The notes below the pieces were generated by a model. It was not told the origin of the DNA, made no database searches, and was given only the letters and a program-made list of their open reading frames with translations. From Muribaculaceae bacterium (GTDB lineage: Bacteria > Bacteroidota > Bacteroidia > Bacteroidales > Muribaculaceae): a stretch of 64,000 nucleotides of DNA. Positions 1-64,000 of the stretch are shown here, piece after piece. The stretch lies in contig JAFZHD010000021.1 in assembly GCA_017555085.1 (NCBI GenBank), forward strand, positions 1-64,000. Direction: 5' to 3'. The position numbers and the translations under genes were made by a program. The number at the start of each line of letters is the position of its first letter. The stretch's first letter is position 1.

Positions 1-20
1 GATCAAACTCTTCGTTGTTT
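1..20 (-). rRNA. rrs: 16S rRNA, 5' end only (runs off left edge)
   Basis: Read on the minus strand, positions 13-1 give GAAGAGTTTGATC, the universally conserved start of bacterial 16S rRNA (the 27F primer site). Only these first bases are in the window; the rest lies to the left. A consensus promoter 160-190 nt upstream supports an rRNA operon reading leftward. The exact mature 5' end is uncertain by several bases. Confidence 0.85.
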
Positions 21-181
21 ATATTGTTTCTATCTTTTCAGATTTTGTTTTTGAACAACCTTGTTGTGCCCTCGCTCCGATTGTGCTGTAGAATTGACTA
101 GAGTTTTTAATTGCTCTTGTACTACTTCGTCTCTATTGTAATTCTTTCAATGTTCGTTGGCTTTGTTCTCAAAAGCGAGTG

Positions 182-213
182 CAAAGTTAAGGCAGATTTT
201 TGAATTGGCAAAA
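182..213 (-). promoter_or_regulatory. rRNA operon promoter, Bacteroidota type
   Basis: On the minus strand TTTTG (213-209) is followed by a 19-nt spacer and TAACTTTG (189-182), an exact match to the Bacteroidota vegetative promoter (-33 TTG, -7 TAnnTTTG). It faces the 16S start, leaving a leader of about 160 nt. No boxA-like antiterminator could be identified with confidence in the leader. Confidence 0.8.
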
Positions 214-516
214 TATTTCTGAAATTATTTTTCATAGGTTTTTGAGCAATTTCTATCCTTTCTTATCATTATCAGCAACTTAACGATTTTTACACCAAAA
301 TTATTTAACTTTTGTTTACATTTTCAACCCTAATATCTTTCCCAAACAACAGTTTTCCGGTTAAATGACGCGAGTTAATTATTTTGACTATACCAATAAT
401 TATTTCGACGGCAAAAGCGCACTCACCAAAGGGCTTTTCGACCGATGCAAATAACTTGTCGGGAAATGTTGATAAATACATCTTATATATATGGGGAGAA
501 TGTGAGAATAATTTGC
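214..516. other. AT-rich intergenic stretch between rrn promoter and dnaE promoter
   Basis: Both strands were read. Short open frames exist on each strand (for example 305-589 minus), but they show no recognisable domain and run across the dnaE start. The stretch holds the divergent upstream regions of the rRNA operon and dnaE. No RNA gene or repeat was seen. Confidence 0.5.
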
Positions 517-524
517 TAACTTTG
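517..524 (+). promoter_or_regulatory. dnaE promoter, -7 element
   Basis: TAACTTTG matches the Bacteroidota -7 consensus TAnnTTTG and lies 47 nt before the dnaE start codon. No good -33 TTG is found at 19-20 nt spacing, so only the -7 box is claimed. Confidence 0.55.
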
Positions 525-571
525 ACATTCGTTATTTCAATAACAAAATCAATAAAATTACACATTATTAT

Positions 572-3500
572 ATGGAACCCTTTATTCATCTACATGTCCA
601 TACCCAATTCTCGGTTCTTGACGGACAGGCATCGATTCCGGCGTTGGTCGACAAGGCCATTGCTGACGGCATGCCCGGCATTGCCATTACCGACCACGGC
701 AACATGTTTGGCATCAAGGAGTTTTTCAACTATGTAAAGAAGAAAAACGGCAAAGTTAACGATGCTATCAAGGCTGCCAAGAAGGAAATCGAGAAATTCG
801 AGAAGTTGGAGAAAGGCGAAATTGAGCCCGAAAAGAAAAACGAGGACAACGAAAACACACCCGAAAACGGAGAAGAAACTCCCACCGAAACTCCCGCGGA
901 GGCTATTGCAAGACTGAAAGGCGAAATCGCAGCATTACAGAAAAAGTTGTTCAAACCGATTTTTGGCTGCGAGATGTATGTTGCCAACAAGTCGCGATTT
1001 GAAACTACCGACAAAAACGACCGCGGTCGCCACTTGGTCGTATTGGCCAAAAACGAAAAAGGCTACCGCAACTTGATTAAAATCGTATCTAACGCGTGGA
1101 CCGAGGGCTTTTATTCTCACCCGCGTACCGACAAAGATGACTTAGCAAAATATCACGAAGGCCTTATCGTGTGCTCGGCATGTCTTGGTGGCGAAATTCC
1201 CCGCCTTATCCAAGCAGGCGATATAGAAGAGGCTGAAAAGGTGGCACTTTGGTTTAAGGAGACTTTTGGCGAAGACTATTACATCGAATTGCAACGCCAT
1301 AAGGCTACCGTTCCACGCGCCAACCACGAAGTGTATCGCGTTCAGGAAATGGTGAACACCGAACTTATAAAAATCGCCGAAAAACTCGACATCAAACTCG
1401 TCTGCACAAACGATGTGCACTTTGTCAACGAAGAAGATGCCGAAGCACACGACCACTTGATTTGTGTGTCAACCGGCAAATTCCTCGACGACGAGCGCAT
1501 GCTATACAGCAAGCAGGAATGGATGAAAACACAAGCCGAAATGAACGCTGTGTTTGGCGACATTCCGCAAGCATTGAGCAACACTCTCGAAATTCTTGAT
1601 AAAGTTGAGTTCTACACCATTGACCACGGCCCTGTGTTGCCCAACTTCCCCCTACCCGACGGATTTACCGACAACGACGACTATTTGCGTTACTTGACAT
1701 ACGAAGGTGCAAAACGCCGTTGGGGCACTATCTCTGACGAACAGAAAGAGCGCATCGACTTTGAACTTAACACGATTAAGAACATGGGATTCCCTGGTTA
1801 CTTCCTTATCGTGCAAGACTTCATTGCCGCAGGCCGCAAACTTGGCGTATCAGTTGGTCCCGGTCGTGGCTCGGCTGCCGGCTCTGCCGTTGCATATTGC
1901 CTCGACATTACGCAAATCGACCCCATCAAATATGACTTGCTTTTTGAGCGTTTCTTGAACCCCGACCGTATTTCTTTGCCCGATATCGACATCGACTTTG
2001 ACGATGACGGTCGTACTGATGTATTGAAATATGTAACCGACAAGTATGGCGCCGACAAGGTTGCCCGCATCATCACATACGGCACTATGGCGGCTAAATC
2101 GGCTATCAAAGATGTGGCGCGCGTGCAACGATTGCCATTGCCCGAAAGCGACCGTTTGACAAAACTCATTCCGGCACGCATGCCCGAAGTCAATGGCAAA
2201 GCCTTGAAACCGACGCTCAAAAACTGCTATGAATATGTGCCCGAGTTCCGTCCCGAACTCGACAGCAACAATCCTCAAATCGTCAATACGCTGCGTTATG
2301 CCAAGGAACTTGAAGGCAATGTGCGCAACACCGGCGTTCACGCGTGTGGCGTAATCATTGGCCGCGACCCCATCACCGATTGGGTTCCCGTGAGCACCGC
2401 TACCGACAAAGACGGTTCAAAACTTCTCGTTACCCAATATGAAGGTTCGGTAATCGAAGACACCGGTCTTATCAAGATGGACTTCTTGGGTTTGAAAACG
2501 CTCTCTATCATCAAGGAGGCTGTTGCCAACATCAAACTTACCCGCGGCATCGATATTGACATCGACACTATACCCATTGACGACCCAAAGACATACGAAT
2601 TGTATAGCGAAGGCCACACCACTGGTACATTCCAATTTGAATCGGCCGGTATGCAAAAATACTTGCGCGAATTGCAACCATCAACTTTTGAAGACTTGAT
2701 TGCGATGAATGCGCTGTACCGTCCGGGCCCGATGGACTATATCCCCGACTTTATTGCGCGCAAACACGGCTTGAAGCCAATTGAGTATGACATTCCCATC
2801 ATGGAAAAATACCTCAAAGACACCTATGGCATCACCGTATATCAGGAGCAAGTGATGCTCTTGTCGCGCTTGTTGGCCAACTTCACCCGCGGTCAGAGCG
2901 ACACATTGCGCAAGGCGATGGGTAAGAAAATGATTGACAAGATGAACGAACTCAAAGCCTTGTTCATCGAAGGCGGTACCAGCAACGGCCATGATGCCAA
3001 GGTGCTTGAAAAGATTTGGGCCGACTGGGAAAAATTTGCCTCATACGCATTCAACAAGAGCCACGCAACATGTTACAGCTGGGTGGCATTCCAAACTGCA
3101 TACCTCAAAGCCAACTACCCTGCCGAATACATGGCTGCCGTGTTGAGCCGAAACCTTGCCGATATCACCAAACTCACTGGCTTCATGGACGAATGCAAGT
3201 CGATGAAGATTAAAGTTAAAGGCCCTGATGTAAACGAAAGTTTCGCCAAGTTCGGGGTAAATGCCAAAGGCGATATCCGCTTTGGCTTGGCAGGCGTGAA
3301 AGGCGTTGGTGCAAATGTTGTGAACGACATTATCGAGGCTCGCCAAAAAGGCGGTCCGTTTGAGTCAATCTATGACTTTATCGAACGCGTGAACTTGTCG
3401 TCACTCAACCGCCGCACTCTCGAAGCATTGGCTTTGTCGGGTGCATTTGACTGTTTCAGCGAAATCAAGCGCGAAGACTTCTTTGAACGCAACTCAAAAG

Positions 3501-4288
3501 ACGAGCAAATGTCGGAAGTGTTGATGCGCTACGGACAGTTGTTCCAAAACGACAAACAGCAAAGCAGCAATTCGCTCTTTGGCGATGATGAACCCGCAAT
3601 GGCTGCCGCAGCCCGTCCGCAAATCAAGCATGCAGTGCCTTGGTTTGACAGCGAACGATTGAACAAAGAGAAAGAACTTGTGGGCATGTATCTATCGGGA
3701 CACCCGCTTGACCAATACTTCTTGGAGGTTACATACGGATGCAACGGCAATGTTAAAGCACTCAACGAAGGCTCATTTGCCGAAGGTCACGAAATCACAA
3801 TTGGCGGCATGGTGACATCATTTGAGTCACGCCCCACCAAATCGGGCGGACAAATGGGGTTCATGAAATTTGAAGACTACACCGGTTCAACCGAGATTCG
3901 TTTGTTTGGCAAAGACTACATCCAATTTCACAACTACGGCATTCCTGGCACTCCCCTGCTCATCACAGGCCGTTTCCAACGCCGATTCAAAACCGAAGAA
4001 GTGAAATTTACCGTAACCAAGATGCAGTTGCTCGAAGAGATGAAAGGCAAGTTGGTACACTCAATCTCGTTTAAATTGCAGAAAGACAACATCAATGAGA
4101 ATTTCCACAACTTGTTGAAACAGCAAATCAAAGAATCGACCGAGAACCGCTGCAACATGGAATTCCGCATCTATGATCCTGATTCAAAACGCACTGTGAA
4201 GATGGTTTCAGATGCAAAAATTCCTCTTGACAAGACATTCCTCGAAATTCTCACCGACATGAACATTGACTATAAAGTCAACGATTAG
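572..4288 (+). CDS. dnaE: DNA polymerase III subunit alpha
   Basis: Catalytic subunit of the replicative polymerase. The 1238-residue product has an N-terminal PHP domain starting HLHVHTQFSVLDG near residue 7. The polymerase active-site motif PDIDIDFDDDGR is at about residue 470, followed by the palm/finger region, a helix-hairpin-helix segment and a C-terminal OB-fold region. Residues about 60-127 form a Lys/Glu-rich, coiled-coil-like insertion inside the PHP domain, between FFNYVKKKNG and KPIFGCEMYV. A shorter insertion at this place occurs in other Bacteroidales DnaE, so this is lineage-typical, though this one is long and very acidic. The start is chosen because HLHVH must sit near the N-terminus and a -7 promoter box lies just upstream. 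trxA follows with its own promoter. Confidence 0.97.
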   Translation: MEPFIHLHVHTQFSVLDGQASIPALVDKAIADGMPGIAITDHGNMFGIKEFFNYVKKKNGKVNDAIKAAKKEIEKFEKLEKGEIEPEKKNEDNENTPENGEETPTETPAEAIARLKGEIAALQKKLFKPIFGCEMYVANKSRFETTDKNDRGRHLVVLAKNEKGYRNLIKIVSNAWTEGFYSHPRTDKDDLAKYHEGLIVCSACLGGEIPRLIQAGDIEEAEKVALWFKETFGEDYYIELQRHKATVPRANHEVYRVQEMVNTELIKIAEKLDIKLVCTNDVHFVNEEDAEAHDHLICVSTGKFLDDERMLYSKQEWMKTQAEMNAVFGDIPQALSNTLEILDKVEFYTIDHGPVLPNFPLPDGFTDNDDYLRYLTYEGAKRRWGTISDEQKERIDFELNTIKNMGFPGYFLIVQDFIAAGRKLGVSVGPGRGSAAGSAVAYCLDITQIDPIKYDLLFERFLNPDRISLPDIDIDFDDDGRTDVLKYVTDKYGADKVARIITYGTMAAKSAIKDVARVQRLPLPESDRLTKLIPARMPEVNGKALKPTLKNCYEYVPEFRPELDSNNPQIVNTLRYAKELEGNVRNTGVHACGVIIGRDPITDWVPVSTATDKDGSKLLVTQYEGSVIEDTGLIKMDFLGLKTLSIIKEAVANIKLTRGIDIDIDTIPIDDPKTYELYSEGHTTGTFQFESAGMQKYLRELQPSTFEDLIAMNALYRPGPMDYIPDFIARKHGLKPIEYDIPIMEKYLKDTYGITVYQEQVMLLSRLLANFTRGQSDTLRKAMGKKMIDKMNELKALFIEGGTSNGHDAKVLEKIWADWEKFASYAFNKSHATCYSWVAFQTAYLKANYPAEYMAAVLSRNLADITKLTGFMDECKSMKIKVKGPDVNESFAKFGVNAKGDIRFGLAGVKGVGANVVNDIIEARQKGGPFESIYDFIERVNLSSLNRRTLEALALSGAFDCFSEIKREDFFERNSKDEQMSEVLMRYGQLFQNDKQQSSNSLFGDDEPAMAAAARPQIKHAVPWFDSERLNKEKELVGMYLSGHPLDQYFLEVTYGCNGNVKALNEGSFAEGHEITIGGMVTSFESRPTKSGGQMGFMKFEDYTGSTEIRLFGKDYIQFHNYGIPGTPLLITGRFQRRFKTEEVKFTVTKMQLLEEMKGKLVHSISFKLQKDNINENFHNLLKQQIKESTENRCNMEFRIYDPDSKRTVKMVSDAKIPLDKTFLEILTDMNIDYKVND

Positions 4289-4298
4289 CATTTTACTC

Positions 4299-4329
4299 TT
4301 TGAGAATTGTCAAATGATTACTAAATTTG
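4299..4329 (+). promoter_or_regulatory. trxA promoter
   Basis: TTTG (4299-4302), a 19-nt spacer and TAAATTTG (4322-4329) match the Bacteroidota consensus exactly. It lies 48 nt before trxA, just past the dnaE stop codon, so trxA can be transcribed independently of dnaE. Confidence 0.75.
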
Positions 4330-4377
4330 CAATAGGAAAATAACAATAATAATATAACTCTAAAAAACTAAACCAAA

Positions 4378-4701
4378 ATGGCATTTACATTTACCGACGA
4401 AAATGTAGCGGAAATCATTGCATCGGGCAAACCCGTAGTTATCGACTTTTGGGCAACATGGTGTGGCCCTTGTGTTCGCATGTCTCCTATGATTGATGAA
4501 TTGGCAGAAAAATATGGCGAACAAGTAGTTATCGGCAAATATAACATTGAAGAAGAAGGCGATTTGTGTTCAGATCACCGCATCATGTCAGTTCCCACTA
4601 TCCTTTTCTTCAAGAACGGCGAAAAAACCGCTATCCGCCTTGCCGGTTCACAAACAAAAGAAACTCTCGAAGAAAAAATCAACGAATTTCTCGCTCTCTA
4701 A
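4378..4701 (+). CDS. trxA: thioredoxin
   Basis: Cytoplasmic thiol-disulfide oxidoreductase of standard length (107 residues) and a single thioredoxin fold. The redox motif WCGPC places the active cysteines at residues 29 and 32. The conserved cis-proline is Pro73 in MSVPT. There is an extra cysteine at residue 64 (GDLCSDHR) outside the active site. No signal peptide is present. It lies 89 nt after dnaE with its own consensus promoter, and a bidirectional hairpin terminator separates it from the convergent ribBA. Confidence 0.95.
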   Translation: MAFTFTDENVAEIIASGKPVVIDFWATWCGPCVRMSPMIDELAEKYGEQVVIGKYNIEEEGDLCSDHRIMSVPTILFFKNGEKTAIRLAGSQTKETLEEKINEFLAL

Positions 4702-4725
4702 TCAGCGCGAAAGCAACACAAAACA

Positions 4726-4760
4726 AAAACGGCACCTTCATTGCGAAGATGCCGTTTTTA
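4726..4760. terminator. bidirectional terminator between trxA and ribBA
   Basis: Inverted repeat AAAAACGGCA / TGCCGTTTTT with an inner CTTC/GAAG stem. It has A-rich sequence before it and T-rich sequence after it, so it can terminate both trxA (plus) and ribBA (minus). Confidence 0.85.
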
Positions 4761-4779
4761 TTGTGTTATACTAATCTAC

Positions 4780-5991
4780 TTAAAGATTGTTGAGCACATG
4801 GCCCATGCGGTCTTTCTTTGTTTCCATGTAGAAACGGTTGTACTCGTTGGGTTCAACCTCGATTGACACATTGTCAACCACTTCGAGGCCAAATCCCTCA
4901 AGACCGATGCGTTTAACAGGATTGTTTGACATAAGACGCATTTTACACACACCGAGTGAGCGAAGAATTTGCGCACCTACGCCATAATTGCGCTCATCGG
5001 CTTTGTGGCCGAGATGGAGGTTGGCGTCAACAGTATCCATGCCGTTTTCTTGGAGTTTGTAGGCGGCAATCTTATCCATCAAGCCGATGCCACGACCTTC
5101 CTGATTGAGATAAACGATAACACCACGGCCTTCGGCTTCAATCATGCGCATGGCTTTGTGTAATTGTTCGCCACAGTCACAGCGTTTAGAACCGAAAATA
5201 TCGCCAGTAGCACATGACGAGTGCACTCGCACAAGCACAGGGTCTTCGGGAGTAAACTCGCCTTTGATGAGAGCGATATGTTCAAGCCCGTTGCTTTTCT
5301 GACGGAAGGGAATGAGTCGGAAGTGGCCATACTCTGTGGGCATATCCACCTCTTCGCCCTTCTCTACGAGCGATTCTTGTTTCACGCGATAGGCAATAAG
5401 GTCGGTGATTGACACAAGTTTCATTCCCCAACGGTCGGCCATTTCGCGCAATTCGGGCAAACGGGCCATTGTGCCGTCGTCGCTCATGATTTCCATGAGA
5501 GCGGCTGCGGGATAAAGACCTGCCAAACGCGCGAGGTCAACGCCAGCCTCGGTGTGACCGGGACGACGAAGCACGCCTTCGTCTTGTGCATAAAGGGGAT
5601 TGATGTGACCGGGACGGCCAAATGTTTCGGGAGTTGAAGCGGGGTCGGCCAATGCACGGATAGTAGCGGCACGGTCTTCGATAGACACTCCTGTTGAGCA
5701 GCCTTCAAGTTTGTCAACAGTAACAGTGAAGGGAGTTCCCAATACCGATGTATTGTCATCGACCTGACGGTTGAGCTGCAACTCGCGGCAACGGCTCATG
5801 GTGATGGGCACACACAACACACCGCGAGCATTTTTAAGCATAAAGTTCACTTGCTCGGGAGTGATTTTCTCGGCAGCGACAATGAGGTCACCTTCGTTTT
5901 CACGGTCCTCATCATCAACCACGATAACAAATTTACCTTCCTTGAAATCAACCAAGGCTTCTTCTATGGAGTCAAGTTTGATGGGTTGCAT
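4780..5991 (-). CDS. ribBA: bifunctional 3,4-dihydroxy-2-butanone-4-phosphate synthase / GTP cyclohydrolase II
   Basis: Catalyses the two entry reactions of riboflavin synthesis, from ribulose 5-phosphate and from GTP. The 403-residue protein has an N-terminal RibB domain (about residues 1-200) with the acidic motif [11 protein letters not shown] and [14 protein letters not shown]. The C-terminal RibA domain (about 205-400) contains the zinc-binding motif [18 protein letters not shown], so both halves look active. It starts 10 nt after the LptF/G-type permease gene and is probably co-transcribed with it. No FMN riboswitch fits in that gap. Confidence 0.96.
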
Positions 5992-6001
5992 ATATTAATT
6001 T

Positions 6002-7912
6002 CTAATTATTTTTTAATTGAGTTTGTATTTCGCGTGTAACATTAGCGGCAGCTGCCACATCTTTGAGCAATCGTTTGCGACAATGCATGCCAATGAGATA
6101 TACCGGCAAGCCAATGGGGAACAATATCATTGCTGTATATGACATCCACTTGCTCGACGATGGTTGATGAAACCATAATTGTCGAACAATGGGATAGTCC
6201 ATAAGTTTGTTGATAATTATTTTGTCGCGCGAGTTTGACATATATTCGACAGTGCCCTCTATTTGTTCAACAAGAGCGCCAGTTTCATCACTGTTAATGC
6301 CTTGCATCCAATACTGCACATAACTCATTGTGCGGGCATAGCGAGCAGTGAACGCGCTGCAAGCATCGGCAAGAGATTGAAGCATTGCAAGAGCATCGGT
6401 CACCACTACTTCATCCATAATCACCTCTTTCATCTGCACATTGCGAATTTCGTTGACACCCAAAAGCCGGCGGAAGAAATTGGCATAAGCATCGCGATTA
6501 AACACGGCCGAATCGTTAACGGCTTTATAGGTAAAGAAGATGCCCAACGGCAGCAGTACGGCAGAGCTCAACCACATACCTTCCCATACATCAAGGCGAC
6601 CTTCACGAGCCATTTTGTAACCCGAGTTGTCGATGATATAATAGAATATGAACAGGAAGACCGATATCACAAGAGGCATACCCAAACCGCCTTTGCGAAT
6701 GATTGCCCCGAGCGGCGCACCGATAAAGAAGAAGATAATGCACGCAAACGAGAGCGTGAATTTCTTGTGCAACTCAATGCCGTGACGGCGAATCGTCTTG
6801 CGGTCATCGCGCATCTGATAACTGCGAAATTCGTAGTCCTGACGGTTGCGCTTGGCTTTTGAGATAGCCTGTGCGATTAGACCTTTTTCAGAGGCTGCAT
6901 TTTTGCCACGATAAAGCGAATCAATATCGAGAGGCTTTTCAAGCGTAATAGGCTTTTGTGGCACTTCAATCACACCTCCGTTGGCATATTGTCGCTCATA
7001 ATAAGGAATGCCCAAATAAGGAATTTGCTTGATAGCCTCGCCATAGGTTGTGCCGATTGAATCGATGCGATGATTTACCGAGTCAATTGTTGCCTGCAAT
7101 TCCTTTATGTTTTTACCCACATATTGGTTGCGCATACCTTCCTCGTCCATGCGGTTGAAGTTAGCGTCAAACGATATGAGAATTTCTTTGCTGTCAAATA
7201 TCTCGCGACGGTAAGGCACATTGCCCTTCACAGTTCCGCCCTGCTCTTTGAGATTTTCAAACTGTTCGCCGTCATAAAGACGCAAAAACAAGTGGGTTTT
7301 ATCGCTTGTCATCGACATTTTTCCCGAGTCGGCAAGAATGATGCGTGCGTTGTCAAATCCGGCCGACATGTCATAAATCATCACATTGTTCAACATACCT
7401 GTGCTGCGGTCTTTACTCTCCACAAACAGGTTATAGCCGGGAATTTGGTCATAGAACACGCCTTCGGGAATTTCGAGTTCGGGCGATTTCTGACGCATTG
7501 AGTAGAGCAGAGTCCACATCTTGGTCTGCGCCACGGGTAAGACATTATTCTGGAAGAAAAACGCGCCGATAGCAACAAAAGTCATCAGCACCATGAGCGG
7601 TCGCATGGCTTTGAGCAGCGACACCCCCGAAGCCTTCATGGCAGTGAGTTCAAAACGCTCACCGAGATTACCAAATGTCATGAGCGATGCAAGCAACACG
7701 GCCAAAGGCAAGGCCATGGGCACCATTGTGAGCGCGGCATAGAAAAACAATTCGGCAATAACACTCACTTCAAGGCCTTTGCCCACGAGGTCATCGATAT
7801 AACGCCACAAGAACTGCATCAAGACGATAAACAGACATATAAAAAATGTCATGAGGAACAGAGGCAAAAAACTCTGCAACATGAATGTATATAGTCGTTT
7901 TATCTTTAACAT
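6002..7912 (-). CDS. LptF/LptG-family permease (YjgP/YjgQ)
   Basis: Inner-membrane protein of the family that forms the membrane part of the LptBFG lipopolysaccharide exporter. The product has 636 residues. Membrane spans lie near the N-terminus (about residues 10-110), then a periplasmic beta-rich region and further spans (about residues 385-460). A C-terminal extension of some 150 residues ends in another hydrophobic pair. Proteobacterial LptF/G are about 360 residues; longer versions are usual in Bacteroidota. The start at MLKIKRLYTF is preferred over an in-frame ATG 57 nt upstream because a -7 box (7944-7937) lies between them. Whether it pairs with another LptF/G copy cannot be seen here. 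Confidence 0.85.
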   Translation of the reverse strand: MLKIKRLYTFMLQSFLPLFLMTFFICLFIVLMQFLWRYIDDLVGKGLEVSVIAELFFYAALTMVPMALPLAVLLASLMTFGNLGERFELTAMKASGVSLLKAMRPLMVLMTFVAIGAFFFQNNVLPVAQTKMWTLLYSMRQKSPELEIPEGVFYDQIPGYNLFVESKDRSTGMLNNVMIYDMSAGFDNARIILADSGKMSMTSDKTHLFLRLYDGEQFENLKEQGGTVKGNVPYRREIFDSKEILISFDANFNRMDEEGMRNQYVGKNIKELQATIDSVNHRIDSIGTTYGEAIKQIPYLGIPYYERQYANGGVIEVPQKPITLEKPLDIDSLYRGKNAASEKGLIAQAISKAKRNRQDYEFRSYQMRDDRKTIRRHGIELHKKFTLSFACIIFFFIGAPLGAIIRKGGLGMPLVISVFLFIFYYIIDNSGYKMAREGRLDVWEGMWLSSAVLLPLGIFFTYKAVNDSAVFNRDAYANFFRRLLGVNEIRNVQMKEVIMDEVVVTDALAMLQSLADACSAFTARYARTMSYVQYWMQGINSDETGALVEQIEGTVEYMSNSRDKIIINKLMDYPIVRQLWFHQPSSSKWMSYTAMILFPIGLPVYLIGMHCRKRLLKDVAAAANVTREIQTQLKNN

Positions 7913-7936
7913 TTCTATCTTTATTGTTTCAAACTG

Positions 7937-7944
7937 CAAAGATA
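7937..7944 (-). promoter_or_regulatory. -7 element upstream of LptF/G-type gene
   Basis: Minus-strand TATCTTTG 24 nt before the chosen start codon. The -33 element is poor. The box decides against the longer upstream start codon of the permease gene. Confidence 0.55.
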
Positions 7945-7984
7945 CGAAATTTAATGCATATTGCAGCAATCACAGCCACAGAGT

Positions 7985-10372
7985 TTACTTGTCTTGCTTG
8001 TTATTATCGGGTTCTTCAATCATGTTTTTGATAACACGAACGCGAGTATCGACACTCATGTTTGACATACCGTTTGCCTTCAAGGTGTTGAACAGCGTTT
8101 CTTTGACATTAGATATGGCTTCGTAATAGTCCATCACAGGCACCCACACTTGGGCAATCATATCAACATGGAAACGGTCGGTACCGCCAAAGAGAATGCG
8201 CGGAGCGGGAGTTTTGGCCAACTCGGGTACATTATCAATTAGGGCTTGTGCAAGCACTTTGCGAATATGGGGAGAGTCAATCTCTTTTTGCACACGGAAT
8301 GCGATGTGCAGGCGCTGATATTTGCCCGAATAACTCACATTGCGAAAATCTTTGCCAAAGAATTGGGTGTTGAACACCGAGATGATTGCGCCATCGTCGG
8401 TTTCAATGAGTGTTGTGCGATACTGAATATCGACAACCTTACCGCGCACTTCGCTACCCACCTCAACGACATCGCCAATCTTGATGCGGCCCATCATGAG
8501 AATGATACCACACAATAGACAGTCAAAGGTATCGCGCAATGCCACACCAAGACCTACGGCCAAACCACCTAATGTGGCAATGATACCGATTGAGTTGACC
8601 TCGACATATGCAAGCGCCACAACAACAAATGCGCCCCACACAACTATCACCATCACATTACGCACAAGGTTCAATGCTCCCACATCGGCTTTTTCCTTGT
8701 ATTGACGGCGCAAGATATAGTTAACCAATCCCACCATATAGTGAACGAGAATGGCAAAAAGGGCTATGCGGAATACGCGTTTCACCGACAGACACACAAT
8801 GCCGGGATAATGCACAAAGTCATACTTATAAATGCCGTTGAGCCAATCATTAATATTGAACACATGGGCACATTCGAGCGTACACACTATAAACACGATG
8901 ATGAGCGCCATAGGACGCAACAATCGCTTGTAGGTAAACGGACGCCATGAAGCCAAAAACGCTTTCTCATCGCGCTGACGCAACTGATTCTCGCGACGGC
9001 GCAAGATATAGTAGAAGCATGAGAGAAGCAAGAAGCCAATAATGTAGAGCGACCATGCCAATGCGATGTGAATCGACAGATAATAGTAACCCCAAAAGTT
9101 CATGGCAAAGCAAATGGCAAACAACACCAACGCTCCGACACTGACATAACGGTCAACCACGGGAATGTTGCGCATCAATCGCGAAATAGCCACCACTTGG
9201 GCAACAATAAGCAATGCCAAAAGTATGGGATAGGTAACGCGAATGACATTGATATCGACCAGCGACACGCGATAGATAATGATACTCAACGAGAGCATCA
9301 CTGTGGGCATATATGACAAGAGCGTGGGCACAAGTTGACGTGTGTCAACGCGCAACATCATGCTGCAATTAAGAAATATGAGCATCATACACATCTCTAT
9401 ACCGAGGTCGAGAGCCGATATGAAGAACGGATTGGTCACTACCGCTACTTTTACAACGAAATAGATCAATGCCACTAACACCCAGCCGCAGAACGAGCCG
9501 AATATGTAAGGATGATTGCGTGCTTTCGCCCATCGGCGTGCCACATAACGGCGCAGAGCAAACAAGCCGAGCAAAAAGCCTATGGCAAAGGATATCAATG
9601 CCGAAAAAAGCAACAGATAAAACTGCGCTGTCCACTTTTCTTGAAACTCCCAGCCATAGTAACTTGACGATGTCAACATTGCATTGAGCGTGTTTTTACA
9701 CGCTGTCCAATGCGCCGAAAAATCGGTGCTATACACTTTGTGGGTGGGCTGCTTGTCGGGCATCAATAGCAGCGAGTAGAAGATATATTCATAGTTTTTG
9801 TCAATATCGTTCTCAAATGCTTTTACCTGCGAGGCCAACTGTGCATATTGCTCCATATCGACAATTACCGAGTCGCGCCAACTGCCAAGGTTTGCCAAAG
9901 TGGAGTTTAGACGAACAAGACCTTGGGCTCGGCTTGTTTGAGCTTGTGGAGTCAACGATGTAGAATCGATTTGTTCAAGTGTTTTCTGCAACTCACGACA
10001 ACGCATCACGGCACGCTGATAGGTAGTTTGCCACATCTCGATGGGAAGCTGGTTGCTATAAAACTGCGCACAAGCCATGCGGGCATTTTCCGAAGCATAG
10101 GCATTACCAAAGATATACTGTCCCTGCTGCGAAAAAAGGCTCAGGCGTGCCGACGCAAGGTCATTGCGAAAATCGGCCATCTTTTTGCGATAGTCGTTGC
10201 GAGCAACAATAAAATTGCGAGCAGTTGCATCGACATACACCGAAAACACCTCAAGTTCGGAATTGAGCATGATTACCGTTTCGTTGATATCATCGCCTTT
10301 AAGCACCGCCTTTGACGGCTGAACGGCAAACGTCAATATCAACACAGCGAGAAAGTATCTTAAAATCTTCAT
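7985..10372 (-). CDS. large MscS-type mechanosensitive ion channel
   Basis: Predicted channel that opens under membrane tension or osmotic downshift. The 795-residue protein starts with a signal-like hydrophobic segment (MKILRYFLAVLILTFA). A periplasmic helical region (about residues 25-250) follows, then about ten membrane spans. The MscS core is near residues 590-760: the pore-lining glycine/alanine-rich helix GGLAVGLGVALRDTF, then the beta-domain segment IKIGDVVEVGSEVRGKVVDI. The architecture resembles the large MscK/YbdG-like members. The start is the ATG at 10372, not one 90 nt upstream, because a TATCTTTG box lies between them and the signal-like segment then begins the protein. Confidence 0.88.
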   Translation of the reverse strand: MKILRYFLAVLILTFAVQPSKAVLKGDDINETVIMLNSELEVFSVYVDATARNFIVARNDYRKKMADFRNDLASARLSLFSQQGQYIFGNAYASENARMACAQFYSNQLPIEMWQTTYQRAVMRCRELQKTLEQIDSTSLTPQAQTSRAQGLVRLNSTLANLGSWRDSVIVDMEQYAQLASQVKAFENDIDKNYEYIFYSLLLMPDKQPTHKVYSTDFSAHWTACKNTLNAMLTSSSYYGWEFQEKWTAQFYLLLFSALISFAIGFLLGLFALRRYVARRWAKARNHPYIFGSFCGWVLVALIYFVVKVAVVTNPFFISALDLGIEMCMMLIFLNCSMMLRVDTRQLVPTLLSYMPTVMLSLSIIIYRVSLVDINVIRVTYPILLALLIVAQVVAISRLMRNIPVVDRYVSVGALVLFAICFAMNFWGYYYLSIHIALAWSLYIIGFLLLSCFYYILRRRENQLRQRDEKAFLASWRPFTYKRLLRPMALIIVFIVCTLECAHVFNINDWLNGIYKYDFVHYPGIVCLSVKRVFRIALFAILVHYMVGLVNYILRRQYKEKADVGALNLVRNVMVIVVWGAFVVVALAYVEVNSIGIIATLGGLAVGLGVALRDTFDCLLCGIILMMGRIKIGDVVEVGSEVRGKVVDIQYRTTLIETDDGAIISVFNTQFFGKDFRNVSYSGKYQRLHIAFRVQKEIDSPHIRKVLAQALIDNVPELAKTPAPRILFGGTDRFHVDMIAQVWVPVMDYYEAISNVKETLFNTLKANGMSNMSVDTRVRVIKNMIEEPDNNKQDK

Positions 10373-10400
10373 AATTCGTTTGGTTATGATATATCTGCCA

Positions 10401-10408
10401 CAAAGATA
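10401..10408 (-). promoter_or_regulatory. -7 element upstream of MscS-type gene
   Basis: Minus-strand TATCTTTG 28 nt before the start at 10372, with no convincing -33 element. It supports the internal start chosen for the channel gene. Confidence 0.5.
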
Positions 10409-10474
10409 GCAAATAAATTGAGAATTAAGCATTAAGGTCAAAGAATTATAGGCAACCGTCATTCAATCACCCAC

Positions 10475-10501
10475 AAAAAAATTAGCCCCAAGTTATGGGG
10501 C
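10475..10501 (-). terminator. terminator downstream of spt
   Basis: Minus strand: GGCCCCA loop TGGGGCT followed by AATTTTTTT, a classical intrinsic terminator a few bases after the spt stop codon. Confidence 0.8.
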
Positions 10502-10506
10502 CAATC

Positions 10507-11691
10507 TTAAATGAGGTTATGTGCGCGGAACACTTTCTGTATTTTCTCTAATGCTGTGGTCACTTGCTCTCGGGTGTGAGTTGCCATCAGGCTGAAACGA
10601 ATGAGAGTGTCGGTGGGTGCCACTGCGGGCGAAACAACCGGATTGACAAAGATGCCTTCCTCAAAGAGTTCGGCTGTAATGGCAAATGTGAGGTTGTTGT
10701 CGCGAATATACAAGGGAATGATGGGAGTTGATGTGTGACCTATCTCGCACCCCATGTTGCGGAAGCCTTCAAGGGCATAGTTTGTCATTTCCCACAAATG
10801 GTCTTGACGCCACGATTCTTCTTCCATAAGGTCCATTGCTTTGAGCGCGGCAGCAGTTGCAGCAGGAGTAATGCTCGCAGTGAAGATGTAAGAGCGTGAG
10901 TGGTGACGCAAGAAGTTGGTAATTTCTTTATCGGTTGCTATGAAACCGCCGAGCGATGCAAACGACTTGCTGAATGTGCCCATAATGAGGTCGACATCTT
11001 TTGTTACGCCAAAGTGGTCGCATGTGCCTCGACCGCCACGGCCAAACACACCGATACCGTGCGCCTCATCAACCATCACGGTTGCATCATATTTCTTGGC
11101 GAGTTCAACGATTTTGGGCAAATTGGCAACATCGCCTTCCATTGAGAAAACGCCGTCGGTAACAATGAGTTTCACCTTGTCGGGAGCGCACTTTTGAAGT
11201 TGCTTTTCAAGCGACTCCATATCGTTATGCTTATATTTCAAGCGTTGTGAAAACGCCAAACGGTGGCCTTCGATGATTGATGCGTGGTCTTGCTCGTCCC
11301 AAAGGATATAATCTTCACGACCAGTGAGCGTAGATACCACACCAAGGTTTACGCCAAAACCGGTAGAATAAATCATCACATCTTCTTTGCCAATATACTC
11401 GGCAATGCGCGCTTCGAGTTGCTTGTGCAAATCAAGCGTACCGTTAAGGAACGGAGAACCGGCACAGCCTGTGCCATATTTGCGAGTCGCTTCGATAGCG
11501 GCTTCCTTGATGCGCGGGTCGTTGACGAGGCCCGAATAACAGTTTGAGCCAAACATCAACACTTTTTTGCCGTTAATGATAACTTCTGAATCTTGCTCAC
11601 TTGATATTGCGCGGAAATAGGGATAGATACCCAATGCTTTGGCTTCTTGTGGCGCTGTGTACTTCGCAAGTTTTGACTGCAATAGTTTCAT
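10507..11691 (-). CDS. spt: serine palmitoyltransferase (alpha-oxoamine synthase family)
   Basis: PLP enzyme that condenses serine with a fatty acyl-CoA, the first step of bacterial sphingolipid synthesis in Bacteroidota. The 394-residue product closely resembles Bacteroides Spt along its length, including MFGSNCYSGL, GTGCAGSPFLNGTLDLH, TDGVFSMEGD and the PLP-lysine motif TFSKSFASLGGF. Those features favour Spt over the related 2-amino-3-ketobutyrate CoA ligase (Kbl), though the fold alone cannot separate them. The start is MKLLQSKLAKY, 59 nt after a -7 box; an upstream in-frame start would lie ahead of that box. It is single-gene with its own promoter and terminator. No other sphingolipid gene is seen nearby. 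Confidence 0.88.
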   Translation of the reverse strand: MKLLQSKLAKYTAPQEAKALGIYPYFRAISSEQDSEVIINGKKVLMFGSNCYSGLVNDPRIKEAAIEATRKYGTGCAGSPFLNGTLDLHKQLEARIAEYIGKEDVMIYSTGFGVNLGVVSTLTGREDYILWDEQDHASIIEGHRLAFSQRLKYKHNDMESLEKQLQKCAPDKVKLIVTDGVFSMEGDVANLPKIVELAKKYDATVMVDEAHGIGVFGRGGRGTCDHFGVTKDVDLIMGTFSKSFASLGGFIATDKEITNFLRHHSRSYIFTASITPAATAAALKAMDLMEEESWRQDHLWEMTNYALEGFRNMGCEIGHTSTPIIPLYIRDNNLTFAITAELFEEGIFVNPVVSPAVAPTDTLIRFSLMATHTREQVTTALEKIQKVFRAHNLI

Positions 11692-11750
11692 TTTGATTCG
11701 TAAATGAGATTTGTATTCTTTACTATAAACAAATTTATACTTATTTTGTG

Positions 11751-11758
11751 CAAATATA
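11751..11758 (-). promoter_or_regulatory. spt promoter, -7 element
   Basis: Minus-strand TATATTTG (TAnnTTTG), 59 nt before the spt start codon. A clear -33 TTG was not found. Confidence 0.5.
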
Positions 11759-11917
11759 ATGATATTATTGCATATAACACCGACAGTCACCACAAAATTG
11801 CACATTTCAGCCATTTTTATGCAATTTTATGCATTCAGCGTCAAATTTCAATACACCTACCACTATAAATCCCATAGACTCTATTGACTCCAACCCACCC
11901 GCACCCTATTACACAAC

Positions 11918-11947
11918 AAGGGCCGTGTCGCGACCGACACAGCCCTT
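11918..11947 (-). terminator. hairpin downstream of the zinc-ribbon gene
   Basis: Interrupted inverted repeat AAGGGC-c-GTGTCG / CGACAC-a-GCCCTT, with a TTGTTGTG tail on the minus strand. It sits 24 nt past the stop of the zinc-ribbon gene. The T tract is short, so termination is likely but not certain. Confidence 0.6.
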
Positions 11948-11971
11948 GACTTTGAGTATATAGAGATATGA

Positions 11972-12739
11972 TTAATCTTCTGCTACACCTGCGAGTTCGG
12001 CATCAACCATAATACGGCCGCAGTATTCGCATACCACGATTTTCTTGCGCATTCTGATTTCCATTTGTTTTTGAGCAGGAATGCGGTTGAAGCAACCACC
12101 ACAAGCGTTACGTTGCACATAAACTACACCGAGACCGTTGCGAGCGTTTTTGCGAATGCGTTTGAAAGCAGCGAGTGTGCGAGCATCAATGCTGGGCTCC
12201 AAAGATTTTGCTTTTTCGCGCAAGCGTTCTTCGTCTTGACGAGTTTCAGAAACGATTTCATCAAGTTCGGCTCTTTTTTCTTCGAGAATGTGCATGCGGT
12301 CAGTGAGACGCTCTTTTGTCTCTTCGATAGCAGCGTGCTTATTGTCAATCGCACGGTTGTTCTCGTTGATATGTTTGTTGCAGAGTTCGATTTCGAGTGA
12401 TTGGTATTCGATTTCTTTTGAGAGGAGGTCATACTCACGATTGTTGTGAACATCGTCGAGTTGAGATTGATATCTCTCCATTTTTGCCTTGCATTCGTTG
12501 ATTTTTTCGTTTTCGGCAACAGTGGCACGACGGAGTTCTTCTACATCACTCTCATATTTTGCGATACGAGTTTTGAGACCTTCAATGCTGTCTTCCAAGT
12601 CTTTAACTTCGAGAGGCAATTCACCGCGAATAGTTTTGATGCGGTCAATTTCTGACAATGTGGTCTGTAATTGATAGAGGGCGTTAAGGCGCTCTTCTAC
12701 CGAAAGATTTTGTTCGTTTTTAGTCTTAGATGTAGCCAT
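11972..12739 (-). CDS. coiled-coil protein with C4-type zinc ribbon
   Basis: The 255-residue protein is a long, charged, helical coiled coil (about residues 10-190). A C-terminal zinc ribbon follows with cysteine pairs CGGCF and CEYCG about 25 residues apart. This is the CT398/HP0958-like family, whose exact role is not settled; some members bind RNA or chaperone other proteins. It starts 3 nt after the Nif3-like gene, and in Bacteroidota these two families are commonly adjacent, so they probably form one transcript. No signal peptide is present. Confidence 0.85.
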   Translation of the reverse strand: MATSKTKNEQNLSVEERLNALYQLQTTLSEIDRIKTIRGELPLEVKDLEDSIEGLKTRIAKYESDVEELRRATVAENEKINECKAKMERYQSQLDDVHNNREYDLLSKEIEYQSLEIELCNKHINENNRAIDNKHAAIEETKERLTDRMHILEEKRAELDEIVSETRQDEERLREKAKSLEPSIDARTLAAFKRIRKNARNGLGVVYVQRNACGGCFNRIPAQKQMEIRMRKKIVVCEYCGRIMVDAELAGVAED

Positions 12740-12742
12740 TGC

Positions 12743-13837
12743 TTACAAATAATTTATCGGATTTTGTTCTGTTTCTGAATAATAGACTGCAAAGTTAGCA
12801 AAATTTTCTGTAATAATGCGATAAAAAATATCTTTTGTGCATTGTTCGCTCTCATAATGCCCTATATCTATGAGCAAAATGTTTGCAGCATTGTCGATGA
12901 AATCGTGATAACGCGAGTCGGAAGTGATAAACACCTGTGCCTTTGAGGCTATGGCGTTTTTGATAAGAAATGCTCCGGCACCGCCACACATTGCCACTCG
13001 GCGCACCATCATATCGGGGTCAAATGCTGTGCATCGCACCACAGGTGAGCCATAGGCCTGCTTTATCTTTGCTATCAGGTCGGTTACGCTGACAGCCTGT
13101 GGCAGATTACCCACAACACCCGAGCCGGTGGGACTGCTATTTTGCATCGCAACAAATTCATAGGCGGGTACTTCATAGGGATGAGACTCTATCAGGGCCG
13201 CCTCTACCCTATCTTTGAGCCACGATGGCAACACTACCGAGATGCGTGTTTCGGGCTCTTGATGCACTTCCATGAGGTTGCCAACAAATGGGTCGGCACC
13301 TTCAAGCGCACGGAATGAGCCCTTACCCTCAACCGCAAAACTGCAACTGTCATAATTGCCAAGTTTGCCTGCTCCTGCGTCAAACAGAGCAAGGCTCACT
13401 CGGTCAACATAATCGTTGGGCACCATTACCGACAGGTGCAACAATCGGTTGTTTTGGCGTTCGAGAGTCTGCACATCGGTCAGCGACAATCGCGATGCCA
13501 TTTGCCACGACACTCCGCCCACAGTGTTATCCATGGCCGTGTGTGACGAGTAGATGGCCACATTGGCAGCAATGGCCTTTATCACCACCCGCTCTACGAG
13601 CGTAGCGCCTGTAATGCGTTTCAAGCCCTTGAACAGCAACGGATGATGGGTAACAATGAGGTTGCAGCCTCGCTCAATGGCCTCATCGACCACAGCGGGA
13701 CTCACATCAACACAAAGCAACACCCCGGTGCAGGGTGTTGACTTTGAGCCCACTTGCAACCCACAGTTGTCATAATCCTCCTGCAAAGGCAGTGGAGCAT
13801 ACTGTTCGATTACCGATATAATGTCGCCTATGAGCAT
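12743..13837 (-). CDS. Nif3-like dinuclear metal center protein (GTP cyclohydrolase 1 type 2 family)
   Basis: Member of the YbgI/YqfO/Nif3 family. The two metal-binding ends are visible: THHPLLFKG near residue 65 and HTAMDN near residue 100 in the N-terminal half, and GHYESE near residue 335 at the C-terminus. Between them lies an insertion of about 120 residues, as in YqfO. Its 364 residues match the long YqfO-type members. The family is annotated as GTP cyclohydrolase 1 type 2, but its physiological role is not firmly known. It lies between aspS (9-nt gap) and the zinc-ribbon gene (3-nt gap), probably as part of that operon. Confidence 0.88.
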   Translation of the reverse strand: MLIGDIISVIEQYAPLPLQEDYDNCGLQVGSKSTPCTGVLLCVDVSPAVVDEAIERGCNLIVTHHPLLFKGLKRITGATLVERVVIKAIAANVAIYSSHTAMDNTVGGVSWQMASRLSLTDVQTLERQNNRLLHLSVMVPNDYVDRVSLALFDAGAGKLGNYDSCSFAVEGKGSFRALEGADPFVGNLMEVHQEPETRISVVLPSWLKDRVEAALIESHPYEVPAYEFVAMQNSSPTGSGVVGNLPQAVSVTDLIAKIKQAYGSPVVRCTAFDPDMMVRRVAMCGGAGAFLIKNAIASKAQVFITSDSRYHDFIDNAANILLIDIGHYESEQCTKDIFYRIITENFANFAVYYSETEQNPINYL

Positions 13838-13846
13838 GCGTTATTA

Positions 13847-15607
13847 TTACTCTTTTGTAACAGGCACAAGCGCAAGCGCGAGTTCGTCGAGTTGTGCTTG
13901 GTCGATTGTTGAAGGTGCGTCAATCATCACATCGCGGCCCGAGTTGTTTTTAGGGAATGCGATAACATCGCGAATTGAGTCAAGACCGGCAAGAATTGAC
14001 ACAAAGCGGTCAAAACCAAATGCCAAACCACCATGAGGAGGCGCACCATATTTGAATGCATCCATCAAGAAGCCAAATTTGTATTGAGCATCTTCTTCGC
14101 TGAGACCCAACAAACGGAACATCTTGTCTTGGAGTGCAGCATCGTGGATACGGATACTACCGCCACCGAGTTCATTACCGTTAACAATCATATCATAGGC
14201 AGTAGCACGCACTTCGCCTGTCGCACTGTCAAGTTTGTCAAAGTCTTCGGGATTGGGCGATGTGAAGGGGTGGTGCATTGCATAGAAACGTTGTGTTTCT
14301 TCGTCCCACTCAAACAAGGGGAAGTCAACAACCCACAAGCAAGAGAATTTCTGCGGGTCGCGCAAGCCCAAACGGCTACCCATTTCAAGGCGCAATTCAC
14401 ACAATTGCTTGCGAGTCTTCATTGTTTCACCACAAAGAATGAGAATCAAGTCGCCTGCTTCGGCCTGACAACGGTCGGCCCACACACGCAATTCTTCTTC
14501 GGTGTAGAATTTTGATACCGAAGATTTGATAGAGCCGTCTTGTTCAAGTTTAACCCACATCAAGCCCTTGGCACCAATTTGAGGACGCTTAACAAAGTCG
14601 GTCAATTGGTCGAGTTGTTTGCGAGTGTAATCGGCACAGCCTTTGGCACAGATGGCGCCAACATACTCAGCATCATCAAGCACTGCAAAACCCTTGCCCA
14701 CTGTCAAATCTTTGATTTCGACAAACTTCATTTCGAAGCGTGTGTCTGGTTTGTCACAGCCATAATATTTCATAGCGTCGGCCCAAGTCATGCGGGGGAA
14801 CGCTTCGGTGAAATCGATATCTTTTACATAACGGAAAATGTGCTTAACGAGGCCTTCAAACATTTGCAACACATCTTCTTGCTCAACAAACGACATTTCG
14901 CAGTCGATTTGTGTAAACTCGGGTTGACGGTCGGCACGCAAGTCCTCATCGCGGAAACATTTTACAATTTGGAAATAACGGTCAAAACCGCTGACCATCA
15001 ACAACTGTTTGAATGTTTGGGGCGATTGGGGCAATGCATAGAACTCACCGGGATTCATGCGTGAGGGCACAACAAAGTCGCGTGCGCCTTCGGGAGTTGA
15101 CTTGATGAGTACCGGAGTTTCAACCTCGATAAAGCCTTTTTCGTCGAGATAACGGCGAATTTCAAACGCCATCTTGTGACGCAATTCAAGATTGCGGCGA
15201 ATAGCGGGACGGCGAAGGTCGAGATAGCGATATTTCATGCGGATGTCGTCACCACCGTCGGTATCATCCTCAATTGTGAAGGGGGGAACATCTGAACGGT
15301 TAAGAATAACAAGTTTGCGAGCAATGATTTCGATTTCGCCAGTGGGAATGTTCATATTCTTGCTTGAACGCTCGGCAACATCACCTGTCACCTGAATCAC
15401 AAACTCACGACCGAGTTTATTGGCCATCTCACAAAGAGCGGCATCAGTCTCGTTGTTAAACACTACCTGAGTCACACCATAACGGTCGCGCATGTCAACA
15501 AAGGTCATGCCACCCATTTTGCGTGCTCGTTGCACCCATCCGGCAAGCGTTACACTTGTTCCGGCATCACTAAGGCGGAGTTCTCCGCATGTCTTATCTC
15601 TAAACAT
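13847..15607 (-). CDS. aspS: aspartate--tRNA ligase
   Basis: Class II aminoacyl-tRNA synthetase of the bacterial type. The 586-residue protein has an N-terminal OB-fold anticodon-binding domain (about 1-110), motif 2 in [16 protein letters not shown], the bacterial GAD insertion domain (about 290-420), and motif 3 in [13 protein letters not shown] near the C-terminus. Length is normal. The start [10 protein letters not shown] is preceded by AT-rich sequence with an imperfect -7 box. The two downstream genes follow closely. Whether it is discriminating (Asp only) or also charges tRNA-Asn was not determined. Confidence 0.96.
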
Positions 15608-15688
15608 ATATGTATTGATTTATTATTTTGCGTTAGGGAAAACGAAATTTTGTGTAAAGATACTGCAATTACATTTAATACGGAAATC

Positions 15689-16039
15689 TCATCGCAAAAT
15701 TTTGAGTTTCTGCAACATTCTGCGCCAAAACGGCTCCTTTTTTATGGGCAAATGCACCCTAACCTCGGGCTCACGCTTTGAAAGAAACACAATTGATGTG
15801 CCAAGCACAATAGCCACCTCGTTGTCAAGGCTCTCGATGCCGTGAATAAAACGAAGGTTCAGGCGCTTGAAGGGCGAGCGCTCATCAATGCTACCTATTT
15901 CGAGTTTCTGTTCAACGATTTTGAGGCCATGCACCTCATCAACACCACTGAAAAGGGCTGTCATGTTCAGATAATCTATTGATTCAACGCGCTTGGGATA
16001 ACGGCGATAAAGCTCTTTGACAATTTCTTTTGTAATCAT
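15689..16039 (-). CDS. conserved hypothetical small protein
   Basis: I do not recognise this 116-residue product. It begins MITKEIVKELYRRYPKR, contains a central beta-rich part (KIVEQKLEIGS, LRFIHGIESLDNEVAIVLGTSIVFLSK) and ends very basic (EPFWRRMLQKLKILR). There is no signal peptide, cysteine cluster or membrane span. The start at 16039 is chosen because upstream in-frame sequence (to 16180) has a different, non-protein-like composition. It precedes aspS on the same strand by 81 nt and could share its transcript. Confidence 0.6.
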   Translation of the reverse strand: MITKEIVKELYRRYPKRVESIDYLNMTALFSGVDEVHGLKIVEQKLEIGSIDERSPFKRLNLRFIHGIESLDNEVAIVLGTSIVFLSKREPEVRVHLPIKKEPFWRRMLQKLKILR

Positions 16040-16059
16040 ATTCAGTCTTTTATAAAAAT

Positions 16060-16200
16060 TAAGGTTAAGACCTAACGGAATAGCCATTAAATCTGTCGGA
16101 CACGGCTGAGACTCCCTTTGGGAACAATGCTCAATGGCCCATGTTGCTGACAACACCCCTGCCCCACGCCGAGGCTGCAATGTTGACTTTCTGTAATTGA
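16060..16200. other. GC-richer intergenic stretch with hairpins, unassigned
   Basis: Between the small unknown gene and the oadB terminator lies about 140 bp that is clearly richer in G and C than its AT-rich flanks. On the minus strand it contains TGTTG-TCAG-CAACA and CCC-AAA-GGG hairpins and no convincing reading frame. A weak promoter-like arrangement (TTTG, 19 nt, TATTGTTT) lies just upstream on the minus strand. It could be a small RNA or an upstream leader. No known RNA family was recognised. Confidence 0.3.
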
Positions 16201-16275
16201 AACAATAGCAATTTGAAAAAGTTCATCAAATTTGAAAAATTTTTATATTCGCCACAAAAGACCTCAACACGGCAT

Positions 16276-16314
16276 AAAATAAAAATGTGGCAGCCGTTAC
16301 CGACCACCACATTA
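16276..16314 (-). terminator. terminator of the methylmalonyl-CoA decarboxylase operon
   Basis: Minus strand: AATGTGG and CCACATT arms around a GC-rich loop, followed by TTTTATTTTATG. It lies 23 nt past the oadB stop codon. Confidence 0.7.
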
Positions 16315-16336
16315 TTATATATAGATAATACTCTTA

Positions 16337-17494
16337 TTATCCGAGGAAGCTGAGGAGCACACCTGCAGCAACAGCCGAACCGATTACACCAGCCACATTG
16401 GGACCCATAGCGTGCATCAACAAATAGTTTGAGGGGTCATATTCAAGGCCTACATTATTTGAGATACGAGCCGACATGGGCACAGCCGATACACCGGCAT
16501 TACCGATAAGCGGGTTGAGTTTCTTATCTTTGGGCAACACGAGGTTGAACAATTTCACAAACAATACGCCTGATGAAGATGCGATGATAAACGCCATGAA
16601 ACCGAGGAAGAAGATACCGATGGTTTCGAGGGTGAGGAACTCAGAAGCCTGAGTTGAAGCACCTACGGTCATACCGAGCAAAATTGTAACGATATCGGTC
16701 AACGCGTTGCTTGCAGTCTTAGCCAAACGAGTGGTTACACCACATTCGCGCAACAAGTTACCAAAGAACAACATACCTAACAAGGGCAACGCTGTGGGCA
16801 CAACAAAGCAAGTCAACAACAAGCCCACGATGGGGAAGATGATTTTTTCGTTCTGTGACACGGCACGAGCGGGTTTCATCTTAATCAAGCGTTCTTTCTT
16901 AGTTGTGAACAAGCGCATCAACGGTGGCTGAATCACAGGCACGAGAGCCATATATGAGTAAGCCGACACGGCGATTGCACCCATCAAGTTAGGAGCCAAT
17001 TTTGACGAAAGGAAGATTGCTGTGGGACCGTCAGCACCACCGATGATAGCGATAGCACCTGCTTGGTCGGGAGCAAAGCCCAATGCGAGAGCAACCATAT
17101 AGGCACCAAAGATACCAAACTGTGCAGCCGCACCCACAAGCATCAACTTGGGATTAGCAATAAGAGCTGTAAAGTCGGTCATGGCACCGATACCCAAGAA
17201 TACCAAGGGAGGATACCAACCGGCACTTACACCGTTATACAATATATTCAACACAGTACCTTCTTCATAGATACCAACCTCCATGCCCGAAGCAAAAGGA
17301 ATGTTACCGATGAGGATACCGAAACCGATGGGCACGAGCAACATCGGCTCAAAGTTTTTCTTAATAGCAAGCCAAAGGAAGAACATACCCACCGCGAGCA
17401 TCACAAAATGCTCCCATGTGGCATTGTAGAAACCTGTCATTTCCCAGAAGGTTCTCAAATTGCCTGCCATGAATTCACTTAAAGACTGTTCCAT
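16337..17494 (-). CDS. oadB: sodium-translocating decarboxylase, beta subunit
   Basis: Membrane subunit (OadB/MmdB/GcdB family) that decarboxylates the carboxybiotin carrier and exports sodium ions. The 385-residue protein is almost entirely membrane-spanning. The conserved intramembrane motif [10 protein letters not shown], carrying the essential aspartate, sits at about residue 150. It is the last gene of the five-gene operon with mce, mmdA, the gamma-like subunit and the biotin carrier. The partners point to methylmalonyl-CoA rather than oxaloacetate as substrate. Confidence 0.95.
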
Positions 17495-17509
17495 AGTTCT
17501 GGTCTTTTA

Positions 17510-17941
17510 TTATTCCAATGTGATGAGAGCAGCACCTTCAAGCACTGAATCTCCGGCATTAACATTAATTGCCGCAACTTTACCGTCGCGACCTGCGTGG
17601 ATAGCATTTTCCATTTTCATGGCTTCGAGCACAACAACTGTGTCAGATGCTTTCACTGTGTCGCCCACTTTAACGGGGATAGACACAACCACACCGGGGA
17701 GGGGAGCCTTAACAGCTGCGCCACCTGCTGCAGGAGCGGGTTTAGACACAACTTTGGCACCTGTTTCTGTGCGGGGAGCAGCCGAGGGACGGGGTGCTGA
17801 TACAACTTTTACGCTTTCTTTTTGTTCGAGTTCCACCTTGTAGGGAGTGCCATTCACTTCTACTTGTGCGATGCCATTGTCGATATCGCCCACGGCTACC
17901 TTATAGGTGTTACCATTGATTTTATATTTATATTCTTTCAT
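17510..17941 (-). CDS. mmdC: biotin carboxyl carrier protein of the decarboxylase
   Basis: 143-residue carrier that moves CO2 as carboxybiotin from MmdA to the membrane beta subunit. The C-terminal biotinyl-lipoyl domain (about 78-143) carries EAMKMENA, so the biotinylated lysine is Lys109. A flexible Ala/Pro-rich linker (about 48-78) precedes it, and a small N-terminal beta-rich domain begins MKEYKYKING. Such linker-carrier proteins are typical of sodium-pumping decarboxylases. It lies 15 nt before oadB and 36 nt after the gamma-like subunit gene. The symbol follows the Veillonella naming and is an inference. Confidence 0.92.
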   Translation of the reverse strand: MKEYKYKINGNTYKVAVGDIDNGIAQVEVNGTPYKVELEQKESVKVVSAPRPSAAPRTETGAKVVSKPAPAAGGAAVKAPLPGVVVSIPVKVGDTVKASDTVVVLEAMKMENAIHAGRDGKVAAINVNAGDSVLEGAALITLE

Positions 17942-17977
17942 TGTGGTAAATTTAATTAAACGGTTAGCATTAAACGA

Positions 17978-18892
17978 TTAACGACGAGGCAACTCGCGCA
18001 ATCCATAGATTTTTGAACTCCAAGGAGAATAAGCTTTCTTCACCTTGTTGATAGTGAGGATAGTATTTTCTTGGTCGTGAGCATTGAGATGTTCGTGCAA
18101 TGCCATGACAATAGCGGCAATTTCTTCGCCAGAGTCGTGAGCAGGAGCATCTTCGGCTGTAACAGTTTTGGGGTCACCGCCATGCGAACGAATCTTGTTG
18201 ATTTTTGACACAAGACCACCCACTTTGCTGATAAAGTAGAAACAGATACTCAACACCAACAATGCACTAAACACGATAGACATTGCCATCAATGTGAGCA
18301 CAAAACCGTTACCGTCGAGTGTGCGGAAACTTTCAACCTTAGTGTTGGTGTCAACAATAATGTTGTTGCTGCTGGGAGTGATGTATTTTTCACCACCATC
18401 GCGCACTTCCCATGCTTCGGCATTAACACCGCCTTTGCCGTCTGCTTTGCGAGCGTATGTTGTGTTAGGAGCCAAGTCGGCAGGGATAGTAACTTCGTCG
18501 AGAATTGTTTGTTGGTCGGCGTCAAAAATATAGATTGTTTCGCCGGGATTGATTGTAAAACTCATGTGGAATGTACCCTTGCTGGGTTCACCGTCGGCCC
18601 AGAACAACACATGTTGCAAAGCGGGGATTTCGGTGTTTACATCACCAAGAGGCACAGGATAAAGCGTAGGATTGTTCTTGTCGTTTGTCAAATAAACGCT
18701 CGAAATCTCCATCGACGCGTGTGTAGAGTTATACAACTCCACCCATGCATGGCGCATGCCATAGTCGTCGATGACGCTTGAATCGTTTTGAACCATCACC
18801 TCATTGATGCAAAGACCCTTGCGGCCCTGAGCCGACACCGATGCCACGCATGCAACGAGAGCAATGACTACTAATAATATATTCTTTTTCAT
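17978..18892 (-). CDS. OadG-type gamma subunit fused to a lamin-tail-like domain
   Basis: Membrane anchor subunit of the decarboxylase. The 304-residue product has a signal peptide (to about residue 21, VSAQ). A periplasmic domain of about 150 residues follows, resembling a lamin-tail domain (GLCINEVMVQND, HAWVELYNST, LFWADGEPSKGTFH). Then comes one membrane span near residues 195-225 and a cytoplasmic OadG-like tail ending with basic and proline-containing sequence (KAYSPWSSKIYGLRELPRR). Classical OadG/MmdD subunits are only about 80-120 residues, so this is a fusion with an exported domain. The fusion appears to occur in other Bacteroidales. The role of the lamin-tail part is unknown. Confidence 0.8.
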   Translation of the reverse strand: MKKNILLVVIALVACVASVSAQGRKGLCINEVMVQNDSSVIDDYGMRHAWVELYNSTHASMEISSVYLTNDKNNPTLYPVPLGDVNTEIPALQHVLFWADGEPSKGTFHMSFTINPGETIYIFDADQQTILDEVTIPADLAPNTTYARKADGKGGVNAEAWEVRDGGEKYITPSSNNIIVDTNTKVESFRTLDGNGFVLTLMAMSIVFSALLVLSICFYFISKVGGLVSKINKIRSHGGDPKTVTAEDAPAHDSGEEIAAIVMALHEHLNAHDQENTILTINKVKKAYSPWSSKIYGLRELPRR

Positions 18893-18910
18893 ACTATAAG
18901 CCTGTTGCTA

Positions 18911-20464
18911 TTACAAGGGAATATTACCGTGCTTTTTAGCAGGGTTGGTAACTTTCTTGGTTGCAAGTTGTTGAAGCGCACGAATCACACGGAAACGAGT
19001 GTTGCGGGGTTCGATAACATCATCAATGTAACCATATTTAGCCGCATTGTAGGGATTGCAGAAGAGTTTGTTGTATTCTTGTTCTTTTTCTGCAAGCACT
19101 TGTGCGGGGTTTTCGGCTTCTTTTGCTTCGCGAGCATAGAGAACTTCAACAGCACCTGCACCACCCATAACAGCGATTTCGGCTGTGGGCCATGCATAGT
19201 TCATGTCACCGCGCAATTGTTTACAGCTCATCACGATGTGGCTACCGCCATAAGACTTACGCAATGTTACAGTTACTTTGGGAACAGTAGCTTCGCCATA
19301 AGCATAAAGCAATTTTGCACCGTGGAGAATTACGCCGTTATATTCCTGACCTGTACCGGGCAAGAATCCGGGAACGTCAACGAGTGTAACCAAAGGAATG
19401 TTGAACGCGTCACAGAAACGAACAAAGCGAGCGCCCTTGCGTGAAGCATTGCTATCAAGCACACCTGCAAGGAACTTGGGTTGGTTAGCAACAACACCCA
19501 CTGCTTGACCATTGAAGCGTGCGAAACCTACGATAAGGTTCTTAGCATAGTCGCGTTGAACTTCGAGGAACTCGCCATTGTCAACGATAGCGCCGATAAC
19601 TTCATACATGTCATAGGGCTTGTTGGCTGAGTCGGGGATGATTTCGTTAAGAGAATCTTCAAGACGATCGATGGGGTCGTTACATTCTACAACGGGAGCT
19701 TCTTCAAGATTGTTTTGAGGAATGTAGCTGAAAAGCTTGCGAATGATTCTCAATGCTTCTTCGCCATCTTCAGCAGCAAAGTGAGCAACACCACTCTTTG
19801 ATGAGTGTACTTCTGCACCACCGAGAGCATCTTGAGTTACATCTTCGCCAGTAACTGTTTTCACTACCTTGGGACCAGTAAGGAACATGTAAGAAATGCC
19901 CTTTGTCATGATAGTAAAGTCAGTCAAAGCGGGAGAATATACTGCACCACCGGCACAAGGTCCAAGAATGCCTGAAATTTGAGGAATTACACCCGATGCC
20001 ATAATGTTGCGTTGGAAAATTTCGGCATAACCTGCAAGCGCATTGATACCTTCTTGAATACGTGCACCACCTGAGTCATTCAAACCGATAACGGGAGCGC
20101 CCATCTTCATTGCCATATCCATCACTTTGCAAATCTTCAATGCCATTGTTTCAGACAATGAACCGCCAAATACGGTGAAGTCTTGTGCAAAAACATATAC
20201 CAAACGGCCGTCGATTGTACCATAACCGGTTACAACGCCGTCGCCGAGGAAACTTTTCTTTTCTTGACCGAAGTTTGTGCAACGGTGTTTAACAAACATG
20301 TCAAGTTCTTCAAAAGAGCCTTCGTCGAGCAACTGTGCGATACGCTCGCGTGCTGTGTATTTGCCTCTTTCATGTTGTTTTTGGATAGCCTTTTCGCCGC
20401 CACCCAAACGAGCCTCATTGCGCAATGCGATGAGTTCCTGTACTTTTGCAAGTTGATTACTCAT
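18911..20464 (-). CDS. mmdA: methylmalonyl-CoA decarboxylase alpha / acyl-CoA carboxyltransferase
   Basis: Biotin-dependent carboxyltransferase that moves the carboxyl group from methylmalonyl-CoA to the biotin carrier, giving propionyl-CoA. The 517-residue protein has both crotonase-like carboxyltransferase halves. Motifs [13 protein letters not shown] and [16 protein letters not shown] form the first oxyanion region; the second includes [14 protein letters not shown] and [10 protein letters not shown]. The family also includes propionyl-CoA carboxylase beta. The neighbouring epimerase, OadB-type pump and single carrier, with no biotin carboxylase gene, favour the decarboxylase role. 18-nt gaps on both sides fit an operon. 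Confidence 0.92.
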
Positions 20465-20482
20465 TATTGTTGAATTGTTTGA

Positions 20483-20902
20483 TTATTTATTGGGATCTTC
20501 ACAAAGTTCGATAAGAGCGCCGCAAGTTGATTTTGGGTGGAGGAAAGCGATGTTCAAGCCTTCTGCACCTTTGCGGGGAGCCTTGTCAATGAGAGCGCAG
20601 CCTTTTTCTGCTGCTTCTGCGAGTGCGGGTGCTACGCCGTCAGCCATAGCAAATGCGATGTGTTGAATACCGCCGCGACCGCCATTTTTTTCGATGAATT
20701 TTGAGATAGCGCTATCTTCGCTTGTTCCTTCGAGGAGTTCGATTTTTGTTTGACCTACTTGGAAGAATGCTGTACGCACCTTTTGGTCGGCAACTTCTTC
20801 AATCGCGAAACACTTAAGTCCGAGAATGTTTTCGTAGAAAGGTATTGCTTCATCCAAACTGGGAACTGCAATACCCACGTGTTCAATGTGAGAAATGTTC
20901 AT
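20483..20902 (-). CDS. mce: methylmalonyl-CoA epimerase
   Basis: Interconverts (S)- and (R)-methylmalonyl-CoA in the succinate-to-propionate pathway. The 139-residue protein is a glyoxalase/VOC fold with metal ligands expected at HIEHVGIAV (N-terminal), GGIQHIAFA (middle) and ALIELCED (C-terminal). Length is normal. It is the first gene of the operon, so its product feeds the MmdA/MmdC/OadB complex encoded just downstream. The transcript start predicted from the upstream promoter gives a leader of about 85 nt. Confidence 0.93.
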   Translation of the reverse strand: MNISHIEHVGIAVPSLDEAIPFYENILGLKCFAIEEVADQKVRTAFFQVGQTKIELLEGTSEDSAISKFIEKNGGRGGIQHIAFAMADGVAPALAEAAEKGCALIDKAPRKGAEGLNIAFLHPKSTCGALIELCEDPNK

Positions 20903-20994
20903 GATAAACTAAATTTATTAATGGTTAAAATTAAATTTCGTACATCAAAGGCGCAAAAAGGCACAATACACCCTTTCACGCTTCTTTAACGTTG

Positions 20995-21023
20995 CAAATA
21001 TAGTAAATATATTTCAATAACAA
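20995..21023 (-). promoter_or_regulatory. promoter of the mce-mmdA-oadB operon
   Basis: Minus-strand TTG (21023-21021), an 18-nt spacer and TATATTTG (21002-20995) resemble the Bacteroidota consensus. Confidence 0.6.
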
Positions 21024-21176
21024 CTTTATTCCATATTAAAAATGAGATAAAACAGCGGCACAATATCATTTGCCCAAAAACCGCAACTAAGGCAATTCAA
21101 TTTCTTTCCAAATCCGCGCCTTAAACACTTAACATTTTTTAACTACCCATTCTTGTAATTGCATTGCGCGCCATAT

Positions 21177-21184
21177 TATCTTTG
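21177..21184 (+). promoter_or_regulatory. -7 element of the beta-helix/BspA operon
   Basis: TATCTTTG 36 nt before the ATG at 21221, with a TTG about 21 nt upstream (21153-21155). It supports the chosen start and so the absence of an N-terminal signal peptide in the beta-helix protein. Confidence 0.55.
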
Positions 21185-21220
21185 TAAAAATTCAAAATTA
21201 AATTCATAAAAACTTTTACT

Positions 21221-23029
21221 ATGAGCAACATTTTAATACAAAAAAGCGATGGCAGCACCATCCAACGCTCCATCTCCCAGGACGAAGACCTGGCCACGGT
21301 TTATGACACGCTCATTAATCAACCCGGTTCTACTGCCACAAACATCAGTATCACTCTTGACACCGAAGGCACATATCACTTAAGAAATCAGTTATTGGCA
21401 ATATGCAACTTCTCGCTAATTGCCACCGTGCCCAACGTAGTTATCTCTGCAGGAACGGCCGGCAAAGTTTTTGAGACAATTGCCGTCTACGACGAATCGA
21501 TCATCAAGGTCATGGGGACTCCTGGCACTCCAGTTAAAGCAGTCATAAAAAACATCACATTTGATTTTATTGGGACTAATGTCAATCGAAACGATAATAT
21601 CTGGGCCGAGGCTGGTTCTCAAGCAGGTTATTATTACTTTAAATTCCAAGACTTGAGCAAAGTCACAATTGAGGACATATCAATCACTCTTAATAGCCTT
21701 AAACTCACCAATATTATTCTCGACGGATGCAGCAATGCATCTATCAAAGGTTGCACCATCAAAAACTACCACAAAGAATCAATCGGCGGCAATCTTTGGA
21801 TTCGCAACTCTAAAAACAATCCGGTCGTCGCAAACATCGAGATAATAAACAACTCGTTTTTCAAGCACGGCAATGATGAAGCCATTGGTATTTGGACTTT
21901 AATCACCGAAGCGTCAACCGTAGGCAATACCTTACGCAACATTTTAATTTCGGGAAATCACATCGAGTATGCCCGTCCAAACGACGTGTCAGTCAACTAT
22001 ACAGAAGAATTTCTACCCAACGATGTTCTCGTAAAGATATACGGTGAGCGCACTAATGTTTTGTTTGACCAAGCAACTGGTTGCCCCGACAAATCAAGTT
22101 ATCCGTCTTATTATGAGCACATCATGGAAGACATCATCATCTCCAACAACACTTTCCATATAAAAGACTTGGTACATAAGGTTGTCTCGTTCTGGTGTGA
22201 CGGATACCTAAAAGCCAGAAATATTGTCGCACAAAATAATACCATCATAATTGAAAACATTGATTTCCCCAAAGATAACACCTACAACACAATCGGAGCA
22301 TTTGCCGTTAACGACACTCTTGGCACCGATTTAGAAGTCACAATTGCATACAACACCATTCTTTCAAAATGCAATTTTAACAATAATACCCCAGATGTCG
22401 AAGCCCTACAAATATATGGCGGACACACTCACTTTAAAAACAATATTGTCAAAACCGATGGCATCGGAGAGCTGATTGGCATAGGCATCAGAAACAACCC
22501 GGGCATAACCCAATCAAGCAACAACACCGATAGCAGTCAAACAGCATCAATCAGGTGCCGCAACTACGTCAAATTAGACCTTGACGGAAACACTTTTGAA
22601 AATTTGTATTTGTTAGGTTCATTTAGTTATACCAGCATAGGACAACACGACATCATATTTTTGAATATGACCGACAATTTTATATCTGGAGGCACTAAAA
22701 TCTACTGCAACAACATTGCCACCATGCACTCTGTTATCACTAACAACACGTTCAACTACAAAAATGTAGCATATTGTTTCCAGAACTATGCCCATAACGG
22801 CACTTTGCGTTTTTGCAATAACAAGACAATTCCACAAAGCAATTACTACCATCGCGATTGTTGTCTTTATAAATATTATGGAACAACTGAAGATTTGTCT
22901 CATTTTGACTTGGTCACTCTTATTGACAATGTTTTCACAAACATCAATCGTTCAACAAATCTTAGCGGGATACCGTCACAATCAATAATTGAGCATAACA
23001 ACACTTACACTGAGTTAACCCAAAACTAA
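21221..23029 (+). CDS. right-handed parallel beta-helix repeat protein, no signal peptide
   Basis: The 602-residue protein is rich in the short Asn-rich beta-strand turns typical of pectate-lyase-like right-handed beta-helices ([52 protein letters not shown]). The N-terminus, [17 protein letters not shown], has no signal peptide, and the C-terminus has no T9SS tail, although the next gene encodes an exported protein. Substrate and enzymatic activity cannot be told. It could be a non-enzymatic fold, a carbohydrate-active protein or a tail-spike-like protein. It is the first gene of a likely two-gene operon (11-nt gap). Neighbours on both sides are housekeeping genes, so the pair may be an acquired island. 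Confidence 0.7.
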
Positions 23030-23040
23030 GCTTACAATAC

Positions 23041-26000
23041 ATGAAACAATCTATTTCCAATATTAGGCTGGCGTCTTTCATAGCAATGATATTTATCGCC
23101 ACTTCTTCTATTGCCCACGACTTTGAGATTGACGGCTTCTATTACAATATCCTTAGCACGTCATCTGTTGAGGTCACCCATAAGGAACAATCTTATAATG
23201 CTTACTCGGGTACTGTCACAATTCCTTCGTCAGTAACTTATGATGGCAATGTTTATTCCGTCAGCTCGATCGGCAGCTATGCATTCAGTAGCTGTTCGGG
23301 GTTGACTTCAATAACTATTCCCAATTCCATAAGCTCTATTGATGACTATGCTTTCCAATATTGCACCAGTTTGACCTCGATAACTATCCCAAATTCCGTC
23401 AACTCAATTGGCAACGGCACATTCAGGAGTTGTTCTGAGTTAACCTCGATAACCATCCCCAATTCCGTCATGTCAATTGGCAACGAAGCATTCGGTGGCT
23501 GTTCGGGGTTGACTTCAATAACTATTCCCAATTCCGTCACGTCAATCGGCGACGACACATTCCGCAGTTGTAAAAGTTTGACCTCGATAACTATTCCCAA
23601 TTCCGTCACCTCGATTGGCAGCGGTGCATTCAACTACTGTTGGGGATTGACTTCAATAACCATTCCCAATTCCGTTAACTCGATTGGCAGCTATGCATTC
23701 CAGCATTGCACCAGTTTAACCTCGATAACCATTCCAAATTCCGTCGACACGATTGGCAACTACGCTTTCAAGTATTGTCGCAGTTTGACATCGATAACCA
23801 TCCCCAATTCCGTCACCGCGATTGGCAGCTATGCATTCCAGCATTGCACCAGTTTAACCTCGATAACCATTCCAAATTCCGTCAACTCGATTGGCAGCGA
23901 AGCGTTCCGCGAATGCGCCAGTTTGAAGGAAGTGAATATCTCTGATTTATCGGCTTGGTGTAAAATTGATTTTGGTAATGCCTATTCAAATCCACTATAT
24001 TATGCAAATTCGCTTAAACTTAATGGAACTGAAGCAACAGATTTGGTGATTCCCAATGATATTACCCAAATAAAAGATTATGCATTCAATGGTTGTACCA
24101 GTTTGACATCGATAACTATACCCAATTCAGTCAACTCGATTGGCAGCTATGCATTCTATAACTGTTCAGGGTTGACATCAATAGCCATTCCCAATTCAGT
24201 CAACTCGATTGGCAGCTATGCATTCAGCGGCTGTTCGGGGTTGACTTCAATAACTATTCCCAATTCCGTCACGTCAATCGGCGACGACACATTCCGCAGT
24301 TGTAAAAGTTTGACCTCGATAACTATTCCCAATTCCGTCACCTCGATTGGCAGCTATGCGTTCGAACTTTGCACCGGTCTGAAGGCAGTGAATATATCTG
24401 ATTTATCGGCTTGGTGTAAAATTGAGTTTGCTAATGCCTATTCAAATCCACTATATTATGCAAATACGCTTAAACTTAATGGAATTGAAGTAACAGATTT
24501 GGTGATTCCCGATGATATTACTCAAATAAAAAATCTTGCATTCCAGTATTGTAAAAGTTTGACCTCGGTAACTATTCCCAATTCAGTCACCTCGATTGGC
24601 AGCTATGCATTCAATGGTTGCTCGGGGTTGATCGAGATTAATTATAACGCCGCAAATTGCATTTCACCAGATTCGGAACCAGCATTTAATGATTGCACGA
24701 ACCTCAAAACGATAAATATAGGGGTTGGGGTAAATAAAATAGGCCCTTCTATGTTTTATTGCTGCGATAGTTTGAAGGAAGTGAATATCTCTGACCTATC
24801 GGCATGGCTTAAGATTGACTTTGGTAGCCTCTTTTCAAATCCACTATATTATGCAAATACGCTTAAACTTAATGGAACTGAAATAACAGATTTGGTGATT
24901 CCCAATGATATTACCCAAATAAAAGGTTATGCATTCTATAATTGCAAATGTTTGACCTCAATAACCATTCACAATTCAGTCAACTCTATTGTCCTCAGTG
25001 CATTCGAAGGCTGTTCGGGGTTAAAGGAAGTAAATATATCTGACTTATCGGCTTGGTGTAAAATTGATTTTAGGTCAATTCCACTCTATTTCGCATATAC
25101 ACTTAAACTTAACGGAACTGAAGTAACAGATTTGGTGATTCCTAATGATATTACACAAATAAAACAATTTGCGTTTATAGGTTGCACAAGTTTGAGCTCG
25201 GTATCCATTCCCAATTCTGTCACCTCGATTGACTACTGTGCTTTCGAGCATTGCACCAATTTAACATCGATAACTATTCCCAATTCAGTCACCAATATTG
25301 GCAGCGGTGCATTCAGTGTCTGTAAAAGTTTGAAGGAAGTAAACATCTCTGACCTATCTGCTTGGTGTAAAATTGATTTTGCTGATTACGATTCAAATCC
25401 GCTCTATTATGCAAATACGCTTAAGCTTAACGGAACCGAAATAACAGATTTGGTAATTCCTAACGATATTACACAAATAAAAGAATATGCATTCAATAAA
25501 TGCAAATGTTTGAAATCTATAATCTTTTCCAATTCCGTCACCTCGATTGGCTACAGTGCATTCAATGGCTGTTCGGGGTTGACCGATGTAACCTTTTCCG
25601 ATTCCGTTACCTATATTGGCAACGCGGCTTTCTCTGATTGCAGCAGCTTGACCAAGTTAACCATTGGCAACTCAGTGACCACATTAGGTGGCGGTGCATT
25701 CAGCCTGTGCAAAAGCTTGACCGAGATAACCATACCCAAATCCCTCGTCTATATTAGTAACTATACATTTAGCGGATGCAGCAACATTTCATTGATAACC
25801 GTATTGAATCCAGAGCCACCGCATTGTGACAAATACGACCCATTTGACCATTACAACAGCTTGTTGGTGGTTCCCGATGAGTCTCTCAATTCTTACAAAA
25901 GCGCCAATTGTTGGAGCAATTTCAAAAACATAAAGGGGATTGCGGGAATTGAGGGCGTCACAGTTGATGCAGCTGAGGCTGAAGAAATCGGGCGATATGA

Positions 26001-26091
26001 CATTCATGGTCATTTGCTTTCTGAGCCAACACGAGGCATTAATATTATAAAGATGAATGATGGCTCAACTCGCAAAGAATATGTAAAATAA
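23041..26091 (+). CDS. BspA-like leucine-rich repeat surface protein
   Basis: 1016-residue exported protein: signal peptide (about 1-25, ending SSIAH) followed by LRR_5/BspA-type repeats. I count about 22 short 23-residue units (pattern [19 protein letters not shown]) broken up by five long modules of 57-60 residues ([17 protein letters not shown] ... [18 protein letters not shown]). The fourth long module is three residues shorter. The C-terminus, [16 protein letters not shown] to KEYVK, looks like a shortened T9SS type A sorting tail, so the protein is probably secreted or cell-surface attached. Family members are often adhesins or host-protein binders; the ligand here is unknown. Repeats are near-identical at DNA level, including a perfect 126-bp duplication. 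Confidence 0.85.
23497..23622 (+). repeat. 126-bp direct repeat, copy 1, inside the LRR gene
   Basis: Identical base for base to 24229-24354, 732 bp downstream and in the same frame. It covers almost two 23-residue LRR units, including third-codon positions that vary between other units. This suggests recent duplication or gene conversion. Confidence 0.9.
24229..24354 (+). repeat. 126-bp direct repeat, copy 2, inside the LRR gene
   Basis: Second copy of 23497-23622. A further shorter duplication in the same gene links 23683-23745 with 23821-23883 (offset 138 bp, exactly two 69-bp units). Confidence 0.9.
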
Positions 26092-26139
26092 ACCCAGCTG
26101 ATTACATCCCTACTGTTTTTAAACAAACAGACTTAATGG

Positions 26140-26189
26140 GAAACACAAGCCTCAATCGCACAAAAAAGCGATTGGGGCTTGTGTTTTGG
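26140..26189 (+). terminator. terminator of the beta-helix/LRR operon
   Basis: Nearly perfect 18-bp inverted repeat, AACACAAGCCTCAATCGC with GCGATTGGGGCTTGTGTT, around an ACAAAAAA loop and followed by TTGG. It is the first hairpin past the LRR gene stop codon. Confidence 0.8.
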
Positions 26190-26224
26190 TAATTTTATAC
26201 TTGTTTGCACATAGATTATACCGA

Positions 26225-26335
26225 ACCCCTCCAGGACTTGCCGGTGCACAAGTTTCGTGCTTCGTGTGACAAGTGTCCCTCTGTTTTGCTTGCAAAATAG
26301 GGGGACGAGAATTGCGAATGCAATTCGGAGGGGGT
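26225..26335. repeat. multi-hairpin palindromic intergenic element
   Basis: Outer arms ACCCCTCC (26225-26232) and GGAGGGGGT (26327-26335) enclose three stem-loops. The first is a weaker wobble-paired stem around 26250-26270. The second is CCCTCTGTTTTGC with GCAAAATAGGGGG (26277-26304). The third is the perfect GAATTGC-GAAT-GCAATTC (26309-26326). No reading frame spans it. The form resembles dispersed REP-like or MITE-like intergenic elements of Bacteroidales, but copy number cannot be seen from one window. 26336-26590 holds nothing else I can name. Confidence 0.55.
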
Positions 26336-26596
26336 GAGGATATATAAATCTGTTTGTTATACCATTTATTGTGCCAACAAAGTTATAATTCCCTGTGTTT
26401 TATACTTACCTACATTGCCCGACATCACTTATCTATAACACGCATAAGCCACGGAGAATGCCACGGAGTATTTGCGATGCAACCACTTCCGCACTCCCAT
26501 TCTGCCATCGTGTCAGTCGGTGTGAACATATTTGTCAGTCGGCACACCAATTTTTATTTCATTATATATCAACATTTTAGCTACTCCAAAATCTTT

Positions 26597-26613
26597 TTGG
26601 CACAAGATTTGTT
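26597..26613 (+). promoter_or_regulatory. sigma-54-like promoter upstream of dnaK
   Basis: TTGGCACAAGATTTGTT matches the sigma-54 consensus TGGCACG-N4-TTGCW in order and spacing. It differs by A for G after TGGCAC and by T for C in the -12 element. No vegetative TAnnTTTG box was found between it and dnaK, about 100 nt downstream. The call rests on pattern only. Confidence 0.4.
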
Positions 26614-26711
26614 TTATTAATAAGCGTCGCCCGACAGCAAAATGACAATAGGGCCTACAAACAAAAACGAAATTAATAACAAAAAAAATAAAACTTAAAA
26701 CTTTATCAATT

Positions 26712-28604
26712 ATGGGAAAAATCATTGGTATTGACTTGGGTACTACCAACTCATGTGTATCAGTTCTCGAAGGTAACGACCCTGTCGTAATCCCCAACAG
26801 CGAAGGTCGCAACACAACTCCTTCAATCGTAGCATTTGTCGACGGTGGCGAACGCAAAGTGGGCGACCCCGCAAAACGACAAGCTATCACTAACCCCAAA
26901 CGCACAATCTACTCTATCAAGCGACTCATGGGCGAAACTTACGACCAAGTATCGCGCGAAATCGACCGCATCCCTTACAAAGTGGTTCGCGGCGACAACA
27001 ACACACCCCGCGTTGACATCGACGGCCGTGACTACACTCCACAAGAAATCTCGGCTATGATTCTTCAAAAAATGAAGAAAACTGCCGAAGACTACCTCGG
27101 ACAAACAGTTACCGAAGCCGTTATCACCGTTCCTGCTTACTTTAACGACTCACAACGTCAGGCAACAAAAGAAGCTGGTGAAATCGCAGGTCTCACAGTT
27201 AAACGCATTGTGAACGAACCCACAGCCGCTGCACTCGCATACGGTCTCGATAAGAGCGACAAAGACCAAAAAATCGCTGTATTTGACCTCGGTGGCGGTA
27301 CATTCGATATCTCTATCCTCGAATTGGGCGACGGCGTGTTTGAAGTAAAATCTACCAACGGTGACACTCACCTCGGTGGCGACGACTTCGACCATGTAAT
27401 CATCGACTGGTTGGCACAAGAATTCCTCAACGAAGAAGGTGTCGACCTCCGTCAAGACCCCATGGCTCTCCAACGCCTCAAAGAAGCTGCTGAAAAAGCA
27501 AAAATCGAACTTTCAAGCACAACTTCTACCGAAATCAACCTCCCCTACATCATGCCCGTGAACGGTATCCCCAAACACTTGGTAAAAACTCTCTCACGCG
27601 CTAAATTCGAGCAACTTGCCGACAAACTCATCCAAGCTACAATCCGTCCTTGTGAACAAGCATTGCGCGATGCAGGTCTCTCAGCAAGCGAAATCGACGA
27701 AGTTATCCTCGTAGGTGGTTCAACTCGTATCCCCGCAATTCAACAAATCGTTGAAAAATTCTTCGGCAAAGCACCCTCAAAGGGCGTTAACCCCGACGAA
27801 GTTGTAGCCGTTGGTGCTGCTATCCAAGGCGGTGTACTTTCAGGCGAAGTGAAAGACGTGCTCCTTCTTGACGTTGTGCCTTTGTCAGTAGGTATCGAAA
27901 CTCTCGGTGGCGTAATGACAAAACTCATTGACGCTAACACCACTATCCCCACTCGCAAAAGCCAAACATTCTCAACAGCTGCCGACAATCAGCCTTCGGT
28001 TGAAATACATGTACTCCAAGGCGAACGCCCCATGGCTAAAGACGACAAAACTCTCGGCCGATTCCACCTCGACGGCATCGCACCCGCTCCCCGTGGTATC
28101 CCCCAAATCGAAGTTACTTTTGAAATCGACGCCAACGGTATCCTCAACGTATCGGCAAAAGACAAAGCAACAGGCAAGGAACAAAGCATTCGCATCGAAG
28201 CATCAAGCGGTTTGAGCGACGCCGAAATCCAACGCATGAAAGACGAAGCCGCTGCTAATGCTGCTGCCGACGCCAAGGAAAAAGAACGCGTTGACAAAAT
28301 CAACCAAGCCGACGCTATCATCTTCCAAACCGAAAAGCAACTCAGCGAACTCGGTGACAAGATTCCCGCCGACAAGAAAGCGACTATCGAAGCAGGTGTT
28401 GCTAAACTCAAAGATGCTCACAAAGCACAAGATCTCGACGCTATCGACGCCGCTATCAAAGAAATCGAAACAGCATTTGGTGCTGCTCAGCAAGATATCA
28501 TCAACGCTCAGCAACAAGCACAGGCTAACGCTCAACAAGGCGGTCAGCCTAACCAAAGCTCTGACGATAATGTGACCGATGTTGACTTTGAAGAAGTGAA
28601 ATAA
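26712..28604 (+). CDS. dnaK: molecular chaperone DnaK (Hsp70)
   Basis: ATP-dependent Hsp70 chaperone of 630 residues. The nucleotide-binding domain begins [21 protein letters not shown] and includes the phosphate-2 motif [14 protein letters not shown] near residue 195 and [11 protein letters not shown] near residue 335. The substrate-binding domain with [15 protein letters not shown] follows, then a helical lid and a Gln/Ala-rich tail ending TDVDFEEVK. No dnaJ or grpE is adjacent. It stands alone between an AT-rich leader and a strong terminator. A sigma-54-like site upstream may drive it. Its codon use is strongly biased, as expected for a highly expressed gene. Confidence 0.98.
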
Positions 28605-28629
28605 GCACAATTTCCACATTCTTAATAAC

Positions 28630-28662
28630 AAACGGCCGTCCTTTGCTGACGGCCGTTTTTGT
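28630..28662 (+). terminator. dnaK terminator
   Basis: AACGGCCGTC-CTTTGCT-GACGGCCGTT followed by TTTGTTTTC, a perfect 10-bp stem 26 nt past the dnaK stop codon. Confidence 0.9.
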
Positions 28663-28719
28663 TTTCACATAGCGACAAAAACAATGGTGATAAATTTCTT
28701 GATTTTTTATGCAAAAAAA

Positions 28720-28751
28720 TTTGGTGTTTAATTAGACTACATCTATATTTG
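28720..28751 (+). promoter_or_regulatory. promoter of the pRiA4b ORF-3-like gene
   Basis: TTTG (28720-28723), a 20-nt spacer and TATATTTG (28744-28751), 66 nt before the start codon. Confidence 0.65.
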
Positions 28752-28817
28752 CACCGTAATTTTATCATTGATTAAATCAAGACATTTTTAATAAACCGAA
28801 AATACATTCTAACCAAT

Positions 28818-29375
28818 ATGATATACAATTTCCGCATCGTGTCTGACGAAGTTGATAACTTCAAACGCGAAATCAAGATTGACGCAGACGCAACATTCCT
28901 CGATTTGCACAGCGCTATTTGTGACGCAGTGAACTATGACAAAAATCAACTGTGCTCATTCTTCTTGTGTGACGATAATTGGGAAAAAGGCAAAGAAATC
29001 TGCCTTGAAGACATGGACACCGACTCGGCCGAAGATGTATGGTTGATGGAAGACGAAATCATCAGCGATCACATTGAAGACGAAGGCCAACGCCTCATCT
29101 TCGTGTTTGACTACATGACCGACCGTGCTTTCTTCATGGAAATGAAAGAACTCACCACAAGCCGCAACCTCAAAGAACCTATCTGCACTTGCTCTATGGG
29201 CAACCCTCCCAAACAACTCATCGACTTTGAAGAGTTTGAACGACAACTCAACAAAGTCCAAGCAGATACTTCTATCGACGATTTGGGTGACATAGGCGAA
29301 GAATGGGAAGGCGAAGAAGGCTATAACGAAGACGAATTTGACCCCGACAGTTATAGCGAACTCGAATTCAATTAA
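28818..29375 (+). CDS. plasmid pRiA4b ORF-3-like protein
   Basis: 185-residue, highly acidic protein. The N-terminal half (YNFRIVSDEVDNFKREIKID, ATFLDLHSAICDAVNYD, CSFFLCDDNWEKG) matches the layout of the pRiA4b ORF-3-like family, a ubiquitin-like/beta-grasp-related domain of unknown function also found in transposon passenger genes. The last 60 residues are very rich in Asp and Glu. Here it is an ordinary single gene with its own promoter and a convergent terminator. No transposase is nearby, so it looks like a resident gene. Function unknown. Confidence 0.75.
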   Translation: MIYNFRIVSDEVDNFKREIKIDADATFLDLHSAICDAVNYDKNQLCSFFLCDDNWEKGKEICLEDMDTDSAEDVWLMEDEIISDHIEDEGQRLIFVFDYMTDRAFFMEMKELTTSRNLKEPICTCSMGNPPKQLIDFEEFERQLNKVQADTSIDDLGDIGEEWEGEEGYNEDEFDPDSYSELEFN

Positions 29376-29400
29376 CGAGAACAACACATTTGACATATAA

Positions 29401-29430
29401 AACGGCGACACTCACTGAGTGCCGCCGTTA
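29401..29430. terminator. convergent bidirectional terminator
   Basis: AACGGCGACACTC-ACT-GAGTGCCGCCGTT with T-rich sequence on both sides in the respective strands. It lies between the pRiA4b ORF-3-like gene (plus) and the LD-carboxypeptidase gene (minus). Confidence 0.8.
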
Positions 29431-29453
29431 TTCTTTTCTGCATGCCTATCTAC

Positions 29454-30440
29454 CTATTTTACATATTCGAGAGTAACGCCCTCAGGAGTGATTTTTAGCG
29501 TTGCCATTGCCCCTTCAATAAGCGGATAATTCTCCACCACATGACCCGTGGGGAAATCATAACAAACGGGGAAATCATAGTCCTTCACTACACTATGAAA
29601 CACCTCGTTGATGTGCTTGAAATCTTTGTTGGCAGGGGCATTGTTAAATCGGCCCACAATCAAGCCTTTTACACGGTCAAGTATACCCGCCGCCTTCATG
29701 CGATAAATCATGCGGTTGAGCGCTTCAAGCCCCTCATCAACATCTTCAAGGAATAAGATATAATCGGTTTCGCTCTGCAAAATATCAAATTCCGAGCAAG
29801 CTACATCGGCCAACACCGCCATGTTGCCGCCAATGAGTCGGCCTGTCACCTCGCCACAACGATTGAGCGAATCGGGCGCAACCTCATAACGGGGCAATTC
29901 GCCCACCAACAAGCGTTTGAGCATTTGACTGCGAGGATCATTACCATTTTCGGCACACAACGGGCCGCACATATTGCCGTGAATACTCATCACACCGTTT
30001 GCCACCATTGCAGCATGCATGGCCGATATATCACTGTAACCAATCAGCCATTTGGGATAGTCGCGAAAAAAGCCTTTGCGCAATTCAAGCAACACCTGTA
30101 TAGAACCGTAACCGCCGCGGCTGCACATCACTGCCTTGACGTTTGGCGACACAAATGCCCACTCTACATCTTGCTTACGCTGCTCAATGTTTCCTGCAAA
30201 CGATCCATGCTCTGTGAGAACATGTTGGCCAAGCACAGGAACATAACCCCACTCGCGCAACACTCGGCATGCACCCTCCACATCATCGGCCTTGGGCAAC
30301 GATGCCGGGCTGATAATGGCAATGGTATCGCCCAGTTGCAAGAACTGCGGCATAATCATCGCCTCGCCTTTATTTTTTCCCGCCAATGCCACCACCGGCA
30401 ACAGCAATGCGGCCATAGCCGCCATCATTTTTCTTTTCAT
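29454..30440 (-). CDS. LD-carboxypeptidase (peptidase family S66)
   Basis: Murein tetrapeptide L,D-carboxypeptidase (LdcA-type) acting in peptidoglycan turnover. The 328-residue protein has an N-terminal hydrophobic signal (MKRKMMAAMAALLLPVVALAG), so it is probably exported, unlike cytoplasmic E. coli LdcA. The Ser nucleophile lies in CSRGGYGS; the Glu and His of the Ser-Glu-His triad fit LFLEDVDE and PTGHVVENYPL. Length is normal. It lies downstream of tRNA-Pro but is separated from it by a terminator. No clear promoter of its own was found. Confidence 0.9.
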   Translation of the reverse strand: MKRKMMAAMAALLLPVVALAGKNKGEAMIMPQFLQLGDTIAIISPASLPKADDVEGACRVLREWGYVPVLGQHVLTEHGSFAGNIEQRKQDVEWAFVSPNVKAVMCSRGGYGSIQVLLELRKGFFRDYPKWLIGYSDISAMHAAMVANGVMSIHGNMCGPLCAENGNDPRSQMLKRLLVGELPRYEVAPDSLNRCGEVTGRLIGGNMAVLADVACSEFDILQSETDYILFLEDVDEGLEALNRMIYRMKAAGILDRVKGLIVGRFNNAPANKDFKHINEVFHSVVKDYDFPVCYDFPTGHVVENYPLIEGAMATLKITPEGVTLEYVK

Positions 30441-30489
30441 ATAGTTTTCTTAAAGTATTTTGCCCGAACTGTTGCGGGCGAACATGTAC

Positions 30490-30522
30490 AAAAAAAGCCC
30501 AATTCGTAGTGAATTAGGCTTA
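30490..30522 (-). terminator. tRNA-Pro terminator
   Basis: Minus strand: AGCCTAATTC-ACTAC-GAATTGGGCT followed by TTTTTT, just past the 3' end of the tRNA gene. Confidence 0.85.
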
Positions 30523-30527
30523 CATTG

Positions 30528-30602
30528 TCGGGGTGAAAGGATTCGAACCTTCGACCCCCTGCTCCCAAAGCAGGTGCGCTAACCGGACTGCGCTACACCC
30601 CG
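30528..30602 (-). tRNA. tRNA-Pro(UGG)
   Basis: Minus-strand cloverleaf with acceptor stem CGGGGTG/CACCCCG. The anticodon stem CTGC/GCAG encloses the loop TTTGGGA, giving anticodon TGG for proline. The T arm contains GGTTCGAATCC. The discriminator is A. CCA is not encoded (next bases are CAA), so it must be added after transcription. Confidence 0.95.
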
Positions 30603-30621
30603 ATGCTTGTCAAAAGCAGTG

Positions 30622-30652
30622 CAAAGGTAGGTAGTTTTTTTGGTTTATGCAA
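30622..30652 (-). promoter_or_regulatory. tRNA-Pro promoter
   Basis: Minus-strand TTG (30652-30650), a 20-nt spacer and TACCTTTG (30629-30622), 20 nt before the tRNA. Confidence 0.7.
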
Positions 30653-30715
30653 GCATTCACACAAGATTATTTCAAGCCGTCACCTCTTGCCGGCCTTATA
30701 TTGATGCCATGTCGG

Positions 30716-31387
30716 CTAATCGTCACACCCTATGCGAACATAGTGATGCGAAGCCGAGCATTCGGTCAAATTGCGATTTACAATCAGATGTCGGTTAGCC
30801 ATGGTTGATATGCGCGACATTTCGTGAGTCACCATCAAAATCGTGGTTTTGGGGGCAAGTTCCGACACAAGGTCATATATACGGTTTTCAAATCGCTTGT
30901 CAACATAACTCAACGGCTCGTCAAGGGCAAGCACGCGAGGCTGCGAGATAATGGCACGCCCCAGCAAAGCGCGTTGCAACTGACCGCCCGAGAGGTTGCC
31001 TATCGCACTGCGGGCATGGCTTTCGAGCCCTACTTGCGCTATCACATCGGCCACTCTTGCGCGCTGTTCCTCGGCCGACACATTGGGTGACGACAATAAG
31101 CCCGAGGCAATCACCTCCTCTACATTTATAGGGAAACGGTGGTCAATCATGTTTTTCTGTGGCAAATAGCCTATCGACAACTCTTTGACCAACTTATTGT
31201 CTTGGCGAAACAGCACCTGACCTTGCGACGGTTGCAACAATCGCAATATGATGCGCAACATTGTGGTTTTGCCGCCGCCATTCGGGCCTGTGATAGCCAC
31301 AAAATCACCCTCATCAATTTTGAGCGACACATCTTCTAGCGCCACACGATGTCCCCATCGCATGCCCACGCCTTCAAGTTCAATCAT
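30716..31387 (-). CDS. znuC: metal ABC transporter ATP-binding protein (ZnuC-like)
   Basis: Cytoplasmic ATPase of a zinc/manganese-type ABC importer. The 223-residue protein has Walker A GPNGGGKTT, signature LSGGQLQRALLGRAI, Walker B VLALDEP and the switch histidine in VTHE. The start at MIELEGVGMRWGH (31387) gives an 8-nt overlap with znuA; a start 21 nt upstream is also possible. The usual permease partner (ZnuB) does not follow: the next feature downstream is the tRNA promoter, then tRNA-Pro. The metal is inferred from the partner binding protein. Confidence 0.88.
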   Translation of the reverse strand: MIELEGVGMRWGHRVALEDVSLKIDEGDFVAITGPNGGGKTTMLRIILRLLQPSQGQVLFRQDNKLVKELSIGYLPQKNMIDHRFPINVEEVIASGLLSSPNVSAEEQRARVADVIAQVGLESHARSAIGNLSGGQLQRALLGRAIISQPRVLALDEPLSYVDKRFENRIYDLVSELAPKTTILMVTHEMSRISTMANRHLIVNRNLTECSASHHYVRIGCDD

Positions 31388-32294
31388 TCCCTTCTGAGGC
31401 AATCGCATAGGCTACCGTTTTAAGTTGTTGAGCCCAATCGGCATTGAGCAAATCGACTGTTACCACACGAGCACCAATCTGCTCGTTTATCACTTGTGCC
31501 TGACGGTCGTCATAGTTGAGTTGAACAACCATCACGGCAGCATCACGGCCATTGGCTTTATCTATCTTTTGGCGCAGTTGGTTTACCGATGCCTCTTTGT
31601 TTTCCTGACCGCCGACACTTATCTGCTCCAAGCCATAGTCGCGGGCAAAATAACTCAATGAAGGATGCCACACAACAAACGCTTTGCCACGATGAGGTGC
31701 AAGCACACGGCCCATCTCGGCATCAAGGCTGTCAATATCGGCAAGCACAACGGCCAAATTTGCATCATAATAATCGGCGCGCGGAGCATCAACCTTTTTC
31801 AACATATCACACACATTTTGCGCAATCACACGCATGTTTTTTGCCGAACTCCACACATGAGGGTCGACATCGCCATGACTGCAACCGCTGTGATGATGGT
31901 GTTTGTGTCCGCAATCGCCATGAGTGCCATAGAGCAACTTGACTCCCGACGACAAGTCGGCAATCGTCAATCGGTCGGTTGCGTTTTCCTTCAATCGGGC
32001 CGCAATTGCTGCCTCAAAACCCGTATTGCTTACATACATAAACGCATCGCTATGCTCCACATCAACATATTGCGACATGGTAGGCTCATAGGTTTCGGGA
32101 TTACCGCCGCGAGGCAACAGACACACCACATCTACACTATCGCCAGCAATGGCACACGCCACATCATAGACGGGCATAATGCTCACCACCACTTTGGGCC
32201 TGCCACTGCTCTCTCCACTACTGCATGCCGACAACACGGCAACCACAGCCGCAACAAGAGCACATATTATTATATTTGAGTTTCTCATATTCAT
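31380..32294 (-). CDS. znuA: zinc-binding lipoprotein of an ABC importer (ZnuA-like)
   Basis: Periplasmic metal-binding protein of the cluster A-I (ZnuA/TroA) family, 304 residues. The N-terminus is a lipoprotein signal with lipobox LSAC at about residues 21-24. A His-rich loop (HGDCGHKHHHHSGCSHGDVD, about residues 125-145), typical of zinc-specific members, precedes the ligand motif DPHVW. Further conserved segments are VWHPSLSYFARDYGLEQ and NADW near the C-terminus. It overlaps znuC by 8 nt and follows the broken GNAT gene by about 20 nt, so the three were probably one transcript. Confidence 0.9.
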   Translation of the reverse strand: MNMRNSNIIICALVAAVVAVLSACSSGESSGRPKVVVSIMPVYDVACAIAGDSVDVVCLLPRGGNPETYEPTMSQYVDVEHSDAFMYVSNTGFEAAIAARLKENATDRLTIADLSSGVKLLYGTHGDCGHKHHHHSGCSHGDVDPHVWSSAKNMRVIAQNVCDMLKKVDAPRADYYDANLAVVLADIDSLDAEMGRVLAPHRGKAFVVWHPSLSYFARDYGLEQISVGGQENKEASVNQLRQKIDKANGRDAAVMVVQLNYDDRQAQVINEQIGARVVTVDLLNADWAQQLKTVAYAIASEGND

Positions 32295-32315
32295 TAAACA
32301 AATAAGAATGCAAAT

Positions 32316-32854
32316 TTACTCAAAATTATAGACAATGCGATGAATGAGTTGCACAACTTTATTGACATCAACATTATTTTTATCGGTAATCATCAATCGC
32401 AAAGGCAATGATGGCAAATGAGGAGCATAAGCAGGCTGAACATAATCGACATCGACACATTCTTCAAATCCGCATCTTTTATAAAAGCCGATGCGACGGC
32501 GAGCCATCTCACTCGTTTCGGACAATTCGGTTTCAAGCACCACCGGACGGCTATCCATAGCCACAAATTGCGCTATGACATCGCTACCTACTCCCCTACC
32601 TTGCAAATGCGGCTCAATAGCAAAATGCTCGACATATCGCACAATACCGAGGTCCCACGAAGTCAAAAACCGACAAAAGCGTCATCACACTCCACCACAT
32701 GCAAGCAAAATGCCATATTTCCACATACATTTGCCTGAAAATCAAGCCACAAGCGACGCTCCTCTTCGGGAAACGATGACTCATACAGACTACGCACCTG
32801 CCCCAAAATTGGTCTTTTTTCTGACACTTTTCGAATTTTTACCATATTTCGCAT
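32316..32854 (-). pseudogene. frameshifted GNAT-family N-acetyltransferase
   Basis: Two adjacent reading frames together make one GNAT protein of about 180 residues. The first half starts MRNMVKIRKVSEKRP at 32854 and ends ECDDAFVGF. The second half continues with TSWDLGIVRYVEHFAIEPHL and the acetyl-CoA loop QGRGVGSDV. The frame changes by one base at a run of five T on the minus strand (32665-32669); one extra T would restore a continuous protein. It may be a real recent mutation, a sequencing or assembly error, or less likely slippage. A -7 box at 32867-32874 fits the start at 32854. Confidence 0.75.
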
Positions 32855-32866
32855 TATATTTTTTCG

Positions 32867-32874
32867 CAAATTTA
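32867..32874 (-). promoter_or_regulatory. -7 element of the GNAT-znuA-znuC transcript
   Basis: Minus-strand TAAATTTG, 12 nt before the ATG at 32854. It predicts a very short leader. The divergent lrp-type promoter lies 22 nt away. Confidence 0.5.
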
Positions 32875-32896
32875 CAAATAATCCGTAACAATTTGC

Positions 32897-32904
32897 TATC
32901 TTTG
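32897..32904 (+). promoter_or_regulatory. -7 element of the Lrp/AsnC-type gene
   Basis: TATCTTTG, 51 nt before the start at 32956. The upstream -33 region overlaps the divergent promoter of the GNAT-znuAC genes, so the regulator could affect both. That is inference only. Confidence 0.55.
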
Positions 32905-32955
32905 CCACGCGTTTAAACGCAAAATAACATCAAACACTAACAAAATACCATTAAT

Positions 32956-33423
32956 ATGGCTCGTCAACAACTCGACGCATTAGACACAAAAATTCTTCAA
33001 ATGCTTGCTAACAATGCACGCCGTCCATTCCTCGAAATCGCACGCGAGTGTAATGTATCAGGCGCTGCAATTCACCAACGAGTTCAAAAACTCACTTCAA
33101 TGGGAGTTATCAAAGGCTCGGAACTCCTCATCGACCCCTCATCTGTGGGTTATGAGACATGTGCATTCATCGGCTTTTTCCTCAAAGACCCTTCACAATT
33201 CAGTTCTGTAGTTGAAGCGCTCAAAGAAATCCCCGAGGTGGTAGAATGTCACTTCACCACCGGTCAATATGACATGTTCATCAAACTGCAAGCACGCAAC
33301 AACGACCACTTATTGCAAATCATTCATGGCAAATTGCAGGGATTGGGACTCGCACGCACCGAATCACTCATTTCTTTCAAAGAAGTGTTCAAGCGTCAAC
33401 TCCCCATCTCTAACGAAGACTAA
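32956..33423 (+). CDS. Lrp/AsnC-family transcriptional regulator
   Basis: 155-residue feast/famine regulator. The N-terminal winged helix-turn-helix (about 4-60) reads LDTKILQMLANNARRPFLEI and CNVSGAAIHQRVQKLTSMGVI. The C-terminal RAM ligand-binding domain (about 70-150) includes VVECHFTTGQYDMFIKLQA. Length is standard for the family, which usually senses amino acids and forms octamers. Effector and targets are unknown. It is divergent from the GNAT-znuAC transcript and lies 27 nt before the esterase gene, with which it may be co-transcribed. Confidence 0.9.
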   Translation: MARQQLDALDTKILQMLANNARRPFLEIARECNVSGAAIHQRVQKLTSMGVIKGSELLIDPSSVGYETCAFIGFFLKDPSQFSSVVEALKEIPEVVECHFTTGQYDMFIKLQARNNDHLLQIIHGKLQGLGLARTESLISFKEVFKRQLPISNED

Positions 33424-33450
33424 TCAGACTCTCCTCTGTTTTAGCAACAC

Positions 33451-34020
33451 ATGAAGATTCTTTATATCCACGGCCTTGCATCGTCGGGGGCATCAGGCAC
33501 ACCTGCCAACTTGCGCAGCCTGCTCCCCGACGATACCGTTATATCACCCGATTTGCCTCTTGACCCCATTGAAGCACTCAATATGCTTCGCGACATCTGC
33601 GCAAGCCAAAACATAGACATCGTCATTGGCACATCTATGGGCGGAATGTTTGCACAACAGATGCACTGCTATCGCAAAATCATCATCAATCCGGCCTTCC
33701 ATGTATCGCAAAGCATGCGCAAACGCCCGAGAGAGAACAAATGGTTTAACCACCGTCAAGACGGCGCAACAACCTTTATTCTCACGCCCGAATTGTGCGA
33801 CGCATACGAAGAAATGGAACGACACCAATTTGACGGCATCACCGACTTTGACCGCAACAACTCGGTCGGCCTGTTTGGCGACAACGACACCACCGTCAAC
33901 TGCCGCGAAGAGTTCCTCGCCCACTACACCGATATGCGCGTTTTTGAAGGAGAACACCGCCTGTCGCTCGATAATATCCGCGACACCATCGTTCCCCTAA
34001 TCATCAATATGACACGATAA
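33451..34020 (+). CDS. YqiA/YcfP-like alpha/beta-hydrolase
   Basis: 189-residue small esterase-like hydrolase. MKILYIHGLASSGASGT at the N-terminus is the HG oxyanion region. The nucleophile Ser62 is in GTSMGG. The acid fits GDNDTTV and the histidine EHRLSLD near the C-terminus, so the triad is complete. Related YqiA proteins are esterases on short acyl chains; the natural substrate here is unknown. The stop codon is directly followed by the decayed mobile-gene relic on the other strand, so the 3' end marks a likely insertion boundary. Confidence 0.82.
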   Translation: MKILYIHGLASSGASGTPANLRSLLPDDTVISPDLPLDPIEALNMLRDICASQNIDIVIGTSMGGMFAQQMHCYRKIIINPAFHVSQSMRKRPRENKWFNHRQDGATTFILTPELCDAYEEMERHQFDGITDFDRNNSVGLFGDNDTTVNCREEFLAHYTDMRVFEGEHRLSLDNIRDTIVPLIINMTR

Positions 34021-34021
34021 T

Positions 34022-36388
34022 CAACGAAACTCTTAAAACCGCACTTTCTAAAAGACATCGGCGCACTCCCGTAACGTCTGCATAGTCCACATCGTTTTTA
34101 CCCTTGCCTTGCCATAACTTGTAGCGGTTTTTCTTTCCGTACTTTTCTTGCAACTCGGGGTTAATGCCCTCGCTCCATTCGGCATTTCTATCTTCGGGGC
34201 GGAAAAGAATGTTGTTGTCTTGCGAGTTTGAAGAAGTATTGCTAACTTTGTCGGTAGAAACCGATTGTTGTGGTTGTTCGTGCTGATAAGCAGTGTTTAA
34301 CGTCAACAACTTTTGATGCAGAATCGTTTGTGGTTACAATATTTTGCAGTACCTTTGCAACGCCTTGCAAGTGGGAGGGCTGTCCTTGAACAGCATTAGA
34401 ACCTACGCTTGTGAGGTTTTTTTCTGTCCAAACTTCATGCAGATAAAATCTATTGTCTCCCTCCTTTCGTGTTATTGTAACATAGCAGATGAAACGATTT
34501 CCACTAATTTCAATGGGGGCTGCCACTACCGCACTATCATAACCTCTGCCTTTGTGGTTATTATGGCAATCAATCAATACTCCAGTCTCTATCACTTCCT
34601 TGACCGCTGCATATGCAATGGCTTTTGTCCTACCCATACCGTGAGCGAGGCTATCGTCAGCCCCGTTTCGGTCAAGTATAACATCACCATATAAAGGTAT
34701 TGAGCAAGAATGCGATAAACTTTTTTGAAATCGGTTTTGGGATAGCGGCCTTCTTCTCTTGCTTCAGCAGCTCGCTTGCTCATGGAGTAACCGACATATC
34801 CGCTATTACCACCAAAAATTTGTGCCTCAATAGTTGGATTTTCAAAATCTCGTAATAAATTTGCAACTAAATCCAGATCAAGATACTCCACGTCAGCGAG
34901 ATTGGTTCGCTGTTGGTCTATCAAGGTTTGGATTTTTTGTTTGTCAAGATATAATGCTTTGCCTTGGCTAATCCAATTTAACCATTCCGCATTGCCTTTT
35001 GGAAATACGTTACGAACGCTGTTAATATCTAATACTTGGCACTACCTTATCGTGATTCAAATAATTACGACCGTTGTCATCTGTGTGAGCCCTTGAAATT
35101 GAATGCTTGTTGATGCATAACTCTTGCCTATTTCCTCCACCTCGGTTACATAAGTCCCCCAACCATAAGCCTGATTGCCCTCACCCTCGCCTATATGATC
35201 ATGGTCAAAAGCGCCAAACTTCGCTCCGCTGCCATGATAAACAATTTGAAATTCAGGATTATTCAACTTACCGTTTGCATAATCAAAAAATTGTTGTAAC
35301 TTTGTGTCAACAACACCATCAAAGGTCCCTCTCGCCCGAGTAGTTATCGGTAGTGACAAACCTTCGGTGGTGTTTTCGTATAAAGATACTTCTGTAACCA
35401 TGTATGCATGAGTACCGGTTTGCCCAGATTTCTCTTCTTGAACAGTTGTCCTTACATAGTATTCTTTCCCATTAATATCTACTTTGCCAACATAATTGAG
35501 TAATTGAGTTACATTAGGGTGTGCTTTATGTATAGTTCCATCGGGACGCATTGTGCCCCCAAAATTGTCGGCTTCGGAATATGCGAGTATAGATTGATTG
35601 AGAATTTCGTCTAATTGCGGCACAACTTGTGCAAACAATCCGCCCTCTTTATAAATCTTCTTGAAAGCCGAATTGTAAAATTCAATCACTCTACCGTCCT
35701 TTTCAACCGAAGGTAGGTTTTTATAATCCTCACTTAACTCCTCTTTTGACTTGTTATTTCTTGTCACATTAATCGGAGTAAGTCCCTCAATAGCATCGGC
35801 TCTGCGCTTGGCTTCCACTACGGCCATTAATTCAAAACCAAAAGCACTATTACCCAACACCGCCATAGCCATCTCATCGGTGGCTTCAACTATTTCAATA
35901 CCGCTATCGGTAAGGGCTTTTATTGTCGCCTCGGTAGCAAGTTGAGCATCGGGAGTGTCGGCAACAATTTCATCGGCTGTCTGCTGAAACTCGGTCTTGC
36001 CATTGCGAATGTCAATCAATGCTTTGAGTACAGCAACTTTCTTTTCTTGGAAAGAGAGTTCTTTGCGAGGGGGCACGGGCTGTGCTTTCATGACAGCCAC
36101 ATAATTCTCTGACTCTTTCAGTTCGCTTTTTAGTTCTTTGGTTGATTTATTGTTGTAACTGAAATCTTGTCCAACTTCAATGCCTTTTCGTTCAGATATG
36201 CGAATGTGATTCACTTGGTCGGCTTCAGATACCAAAGACATAAGCACGGCCTTTTTGCTGCCGTCGGCAGATGTCACCCAGATAGAGCGAGAGTTGTTGC
36301 CGTAGGCTAATGTGGGATTGTCAATAGTCAAAACAAAGTCCATGAGCAATGCAAGTTTTGCAATAACGCTGCTATTCTCCACAATCAC
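34022..36388 (-). pseudogene. decayed large phage/ICE-type polyvalent protein relic
   Basis: Minus-strand remains of one long gene in at least four frames. Fragment 36388-35057 lacks a true N-terminus and includes DINGKEYYVRTTVQEE with a TEVSLYE end (a BECR-nuclease-like strand pattern), then an ADP-ribosyltransferase-like end with YHGSGAKFGAFDHDH and YGWGTYVTEVEEIGKSYA. Fragment 35041-34592 has FENPTIEAQIFGGNSGYVGY. Fragment 34637-34242 has HGMGRTKAIAYAAVKEV and a second strand pattern RFYLHEVWTEKNL; the frame change before it may lie at an A6 run. Fragment 34309-34022 ends in low-complexity and basic sequence. These pieces resemble C-terminal parts of MuF-like polyvalent proteins carried by Bacteroidales phages and integrative elements. 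No integrase, capsid or conjugation gene remains nearby. Confidence 0.65.
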
Positions 36389-36486
36389 TAAAGGAGCCCA
36401 ACGGCCTCTTCAGCCGTATCATACACACACCCAACCCCATGAGTTTCGTTTTTTGCCGTGAATAATTAAATATTTTGTGCATAAAA

Positions 36487-36518
36487 TTTTGCCATACCAA
36501 AACTGTGGTGTAATTTTG
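36487..36518 (+). promoter_or_regulatory. yitT promoter
   Basis: TTTTG (36487-36491), a 19-nt spacer and TAATTTTG (36511-36518) match the Bacteroidota consensus exactly, 41 nt before the start codon. Confidence 0.75.
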
Positions 36519-36559
36519 AACCCAAATTCCAAAAGAAACTTAAAAAACAACTTCGCGCT

Positions 36560-37486
36560 ATGCAATCAGCAGGAAAAAAACTTTGGATTTCGGCCAAAGA
36601 CTATGTGATGATAGTTGTCGGCATCCTCATTTATGGTGTCGGTTTTTGTGCCTTCATCCTTCCCGAAGAGGTGGTAATCGGTGGCGTTTCGGGTATCGGC
36701 TCGCTATTCTACTTTGCCTCTTTGAAGTACCTTCCCTTTGAAATCCCCGTATGGATTCCCTCATACGCCATCAACCTTGTTTTGCTTGCTTTCGCCTACA
36801 AAATCGTGGGCAAGCAATTTGTAATGCGCACCATATTCGGTGCAACCGTCATTTCGCTCGCAATCGGTGTGATGCAGCCGCTTTTCCACCACATTCTTGG
36901 CGGAAAGCCTCTTGTTGAAGGACAAACATTCATCAACATCATCATCGGCGGTTTGTGTTGCGGTGCCGGCATCGGTATGGCATTCATTCACAACGGTAGC
37001 ACCGGCGGCACCGACATCGTGGCTGCCATCACCGCCAAAAAGACAAATGTAAGTATCGGTCGCACAATGCTTTACACCGATTTCTTCATCATTTCGTCTT
37101 CTTACCTCATTTTCCAAGACCCCAACAAAATCGTGTATGGTCTCATCGTGCTTTTCCTTGCATCATGGACTGCCGACCAAATCATCAACACCAACCGACA
37201 AGCCGTTCAGTTTACCATATTCTCGCCCAAATGGGAAGAGATTGCCGACGCCATCAACAATGAGGCAAACCGCGGCTGCACGGTACTTGACGGCACAGGA
37301 TGGTATAGCAAACAATCGGTCAAGGTGTTGCTCGTAATGTGCCGCCGAATTGAGTCGGTAACCATCTACCGCATCATCAAGTCAATCGACCCCGACGCGT
37401 TCATCACGCAAGCCAATGTCAACGGTGTGTATGGCAAAGGTTTTGACCAAATGAAACTCAAAATCAAAAGCAAACCCAACAAATAA
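36560..37486 (+). CDS. YitT family membrane protein
   Basis: 308-residue inner-membrane protein with about five to six membrane spans in residues 15-200 (a duplicated YitT/DUF161 unit) and a cytoplasmic C-terminal DUF2179 domain (about 215-300: GCTVLDGTGWYSKQSVKVLLVMC and FITQANVNGVYGKGFDQ). Family function is not known; transport is often assumed. It is single-gene with a consensus promoter and strong terminator. The relic upstream on the other strand is unrelated. Confidence 0.88.
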   Translation: MQSAGKKLWISAKDYVMIVVGILIYGVGFCAFILPEEVVIGGVSGIGSLFYFASLKYLPFEIPVWIPSYAINLVLLAFAYKIVGKQFVMRTIFGATVISLAIGVMQPLFHHILGGKPLVEGQTFINIIIGGLCCGAGIGMAFIHNGSTGGTDIVAAITAKKTNVSIGRTMLYTDFFIISSSYLIFQDPNKIVYGLIVLFLASWTADQIINTNRQAVQFTIFSPKWEEIADAINNEANRGCTVLDGTGWYSKQSVKVLLVMCRRIESVTIYRIIKSIDPDAFITQANVNGVYGKGFDQMKLKIKSKPNK

Positions 37487-37490
37487 CAAC

Positions 37491-37520
37491 ACAAATGCCC
37501 CGCCCGTCGGGGCATTTGTG
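37491..37520 (+). terminator. yitT terminator hairpin
   Basis: Perfect 12-bp stem ACAAATGCCCCG / CGGGGCATTTGT with a CCCGT loop, directly after the yitT stop codon. The following T tract is short. Confidence 0.75.
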
Positions 37521-37693
37521 TTTCACGGTCCTTTGTCAACAATCGGCAGAGTTATTAACATTATCCCCCATTTATCAACATTTAACTCAATTTGAGCATA
37601 ATACATTATTATATTAGCAAAAAATATCATTACTTTGCACTAAAATTAATAATGTAAATAACATAAAATTCTAAATACGACACTTTATCTTCT

Positions 37694-38467
37694 ATGGGTA
37701 AAATCATAGCAATAGCCAACCAAAAGGGAGGTGTAGGAAAGACCACCACTACAATCAACCTCGCCGCATCACTTGCAACACAAGGCAAGCGAGTGCTCAT
37801 CATCGACGCCGACCCACAGGCAAACGCCACTTCGGGTTATGGCATCGACCCAAAGTCTATGACTTCTTCAATCTATGAATGCCTCGTTGACGGTTACCCC
37901 ATCGACGGCTCACAAGTTTCCACTTGCGTAAAAAAACTCGACCTTGTCGGCTCACGAATCGACTTGGCAGGAGCCGAACTCGAACTTATTGAGAAACCCA
38001 ACCGCGAGAAAGTCCTTGCCAACTTGCTCCAACCCATCACCGACAAGTATGACTATATCATCATCGACTGTTCACCTTCATTGGGTCTTATCACAGTCAA
38101 CGCCCTCACAGCAGCCAACTCGGTAATCATTCCCGTGCAAGCCGAGTACTTCGCTCTTGAAGGCATCAGCAAATTGCTCAACACTATTCGCATCATCAAG
38201 TCAAAGCTCAACCCCAACCTTGAAATCGAGGGTTTCTTGCTCACAATGTATGATGCCCGTTTGAGACTTGCCAACCAAATTTACGAAGAACTCAAAGGTC
38301 ACTTCGGCGACATGGTGTTTAACACGGTTATCCCACGCAACATTCGACTCAGCGAGGCTCCAAGCCACGGACTTCCCGCATTGCTCTATGATGCCGAAAG
38401 CCGCGGTGCTACAAGCCACTTGATGCTTGCCAAGGAAATCATTGCCAAACACCGCAAACAACAATAA
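37694..38467 (+). CDS. parA: chromosome partitioning ATPase ParA (Soj)
   Basis: Walker-type ATPase that, with ParB, moves and orients the chromosome origin region. The 257-residue protein has the deviant Walker A motif KGGVGKTTTT at about residues 10-19, switch I DADPQANAT and switch II IIDCSPSLGLITVNAL. There is no N-terminal DNA-binding extension, so it is the small chromosomal Soj type. parB follows after 29 nt. No complete parS palindrome was recognised in this window, although parS sites may lie elsewhere. Confidence 0.94.
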   Translation: MGKIIAIANQKGGVGKTTTTINLAASLATQGKRVLIIDADPQANATSGYGIDPKSMTSSIYECLVDGYPIDGSQVSTCVKKLDLVGSRIDLAGAELELIEKPNREKVLANLLQPITDKYDYIIIDCSPSLGLITVNALTAANSVIIPVQAEYFALEGISKLLNTIRIIKSKLNPNLEIEGFLLTMYDARLRLANQIYEELKGHFGDMVFNTVIPRNIRLSEAPSHGLPALLYDAESRGATSHLMLAKEIIAKHRKQQ

Positions 38468-38496
38468 ATCTTTATCACTAACCATCAAACAAACCA

Positions 38497-39408
38497 TTGA
38501 CTATGGCAGTAAAACGCAATGCTCTCGGTCGCGGACTCGGTTCGCTTATCTCGATGGATGATGTTCCCGCAAGCGGTTCATCGGCAATCAACGACATTCA
38601 ACTCGACCAAATTTCGCCCAATCCCGACCAACCACGCACAACATTTGACGAAGATGCCCTTGACGAACTCGCTACATCTATTCGCGAACTCGGCATCATT
38701 CAGCCACTCTCGCTCCGTCAGACAGGACCTAACTCCTATCAAATCATCGCTGGCGAGCGTCGTTATCGTGCAGCAATCCGCGCCGGACTTACCTCGGTTC
38801 CCGCCTACATTCGCACAGCCAACGACACCGAACTCACCGAAATGGCTCTTATCGAGAACATTCAACGCGAAGACCTCAACGCAATTGAAATCGCTCTCAC
38901 ATTCAAGAAACTCATTGACCAATATAACCTCACCCAAGAGCGTTTGAGCGAACGCATCGGCAAAAAGCGCACCACTATTGCCAACTTCCTTCGCTTGCTC
39001 AAACTTCCCGCTGAGGTGCAATTAGGCCTGCGCGACAAACTCGTTGACATGGGCCACGCACGCGCTTTGCTCGCTATAGACAAACCCTCGCTTCAACTCA
39101 AACTCTACAACGAGATTATCAAAAACGGACTCTCTGTCCGCCGCGTTGAAGAGTTGGCCAAAGAATATCAAAAAGCCAACGACGAAACCGAGCAAGAAGA
39201 CAAGCCACAAGCAAAACCTCGCACTCGCTACACCAACAAAGATTTTGACATTCTCAAAAAACATTTGTCGGCAACTTTCAAGACTCCGGTAGCATTTTCG
39301 TGCGATAACAATGGTAAAGGAAAAATAACATTTCCTTTCAAAAATGAAGATGAACTTGAAAGATTAATTACTATCTTTGATGCTTTAAAACTTCAAGAAA
39401 ACCAATAA
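38497..39408 (+). CDS. parB: chromosome partitioning protein ParB (Spo0J)
   Basis: CTP-dependent parS-binding clamp protein of 303 residues. The N-terminal ParB/Srx-like nuclease-fold domain (about 30-120) contains the CTP-binding GERRYRAAIRAG motif and LIENIQREDLNAIE. The central helix-turn-helix (about 130-200) follows with LSERIGKKRTTIANFLRLL. A charged linker (QEDKPQAKPRT) and a C-terminal dimerisation region complete it. It is the partner of parA. A 13-bp hairpin follows the stop codon. Confidence 0.94.
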   Translation: MTMAVKRNALGRGLGSLISMDDVPASGSSAINDIQLDQISPNPDQPRTTFDEDALDELATSIRELGIIQPLSLRQTGPNSYQIIAGERRYRAAIRAGLTSVPAYIRTANDTELTEMALIENIQREDLNAIEIALTFKKLIDQYNLTQERLSERIGKKRTTIANFLRLLKLPAEVQLGLRDKLVDMGHARALLAIDKPSLQLKLYNEIIKNGLSVRRVEELAKEYQKANDETEQEDKPQAKPRTRYTNKDFDILKKHLSATFKTPVAFSCDNNGKGKITFPFKNEDELERLITIFDALKLQENQ

Positions 39409-39414
39409 TCACTT

Positions 39415-39449
39415 TTTGTCGTGCAAATCGCCAAATTTTGCACGACAAA
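39415..39449. terminator. perfect inverted repeat after parB
   Basis: 13-bp perfect arms TTTGTCGTGCAAA (39415-39427) and TTTGCACGACAAA (39437-39449) with a 9-nt loop. There is no T tract after it on the plus strand, so it could be a weak terminator, a transcript-stability hairpin, or a dyad for a DNA-binding protein. Confidence 0.5.
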
Positions 39450-39480
39450 TAACTGACTATCAAATACATCATCGCAAACA

Positions 39481-40344
39481 ATGTTTAATCGCAAGAAACC
39501 GTCATTTTTCACAAAGAATTTCGTCATGGGAGTTCTTTGCATCGTTTTCTGCGCGATTGCATTTCCGTTTAACATTTTTTCAGCATCGCAAGCAACCACA
39601 AACGAGTTGCCCAAGCCTCGTTTTCACTCTCAATCATCGGTTCCCACTGACTCTTTTGCGCCGCTGCCCAACCAAAACGCATCTATGCTTTTGCGCCAGC
39701 CAGGCTTTATTCCCGAGGGAATCGTATTGACCAAAGACAGCATCGACACAGCGACCGAAAAAATGCTTGACTCGATTATGGCCGACACAACATCGGTGCT
39801 TAACATCACAACTCTCCCCGACTCTCTCGCCACTCGCGAGCAAGTTAAACTGTTTACCCCCGACCCCACACGCGCTGTGTGGTTATCGGCTCTATGCCCC
39901 GGCTTGGGTCAGATTTACAACCGCCGATATTGGAAACTCCCCATCGTTGTGGGAGCATATATGGGGCTTGGATATGCAACATCGTGGAACTCGCGCATGC
40001 TCACCGACTACACAGTTGCCTATCGCGACATCATGGACACCGACCCTACTACCGACAGTTACATGGACTTCTTCCCATCTACGACCAAAGAAGAAGACCT
40101 TGATAAAGAATGGCTCAAAAACATTTTGAAACGCCGCAAAGACTATTTCAGACAAAACCGCGACCTGTGCATCATCTGCATGGTGGGCGTGTATTTGGTT
40201 GCAATGGTTGATGCCTATGTTGATGCCTCGTTGGCTCAATTTGACATTTCGCCCGACTTGTCAATGAAAGTCACACCGGCTGTAATACCCGCCAACACAA
40301 GCCGACTGCCATCGGTTGGTGTTCAGTGGGCTTTAACTTTTTAA
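39481..40344 (+). CDS. DUF5683 domain protein, membrane-anchored
   Basis: 287-residue protein with an N-terminal hydrophobic segment (about residues 13-32). A Ser/Thr-rich region follows, then a conserved C-terminal half with RAVWLSALCPGLGQIYNRRYWKLPIV and a second hydrophobic pair near residues 160-175 and 235-255. The layout fits the Bacteroidota-specific DUF5683 family, which is often next to parAB and the MltD-like transglycosylase gene. Function unknown; the context suggests a link between chromosome segregation or division and the envelope. It lies 72 nt after parB and 26 nt before the transglycosylase start. Confidence 0.8.
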   Translation: MFNRKKPSFFTKNFVMGVLCIVFCAIAFPFNIFSASQATTNELPKPRFHSQSSVPTDSFAPLPNQNASMLLRQPGFIPEGIVLTKDSIDTATEKMLDSIMADTTSVLNITTLPDSLATREQVKLFTPDPTRAVWLSALCPGLGQIYNRRYWKLPIVVGAYMGLGYATSWNSRMLTDYTVAYRDIMDTDPTTDSYMDFFPSTTKEEDLDKEWLKNILKRRKDYFRQNRDLCIICMVGVYLVAMVDAYVDASLAQFDISPDLSMKVTPAVIPANTSRLPSVGVQWALTF

Positions 40345-40370
40345 CCCGATTAATTTACCCTAAAAAAGAT

Positions 40371-41984
40371 ATGAACAAATACATCATTGGACTTTTAATC
40401 GCATGCTCGGCGTTAACCGCATCGGCCGAGGACTCGATATTGTCACTTAAACATTCAATCAAAGACAGCAAAATCGTTGCTCCCACAAGTTTTGAGACCG
40501 ATGTTCGCGACCTTGAAGAAAATTGGTATCTCGAAAACTACACTGTTCTCGTTGAACAGCACAAAACTGCACGCCACAGCAACACTGCTACCGATGCCGA
40601 ATACATCGAGCGTTTGAGCAAACTTCCCACTACTATCGAAATGCCTTTCAACTCGGTTGTAAAGTCATATATCGAAATGTATATCCGCAAAGAAAAACTC
40701 GTTGAAAAGATGCTCGGCATGAGTCTCTACTACTTGCCCATCTTTGAGCAAGCACTCGAAGCCGAAGGCATGCCCCTCGAGTTGAAATATGTTCCCGTAA
40801 TCGAATCGGCCCTCAACCCCTTTGCCAAGTCAAAAGCCAAAGCAGTGGGTTTGTGGCAATTCATGAGCCCCACGGCACGCGGTCTCGGCCTCGAAATCAA
40901 CTCGCTTGTCGACGAACGTCGTGACCCCATTCGCTCATCAATCATGGGCGCACGCTACCTCAAACAACTTTATAGCATCTACAACGACTGGTCGCTTGCC
41001 ATTGCTGCTTACAACTGCGGTCCCGGCAATGTCAACAAGGCCTTGCGCCGTTGCCAATCTGAGCGAAAAGACTTTTGGGCTATCTACCACTATCTTCCCG
41101 CCGAAACTCGCGGTTATGTTCCCGCATTCATCGCGGCAAACTACATCATGACCTACTATAACATGCACGGCATCAGCCCCTCGTTGGCAAAACGTCCTCT
41201 TGTTACCGACACTGTTCATGTATGCAACCGTGTTCACTTCAAGCAAATTGCCGAAGTGCTCGACATTCCCGAAAAAGAAATTCGCATACTCAACCCCCAA
41301 TATCTCCAAGATGTTATTCCCGGCGACATTCACCCCTATGCGCTCATTCTCCCCTCACACCAAGTGTTGAGTTATGTTGTGAGCGAAGACAGCATTCTCA
41401 AATTTGATGCCGAGAAATATGGCCGTCTCACCGAAGTTGAGCCTGGCGAAGAATTTAACGATGGCGAGGGCGAATATGTAAACAAACTCGTTGTCAAAAC
41501 CCACACAGTGCGAAAGGGCGAAAGCCTTGGCAAAATTGCCAACAAATATGGTTGCACCATCAACAACCTCAAAAAATGGAACAACCTTCGCAGCAACAAC
41601 ATCAATGTGGGTCAACGCATCAAAATTCAATCTTATCAACGCGTAAGAGTTCCCAAGAAAGAAGATCCCGAATTGAAGGCAGCAGTAGCCGAAAAAGCAA
41701 CTGCCGACAGCCTCGCTGCCACAAATCAGACCGTGCAAACCGAGCAAGTTCAAACCGTCTCAACACAACAAGTAAACAAAGCCGAGACTGTTAAGAAAAC
41801 ACCCTCTCAGCAACCTGTTAAACAACAAAAACGACAAATCACCCACAAGGTGAAGAGTGGCGAAAACCTTGGCGCTATTGCACGCAAATATGGCGTTACA
41901 GTTAAGCAGATTCAACGCGCCAACCCCAACATCAAAGGCACTCGCATCAACGCTGGCCAACGCATCAAAATTCCCGTGAAATAA
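40371..41984 (+). CDS. mltD: membrane-bound lytic murein transglycosylase D-like, with LysM repeats
   Basis: 537-residue exported peptidoglycan-cleaving enzyme. The signal peptide is MNKYIIGLLIACSALTASA. The SLT domain (about 120-260) has the catalytic glutamate in YVPVIESALNPFA, then AVGLWQFMSPTARGLGL and AIAAYNCGPGNV. Two clear LysM domains follow, near residues 380-425 (HTVRKGESLGKIANKYG) and at the C-terminus (HKVKSGENLGAIARKYG), with a possible third weak one. A Gln/Thr-rich linker separates the LysM units. The start at 40371 is chosen because the signal peptide begins there; a longer frame overlaps the DUF5683 gene. Confidence 0.92.
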   Translation: MNKYIIGLLIACSALTASAEDSILSLKHSIKDSKIVAPTSFETDVRDLEENWYLENYTVLVEQHKTARHSNTATDAEYIERLSKLPTTIEMPFNSVVKSYIEMYIRKEKLVEKMLGMSLYYLPIFEQALEAEGMPLELKYVPVIESALNPFAKSKAKAVGLWQFMSPTARGLGLEINSLVDERRDPIRSSIMGARYLKQLYSIYNDWSLAIAAYNCGPGNVNKALRRCQSERKDFWAIYHYLPAETRGYVPAFIAANYIMTYYNMHGISPSLAKRPLVTDTVHVCNRVHFKQIAEVLDIPEKEIRILNPQYLQDVIPGDIHPYALILPSHQVLSYVVSEDSILKFDAEKYGRLTEVEPGEEFNDGEGEYVNKLVVKTHTVRKGESLGKIANKYGCTINNLKKWNNLRSNNINVGQRIKIQSYQRVRVPKKEDPELKAAVAEKATADSLAATNQTVQTEQVQTVSTQQVNKAETVKKTPSQQPVKQQKRQITHKVKSGENLGAIARKYGVTVKQIQRANPNIKGTRINAGQRIKIPVK

Positions 41985-42002
41985 TCACAAACCCTCACAT
42001 AC

Positions 42003-42038
42003 AACAAAGCCACCCTGCATATGCAGAGTGGCTTTGTT
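42003..42038. terminator. convergent terminator between mltD and ssb
   Basis: AACAAAGCCACCCTGC-ATAT-GCAGAGTGGCTTTGTT with T-rich flanks on both strands. It can end the parA-to-mltD run (plus) and the argD-proC-ssb operon (minus). Confidence 0.85.
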
Positions 42039-42066
42039 ATTTTATAACGCAATCAATTGCGACAGC

Positions 42067-42405
42067 CTATTGTTGAGGGCGCGAGAGAATATCAAAATTC
42101 TCAACAAAAATCTCTGTAACCGTACGCTTGATAGCATTGCGATCTTCCCAAGTGCGAGTGCGCAACATGCCTTCAACATAGAGTTTAGTTCCTTTACGAA
42201 TATATTTCTCGGCAGTCTCGGCATCCTTGCCCCACATCACGATATTGTGCCATTCGGTGCGTTCGGGCATTTGCGCGCCGCTTGCTGTGGTATAAGCGCG
42301 TTCGGTTGTCGCCATTGAAAAAGTAGCAACAGGGCGAGTTTCGACATAGCGAATTGTGGGGTCTTGGCCCACATTGCCCACCAATATAACTTTATTTACC
42401 GACAT
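42067..42405 (-). CDS. ssb: single-stranded DNA-binding protein, tail-less
   Basis: 112-residue OB-fold protein: MSVNKVILVGNVGQDPTIRY, then ATTERAYTT, EWHNIVMWGKDAETAEKYI and GTKLYVEGMLRTRTW. The OB fold is complete, but the protein ends ILSRPQQ without the usual acidic flexible tail and DDDIPF-like tip that recruits partner proteins. This suggests either an accessory paralogue or a lineage with an altered tail. It starts 5 nt after the proC stop codon and is the last gene of the argD-proC-ssb operon. Confidence 0.9.
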   Translation of the reverse strand: MSVNKVILVGNVGQDPTIRYVETRPVATFSMATTERAYTTASGAQMPERTEWHNIVMWGKDAETAEKYIRKGTKLYVEGMLRTRTWEDRNAIKRTVTEIFVENFDILSRPQQ

Positions 42406-42410
42406 ATCTA

Positions 42411-43196
42411 TTATTTATTTGACGCTTTCAAACCTTTGATAACGGCATTGCTAAATCCGTTTGCTTCCATTTCGTTCAAGCCCTTGATAGTGATGCCGCC
42501 GGGAGTTGTGACCTTATCGATTTCCACCTCGGGATTGTTGCCGGTTGCTTCAAGCAGAGCCACTGCGCCACGCAATGTCTGCAACACATAGTCCTTGCTC
42601 TCGCCGGGATAGATGCCCATTTCCACGCCGCCTTGCATCGCAGCGCGAACATATCGCATTGCATAGGCAATACCACATGAGCACAACGCAGTTGCAGCAC
42701 CCATCAATCGCTCTTCAATTAGCGATGCCTTGCCCAATGTGTCAAACAATGCCACCACAGCAGCAATCTGCTCGGCTGTTGCCACCTTGTTGTGACTGAT
42801 AAAAGTCATGCTTTCGCCCACCGAAATGGCTGTGTTGGGTATCAAACGGAAAATTGATGCTTGGGGCGAAGTCAATGCCTGCAACTCGTCGAGAGTAACA
42901 CCCGCCGCAATCGAGACCACTGTCTGACGGCTGTAATCGATTGACGAAGCAATGCCGCCAAGCACTACACCAACCAACCAAGGTTTCACAGCAATCACAA
43001 TCACATCGGTGTCGCGAGTGGCATCAATGTTATCGGTTGACACCTTGATACCGTCGCACTCGCGTGCCAACTCATCAAGTTTGTCAACGCCCAAATCACA
43101 TACCACGATGTCGCTTGCCGACAATGTATTTTTGTTAACCAAGCCACGGGCAATCGCACCGCCCATGTTTCCGGCTCCGATAATTCCGACTTTCAT
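42411..43196 (-). CDS. proC: pyrroline-5-carboxylate reductase
   Basis: NAD(P)H-dependent last step of proline synthesis. The 261-residue protein begins MKVGIIGAGNMGGAIARGL, the Rossmann dinucleotide motif. The C-terminal dimerisation domain holds TPGGITIKGLNEME, the family signature near the substrate site. Length is normal. It lies 12 nt after argD and 5 nt before ssb on the same strand. Confidence 0.95.
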   Translation of the reverse strand: MKVGIIGAGNMGGAIARGLVNKNTLSASDIVVCDLGVDKLDELARECDGIKVSTDNIDATRDTDVIVIAVKPWLVGVVLGGIASSIDYSRQTVVSIAAGVTLDELQALTSPQASIFRLIPNTAISVGESMTFISHNKVATAEQIAAVVALFDTLGKASLIEERLMGAATALCSCGIAYAMRYVRAAMQGGVEMGIYPGESKDYVLQTLRGAVALLEATGNNPEVEIDKVTTPGGITIKGLNEMEANGFSNAVIKGLKASNK

Positions 43197-43208
43197 TTAC
43201 TATGTTTA

Positions 43209-44336
43209 TTATGCTCCGAGAGCGCGTTTGAATCGATTGATAAAATCTTCGGCCTGCTCCATAGTGAGAACCAATGGTGGCAACAAGCGAATCACATGTG
43301 TGCCGGTAGCACCGGTAAACACCTTTTCCTCCTTGATAAGGCGTGTGCGCAATTCCTTGACGGGATAGTCAAATTCCATGCCTATCATCAAGCCCTCGCC
43401 TCTCACCTCCTTGATTTGAGGAATCTTTTGCAACTCGGCTTTGAGATATTCGCCCACTTTGCGAGCATTTTCCACAAGATTTTCTTTTTCAAAAATTTCG
43501 AGAACGGCGATAGCCGCCGCACATGCCAAGTGGTTACCGCCAAATGTTGTGCCAAGTTGACCGTAGATAGGCTCAAACTTGGGGCTGATGAGCACACCAC
43601 CCATGGGAAAACCGTTGGCAATACCCTTTGCCACAGTAATCATATCGGGGCGAACATCGGTGTATTGGTGTGCAAAGAATTTACCCGAACGGCCATAGCC
43701 CGACTGAATTTCGTCAAGAATCAACACCGCGCCATGCTTGTCGCACGACTCACGCACCGACATCAAAAACTCGTTAGTGGGAATGCGAATGCCGCCAACA
43801 CCTTGAATACCCTCAACAATCACAGCACAGACATCACCCTTTGCCAACTCGGCCTCAACAGCCGCAGCATCATTAAGAGTAACAAAAGTAACATGATTGT
43901 TGGCATTGATGGGAGCAACAATTTTGGGGTTGTCAGTAGCCTCAACAGCCAACGAAGTGCGACCGTGGAAAGCCTTATCAAACGCAATCACGCGACTCTT
44001 GCCAGTGTGAAACGAAGCCAATTTGAGTGCATTCTCGTTTGCTTCGGCACCTGAGTTTACCAAGAATAACTGATAATCATCATAGCCCGATGCCTTACCC
44101 AACTTTTCGGCCAACTGCTGTTGAAGAGTGTTGATTACCGAGTTAGAATAGAACACCAACTTTGAAGCCTGCTCTTGCAACGCTTTAAGATAGTGGGGAT
44201 GAGAGTGGCCAACCGAAATCACGGCGTGGCCGCCATACAAATCAAGATATTTATTTCCTTGTGCATCATAGGTATTACAACCTTCGCCTTTGACAATATC
44301 TATATCAAACAAGGGATATACATCAAATAATTTCAT
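43209..44336 (-). CDS. argD: acetylornithine-type aminotransferase
   Basis: Class III PLP aminotransferase of arginine synthesis, 375 residues. Visible motifs are NSGAEANENALKLA, the HGRTSLAVEAT region, LILDEIQSGYGRSGKFFA and the PLP-lysine segment MITVAKGIANGFPMGG, then GTTFGGNHLACAAA. Length fits ArgD; ornithine aminotransferase is a close relative and cannot be fully excluded, especially beside proC. It is the first gene of the operon, with a -7 box upstream. Confidence 0.88.
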   Translation of the reverse strand: MKLFDVYPLFDIDIVKGEGCNTYDAQGNKYLDLYGGHAVISVGHSHPHYLKALQEQASKLVFYSNSVINTLQQQLAEKLGKASGYDDYQLFLVNSGAEANENALKLASFHTGKSRVIAFDKAFHGRTSLAVEATDNPKIVAPINANNHVTFVTLNDAAAVEAELAKGDVCAVIVEGIQGVGGIRIPTNEFLMSVRESCDKHGAVLILDEIQSGYGRSGKFFAHQYTDVRPDMITVAKGIANGFPMGGVLISPKFEPIYGQLGTTFGGNHLACAAAIAVLEIFEKENLVENARKVGEYLKAELQKIPQIKEVRGEGLMIGMEFDYPVKELRTRLIKEEKVFTGATGTHVIRLLPPLVLTMEQAEDFINRFKRALGA

Positions 44337-44368
44337 ATCGTTTCAAGTGCTTATGTTAATAATAACCA

Positions 44369-44376
44369 CAAATTTA
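44369..44376 (-). promoter_or_regulatory. argD operon promoter, -7 element
   Basis: Minus-strand TAAATTTG, 32 nt before the argD start codon. The -33 element is weak. Confidence 0.5.
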
Positions 44377-44465
44377 GTGATATTATCTCACACATCATCA
44401 CAAAAACGCCCAAAAACGCTATATTTTCGCTCATTTCCCTCCCCAACCGCCATTTTCCATGACAT

Positions 44466-44505
44466 AAATAAACAAAACAGGAGGAAACCATGCGATTTCC
44501 TCCTG
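44466..44505 (-). terminator. terminator of the S41-peptidase operon
   Basis: Minus strand: CAGGAGGAAA-TCGCATGG-TTTCCTCCTG followed by TTTTGTTTATTT, a perfect 10-bp stem with a T tract, 23 nt past the stop of the peptidase gene. Confidence 0.88.
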
Positions 44506-44528
44506 CGTTGTTATGCTGCAAGCGTTGA

Positions 44529-45590
44529 TTATTTCGCTGACAAGAATTCGATTGCTTTATCCAAAATTGCATCTTTGCCTGTGATGTGTGCATCTGCGGC
44601 CATGTCTATTTTGTAACCTTCTGTGGGATCGATACCAAACTCCGTGTGAACCTTGTCGATGTCAAGCATTGGTGTGGTTGAAAGGCGCACATACCAACCA
44701 TTGGGCATGTCAAAGTTGCAGGGAAGACCACCGCCACCACCACTGCGGTCGCCCATGATTGTGACATTGTCGAGCACTTTCATTGTGCGGACAAAGTCGT
44801 TGGCCGCACTATACACCGAGCGGTTTGATAGAATGACTACATCTTTAAGGAATTTCACAGTCTCTTTTTTGTCATTTGCCAAGTCAGCCAAATTGTGTGC
44901 TTTCTTTTCGATATAGTCAGGCACTGTGTCAGCAAATTCGCTATGTCCGGGGCCTGTCTTGTAAATTTTGTAACCACACAACAATTTTTCTTCGGTTGTG
45001 AAACGACATGCAATTTTGTTCACATTAAGCATATTGCCACCGCCATTGTTGCGAATGTCGATGATAATGCCTTTGCAGTCTTTGAACTGTGTGAGAATGT
45101 GGTCTAGAAGCTCATTGCTAAATTCGCTTGTAAAAGCGTCGTAGTGCATATAACCGATATTTTGGGGCAACACTTTATAGATAAAGCCGCTCTTGCGATG
45201 ATAGTCGTTGTTGAGATAGTTTTCTTTGACAATGCGCGCACTGTAATTTTCGGGATATTCTTCAAACCATTTCCAGTACTTTGATGCATCATAGTCGTTG
45301 TAAAGATTGACATGGCCGTCTTTCAACTCGCCGAGCATATTGGCACACACTTCAAACAACTCATCGTCGGTCATGCCGTTGTGAACCTGTGGACGGTATT
45401 TGTCATACACGGCATCCCAATCAATGTTTTTGTAGTCAAAATAGCAATAGTATTCGTCACAAATCTTCCACAACATGTCAAAATTGCCTTCGGCATCATC
45501 AACGATGTCTTTGTCTTCATAAATGTAGCATGACTGCACCGGAAGAAGAAACAAAAGAGCTGCTATATAAGAGATATATTTTGCTTTCAT
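44529..45590 (-). CDS. S41-family peptidase lipoprotein
   Basis: 353-residue exported protein with a lipoprotein signal (lipobox VQSC at about residues 18-21). A helical N-terminal region (KICDEYYCYFDYKNIDWDAV) and the tail-specific protease core follow: GIIIDIRNNGGGN, VVILSNRSVYSAANDF with the likely catalytic serine, and MGDRSGGGGGLP. There is no obvious full PDZ domain between them. Such S41 lipoproteins are common in Bacteroidales; substrate unknown. It is the last gene of a three-gene operon, 2 nt after the DUF3316-like gene. Confidence 0.85.
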   Translation of the reverse strand: MKAKYISYIAALLFLLPVQSCYIYEDKDIVDDAEGNFDMLWKICDEYYCYFDYKNIDWDAVYDKYRPQVHNGMTDDELFEVCANMLGELKDGHVNLYNDYDASKYWKWFEEYPENYSARIVKENYLNNDYHRKSGFIYKVLPQNIGYMHYDAFTSEFSNELLDHILTQFKDCKGIIIDIRNNGGGNMLNVNKIACRFTTEEKLLCGYKIYKTGPGHSEFADTVPDYIEKKAHNLADLANDKKETVKFLKDVVILSNRSVYSAANDFVRTMKVLDNVTIMGDRSGGGGGLPCNFDMPNGWYVRLSTTPMLDIDKVHTEFGIDPTEGYKIDMAADAHITGKDAILDKAIEFLSAK

Positions 45591-45592
45591 AA

Positions 45593-46438
45593 TTAATATG
45601 TATAAAGTGCTGGTTTAATGTTTTTGTTCTCTTTTGATATGCTCCAACGCATCAAATCGCCGGCAAAACCTACGACAAATTGGTGCGATACATATTGGAA
45701 ATGATTGGGAGTCGCATAATAGGTCAAAATGTCGTTGTTGTAACCCAAGCGCAATGCCCATGTGTCGAAATGGAGGTCGAAGTGGAGACGGTTGCGCATA
45801 TTAAAGCGACTTTCCCATGAGCCTACTCTATATCCGTCAAACAAGCCTATGGTCATGTAGCCCTGGTCTAGTTGAGAGAATGCCGATAACACGGGGAGTG
45901 CCATCTGATAGCGTGCTGTCACGGGGAGTTTACCCAAGTTGAAATCATAAACAGCCATACCGGTAAAGCCTACCGAGATATCGCTCTTGATGGTCATGGG
46001 ATTGTTGCCGCCGTGAGCGTTGGTCACCAAACCGCCCATTACATCAATATCATAACCATAGTAGAGGCGAAGGTCGGGACAAACAGTGCTATGCGTCATC
46101 ATGCCGAATGTGTAGTTACCCATGTGCACATTTGAACCGCCATTACCCGAAATTGCCATCTTACCGCGGTTATAGGCATAGCGCAACTGATGTTGCTGCA
46201 CCCATTTAGAGTCTTTTGATGCACGCATCATTTCAACGCCAACCGAGAAACTGGGGCCATCAAATGTGAAATATGAAAGGGGTTTTTCAATCCATGCCGC
46301 ACCTCCGACATTTAATTCCAACGCTGTATAAAGCGGGCAATAGGTGCTGTCATTGGCCGATTTTTTCTTAGCATAAACGCCAATTGGCATTGCCAACAAA
46401 ATTGCGCCACAAAACAATTTTATAAGTATTCTGTTCAT
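45593..46438 (-). CDS. DUF3316-like outer-membrane protein
   Basis: 281-residue protein with a signal peptide (MNRILIKLFCGAILLAMPIGVYA). Alternating hydrophobic and aromatic beta-strand patterns run to the end (DLRLYYGYDIDVMGG, TARYQMALPVLSAFSQ, FDTWALRLGYNND), as in small outer-membrane beta-barrels. The content fits the Bacteroidota DUF3316 family; that assignment is from memory of the pattern. Middle gene of the operon, between the S41 lipoprotein and the 381-residue exported protein. Confidence 0.6.
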   Translation of the reverse strand: MNRILIKLFCGAILLAMPIGVYAKKKSANDSTYCPLYTALELNVGGAAWIEKPLSYFTFDGPSFSVGVEMMRASKDSKWVQQHQLRYAYNRGKMAISGNGGSNVHMGNYTFGMMTHSTVCPDLRLYYGYDIDVMGGLVTNAHGGNNPMTIKSDISVGFTGMAVYDFNLGKLPVTARYQMALPVLSAFSQLDQGYMTIGLFDGYRVGSWESRFNMRNRLHFDLHFDTWALRLGYNNDILTYYATPNHFQYVSHQFVVGFAGDLMRWSISKENKNIKPALYTY

Positions 46439-46481
46439 TTTTATTGATAATTATAGATGTATTTACTTGTTATTGGGTTTA

Positions 46482-47627
46482 TTATCGGTTCTTTGCCTCA
46501 GCTTTGGCGCGCTTGACAAGTTTTTGTGTAGCGGCATTCAAGGGTGGCACGGTCGCTGGTGCGGTAATGCGCATTCCCAACTCGTCATCTTTATATTCCC
46601 GCTTGGCCTCTTCTTTTGTGAGATATTCGTTTTCAACGAGATACACTTCCACCATTGAGCGAATGACAATGGGGTTTTTCGTCTTAATGGCTTTGCGAAT
46701 CAATCGGCCCTTGCCGTCGGCTTGCATTACAAAACTTGCTTCCATAATGTCTTTGGGCTGATAGATGCATTTGTCGTTGGCACGATAGGTCTGTGTCGAA
46801 AACAGTTGGTTGATATCCATTGACAAGCCGCTCAACGACAATAACCATGGCGATGAGCTGTGGTCTTTTTTTCCGGCCAACATATCCTCGGTTACCTTGA
46901 ACGTATTTGCGTTTTGCCTCATGACAATTGCCATGCCCGATTTGCCCGGTTTCTTATATTGCTTGGTTGTGCCACTTTGACCTTTAAACTCGTCGGTAGC
47001 ATCAATGGGAGTGTCATCAATGGTACACAACGACAACATTGAGGGGAAGTTTGATTGTGCGTCATATGCCACACTATCCATGTCGGCAATGTTGTAGCGT
47101 GAATAGCAACGGCTGTTGAGAATACGCAACGATGTATCTCCGCCAAACTTGGCATCTTTGGTTGTCGGCACATAGCGCACGGCCATGTGTTCCAAGAAGA
47201 ATGTGATTGTGTCTTCGTTAATATAGTTTGATGCGCCATCTTCGCTTGTGTCTATGCCAATTGGCAAACGAAGGCTGAGATACTCGCGTGCATAGAACGT
47301 TTGTTTCAACACATTGCGTTTGACCGGAACAACCACAATCTCTTCCAACTCATAAATCATAGGTTTCATTTCCCAAGTTCTGTTGGCAGGGACCTTGATG
47401 GTCAAGTCTTCGTAGCCGATGCAGCGCAGCGTTATGGGATAAGACGTAAGTGGCACATCGGGAAACTCACCATTGATTAATGTGAGTCCGACAATGTTAC
47501 CGGTAGCATCAAACACCGATGCGGCAGCAATTGGCTGACGGTCGCTTGCATCAATCACTCTGTTTTGTGCGATTGCAACACCGCAATAAAGTAGCATGCC
47601 GATAATAAGAAAAACAAATCGTTTCAT
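46482..47627 (-). CDS. exported protein with carboxypeptidase-regulatory-like N-terminal domain
   Basis: 381-residue protein with a signal peptide (to about residue 20, CGVAIAQ). A short beta-sandwich domain of the TonB-receptor-associated CarboxypepD_reg type follows (VIDASDRQPIAAASVFDATG, ITLRCIGYEDLTIKVP), but no TonB plug or barrel. The remaining 280 residues are not recognised; the C-terminus is Lys/Ala-rich (KLVKRAKAEAKNR). First gene of the operon with the DUF3316-like and S41 genes, and a consensus promoter precedes it. It is probably periplasmic or outer-membrane associated; function unknown. Confidence 0.6.
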   Translation of the reverse strand: MKRFVFLIIGMLLYCGVAIAQNRVIDASDRQPIAAASVFDATGNIVGLTLINGEFPDVPLTSYPITLRCIGYEDLTIKVPANRTWEMKPMIYELEEIVVVPVKRNVLKQTFYAREYLSLRLPIGIDTSEDGASNYINEDTITFFLEHMAVRYVPTTKDAKFGGDTSLRILNSRCYSRYNIADMDSVAYDAQSNFPSMLSLCTIDDTPIDATDEFKGQSGTTKQYKKPGKSGMAIVMRQNANTFKVTEDMLAGKKDHSSSPWLLSLSGLSMDINQLFSTQTYRANDKCIYQPKDIMEASFVMQADGKGRLIRKAIKTKNPIVIRSMVEVYLVENEYLTKEEAKREYKDDELGMRITAPATVPPLNAATQKLVKRAKAEAKNR

Positions 47628-47652
47628 TTTGTCAATTTTTTGAAAGAAACTG

Positions 47653-47685
47653 CAAATATACTTTACAGAAATTAATCTAACAAAT
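47653..47685 (-). promoter_or_regulatory. promoter of the three-gene envelope operon
   Basis: Minus-strand ATTTG (47685-47681), a 20-nt spacer and TATATTTG (47660-47653), 25 nt before the start codon at 47627. Confidence 0.65.
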
Positions 47686-47783
47686 CCTTAACAAAAAAAC
47701 TATCGGGGCAATAACTCTCGCGCCACTCCGATGAGCAAAGCACTCTCCCACCACGCCACAAACTCAAAAAACGGCTCATATTC

Positions 47784-47814
47784 TTGCCATTGACACGCAA
47801 TTAAACTATTTTTG
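47784..47814 (+). promoter_or_regulatory. promoter of the DUF3667 gene
   Basis: TTG (47784-47786), a 20-nt spacer and TATTTTTG (47807-47814), 21 nt before the ATG at 47836. Confidence 0.6.
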
Positions 47815-47835
47815 CAAGGTATAAAACATTAACAC

Positions 47836-49053
47836 ATGTGTAGCAAACAAGAAAACTCCGAAAAAACCGACAATATTATCATTGAAACGGCCGAGGCTTC
47901 TGCGCCCGAAAAGCCTGATGAAAATGCCGAAAACGCCGAAGTTGCAGCCGAAACCGACGGCAAAGACCAAGGCGAAGATAAAGGCGCATACAGTTTGGAT
48001 AAATGTCTGAACTGCGGCACCTCACTCCACGGCACATATTGCCACAACTGCGGTCAGCATATCACCGACCACAAAATGAATGTCAAGAGCTTCATTATGA
48101 ACTATCTTGACAACGCATTTTTTTGGGACAGCCAAAACATCAAGACCCTGCGACTATTGATAGGCCGTCCAGGACTCCTAACTAAAGAATATCTTGCAGG
48201 CAAGTTTGTGTCGCAAGTGCAACCCATGAAACTCAGCATGTTTTTGGTATTGGTGTTCCTCACATTGTTTGTGTTCTTTGACAGCGACAAACACATCAAC
48301 GACGCTATGCACGAAATCACAAGCAGTGAATATTTGTTAGCGTCTATACAGATGGACGCAATAGCCCAAGACCAAGAGTTGCTTGAAAAAATCAAGACAA
48401 GCCCTCTCGACACCGTCAATCTGATTATACCCATAAATCTGATTGAAAAACACCCATCAATCATCACACCACAACAATTTGTTTACGATTCCAATGGCAA
48501 ATCGCTTGACTTGATTGTCGCTACCGTGCCGCATACCCTCATCGAAGAAAAGGTTATTCTGCCCGACGAAGACAATGAATATCACTTTAACCCCGAGATT
48601 GACAACACCGCCGAAGAATTGGCTTTATTTAATGCCGTATGGGACCAACTATCATCAATCACATTGCAATATTTCCCTCTGTTTATATTGCTGACCGCCC
48701 CCATTCTCGCCTTGTCGCTGCGCCTTGTACAACGCACCCGAAAACGCTCCTATTATACCCATTTCATCTTCTCAATGCACTATATCGCCTTTGTTGAAGT
48801 AATCATCATTGTGCTTTATATGTTACATCATTACCTTCGTGTGCCATTAACGCTGGTAAATCTCTTGTTCACAATCTTTTCGTGCATCTATTTCACAAGA
48901 GCATTCCGCTTGGTGTATGAAACCACATGGTTCAGGTCTATTACTAAGGCCATACTCTCAAATGCGATTTACTATGCTATATGTATGGCTATTTTCTGCG
49001 TAATCTTCTTTATATCTACCACGATTGTCATCTGCACTCTTTCCCTTGAATAA
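47836..49053 (+). CDS. DUF3667-type membrane protein with zinc ribbon
   Basis: 405-residue protein. An acidic, low-complexity N-terminus (residues 5-50) precedes a zinc ribbon CLNCGTSLHGTYCHNCGQ. Then come the conserved LRLLIGRPGLLTKEYLAGKF segment and a membrane span near residues 130-150. A soluble loop follows, with three to four more spans near the C-terminus (residues 275-400). This matches the DUF3667 family, whose function is unknown. No signal peptide. The cupin lipoprotein gene follows after 23 nt and may be co-transcribed. Confidence 0.82.
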   Translation: MCSKQENSEKTDNIIIETAEASAPEKPDENAENAEVAAETDGKDQGEDKGAYSLDKCLNCGTSLHGTYCHNCGQHITDHKMNVKSFIMNYLDNAFFWDSQNIKTLRLLIGRPGLLTKEYLAGKFVSQVQPMKLSMFLVLVFLTLFVFFDSDKHINDAMHEITSSEYLLASIQMDAIAQDQELLEKIKTSPLDTVNLIIPINLIEKHPSIITPQQFVYDSNGKSLDLIVATVPHTLIEEKVILPDEDNEYHFNPEIDNTAEELALFNAVWDQLSSITLQYFPLFILLTAPILALSLRLVQRTRKRSYYTHFIFSMHYIAFVEVIIIVLYMLHHYLRVPLTLVNLLFTIFSCIYFTRAFRLVYETTWFRSITKAILSNAIYYAICMAIFCVIFFISTTIVICTLSLE

Positions 49054-49076
49054 CGACATAAACATTATAGCATAAC

Positions 49077-49550
49077 ATGAAAACAATCAACAAATGGGTG
49101 GCTGTTGCGGCCATATTGTGTAGCATCGGCGCTTTGCTCTCGTGCAAGAATGCCACCCCCACAACTAACGGCGACGATGCCATTACCGAAACAGTCAGCA
49201 CCGAATTGCTCCGCACCGACCAAAGTTGGAACGGTGTCGACCTCCCCGACTACCCACAAGGCAAACCCGAATTGGTTGCCGTGAAATACATCATTCCCGC
49301 AGGACAAAAACTCGGCTGGCATCACCACGATGCTATGAACCATGGCGTGTTGGTGCGTGGCGAACTCACCATCATCGGCCTTGACGGACAAATAAAAACT
49401 ATGCACGAAGGCGATGTCGTGGTCGAAATGGTCGACTCTATTCATCATGGCGAAAACCGCGGCACTGAGCCTGTTGTTCTCTACATGTTCTATGTTTCGC
49501 AAAAAGGCCTTCCCCTCTCGGTTCCTCACCCCGAAATACCACTTGATTAA
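49077..49550 (+). CDS. cupin-domain lipoprotein
   Basis: 157-residue exported protein with a lipoprotein signal (lipobox LLSC near residue 23). A single small cupin barrel follows: metal-ligand motif 1 in GWHHHDAMNHGVLVRGELT, and motif 2 in VEMVDSIHHGENRGTEPVVL. Both histidine clusters are intact, so a bound metal is expected. Substrate and function are unknown. A strong terminator follows. Confidence 0.85.
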   Translation: MKTINKWVAVAAILCSIGALLSCKNATPTTNGDDAITETVSTELLRTDQSWNGVDLPDYPQGKPELVAVKYIIPAGQKLGWHHHDAMNHGVLVRGELTIIGLDGQIKTMHEGDVVVEMVDSIHHGENRGTEPVVLYMFYVSQKGLPLSVPHPEIPLD

Positions 49551-49576
49551 TCAGCAACATCTATTGCCGCATAACA

Positions 49577-49610
49577 AAACAGCCGCTCGGTTACTCCAAG
49601 CGGCTGTTTG
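49577..49610 (+). terminator. terminator after the cupin gene
   Basis: AAACAGCCGCT-CGGTTACTCCA-AGCGGCTGTTT followed by GTTTAT, 26 nt past the cupin stop codon. Confidence 0.82.
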
Positions 49611-49627
49611 TTTATCAATATGTGTTG

Positions 49628-49795
49628 TTATCGCTTAACAAATACTTTCTTGCCATTAACAACATAAACTCCGGGAGCAGTTACCTCAACCACACGACGG
49701 CCGTGAAGGTCATATATCACTTGCTCGGCGTTTGCAACAACATCAATGTTTTCAACCGCAGTTGTGGGATTGCGGTCAACCTCTATTGACTCAAA
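49628..49795 (-). pseudogene. orphan T9SS type A sorting-tail remnant
   Basis: Minus-strand frame of 55 codons with no start, bounded upstream by a stop (TGA at 49796-49798). It reads IEVDRNPTTAVENIDVVANA, then QVIYDLHGRRVVEVTAPGVY and VVNGKKVFVKR-stop, the hallmark of a C-terminal T9SS type A sorting domain (YDLxGRxV ... VNGKKxFVK). The rest of the parent gene is missing, so only the tail of a once secreted protein is left. It is unlike the tail on the LRR protein, so it was not copied from it recently. Confidence 0.85.
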
Positions 49796-49873
49796 TCACA
49801 CACCACCCACCTTTTACCTGCAACTATATTTGCCCAAACAAAAACACCATTTATTCCATTGGGTTAGGGGCAT

Positions 49874-49903
49874 AAAAAAGCCGAGGCGGAAGTCCGTCTC
49901 GGC
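49874..49903 (-). terminator. trpS terminator
   Basis: Minus strand: AGCCGAGACGGA-CTT-CCGCCTCGGCT followed by TTTTTATG. The 90 nt between it and the trpS stop codon holds further small palindromes (GAGGC-TGGT-GCCTC at about 49966-49980). Confidence 0.8.
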
Positions 49904-49992
49904 TGTATAGTAAATGTTTATGTTTTATGGTAGGCTTAGTGGTCATAGGTTAGGAACCGACTAAGCGAGGCTGGTGCCTCATATATAGAGTT

Positions 49993-51048
49993 TTAGTAAA
50001 ATTTCTTGATACCCATGATTTCGCGCACTTCGCTCAATGTCTTGGCTGCGCGTTCGCGAGCGCGTTCGGCACCTTGGCGCACTACGCGTGCGAGATATTC
50101 GTCGTCGTTTTGAATATCGAGAATGCGTTGGCGAATGGGGAGCGTTACTTTCAAGATGTCTTCGGCCAATTGTTTTTTCAAGTCGCCATAGCGAATTGAG
50201 CAATCGGCATAAGCGTCTTTGAATTGTTGCACCACTTCGGGGGCTGATGTAAGTTCCATCAATGTGAAGAGGTTTTGAATGGGTGCGCTGATAGGCGAAT
50301 TGGGTGCTTGGGGGCCTTCATCGGTCACTGCACGCATCACTTTCTTACGCAATACTTTTTCTTCGTCAATGAGGTAGATACAGTTACCTTCGCTCTTACC
50401 CATTTTGCCTGAACCGTCAAGACCGGGAACTTTCACTGCGTTGCCGCCAAAGTTGAAGTTTTCGGGTTCGGGGAAAAGGTCAACGCCATAGTATGAGTTG
50501 AAACGGCGAGCAAAGCGGCGAGTCAATTCCAAGTGTTGCTCTTGATCTTTACCCACGGGCACTTTGTGGGCTTTTTGAATGAGGATATCCACAGCCATGA
50601 GTGTGGGATATGTGAGCAAACCGGCATTTACGCGTTTGTTTGAGTCGGTACCGATAATTTCTTTTTCGATATTTTCGTCGTTATCGCTCTTGATGCCGAG
50701 TTGTTTGCGGGCTTTGTCTTTGAACGATGCTGTGCGCATCAATTCGCCGATACCTACATGCATATTGAGCAAGAGATAGAGTTCAGAGATTTCGGGAACA
50801 TCGCTCTGCACAAAGATTGTCGCCTTTTCGGGGTCAACGCCTGCTGCGAGATATTCGGCAAGAATATTCTTCACATTTGTGTGAAGTGTTTTGGGGTCGG
50901 GGTGAGTTGTGAGTGCATGAAGGTCGGCAATAAAAAAGAGACTGTCGTAGTCTTCTTGCATTTTCACAAATTTATTTAATGCACCGTAATAGTTGCCAAG
51001 GTGAAGGTTGCCTGTGGCACGGATGCCGCTAAGTACGATTTCTTTCAT
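49993..51048 (-). CDS. trpS: tryptophan--tRNA ligase
   Basis: Class I aminoacyl-tRNA synthetase, 351 residues. The HIGH-type motif is GNLHLGNYYGAL near residue 14 and the KMSKS-type motif GSGKMGKSEGN near residue 200; GGNAVKVPGL lies between. The C-terminal end has basic helical sequence. The start MKEIVLSGIRATG is preferred over an ATG 27 nt upstream, because a -7 box lies across that upstream start. It follows the nonulosonate operon but has its own promoter. Confidence 0.95.
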   Translation of the reverse strand: MKEIVLSGIRATGNLHLGNYYGALNKFVKMQEDYDSLFFIADLHALTTHPDPKTLHTNVKNILAEYLAAGVDPEKATIFVQSDVPEISELYLLLNMHVGIGELMRTASFKDKARKQLGIKSDNDENIEKEIIGTDSNKRVNAGLLTYPTLMAVDILIQKAHKVPVGKDQEQHLELTRRFARRFNSYYGVDLFPEPENFNFGGNAVKVPGLDGSGKMGKSEGNCIYLIDEEKVLRKKVMRAVTDEGPQAPNSPISAPIQNLFTLMELTSAPEVVQQFKDAYADCSIRYGDLKKQLAEDILKVTLPIRQRILDIQNDDEYLARVVRQGAERARERAAKTLSEVREIMGIKKFY

Positions 51049-51072
51049 TTGAGGTCTTTTAAATTTAGAGTG

Positions 51073-51080
51073 CAAAGTTA
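51073..51080 (-). promoter_or_regulatory. trpS promoter, -7 element
   Basis: Minus-strand TAACTTTG, 24 nt before the trpS start at 51048. The -33 is poor. Confidence 0.55.
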
Positions 51081-51134
51081 GGCAAAAACCACGAGATTAT
51101 ATAATTGCAAACCGAAAATATTCACTTTTATCAA

Positions 51135-51632
51135 TTAATACATCTCTTCAATTGTCGATTGCAACACATTGTTGTCAGCAAGAATCTTCTCGACAAACTC
51201 GCGAAACGCGCCGTTGCCGCCTCGCGCCTCGGTTACATATTTCACTTCGCTTTTGATATATGAGGGTGTGTTGGCAGGCGATGCGCTTTGTCCGACAAGA
51301 CGCAAAAGTTTCAAGTCGTTGACATCATCGCCGATGAATGCCACCTCATCGAGTGTAATGCCAATAGTGTCGCAGAGTTGACGAGCGACGGCCACTTTGT
51401 CTTTAACACCCAAAAAACAATGTTCTATTTTGAGTTTGTCAGCTCGGCTTTGCACAATGGGCGAATTTTCGCCTGTGATAATTGCCACGGGAATGTTGTG
51501 ATGGCGAAGCATCATCACGGCCATTCCGTCTTTGACACAAAAGCGTTTCATGTAGTCGCCCGTGGGGGTATAAAACATTCCCTCATCGGTCCACACTCCA
51601 TCAATATCTGTTATCACTAATTTGGGTAACAT
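51135..51632 (-). CDS. KdsC-like HAD phosphatase (candidate nonulosonate 9-phosphate phosphatase)
   Basis: 165-residue HAD subfamily IIIC phosphatase of KdsC type. Motif I DIDGVWTDEG carries the aspartate nucleophile. Then come the ITGENSPIV region, a conserved lysine in GVKDKVAVA and motif IV GDDVNDL. KdsC acts on KDO 8-phosphate. Here the gene is the last of a nonulosonic-acid operon, 7 nt after the CMP transferase gene, so a sugar-phosphate of that pathway is the likely substrate. If the synthase is LegI/NeuB-like and makes an unphosphorylated acid, the phosphatase role would be puzzling. A housekeeping KdsC placed here is the alternative. Confidence 0.75.
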   Translation of the reverse strand: MLPKLVITDIDGVWTDEGMFYTPTGDYMKRFCVKDGMAVMMLRHHNIPVAIITGENSPIVQSRADKLKIEHCFLGVKDKVAVARQLCDTIGITLDEVAFIGDDVNDLKLLRLVGQSASPANTPSYIKSEVKYVTEARGGNGAFREFVEKILADNNVLQSTIEEMY

Positions 51633-51639
51633 ATCTCGT

Positions 51640-52323
51640 TTATTTTTTTGTCATTAAAAATTGAGCATACTCCCAATCGTCGGGCGTATCTATATCAACG
51701 CTGTCGCGTGCCGACATCACATACTTGATGCGACGGTCAAACTGCGACAAATGTTTCTCGCGAAGCGATGCCACATTCATGACATACACTGCGCCATTAT
51801 ATTCCCACACTGTGGGGCAATCTTGCCGGCGGGCAAATCGCGCATTCATCAAGCTCTGCAAATATCCCGACTCATTTTCGTGAAACATCACATAGTAGGG
51901 ATTGCTGCGCGCCTCGGTCACCGACACCACCATGTCGCATTTAGCATCATACAATGCCAATGCCTCGGTCACATGTTGCGATGTGCGCATGGGTGATGTG
52001 GGTTGCAACAACACCACAGCATCATAATCAATGCCCTGTGCCGCATAATGGTCGAGTGCGTGAATAATCACTTCGTATGTACCCGAATAGTCTTGTGCAA
52101 GGCTATCGGGGCGCATAAAGGGTATTGCCAAGCCATATTCCTCAACCACACGGGCAATCTCGGCATCATCGGTTGACACGCAAATATCCTCATCGGCTGC
52201 GCCTGCCCCGCGGGCTGCATCAATGGCATAGGCTATCAAGGGTTTTCCGGCAAGCGGTTTTACATTTTTGCCAGGCACTCCTTTTGAGCCGCCTCGCGCC
52301 GGTATCAGATACAGCACTTTCAT
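51640..52323 (-). CDS. legF: CMP-nonulosonate cytidylyltransferase (LegF/NeuA-like)
   Basis: 227-residue CMP-sugar synthetase that activates a nonulosonic acid with CTP. The signature IPARGGSKGVPGKNV is at the N-terminus. VVLLQPTSPMRTSQHV and a C-terminal DSVDIDTPDDWEYAQ complete the family pattern. It overlaps the PtmE-like gene by 4 nt and precedes the phosphatase gene by 7 nt. LegF, NeuA and PseF are close in sequence. Legionaminic-type is inferred from the neighbouring LegB and PtmE-like genes. Confidence 0.85.
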   Translation of the reverse strand: MKVLYLIPARGGSKGVPGKNVKPLAGKPLIAYAIDAARGAGAADEDICVSTDDAEIARVVEEYGLAIPFMRPDSLAQDYSGTYEVIIHALDHYAAQGIDYDAVVLLQPTSPMRTSQHVTEALALYDAKCDMVVSVTEARSNPYYVMFHENESGYLQSLMNARFARRQDCPTVWEYNGAVYVMNVASLREKHLSQFDRRIKYVMSARDSVDIDTPDDWEYAQFLMTKK

Positions 52324-53366
52324 AGTTTGGTATATTTTATGAAATCTTGCGCTTTCTTGTAATCCTCATGGCGGCCAATGTCAATCCAATAGCCCACAAT
52401 GGGGAAGCATGTCACACGACAGCCGTCGTTGATGAGGCGTTGCATAAGATCGGTGGCATCGCAATGTGCATTGCGTTGAAGTTTTTTCAACACGCTGCGC
52501 TTAATCAAATATATGCCGCCGTTGGAATAATATGTGAATGTGGGCTTTTCCTGAAAAGATGTCACCACATTGTTATCGGTAGTCTGCATCACGGCATAGG
52601 GCACACTCACATTATAGGGAATTGATGCCACTGCCATATCCGAGTCTGTTTCTATAAAATGATTGTAAAATTCTTCCAAATCGATATTGGTAAACAGGTC
52701 AGAGTTCATCACAAGCACCGTGTCGTTTTTGAAATTATCGATTTTACTCACCGCACCGATTGTGCCCAACGGGGCATCTTCTTCGACATAACCGATTGTG
52801 GCATTCCATTTCTCACCGTTGCCAAAGTAAGCCTTTATCTGCTCGCCGAGGTAGCGCACCGAGAATGTGATATTGTCAATGCCATAACTGAGCATTCTAT
52901 CCACATTATGCTCCACGATAGGCTTTCCGCCCAATGGCAACAACGGTTTGGGGCAATTATCGGTCAACGGCTGCAAACGCTCTCCTCGACCACCGGCCAT
53001 AAGCACGCCGTCAATGGGCAACAGCCCTTTGATTTTTGTCAAATCAATCAATCGCGCGATGCGACCGTTCTCGTCGATATAGGGAATGAGATGAATGCCC
53101 GACTGTCTGATTTCTTTCAGCAACTTGGGCGTAGCCTGATTGGCCGCATCGATAAATCGGAATGAGCGATGACACACACCCTCAATCTTGTCGTCGAGTT
53201 TCACGCCCGCAATCAAGGCTCGGCGAATGTCGCCGTCGGTAATAGAGCCCACTACCCTTTCATCGGCATCAACGGCAAACAGTGTAAAACTGCGTGTTGC
53301 GTTCAAGCGATTGAGGGCTTCGAGCAATGTAGCCTCTTGGCTGATTATGTGGTCCGATATTTTCAT
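52320..53366 (-). CDS. ptmE: CBS-domain nucleotidyltransferase (PtmE-like, sugar-1-phosphate guanylyltransferase candidate)
   Basis: 348-residue protein with two CBS domains in residues 1-115 (MKISDHIISQEATLLEALNR, VVGSITDGDIRRALIAG). The nucleotidyltransferase domain follows (about 118-345: LMAGGRGERLQPLT, CPKPLLPLGGKPIVEH). This order is that of Campylobacter PtmE, which makes GDP-GlcN in the GDP-linked legionaminic acid route. The sequence alone does not prove the nucleotide or sugar. It lies 1 nt after the epimerase gene and overlaps legF by 4 nt. Confidence 0.8.
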   Translation of the reverse strand: MKISDHIISQEATLLEALNRLNATRSFTLFAVDADERVVGSITDGDIRRALIAGVKLDDKIEGVCHRSFRFIDAANQATPKLLKEIRQSGIHLIPYIDENGRIARLIDLTKIKGLLPIDGVLMAGGRGERLQPLTDNCPKPLLPLGGKPIVEHNVDRMLSYGIDNITFSVRYLGEQIKAYFGNGEKWNATIGYVEEDAPLGTIGAVSKIDNFKNDTVLVMNSDLFTNIDLEEFYNHFIETDSDMAVASIPYNVSVPYAVMQTTDNNVVTSFQEKPTFTYYSNGGIYLIKRSVLKKLQRNAHCDATDLMQRLINDGCRVTCFPIVGYWIDIGRHEDYKKAQDFIKYTKL

Positions 53367-53367
53367 A

Positions 53368-54522
53368 TTATTTTATATCGTAAAATCGTTTCTGTTTCAT
53401 CTGTGACAAATCACATTGTTGCAACACTTCAAATATGCGCGCAACCGTGTCGGGCTGCTCATAGGGATTTACAGCATTGCGTGCAATGGTTTGCCACTCT
53501 TGTGACAATGCGCCACGAATAGCCTTTTCGATGCTATCGACATCGGTGTTGCAGTCAATTACGCTATCGGCACGAAGGCGGCCTTTCTGACGGTCGCCGA
53601 TGTTTACTGTGGGAATGCCAAACGAGGGCACTTCCAATATGCCGCTCGATGAATTGCCTACGGCCGCTTTGACAAATTGCAATGCCGACAGATAACGCAT
53701 ATATCCAAGCGAGGTGTAGCAAGCCGCTTTGTCGCCGTTTGCTGCCACATACTCGTCAATCATTTTAATTATAATGCGACCGTCGCTATCAGAGTTTGGC
53801 TTTGTAAATATCACTCGACAGCCCACTCGGTCAATGGCTTCGAGCAACGCACCAAACTGTGTTTCGGCGCTATTGCGCTCCATTGTCACGGGGTGATAGG
53901 TTACCAAAATGCAGTCATCGCCGATTTCAAAACCGATGCTCTGTTCAAGCGACTGACGGTCGAGAAATTGAATTTGGCACATATTGTCAAGACCGATTGC
54001 ACCAAAGTTAAACACTCGGTCGGGTTGCTCGCCAAGTTGAATCACTCGCTGACGATATTCCTCGGCGCTTGTAAAATGCAGGTGACTCATTTTGCTGATG
54101 CTGTGACGGATGGCATCATCATACGCGCCCTCGGTCACATCACCGCCCGATATGTGAGCAATGGGTATTCCATACAACAAGGCTGCCGATGCCGCACCGA
54201 GCATCTCATATCTGTCGCCAAGTATCACCACCATATCAGGCGCAAGGTCTTCAAATGCATCGGCAAAACCGATGATACCCAATCCCAACGACTTGGTTGT
54301 GGCATTGCGAGTGTCTGACGACAACAGCATCTCCACCTTTTTGTCAATGTGAAAACCGTCGGACTCAATCTCGCGATAGGTCAATCCGAATTCAGGCGAC
54401 AAGTGCATATTTGTCGCAATTATCTGCAACTGCATTTCGGGGCAATCATTGATGCGTTTCATCAATTTGCTCAAGAGTCCATATTCGGCGCGAGTGCCGG
54501 TTATCACACATATCTTTTTCAT
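53368..54522 (-). CDS. legG: hydrolysing 2-epimerase (LegG/NeuC-like)
   Basis: 384-residue nucleotide-sugar 2-epimerase of the hydrolysing type, which releases NDP and gives a 2-epimerised free sugar. Motifs are ITGTRAEYGLL at the N-terminus, HISGGDVTEGAYDD and VKAAVGNSSSGILEVPSFG in the second Rossmann domain. The start MKKICVITGTRAEYG is 7 nt after the synthase stop codon; a longer frame would overlap the synthase gene. NeuC (UDP-GlcNAc) and LegG (GDP-sugar) share these motifs. The PtmE and LegB context favours LegG. Confidence 0.85.
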   Translation of the reverse strand: MKKICVITGTRAEYGLLSKLMKRINDCPEMQLQIIATNMHLSPEFGLTYREIESDGFHIDKKVEMLLSSDTRNATTKSLGLGIIGFADAFEDLAPDMVVILGDRYEMLGAASAALLYGIPIAHISGGDVTEGAYDDAIRHSISKMSHLHFTSAEEYRQRVIQLGEQPDRVFNFGAIGLDNMCQIQFLDRQSLEQSIGFEIGDDCILVTYHPVTMERNSAETQFGALLEAIDRVGCRVIFTKPNSDSDGRIIIKMIDEYVAANGDKAACYTSLGYMRYLSALQFVKAAVGNSSSGILEVPSFGIPTVNIGDRQKGRLRADSVIDCNTDVDSIEKAIRGALSQEWQTIARNAVNPYEQPDTVARIFEVLQQCDLSQMKQKRFYDIK

Positions 54523-54529
54523 ATACGGT

Positions 54530-55546
54530 CTAAATTTCAATCGGTTCGTCGGGCTGATAGTCGCGAGAGGCTTGTCGGCCAACGACATCATACCATTTCA
54601 TTGGCGATAGTCCGTTTCCTGGACGCTTTACCGCGAGATTTTCTTCTGTAAACACCTCGCCGGCTTTTATCGCCACGGCAGCGACAATGCTTTTGCGTGC
54701 TGCCACTATATTTTTTGCTTCCGAATCAGTTACACGCTTCAAGCCTGTACCCAATGCTTTTTCGATATTTCTTATTGCCAAAACCATTGCCTTCAACTCA
54801 TCGGGCAACAACGATGCCTTATGGTCGGGGCCGGGCAGATTGCGGTCGAGGGTGAAATGCTTTTCAATCACTTCTGCACCCAATGCCACAGCAGCCACAG
54901 GCACCTCAATGCCTAATGTGTGGTCGCTATATCCAATTGCAACGCCCAACTCATTGCGCATAGTAATCATCGCGTTGAGATTGACATCGGCAAACGGTGT
55001 CGGATACTCGGTATTGCAGTGGAGCAATGTTATATCTTTTCGGTCAACGCCCTCGCCAAGCAAGAAATCTAACGACTCTCTGACAGTATCAAGGTCGCTC
55101 ATGCCAGTTGACATCACTATCGGACGGTGTGTTGCGGCAATCTTGCGCAAGTAGGGCAAATTAGTGATTTCGCCCGAGGGCACTTTCCAAAAATCCACGC
55201 CCAAACTGTCAAGAAAATCAACACTTGGCAAATCAAATGCTGTTGACAAAAACTTGACACCTTTTTGCTTGCAATAGTCCACCAAAGCCAAGTGGTCGGC
55301 GTGACTCAACTCCAATTTGCGCAACATCGCAAGTTGTGAAGAGTCCTCACTCTGCGCTTCACGGCGTTGATAGTCAGCTTGTGCAGCCGATGCCGTAACA
55401 AGCAGTTCGGAACAGAAAGTTTGGAATTTGACATAATCGACACCGGCATCAGCCGCAGCATCTACCATTTTCTTTGCCATTTCGAGCGAGCCGTTGTGAT
55501 TAACGCCCGCTTCGGCAATGATTAGTGTGTGTCGATTGTTGTTCAT
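54530..55546 (-). CDS. legI: nonulosonic acid synthase (LegI/NeuB-like)
   Basis: 338-residue PEP-dependent synthase. The TIM-barrel domain starts LIIAEAGVNHNGSLEMAKK and includes LHCNTEYPTPFADVNL, GYSDHTLGIEVPVAAVALG and EKHFTLDRNLPGPDHKASL. A C-terminal antifreeze-like SAF domain (about 275-335) ends VKRPGNGLSPMKWYDVVG. NTEYPTP fits NeuB/LegI rather than PseI. It makes a 9-carbon acid from PEP and the LegG product. 4-nt overlap with the acyltransferase gene; 7 nt before legG. Confidence 0.9.
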   Translation of the reverse strand: MNNNRHTLIIAEAGVNHNGSLEMAKKMVDAAADAGVDYVKFQTFCSELLVTASAAQADYQRREAQSEDSSQLAMLRKLELSHADHLALVDYCKQKGVKFLSTAFDLPSVDFLDSLGVDFWKVPSGEITNLPYLRKIAATHRPIVMSTGMSDLDTVRESLDFLLGEGVDRKDITLLHCNTEYPTPFADVNLNAMITMRNELGVAIGYSDHTLGIEVPVAAVALGAEVIEKHFTLDRNLPGPDHKASLLPDELKAMVLAIRNIEKALGTGLKRVTDSEAKNIVAARKSIVAAVAIKAGEVFTEENLAVKRPGNGLSPMKWYDVVGRQASRDYQPDEPIEI

Positions 55547-56172
55547 ATTTTGAGTTTTGCAGGGTTTCCTATATATGTGCCTTTATCAGCGAGTGATTTT
55601 ACGACTACCGCGCCCGCGCCGACAACAATATCTGAGGCAATCGACAACACTTGCGCCACCACGGTGTTGCTACCGATAAACACTCGGTCGCCGACACTGC
55701 TGCCGCCATTAATGACTGCATGGGTTGAGATGTGGCAAAAATCGCCGACAACAGCATCGTGCTCGATAGTGCATCGGGTGTTTAATATGCACTGCTCTCC
55801 CACTTTTGCACCAGCATTTACCACAGCATTGTGCATCACAACTGTGCCCTCGCCTATTGTTGCATAGCGCGACACATGGGCCAACGGCGATATGATTGTG
55901 GCAAATCGGCCTCCGGCTTTCACTACCTCATCAACAAGATGTTGACGAACAGCCGCACTTTTGATTTGGCCAACTGTGATAACAAATTCGGCTTCATCAA
56001 CATATCGGTCTATCACATCATTACTGCCAAGGACAGGATAGCCCAACACATTATCAGGCTCAAATTGAGGTTGCTCTATTATGCCCAATATCTCACGGCC
56101 CGATGCCTCAATGACATCAATCACCGAGCGACAATGGCCACCGCCACCTATCAATATGAGTTTTTTAGACAT
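55543..56172 (-). CDS. NeuD/LegH-like hexapeptide acyltransferase
   Basis: 209-residue protein of the sugar O/N-acyltransferase family. The N-terminal PglD-like domain begins MSKKLILIGGGGHCRSVIDV. The C-terminal left-handed beta-helix has repeated hexapeptides (IGEGTVVMHNAVVNAGAKVG, CHISTHAVINGGSSVGDRVF). In a legionaminic-type route it could N-acetylate the 4-amino group (LegH); in sialic-acid operons NeuD acetylates O-positions. The start at 56172 gives an 8-nt overlap with legB. It overlaps legI by 4 nt. Confidence 0.82.
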   Translation of the reverse strand: MSKKLILIGGGGHCRSVIDVIEASGREILGIIEQPQFEPDNVLGYPVLGSNDVIDRYVDEAEFVITVGQIKSAAVRQHLVDEVVKAGGRFATIISPLAHVSRYATIGEGTVVMHNAVVNAGAKVGEQCILNTRCTIEHDAVVGDFCHISTHAVINGGSSVGDRVFIGSNTVVAQVLSIASDIVVGAGAVVVKSLADKGTYIGNPAKLKI

Positions 56173-57163
56173 TGTAAATTCCCGATTTATATTTTTTGAG
56201 ATTTTCCTCTTTTGTAAACCAATCAATTGTTTCTTGCAATCCGCGACTTATATCATATTCGGGCGACCAATCGGTGAGCGATTTAATCTTGCTGTTATCG
56301 CCCCAAAGGCGGAATACCTCGGAGTTTTTAGGGCGCAAACGCTGTGTATCTTCAATGAAGTTAACCTCACGGCCCATGAGTTTGGCAATGAGATTGAGAG
56401 TATCGCGCATGCTGATTTCATAATTGCTGCACACATTGACTTCTTGGCCAATCACGCCGTCGCATTTTGACAAATGAATAAATCCGCGGCAAGTGTCTTT
56501 GACATAATTAAAGTCGCGTGTGGGTGTCAAATCGCCGAGTTTGATTTCGCTTGCACCGTTAGCAATCTGCGTGATGATTGTAGGGATAATCGCACGCGCG
56601 CTTTGACGAGGACCGTAGGTGTTAAACGGACGGACAATCACTACCGGCAATTGAAATGCGTTGTAAAAACTCATAGCAATGGCATCGGCACCAATCTTTG
56701 TTGCCGAATAGGGCGACTGAGGTTGCTTGGGGTGATTTTCATCAATGGGCACATATTGTGCTGTGCCATACACCTCTGATGTCGATGTTACCAACAAGCG
56801 TTTAACACCATTTTTCATCGCCGCCTGACACATGTTGAGAGTGCCTTTGATGTTGGTGTCGACATAACTGTCGGGCGCTACATAAGAATAAGGAATAGCT
56901 ATGAGAGCCGCCAAGTGATACACAATCTCGACATCGCGAGTTATGTGCTCACAGAAATTGGCATCGCGCACATCGCCTGTCACAATTTCAAGATTGGGAT
57001 GTTTCACATCTTCAAGCCAACCCCAATTATTAAACGAGTTATATTGAGCCAATGCTCTGACATCATAACCCTCTTCAAGCAACATTTCGGTGAGATGCGA
57101 ACCAATAAATCCGTCGGCACCTGTTACCAACACCTTAATTCCTTTGTTTTCAGTCACTGCCAT
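56165..57163 (-). CDS. legB: NAD-dependent 4,6-dehydratase (LegB-like)
   Basis: 332-residue extended SDR enzyme. The Rossmann motif is TGADGFIGSHL and the active site YSATK (in SPYSATKIGADAIAM). STSEVYGTAQYVPIDE and RPFNTYGPRQSARAIIP are characteristic of the LegB subgroup. The predicted reaction is 4,6-dehydration and 6-deoxygenation of an NDP-GlcNAc, in the GDP route. The next step normally needs the LegC PLP aminotransferase, which is not in this operon. 4 nt after the DUF115-like gene. Confidence 0.85.
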   Translation of the reverse strand: MAVTENKGIKVLVTGADGFIGSHLTEMLLEEGYDVRALAQYNSFNNWGWLEDVKHPNLEIVTGDVRDANFCEHITRDVEIVYHLAALIAIPYSYVAPDSYVDTNIKGTLNMCQAAMKNGVKRLLVTSTSEVYGTAQYVPIDENHPKQPQSPYSATKIGADAIAMSFYNAFQLPVVIVRPFNTYGPRQSARAIIPTIITQIANGASEIKLGDLTPTRDFNYVKDTCRGFIHLSKCDGVIGQEVNVCSNYEISMRDTLNLIAKLMGREVNFIEDTQRLRPKNSEVFRLWGDNSKIKSLTDWSPEYDISRGLQETIDWFTKEENLKKYKSGIYNV

Positions 57164-57167
57164 AGTG

Positions 57168-58001
57168 TCAATCCATTATTTTGCGTTCAAAGGCATCGAT
57201 AAACGAGCCTTTTGTTATGTTATAAATCTTTTTATTCAGTCGTGATGCATAGCGTTTTATGTCGTGATATGACTTAAACGCAATGTGCATGCTCAACAAC
57301 AAGTCATGCAAATGCTTTGTTGACACATACTGCTCTGCACCTTTTTTGTCATAGAAATGATTGAGGTCTTCCATAACGATATTATCGTCGTTAACCCAAA
57401 TTTCTTTAAGCCACGAATGGTCGGCTCCGGCTACATAAATCACTTTATAGTCCATAGCCAATCCGGTCATGATTGACGGTATCAACACATTGCGCGGACG
57501 GGGCATACCCAAGCCCGATTTATAGCATCGGTGGGCAAACCAATCAAAGCCCTCAACAGGCGTCATGTTGAAATAACTGACTTTTATATTGGGGCGTGAT
57601 GCCAACTTTGATTTCCATTTATCGCTCTTGCGCGCGTCCATTGACACATACAATGTCATGTCCCAATCGGTTGACAATGCCATTGCATCAAACAATCGGT
57701 TGCAGTGATTGTCGTCGGCGAAAAACAACGGGTCGGCAACAAGATAATATGACGGCTTTAATTGTGTGTAATACTCCGAAAGCACGGCATAGTTTACCGC
57801 CAACAAATCTTTGTCGAGCAAAAAATCGCGGTGATTTTCAATGAGCGGGCGCAATGACGGACCATTGCCCAACACCACCAAGTCACGACCCGGCTGTGCA
57901 GGCTTTTTAACGGTGACACGACGCGATTTGAGCACAATCTTCACTATGCTCAACAGTGTCTGCCACATCTTTTCCATCAGTATTAACGCCTTATCCATCA
58001 A
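57168..58001 (-). CDS. DUF115/Maf-like protein, candidate nonulosonyltransferase
   Basis: 277-residue protein with a Rossmann-like start LVVLGNGPSLRPLIENHRDF, then LLAVNYAVLSEYYTQLKP, YYLVADPLFFADD, VIYVAGADHSWLKEIWV and a basic C-terminus. GNGPSL near the N-terminus is shared by DUF115/MptE-like proteins, which include the Maf nonulosonyltransferases of flagellated bacteria, and by GT42 sialyltransferases such as CstII. Neither assignment can be fixed by eye. Its position, directly upstream of legB in an operon that makes a CMP-activated nonulosonate, makes a transferase role attractive. There is no signal peptide; the N-terminal 30 residues are amphipathic and basic. Confidence 0.6.
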   Translation of the reverse strand: MMDKALILMEKMWQTLLSIVKIVLKSRRVTVKKPAQPGRDLVVLGNGPSLRPLIENHRDFLLDKDLLAVNYAVLSEYYTQLKPSYYLVADPLFFADDNHCNRLFDAMALSTDWDMTLYVSMDARKSDKWKSKLASRPNIKVSYFNMTPVEGFDWFAHRCYKSGLGMPRPRNVLIPSIMTGLAMDYKVIYVAGADHSWLKEIWVNDDNIVMEDLNHFYDKKGAEQYVSTKHLHDLLLSMHIAFKSYHDIKRYASRLNKKIYNITKGSFIDAFERKIMD

Positions 58002-58013
58002 TCAAGATTTATG

Positions 58014-58472
58014 CTACCATTTTGTGAATTTATATCCTATCACACGATTGTCGGCCGCAACATATTTGAGTTGCATCGATGAGCCCGACAACGATACTAT
58101 TTCAAGATCAAATATCGAGTTGGCGGGCAAATATGTTTCGGGCAACGGGCTGTAATAAAACGAGCCTTGCTTGTGGTTGTCGTCCCAATGAGTGTAATTA
58201 AGTTGTAACACATTGCCTATCTCTTTCCATGTGCCCCAACATTCAGCCGCAGTGTGTGCCGATTCGTTCACGCGCAACATACACACCACTTCATTCTGAA
58301 ATTTCCAGAACACATTACCGGCATAATCGGCTTCTTCGACACCGTCAACCTCTATCGACAACATTTTCCATGTGCCAAAATAAGGACCGATATCACCATT
58401 ATTATGCGTACACGACGACAATGCCGCCATGCTCAACATTATAATTAATATGTGTAACGCTCTTTTCATCAT
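58014..58472 (-). CDS. lipocalin-like lipoprotein
   Basis: 152-residue exported lipoprotein: signal MMKRALHILIIMLSMAALSSC with lipobox ALSSC. A small beta-barrel sequence follows (YFGTWKMLSIEVDGVE, VFWKFQNEVVCMLRVN, WGTWKEIGNVLQLNYTHWDD), as in the lipocalin-like families of Bacteroidales. Ligand unknown. It overlaps the Wzi-family gene by 4 nt and lies 12 nt before the DUF115-like gene, so it is tied to the surface-glycan operon. A role in handling glycan or lipid intermediates at the outer membrane is only a guess. Confidence 0.7.
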   Translation of the reverse strand: MMKRALHILIIMLSMAALSSCTHNNGDIGPYFGTWKMLSIEVDGVEEADYAGNVFWKFQNEVVCMLRVNESAHTAAECWGTWKEIGNVLQLNYTHWDDNHKQGSFYYSPLPETYLPANSIFDLEIVSLSGSSMQLKYVAADNRVIGYKFTKW

Positions 58473-59992
58473 TTGCTATTGCTAAAATCGCCGCGATAAG
58501 ACACCGAAAGCATCGCGCCGAAATTATCGCCATAAAGTTTGCCTTGGTCCAATGCCAACTGCGCTTTGAAGTTCAAGCCCTCAACCATTGGCATCGAGTA
58601 TTTCAGTTCAACCATTGCCGATGTGCATTCGACAGGAGTCACACGCGGAACAAATATATTGCCCCACGATTTGCGATAACTACCCATCACGCGATATTCC
58701 AATCCTTTAACAATATCACCTTTAACGGCCACATGCACACCGCGGAAACGGTTATCAACATATTCAAGCCAGCCGTCTTGGTTATACAATGGCGAACGGA
58801 ACATCGGCGAACCGATTGACATGCCATAATGTGCATATCCATTATAGTTCATATTATTATAGTAGTTATCGGCACCGGTTGCATCGGTGTCAACAATAGT
58901 TGTTCCGACATTATCTTCCGAGTCCCAATGCATAGGGCCTGATTGGTTGGTGTAATCCATAAACTCGACAACCACTCCGTTAACAATGCCGGGTTGCGAA
59001 CGGCGGTATTCAACACCCCACAATCCGTCAAAGCCGTTGAGTTTGCCGATACCCGAACCGTCTTCCCACGGCCACTGAAAATAAGCCTTTAACTCGTCAT
59101 TGTTTTTGAAACGATAACGAGCCATTAAATCCCAACTGCCCAAGTGATTGCCTTTTACATAGCCTTCTTCACCTGTTTTGGGGATAAACATATCAAAAAA
59201 GTCACGGAATAGCGATTTACGCACATCGGTGCGCCACAACTCTCCATTGCGATATCGATAGGTTGTACCGCGATATTGTCCGGCTGCTTGCGGACCAAAT
59301 GTCACCGAGAACGGTTGCGACGGCATCGTGCGGAAATAGCAACGCTTATAGGTGTACCATGTGCCTTGCGACAATCGGTTGCCATAATATCCATAACGGT
59401 CGGCAAGCCATTCGTCATCGGTCATCATGCCATAAGATATTTCACCTTGAATTTGCAACCATCCGTTAGTAAACGGAATGTTTTGGAAATCAACAAAGCC
59501 GACTCTCACCTCGGGAATGGGACGGGAATTGCCGCTTTGAATCAAGTCACCGCTTGTCAATTCGTTGTCAAGCATTGCCGATTCATATTCTTTCAATCCG
59601 AGAGTCAAGAACACGCCACGATACTTTATTTCGCCATATAATTGCTGAATCCAAGCATAATCGTGGTGCTCATTGTGGGTATAGAAACTTTTTGTGTCAC
59701 TGTCATAGGCAACATAATCGGCACCTTCATTCCAACCGCCGATTAAGTCAACGCCAAAGCCCCACGAAAAGCGACGGCTTAAATCCATATCGCGCCACAC
59801 AGCACCACGGGTCAATGCCGAATTTTTCTGCGGCATTATACCATGGTTGTTTGACGCAATATAATATGGAGCGAACTCACCCGTCGAGCCGTTGCCCATC
59901 ACAGTAGCCTCATATTCAATGGCTACTTGCGAGTTCATGGGCAGCGATGATAGCATCACAACCGCTATCAATATTGCTCTCACGAGTTTCAT
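58469..59992 (-). CDS. capsule assembly Wzi-family outer-membrane protein
   Basis: 507-residue outer-membrane beta-barrel with a signal peptide (MKLVRAILIAVVMLSSLPMNS). Many amphipathic, aromatic-rich strands follow (RRFSWGFGVDLIGGWN, YDYAWIQQLYGEIKYRG, FRGVHVAVKGDIVKGLEYRV), ending VSYRGDFSNSK. The N-terminal ATVMGNGSTGEFAPYYIASN is characteristic of the Bacteroidota Wzi family. Wzi in Proteobacteria anchors capsule to the outer membrane. The gene overlaps both neighbours by 4 nt, so it is fixed in the operon. Confidence 0.82.
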   Translation of the reverse strand: MKLVRAILIAVVMLSSLPMNSQVAIEYEATVMGNGSTGEFAPYYIASNNHGIMPQKNSALTRGAVWRDMDLSRRFSWGFGVDLIGGWNEGADYVAYDSDTKSFYTHNEHHDYAWIQQLYGEIKYRGVFLTLGLKEYESAMLDNELTSGDLIQSGNSRPIPEVRVGFVDFQNIPFTNGWLQIQGEISYGMMTDDEWLADRYGYYGNRLSQGTWYTYKRCYFRTMPSQPFSVTFGPQAAGQYRGTTYRYRNGELWRTDVRKSLFRDFFDMFIPKTGEEGYVKGNHLGSWDLMARYRFKNNDELKAYFQWPWEDGSGIGKLNGFDGLWGVEYRRSQPGIVNGVVVEFMDYTNQSGPMHWDSEDNVGTTIVDTDATGADNYYNNMNYNGYAHYGMSIGSPMFRSPLYNQDGWLEYVDNRFRGVHVAVKGDIVKGLEYRVMGSYRKSWGNIFVPRVTPVECTSAMVELKYSMPMVEGLNFKAQLALDQGKLYGDNFGAMLSVSYRGDFSNSK

Positions 59993-60945
59993 ACCTCTGC
60001 AAATAAGGTAGCCTCTTCGGGCTTGAATGTCGCGATATGGCGCTCTTTCTTTTCTTCAAGAATTTCTTCTATCTTGATAAAAATACCTGTTTCTTCAACG
60101 TCTCCAAATTCATCGTTGATAGCTGTGCCAAACACCTTCATTGTGGGCGACAAGTTCATATAGGCATTTACCAAGGGAGGAATATTACTACCTGCCTCGC
60201 GTACAGACTTGTTCAAAATCTTATAGTCTTCTTTGAAGTTTTCTTCAACAAACAACTGTTTCATTGCCTCAGCATCAGTATCGGTTTGCAATGCTGAGAT
60301 TGGGCGAACGAGTTCTTCGGCATCGGGGAAGTGTTTGTTCAAGAAATAAAGAATCATGTTGCGGCATTGAGAGCAGTAACTTGGATACATTGTCACTTTG
60401 CCAAAGAAGTATTTCATCTCGGGATAAAGCACCGTCAACGCGCCAAGACCGTCCCACAAGTTATCAAGAGCGAAAAGCGCTTTTGCACCTGCTTTTGACG
60501 ATTGATATTCGGGGCGCACAAATGAGCGACCGAGTTCGAGTGTGCATGGGAGATATTCGTTGAGAAACTCTTCCGAGAAATTAAACATGTGTGAAGTGGC
60601 AATGCGAGGACGGCCATCTTCATCAAATGAGATATTGTCGCCTGTGATGTAGCGATAACCGCCGAGAATCATTTCAGCATCGGGGTCCCACACTATCAGC
60701 TGTTTGCAAGGCGTTTCCATTGTATCAAACTCGTCAATATCGAGTTCTTTACCTGTACCGCCACCAGCTGCACGGAACGAAATTTCGCGCAAGCGACCGA
60801 TTTCGCGCATGATGTTGGGCGAATCAAATGCATCTACAATATAAATGTGATTATTTGCCTTATTGGTTACACGCAAAAACTTATCGGGTGTAAGTTCTGC
60901 TTTTATCAACGAGAGAGAGGTTTCTTCTGCAATTTTTTCTTCCAT
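59989..60945 (-). CDS. glsB: GNAT-type N-acyltransferase (GlsB-like, glycine lipid synthesis)
   Basis: 318-residue protein of the OlsB/hemolysin-like acyltransferase group. Conserved stretches are MREIGRLREISFRAAGGGTG, QLIVWDPDAEMILGGYRYI and CTLELGRSFVRPEYQ, then YFFGKVTMYPSYCSQCRNMI. Bacteroides GlsB N-acylates glycine with a 3-hydroxy fatty acid as the first step of glycine-lipid synthesis. The pairing with a PlsC-type gene 25 nt upstream supports this, though ornithine-lipid synthesis is a related possibility. It overlaps the Wzi-family gene by 4 nt. Confidence 0.75.
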   Translation of the reverse strand: MEEKIAEETSLSLIKAELTPDKFLRVTNKANNHIYIVDAFDSPNIMREIGRLREISFRAAGGGTGKELDIDEFDTMETPCKQLIVWDPDAEMILGGYRYITGDNISFDEDGRPRIATSHMFNFSEEFLNEYLPCTLELGRSFVRPEYQSSKAGAKALFALDNLWDGLGALTVLYPEMKYFFGKVTMYPSYCSQCRNMILYFLNKHFPDAEELVRPISALQTDTDAEAMKQLFVEENFKEDYKILNKSVREAGSNIPPLVNAYMNLSPTMKVFGTAINDEFGDVEETGIFIKIEEILEEKKERHIATFKPEEATLFAEV

Positions 60946-60970
60946 GGGGGTTAGTCTTCTACAACAGTAA

Positions 60971-61807
60971 TTACTGCTCTTTCAGTTTATAAACTAATTC
61001 TTTAATTTCGGCAGCCTGCTCTTTGGCATACTTGCCGTTTTTCAACGCCTGATATTCAATGGGTTTACCTACAATCATTTCAAATCGGGCATCTTCTTTG
61101 TTAAGCATCTCACGGGGCAACAATATCATTTCGACATTGAACTTCAAGCCCAAGCGAGTTCTAAACTTTGCAAATTTATAAAAAAATGATGAATTTTGGG
61201 CATTAAAATACACTGGAATTACATCTCGCTGATGTTCCACCGCCTTGTTCACAAACATTTTCTTCCATTCAAGGTCACAAATTGAGCCGTCAGACTGTCG
61301 GCGTGAACACATTCCCGCAGGGAACACAATTACGGGGTCGTCGCTTGCAAATGCCTCATCGACATCACACGATGCCTTGCGGCTTTGGCGGCCGTGCTTG
61401 TTGATAGGAACAAACACACCTTTCAAAGGCGAGATTGCCAACAGCAAGTCATTAACCACAAATTTCACTTTACCACCGTAAAGGCGAGTCAAATAGTCAA
61501 TCATCACAACACCGTCAAGAGCGCCGAGCGGATGGTTACTTACCAACAAAAAGCGTTTATTTTCAACAGATGGCAAGTTTTCGGCATTCTTGATTTCGTA
61601 TTTAATTCTCAACTGGTCGAGCAATCCGCGGCAAAAATCGGCGTCATAAAGACCACGAAGGCCGACAAGCATCTCATTCATTCGTTTTTGACAAATGATA
61701 TTCTCAACCCATCTGATTAAAAAACGGGGGATATAACGATAATGTCGAGGCAATCTCTTTCGAATGATTCCGTCAACATCTATTTTTATAGGTTCAACAT
61801 CTTTCAT
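60971..61807 (-). CDS. glsA: PlsC-type O-acyltransferase (GlsA-like, glycine lipid synthesis)
   Basis: 278-residue membrane-associated acyltransferase. The acceptor motif is NHPLGALDG (His and Asp of the HxxxxD type, with one extra residue). KGVFVPINKHG and VFPAGMCSRR form the substrate-binding blocks. In Bacteroides, GlsA adds the second, ester-linked acyl chain to N-acylglycine. First gene of the twelve-gene operon. The start MKDVEPIKIDVDG lies 5 nt downstream of a TAAATTTG -7 box, so the message appears leaderless. Lyso-phosphatidate acyltransferase is the alternative. Confidence 0.75.
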   Translation of the reverse strand: MKDVEPIKIDVDGIIRKRLPRHYRYIPRFLIRWVENIICQKRMNEMLVGLRGLYDADFCRGLLDQLRIKYEIKNAENLPSVENKRFLLVSNHPLGALDGVVMIDYLTRLYGGKVKFVVNDLLLAISPLKGVFVPINKHGRQSRKASCDVDEAFASDDPVIVFPAGMCSRRQSDGSICDLEWKKMFVNKAVEHQRDVIPVYFNAQNSSFFYKFAKFRTRLGLKFNVEMILLPREMLNKEDARFEMIVGKPIEYQALKNGKYAKEQAAEIKELVYKLKEQ

Positions 61808-61811
61808 GGTG

Positions 61812-61819
61812 CAAATTTA
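61812..61819 (-). promoter_or_regulatory. -7 element of the glsA-to-phosphatase operon
   Basis: Minus-strand TAAATTTG (61819-61812); the start codon begins at 61807, so transcription should start at or within a base or two of the ATG. No good -33 TTG at 19-20 nt. Confidence 0.6.
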
Positions 61820-61831
61820 CAAGTTTTTTCG

Positions 61832-61839
61832 TACTTTTG
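61832..61839 (+). promoter_or_regulatory. -7 element of the divergent membrane-protein gene
   Basis: TACTTTTG with the ATG at 61844, the same 4-nt gap as on the other strand. The two -7 boxes are 12 nt apart and point outward. Confidence 0.55.
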
Positions 61840-61843
61840 CACT

Positions 61844-63268
61844 ATGACCAGGCAGATAAAACACATATTGACTGGCAATATCTTGTATATTGTTGCTATT
61901 GCAGCCACTTTTTTGCTATTTCCGGGAGCATCAATATGGCCAACTGCCATTGCGCTGATAGGTATTTGGGCCATGATTGCCTACATCTACAAACTGTCTG
62001 GGTCGACAAATCTTTGCGGCTGGTGGACTTTATTAATTTCTGCGACATATCTTGCAGTCGGCATTATCGCCAATGTAAATCACTATACATCCATCGTTAG
62101 TTCCAACACATCTATCCCATATCTGCAAAACCCCGACTCGGCCATCTATTATTTTGATGCGATGAAAACTTTTGACAGTTCAATCGGGGCAAGCGCGCCT
62201 GCCCACCGTCACGGATATGGCATGTTGATTGCCGCGCTGTGGCATCTGACTGACATGACAATAGTGTCGCCGCTTATTGTCAACATGACTTTTATTCTGT
62301 TGAGCATCATCGCAAGCGGCATCATTGCCCGACGCATACTTTCGGCCCACATTGGCAAAGACAGCCGTTGGATTACATCATGCGCTATGATAATGACAGC
62401 CGCGGTGTGTTATTATCTCAATTCAGGCACTCTATTACTCAAAGAAGCAGGCATTTGCTTTGCCTTGGCCGTCTGCACTCTCGGCGCAACAGCACTGATT
62501 TCGCAGCCGTCAAACAAGGCCAAAACTGTCACACTTTGGGTTGGACTGATTGTCGGGTTGGCATTGCTGACATTCTTGCGACACTCCTACATTTTGTTTG
62601 TTGCAACAGCAATTATCGTTATGACTCCGTGGAAGCGAAACAAGATAGCCCCTGCCCTATCAATGCTATTGCTTTGTGCCGCGGCTTGGGGTGTAACTCA
62701 ACTGCTGATGCACGATTACGAAATAAGCCGACAAGCGGCCAACATTGTGAACGGAAACGGCGTTGCCAATTCCTATTTCCATGACCACCCGCAACATGCC
62801 ACCTACAACAACATGGTGGGCGACTATTTCTCTTACACCGTCGCACAGCGGTTGCTATGGCTGCCTATAAGCATCATCACACAATTTCTGACACCGTTCC
62901 CATGGAACTTTGGCCGCGACCTCATTTATGGCTATACACTTGATTATGCCCACATTACCTATCCGTGGTACATAGTCGGAGCAATGGTGTTGTTTTACAT
63001 TATTTGGGCATGGCGAAAATCGCCCAAATCACTAATTCGCATCACCCTCGCCGGCATCATTCTTTGGTGCATACCAGCCTACCTGTTTGCCGGCACAGTA
63101 TCCCGATATGCATTGCCAATGTTACCGTTGCTCGTTCCGGCAGCGGTATATGTATGGGCACAATTCAGCACCAAACGCTCGTTTCACATCTACGGCGGCA
63201 TATATGCTATCGTACTGTGTGTCACCCTAATCATTTGCCATAACCTTCAACACCTCGGCATGCAATGA
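61844..63268 (+). CDS. multi-membrane-span protein, GT-C glycosyltransferase-like
   Basis: 474-residue protein with about ten to twelve predicted membrane spans from residue 10 to the end. A periplasmic loop after the second or third span reads YLQNPDSAIYYFDAMKTF, and a second loop contains DYEISRQAANIVNGNG and NNMVGDYFSYTVAQRLLWLP. An acidic residue in the first loop is typical of GT-C transferases, but no specific family was recognised; an O-antigen-flippase or polymerase type is also possible. The start is the ATG at 61844; an earlier in-frame ATG would lie inside the divergent glsA coding region and ahead of the -7 box. Its stop overlaps the GT2 gene start. Confidence 0.6.
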   Translation: MTRQIKHILTGNILYIVAIAATFLLFPGASIWPTAIALIGIWAMIAYIYKLSGSTNLCGWWTLLISATYLAVGIIANVNHYTSIVSSNTSIPYLQNPDSAIYYFDAMKTFDSSIGASAPAHRHGYGMLIAALWHLTDMTIVSPLIVNMTFILLSIIASGIIARRILSAHIGKDSRWITSCAMIMTAAVCYYLNSGTLLLKEAGICFALAVCTLGATALISQPSNKAKTVTLWVGLIVGLALLTFLRHSYILFVATAIIVMTPWKRNKIAPALSMLLLCAAAWGVTQLLMHDYEISRQAANIVNGNGVANSYFHDHPQHATYNNMVGDYFSYTVAQRLLWLPISIITQFLTPFPWNFGRDLIYGYTLDYAHITYPWYIVGAMVLFYIIWAWRKSPKSLIRITLAGIILWCIPAYLFAGTVSRYALPMLPLLVPAAVYVWAQFSTKRSFHIYGGIYAIVLCVTLIICHNLQHLGMQ

Positions 63269-64000
63269 AAATATCGGTAATCACAGCAACACGCAACAAT
63301 GCCGCAACTCTTGAAGCAACAATCAAGAGCGTGATGCAACAAACCTACAACGACATCGAACTCATCATTGTCGACGGGGCAAGCTCCGACAATTCGCTTG
63401 AAATAATAGCCAGTTGGCAACAACTCCACCCCGATAAAATCAAATATATTTCAGAGCCCGACAGCGGAGTGTACAACGCCATCAACAAAGGTATCAAAAT
63501 GACCAACGGCGACATTATAGGCACTCTGCACGGCAACGACACTTTCGCCTCATCCGATATACTATTGCAAGTAGCACAAGCCATGAGCAATAGCGACATC
63601 GACTTTGTGTATGGCGACATTTCATACCGCGACAAAGCAGGCAAAAAAGTGCGTTATTATTCTTCGGCCGACTATAACAAATCAATGCTCCGTTACGGCA
63701 TCGCACCGCCCCACCCCTCGCTATATGCACGCAAAGAGGTATTTGACACTATCGGCCTATACAAAGAGAGCTATCTCATTGCCGCCGATTTTGAATTTTT
63801 CATTCGCCTGATGATAGCCAACAATCGCCCGTCACAATATCTGCCACTCGAAATGGTTACAATGAGCATGGGCGGACTGTCAACCACTCTGCGACACCGC
63901 ATTTTCACTAACAACCGCGAAAAATATCGTGCACTACGCGAAAACGGCATCAGAGTTTGCCCGCTATCCTTACTGAAACGCTACTTTTACATTTACAAAT
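63265..64000 (+). CDS. family 2 glycosyltransferase, partial (runs off right edge)
   Basis: At least 245 residues in the window, no stop reached. The GT-A fold starts MKISVITATRNNAATLEATI, with VDGASSDNSLEII and the acceptor-side NGDIIGTLHGNDTFASS, DFVYGDISYRD and HPSLYARKEVFDTIG. This is the colanic-acid WcaE-like subgroup of GT2. It begins within the previous gene's stop (ATGA, 4-nt overlap), which suggests translational coupling. It is probably a surface-polysaccharide transferase; the sugar is unknown. Confidence 0.88.
   Translation, partial: MKISVITATRNNAATLEATIKSVMQQTYNDIELIIVDGASSDNSLEIIASWQQLHPDKIKYISEPDSGVYNAINKGIKMTNGDIIGTLHGNDTFASSDILLQVAQAMSNSDIDFVYGDISYRDKAGKKVRYYSSADYNKSMLRYGIAPPHPSLYARKEVFDTIGLYKESYLIAADFEFFIRLMIANNRPSQYLPLEMVTMSMGGLSTTLRHRIFTNNREKYRALRENGIRVCPLSLLKRYFYIYK

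Follow-up and report, generated by a model that had tools for sequence, protein, structure and literature searches.

The twelve minus-strand genes analysed here, which lie in a window of 64,000 nucleotides on a single contig of a Muribaculaceae genome (contig C7; genome of 2.34 Mb, 99.86% complete), are best explained as a co-expressed surface locus specific to Muribaculaceae (probability about 0.58), in which a Wzi-like outer-membrane barrel and a lipocalin-type lipoprotein form a hub flanked by glycine-lipid genes and, on the opposite side, by an exchangeable nonulosonate cassette. This reading draws on gene order, family assignments, the recurrence of the junctions across genera and two relatives in which another cassette fills the slot, all observed directly.

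Glycine lipids are described as host-receptor ligands in two papers (PMC10191378, PMC11631085), and a third raises host mimicry as a possible role of sialic-acid-like sugars (PMC12871550). A conserved locus coupling both, with swappable cassettes, makes host-like sugar display by gut commensals testable, allows one to ask why lipid and sugar genes stay linked, and offers in gene 5 a small candidate nonulosonate transferase. Neither 'glycine lipid' with 'nonulosonic' nor 'Muribacul' with 'legionaminic' occurred together in any paper of the literature searched, which lacked most subscription papers. The twelve genes, in transcription order, and their neighbouring features are as follows.

60971..61807, minus strand: GlsA, lyso-glycine-lipid O-acyltransferase (NCBIfam NF053697 equivalog, 354.1 bits, cut-off 260)
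59989..60945, minus strand: GlsB, glycine N-acyltransferase (NCBIfam NF053696 equivalog, 521.1 bits, cut-off 300)
58469..59992, minus strand: Wzi-like outer-membrane beta-barrel, hub of the conserved locus (Wzi fold)
58014..58472, minus strand: gene 4, small lipocalin-type lipoprotein (PF16585 Lipocalin_8, 34.0 bits, cut-off 27.2; lipobox LSSC read from the sequence)
57168..58001, minus strand: gene 5, predicted CMP-nonulosonate transferase (Maf/GT42-like fold)
56165..57163, minus strand: LegB, NAD-dependent sugar-nucleotide 4,6-dehydratase (TIGR04180, 507.5 bits, cut-off 475)
55543..56172, minus strand: NeuD/PglD-type acetyltransferase (TIGR03570, 214.8 bits, cut-off 160.8)
54530..55546, minus strand: LegI/NeuB-type nonulosonate synthase (PF03102; TIGR03569, 494.7 bits, cut-off 399.65)
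53368..54591, minus strand: LegG-type hydrolysing 2-epimerase (TIGR03568, 484.1 bits, cut-off 235.9)
52320..53366, minus strand: PtmE/LegE-like protein with CBS and nucleotidyltransferase domains (PF00571, PF00483; the name PtmE follows the preliminary description)
51640..52323, minus strand: LegF-like CMP-nonulosonate synthetase (PF02348; TIGR03584, the PseF model, 165.4 bits, below its cut-off of 205.7)
51135..51632, minus strand: HAD phosphatase of KDN-9-phosphate type (NF058599, 223 bits, cut-off 180; best PDB match 3e81, E 1.6e-47)
61812..61819, minus strand: -7 promoter box TAAATTTG, ending 4 nt before the glsA ATG
61832..61839, plus strand: divergent -7 box TACTTTTG, 4 nt before the chosen start of the hydrophobic protein
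61844..63268, plus strand: divergent hydrophobic protein, no Pfam match (start 61844 chosen from homologues; ORF listed from 61742)
63265..63999, plus strand: family 2 glycosyltransferase (PF00535), continuing past the window end

All twelve reading frames are intact from 61807 to 51135, and the intergenic gaps in transcription order are 25, -4, -4, 12, 4, -8, -4, -62, 1, -4 and 7 nt, the largest being 25 nt. The -62 overlap vanishes, leaving a gap of 7 nt, if LegG begins at Met24, which lines up with the first residue of the solved homologue 5zlr. The preliminary description, which had reported twelve minus-strand genes spaced by no more than 25 nt and preceded by a single -7 box, is confirmed on layout. 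Its GlsA/GlsB, LegB, LegI and LegG families also stand, with annotation amended for three genes: gene 4 to a lipocalin-type lipoprotein, gene 5 to an apparent nonulosonate transferase and the last gene, on its family model, to a KDN-9-phosphate phosphatase; the operon has no LegC.

Between the start codons of glsA and the divergent gene lie 36 bp, and both starts are preceded, at a distance of 4 nt, by a -7 box, which suggests that transcripts are leaderless in both directions from the region 61807-61844. By eye, the box lies 4-5 nt before the likely glsA start in six of eight distinct related loci (L082, L083, L104, L071, L081, L131), preceding in L104 and L081 an upstream in-frame ATG of glsA; in L124 it lies about 15 nt before the likely start, and L128 was the one of the eight with no such box before glsA. 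Homologues of the divergent hydrophobic protein occur near glsA in five of these loci (L071, L081, L082, L083, L104). Inside the operon, four further matches to TAnnTTTG were found, none adjoining a start codon. A sigma-70-type scan returned 30 promoter-like sites against 30.9 in shuffles, showing no excess. Terminator-like sites over 48000-64000 numbered 21 against 16.6 (sd 4.1) in shuffles, and in the operon the minus-strand ones all fall within genes. The twelve genes are probably one operon, and the lipid, hub and sugar genes are likely expressed together from one promoter.

An accident of one genome was ruled out by gene order in 59 Muribaculaceae genomes and 80 named loci (the best 80 of 451). 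GlsB is present in 55 of the 59 genomes, the barrel in 57 and NeuB of any type in 50; across a sample of 297 Muribaculaceae genomes, the barrel was found in 288 and NeuB in 216; from this sample only the tallies were used, and no coordinates entered the linkage counts. The glsB gene and the Wzi-like gene are no more than 300 bp apart in 29/54 Muribaculaceae genomes, an adjacency that spans 18 genera, and the Wzi-like gene lies within 5 kb of a nonulosonate synthase gene in 30/49. All three are linked, with GlsB within 7 kb of NeuB, in 12/46 Muribaculaceae genomes from seven genera, among which gene order differs in G040 and the NeuB of G009 is of a second type. The same genes are spread over two contigs in G010 (L109, L085), G004 carries as much of the run as its short contig contains, and L117 (G020) has a similar run without glsAB. 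Among named isolates, Muribaculaceae Isolate-013 (NCI) (L153) combines the lipid, hub and sugar genes. The preliminary description had proposed this comparison and had read the genes as co-expressing an N-acyl amino-acid lipid and a legionaminic-type sugar, perhaps as one glycolipid; the linkage of glsAB, barrel and leg genes recurs and is not confined to one genome, and the recurrent junctions and probable shared operon make co-expression likely, whereas the single glycolipid is not supported.

The hub is the Wzi-like barrel together with the lipocalin-type lipoprotein, to which the lipid module and the sugar cassette are joined separately, often together. The lipocalin gene follows the Wzi-like gene in 76 of the 80 named loci (best 80 of 451). 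Among the same best 80 of 451, GlsB precedes the barrel in 44 of 73 readable loci and NeuB follows it in 43 of 69. Among the 64 loci readable on both sides, 21 carry lipid and sugar genes, 20 lipid only, 17 sugar only and six neither, with no positive association between the two linkages (p 0.11). A stricter overlap limit gave 39/73 GlsB-linked loci and 18/18/20/8 of 64; it loses loci with early-start barrel ORFs, and the looser count is preferred. On a barrel tree built by a quick method, the lipid junction needs 5 changes and the sugar junction 7, whereas 200 shuffles never gave fewer than 14 and 15, indicating that both are mostly inherited.

This inheritance is the basis of the main rival reading, in which gene order was passed on without shared function and the glycine-lipid genes merely lie beside a surface-glycan locus. 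It gains from the lack of positive association between linkages that each follow the tree, from the eight GlsB-bearing genomes among the 59 that have no NeuB, and from glsB loci of other families: in the glsB regions read, which came from 20 of the 40 such genomes, blastp found no barrel, lipocalin or nonulosonate gene alongside, unlike the window, where glsB is joined to barrel and nonulosonate genes. It is nevertheless rather unlikely, given the stop/start overlaps (-4 nt between GlsB and barrel), the lack of any intergenic gap above 25 nt and the persistence of the glsB-barrel adjacency across 18 genera. Another recurring context was seen outside Muribaculaceae (L208-L227), where glsAB are often flanked by ORFs of about 700, 300 and 630 aa.

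The barrel protein shares its fold with Wzi of the E. coli group 1 capsule (2ynk). The Wzi family model PF14052 did not match the window barrel and gave 78.6 bits (cut-off 30.1) for its homologue in L081. In contrast to the group 1 capsule, the barrel gene of the window is paired with a lipocalin-type lipoprotein gene, and profile searches of the twelve operon genes returned no match to Wza, Wzb or Wzc, so that the group 1 arrangement of wza-wzb-wzc with wzi is not found in the operon. The lipocalin fold is often a lipid binder.

On the lipid side, GlsA and GlsB both exceed their curated cut-offs and adjoin each other. Glycine lipid is made by glsB and glsA in Bacteroides thetaiotaomicron (PMC10191378), and both enzymes are common to that system (PMC10191378, PMC11631085); glsB and glsA are adjacent here.

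On the sugar side, the operon likely encodes synthesis of a legionaminic-type acid, judged from enzyme families. In Campylobacter jejuni, the CMP-legionaminic acid pathway comprises six enzymes and leads from GDP-GlcNAc to LegB and then LegC (PMC9298399). The window holds in one run LegB, LegG-, LegI- and LegF-type enzymes and a PtmE-like nucleotidyltransferase, and differs from the C. jejuni pathway in lacking LegC and in the addition of the Wzi-like barrel, lipocalin and glycine-lipid genes. For the remaining enzymes of the C. jejuni pathway, the names follow general usage. A nonulosonate synthase and a hydrolysing 2-epimerase are present together with LegB above its cut-off, and LegI is the sole NeuB match (PF03102) in the genome; in a tblastn search of plasmids it found 58% identity at best and no informative name.

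No LegC aminotransferase was found among the twelve genes. The best LegC-like protein of the genome, on contig C4, scored about 385.6-385.7 bits, below the cut-off of 420, and is one of three full-length DegT aminotransferases encoded elsewhere (contigs C4, C12 and C51), of which one is LegC-like, one DesI-like and one a mixed match. The LegC cut-off was passed by 2 of 61 genomes, both outside Muribaculaceae, and by none of the 37 Muribaculaceae genomes; the 6 kb that follow the barrel gene in the named loci (best 80 of 451) contained no LegC, and among annotated loci it lies within the cluster only in G060, outside Muribaculaceae (551 bits, cut-off 420). Because the operon has no LegC and none of those 37 Muribaculaceae genomes has one above the cut-off, legionaminic acid is a likely label for the product rather than a result. 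The G060 cluster also contains a 493-aa ORF with DUF4062 and Fic-like C-terminal domains (L093:7011-8492).

The 42 named loci with LegI (from the best 80 of 451) contain LegB in 42 cases, an ATP-grasp gene in 32, NeuD in 10 and LegC in none, and in 37 of these 42 neither LegG nor LegF nor PtmE occurs in the 6 kb downstream. LegF-type genes (E <1e-35) were found by hand count in 27 of 28 Muribaculaceae genomes with a LegI-type synthase and in one of nine without, and in 18 of those 27 the gene is on another contig, so the pathway appears split in many genomes, the window being its consolidated form. In its 32 loci (for example L095:10059-11063), the ATP-grasp gene replaces NeuD as the neighbour of LegB and LegI, and its product could attach an amino acid to the sugar.

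It is improbable that the operon makes N-acetylneuraminic acid instead, with NeuC (LegG), NeuB (LegI), NeuA (LegF) and NeuD sufficing and LegB serving another sugar. LegI and LegG do exceed the NeuB and NeuC equivalog cut-offs, and no LegC lies in the operon. However, G060 has a cluster with LegC above its cut-off, and the synthase and epimerase of that cluster score similarly (519 and 478), so these models cannot separate legionaminic from Neu enzymes. LegG is also nearest to diacetylbacillosamine 2-epimerase among solved structures (5zlr, 360 bits; human enzyme 4zht, 175 bits), and LegB lies beside LegI in every one of the 42 named loci (from the best 80 of 451).

In L108 (the G009 locus) and L115, barrel and lipocalin are followed by a different cassette, consisting of a gene-5 homologue, a CMP-transferase-family gene, a second-type NeuB and a KDN-type phosphatase; the KDN-type label draws on the family model NF058599 in the case of the phosphatase and on Pfam in that of the other two genes. 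The phosphatases of L108 and L115 are 73% and 71% identical to that of the window, which passes the family cut-off (NF058599) and has as its best PDB match 3e81, presumably the KDN-9-phosphate phosphatase of B. thetaiotaomicron. A separate KDN-9-phosphate synthase was not found in the window's genome, whose one NeuB match shares 33% identity with the NeuB in the L081 cassette of KDN type. Compared with the KDN pathway, this genome thus lacks the second NeuB, and L108 has the remainder of such a cassette; the window phosphatase may be a leftover of one. The same short-chain dehydrogenase gene (91% identical) follows the cassette in G009 and G010, and lies on contig C29 in the window's genome. 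A swap of cassettes in place between G009 and G010 is likely, and stops short of proven because the G010 cassette is divided over contigs.

Gene 5 is predicted to be a CMP-nonulosonate transferase. A sequence search of the PDB gave a weak profile match to Cst-I alone (E 0.14), and a fold search was therefore undertaken, in which the model showed a Maf/GT42-like fold over most of its length (compared with 5mu5, Cst-I and CstII). Gene 5 differs from Maf and GT42 transferases in its low identity (12-15%) and from Maf in size (277 residues against 632). PF01973, which is listed for some homologues, did not match gene 5 and gave 22.9 bits (cut-off 34.6) for the homologue in L081.

In the preferred reading of a co-regulated surface locus, LegB, an aminotransferase from elsewhere in the genome, NeuD, LegG, LegI, PtmE and LegF would produce a CMP-activated legionaminic-type acid, which gene 5 would transfer to a surface glycan. 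The Wzi-like barrel may hold this glycan at the outer membrane or help to assemble it there, with the lipocalin lipoprotein as its partner, and GlsB and GlsA would supply glycine lipid as a co-regulated membrane lipid, not part of the same molecule. Two surface products, glycine lipid and nonulosonate, are likely made together.

The boldest and least supported reading, a single surface glycolipid with glycine lipid as the base or anchor of the nonulosonate glycan, as a sialylated amino-acid lipid whose lipid end the barrel and lipocalin receive and whose sugar end they display, accords with the shared operon, with the hub genes lying between the lipid and sugar modules and with a divergent gene-5 homologue no more than 4.5 kb upstream of the barrel in 15/39 glsB-linked loci (stricter count), but is highly doubtful, since 8 of 59 genomes have GlsB without NeuB and three NeuB without GlsB, and the accessible part of the work on B. 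thetaiotaomicron glycine lipid mentions no nonulosonate (PMC10191378).

Loci of Muribaculaceae type were also present in metagenome records (L117, L141, L147, L149, L157, L168, L170 and L180) titled Pseudoflavonifractor, Staphylococcus, Lachnospiraceae, Clostridium, Lachnoclostridium, Odoribacter, Alistipes and Paenibacillus, titles that look wrong because of the type of locus they carry.
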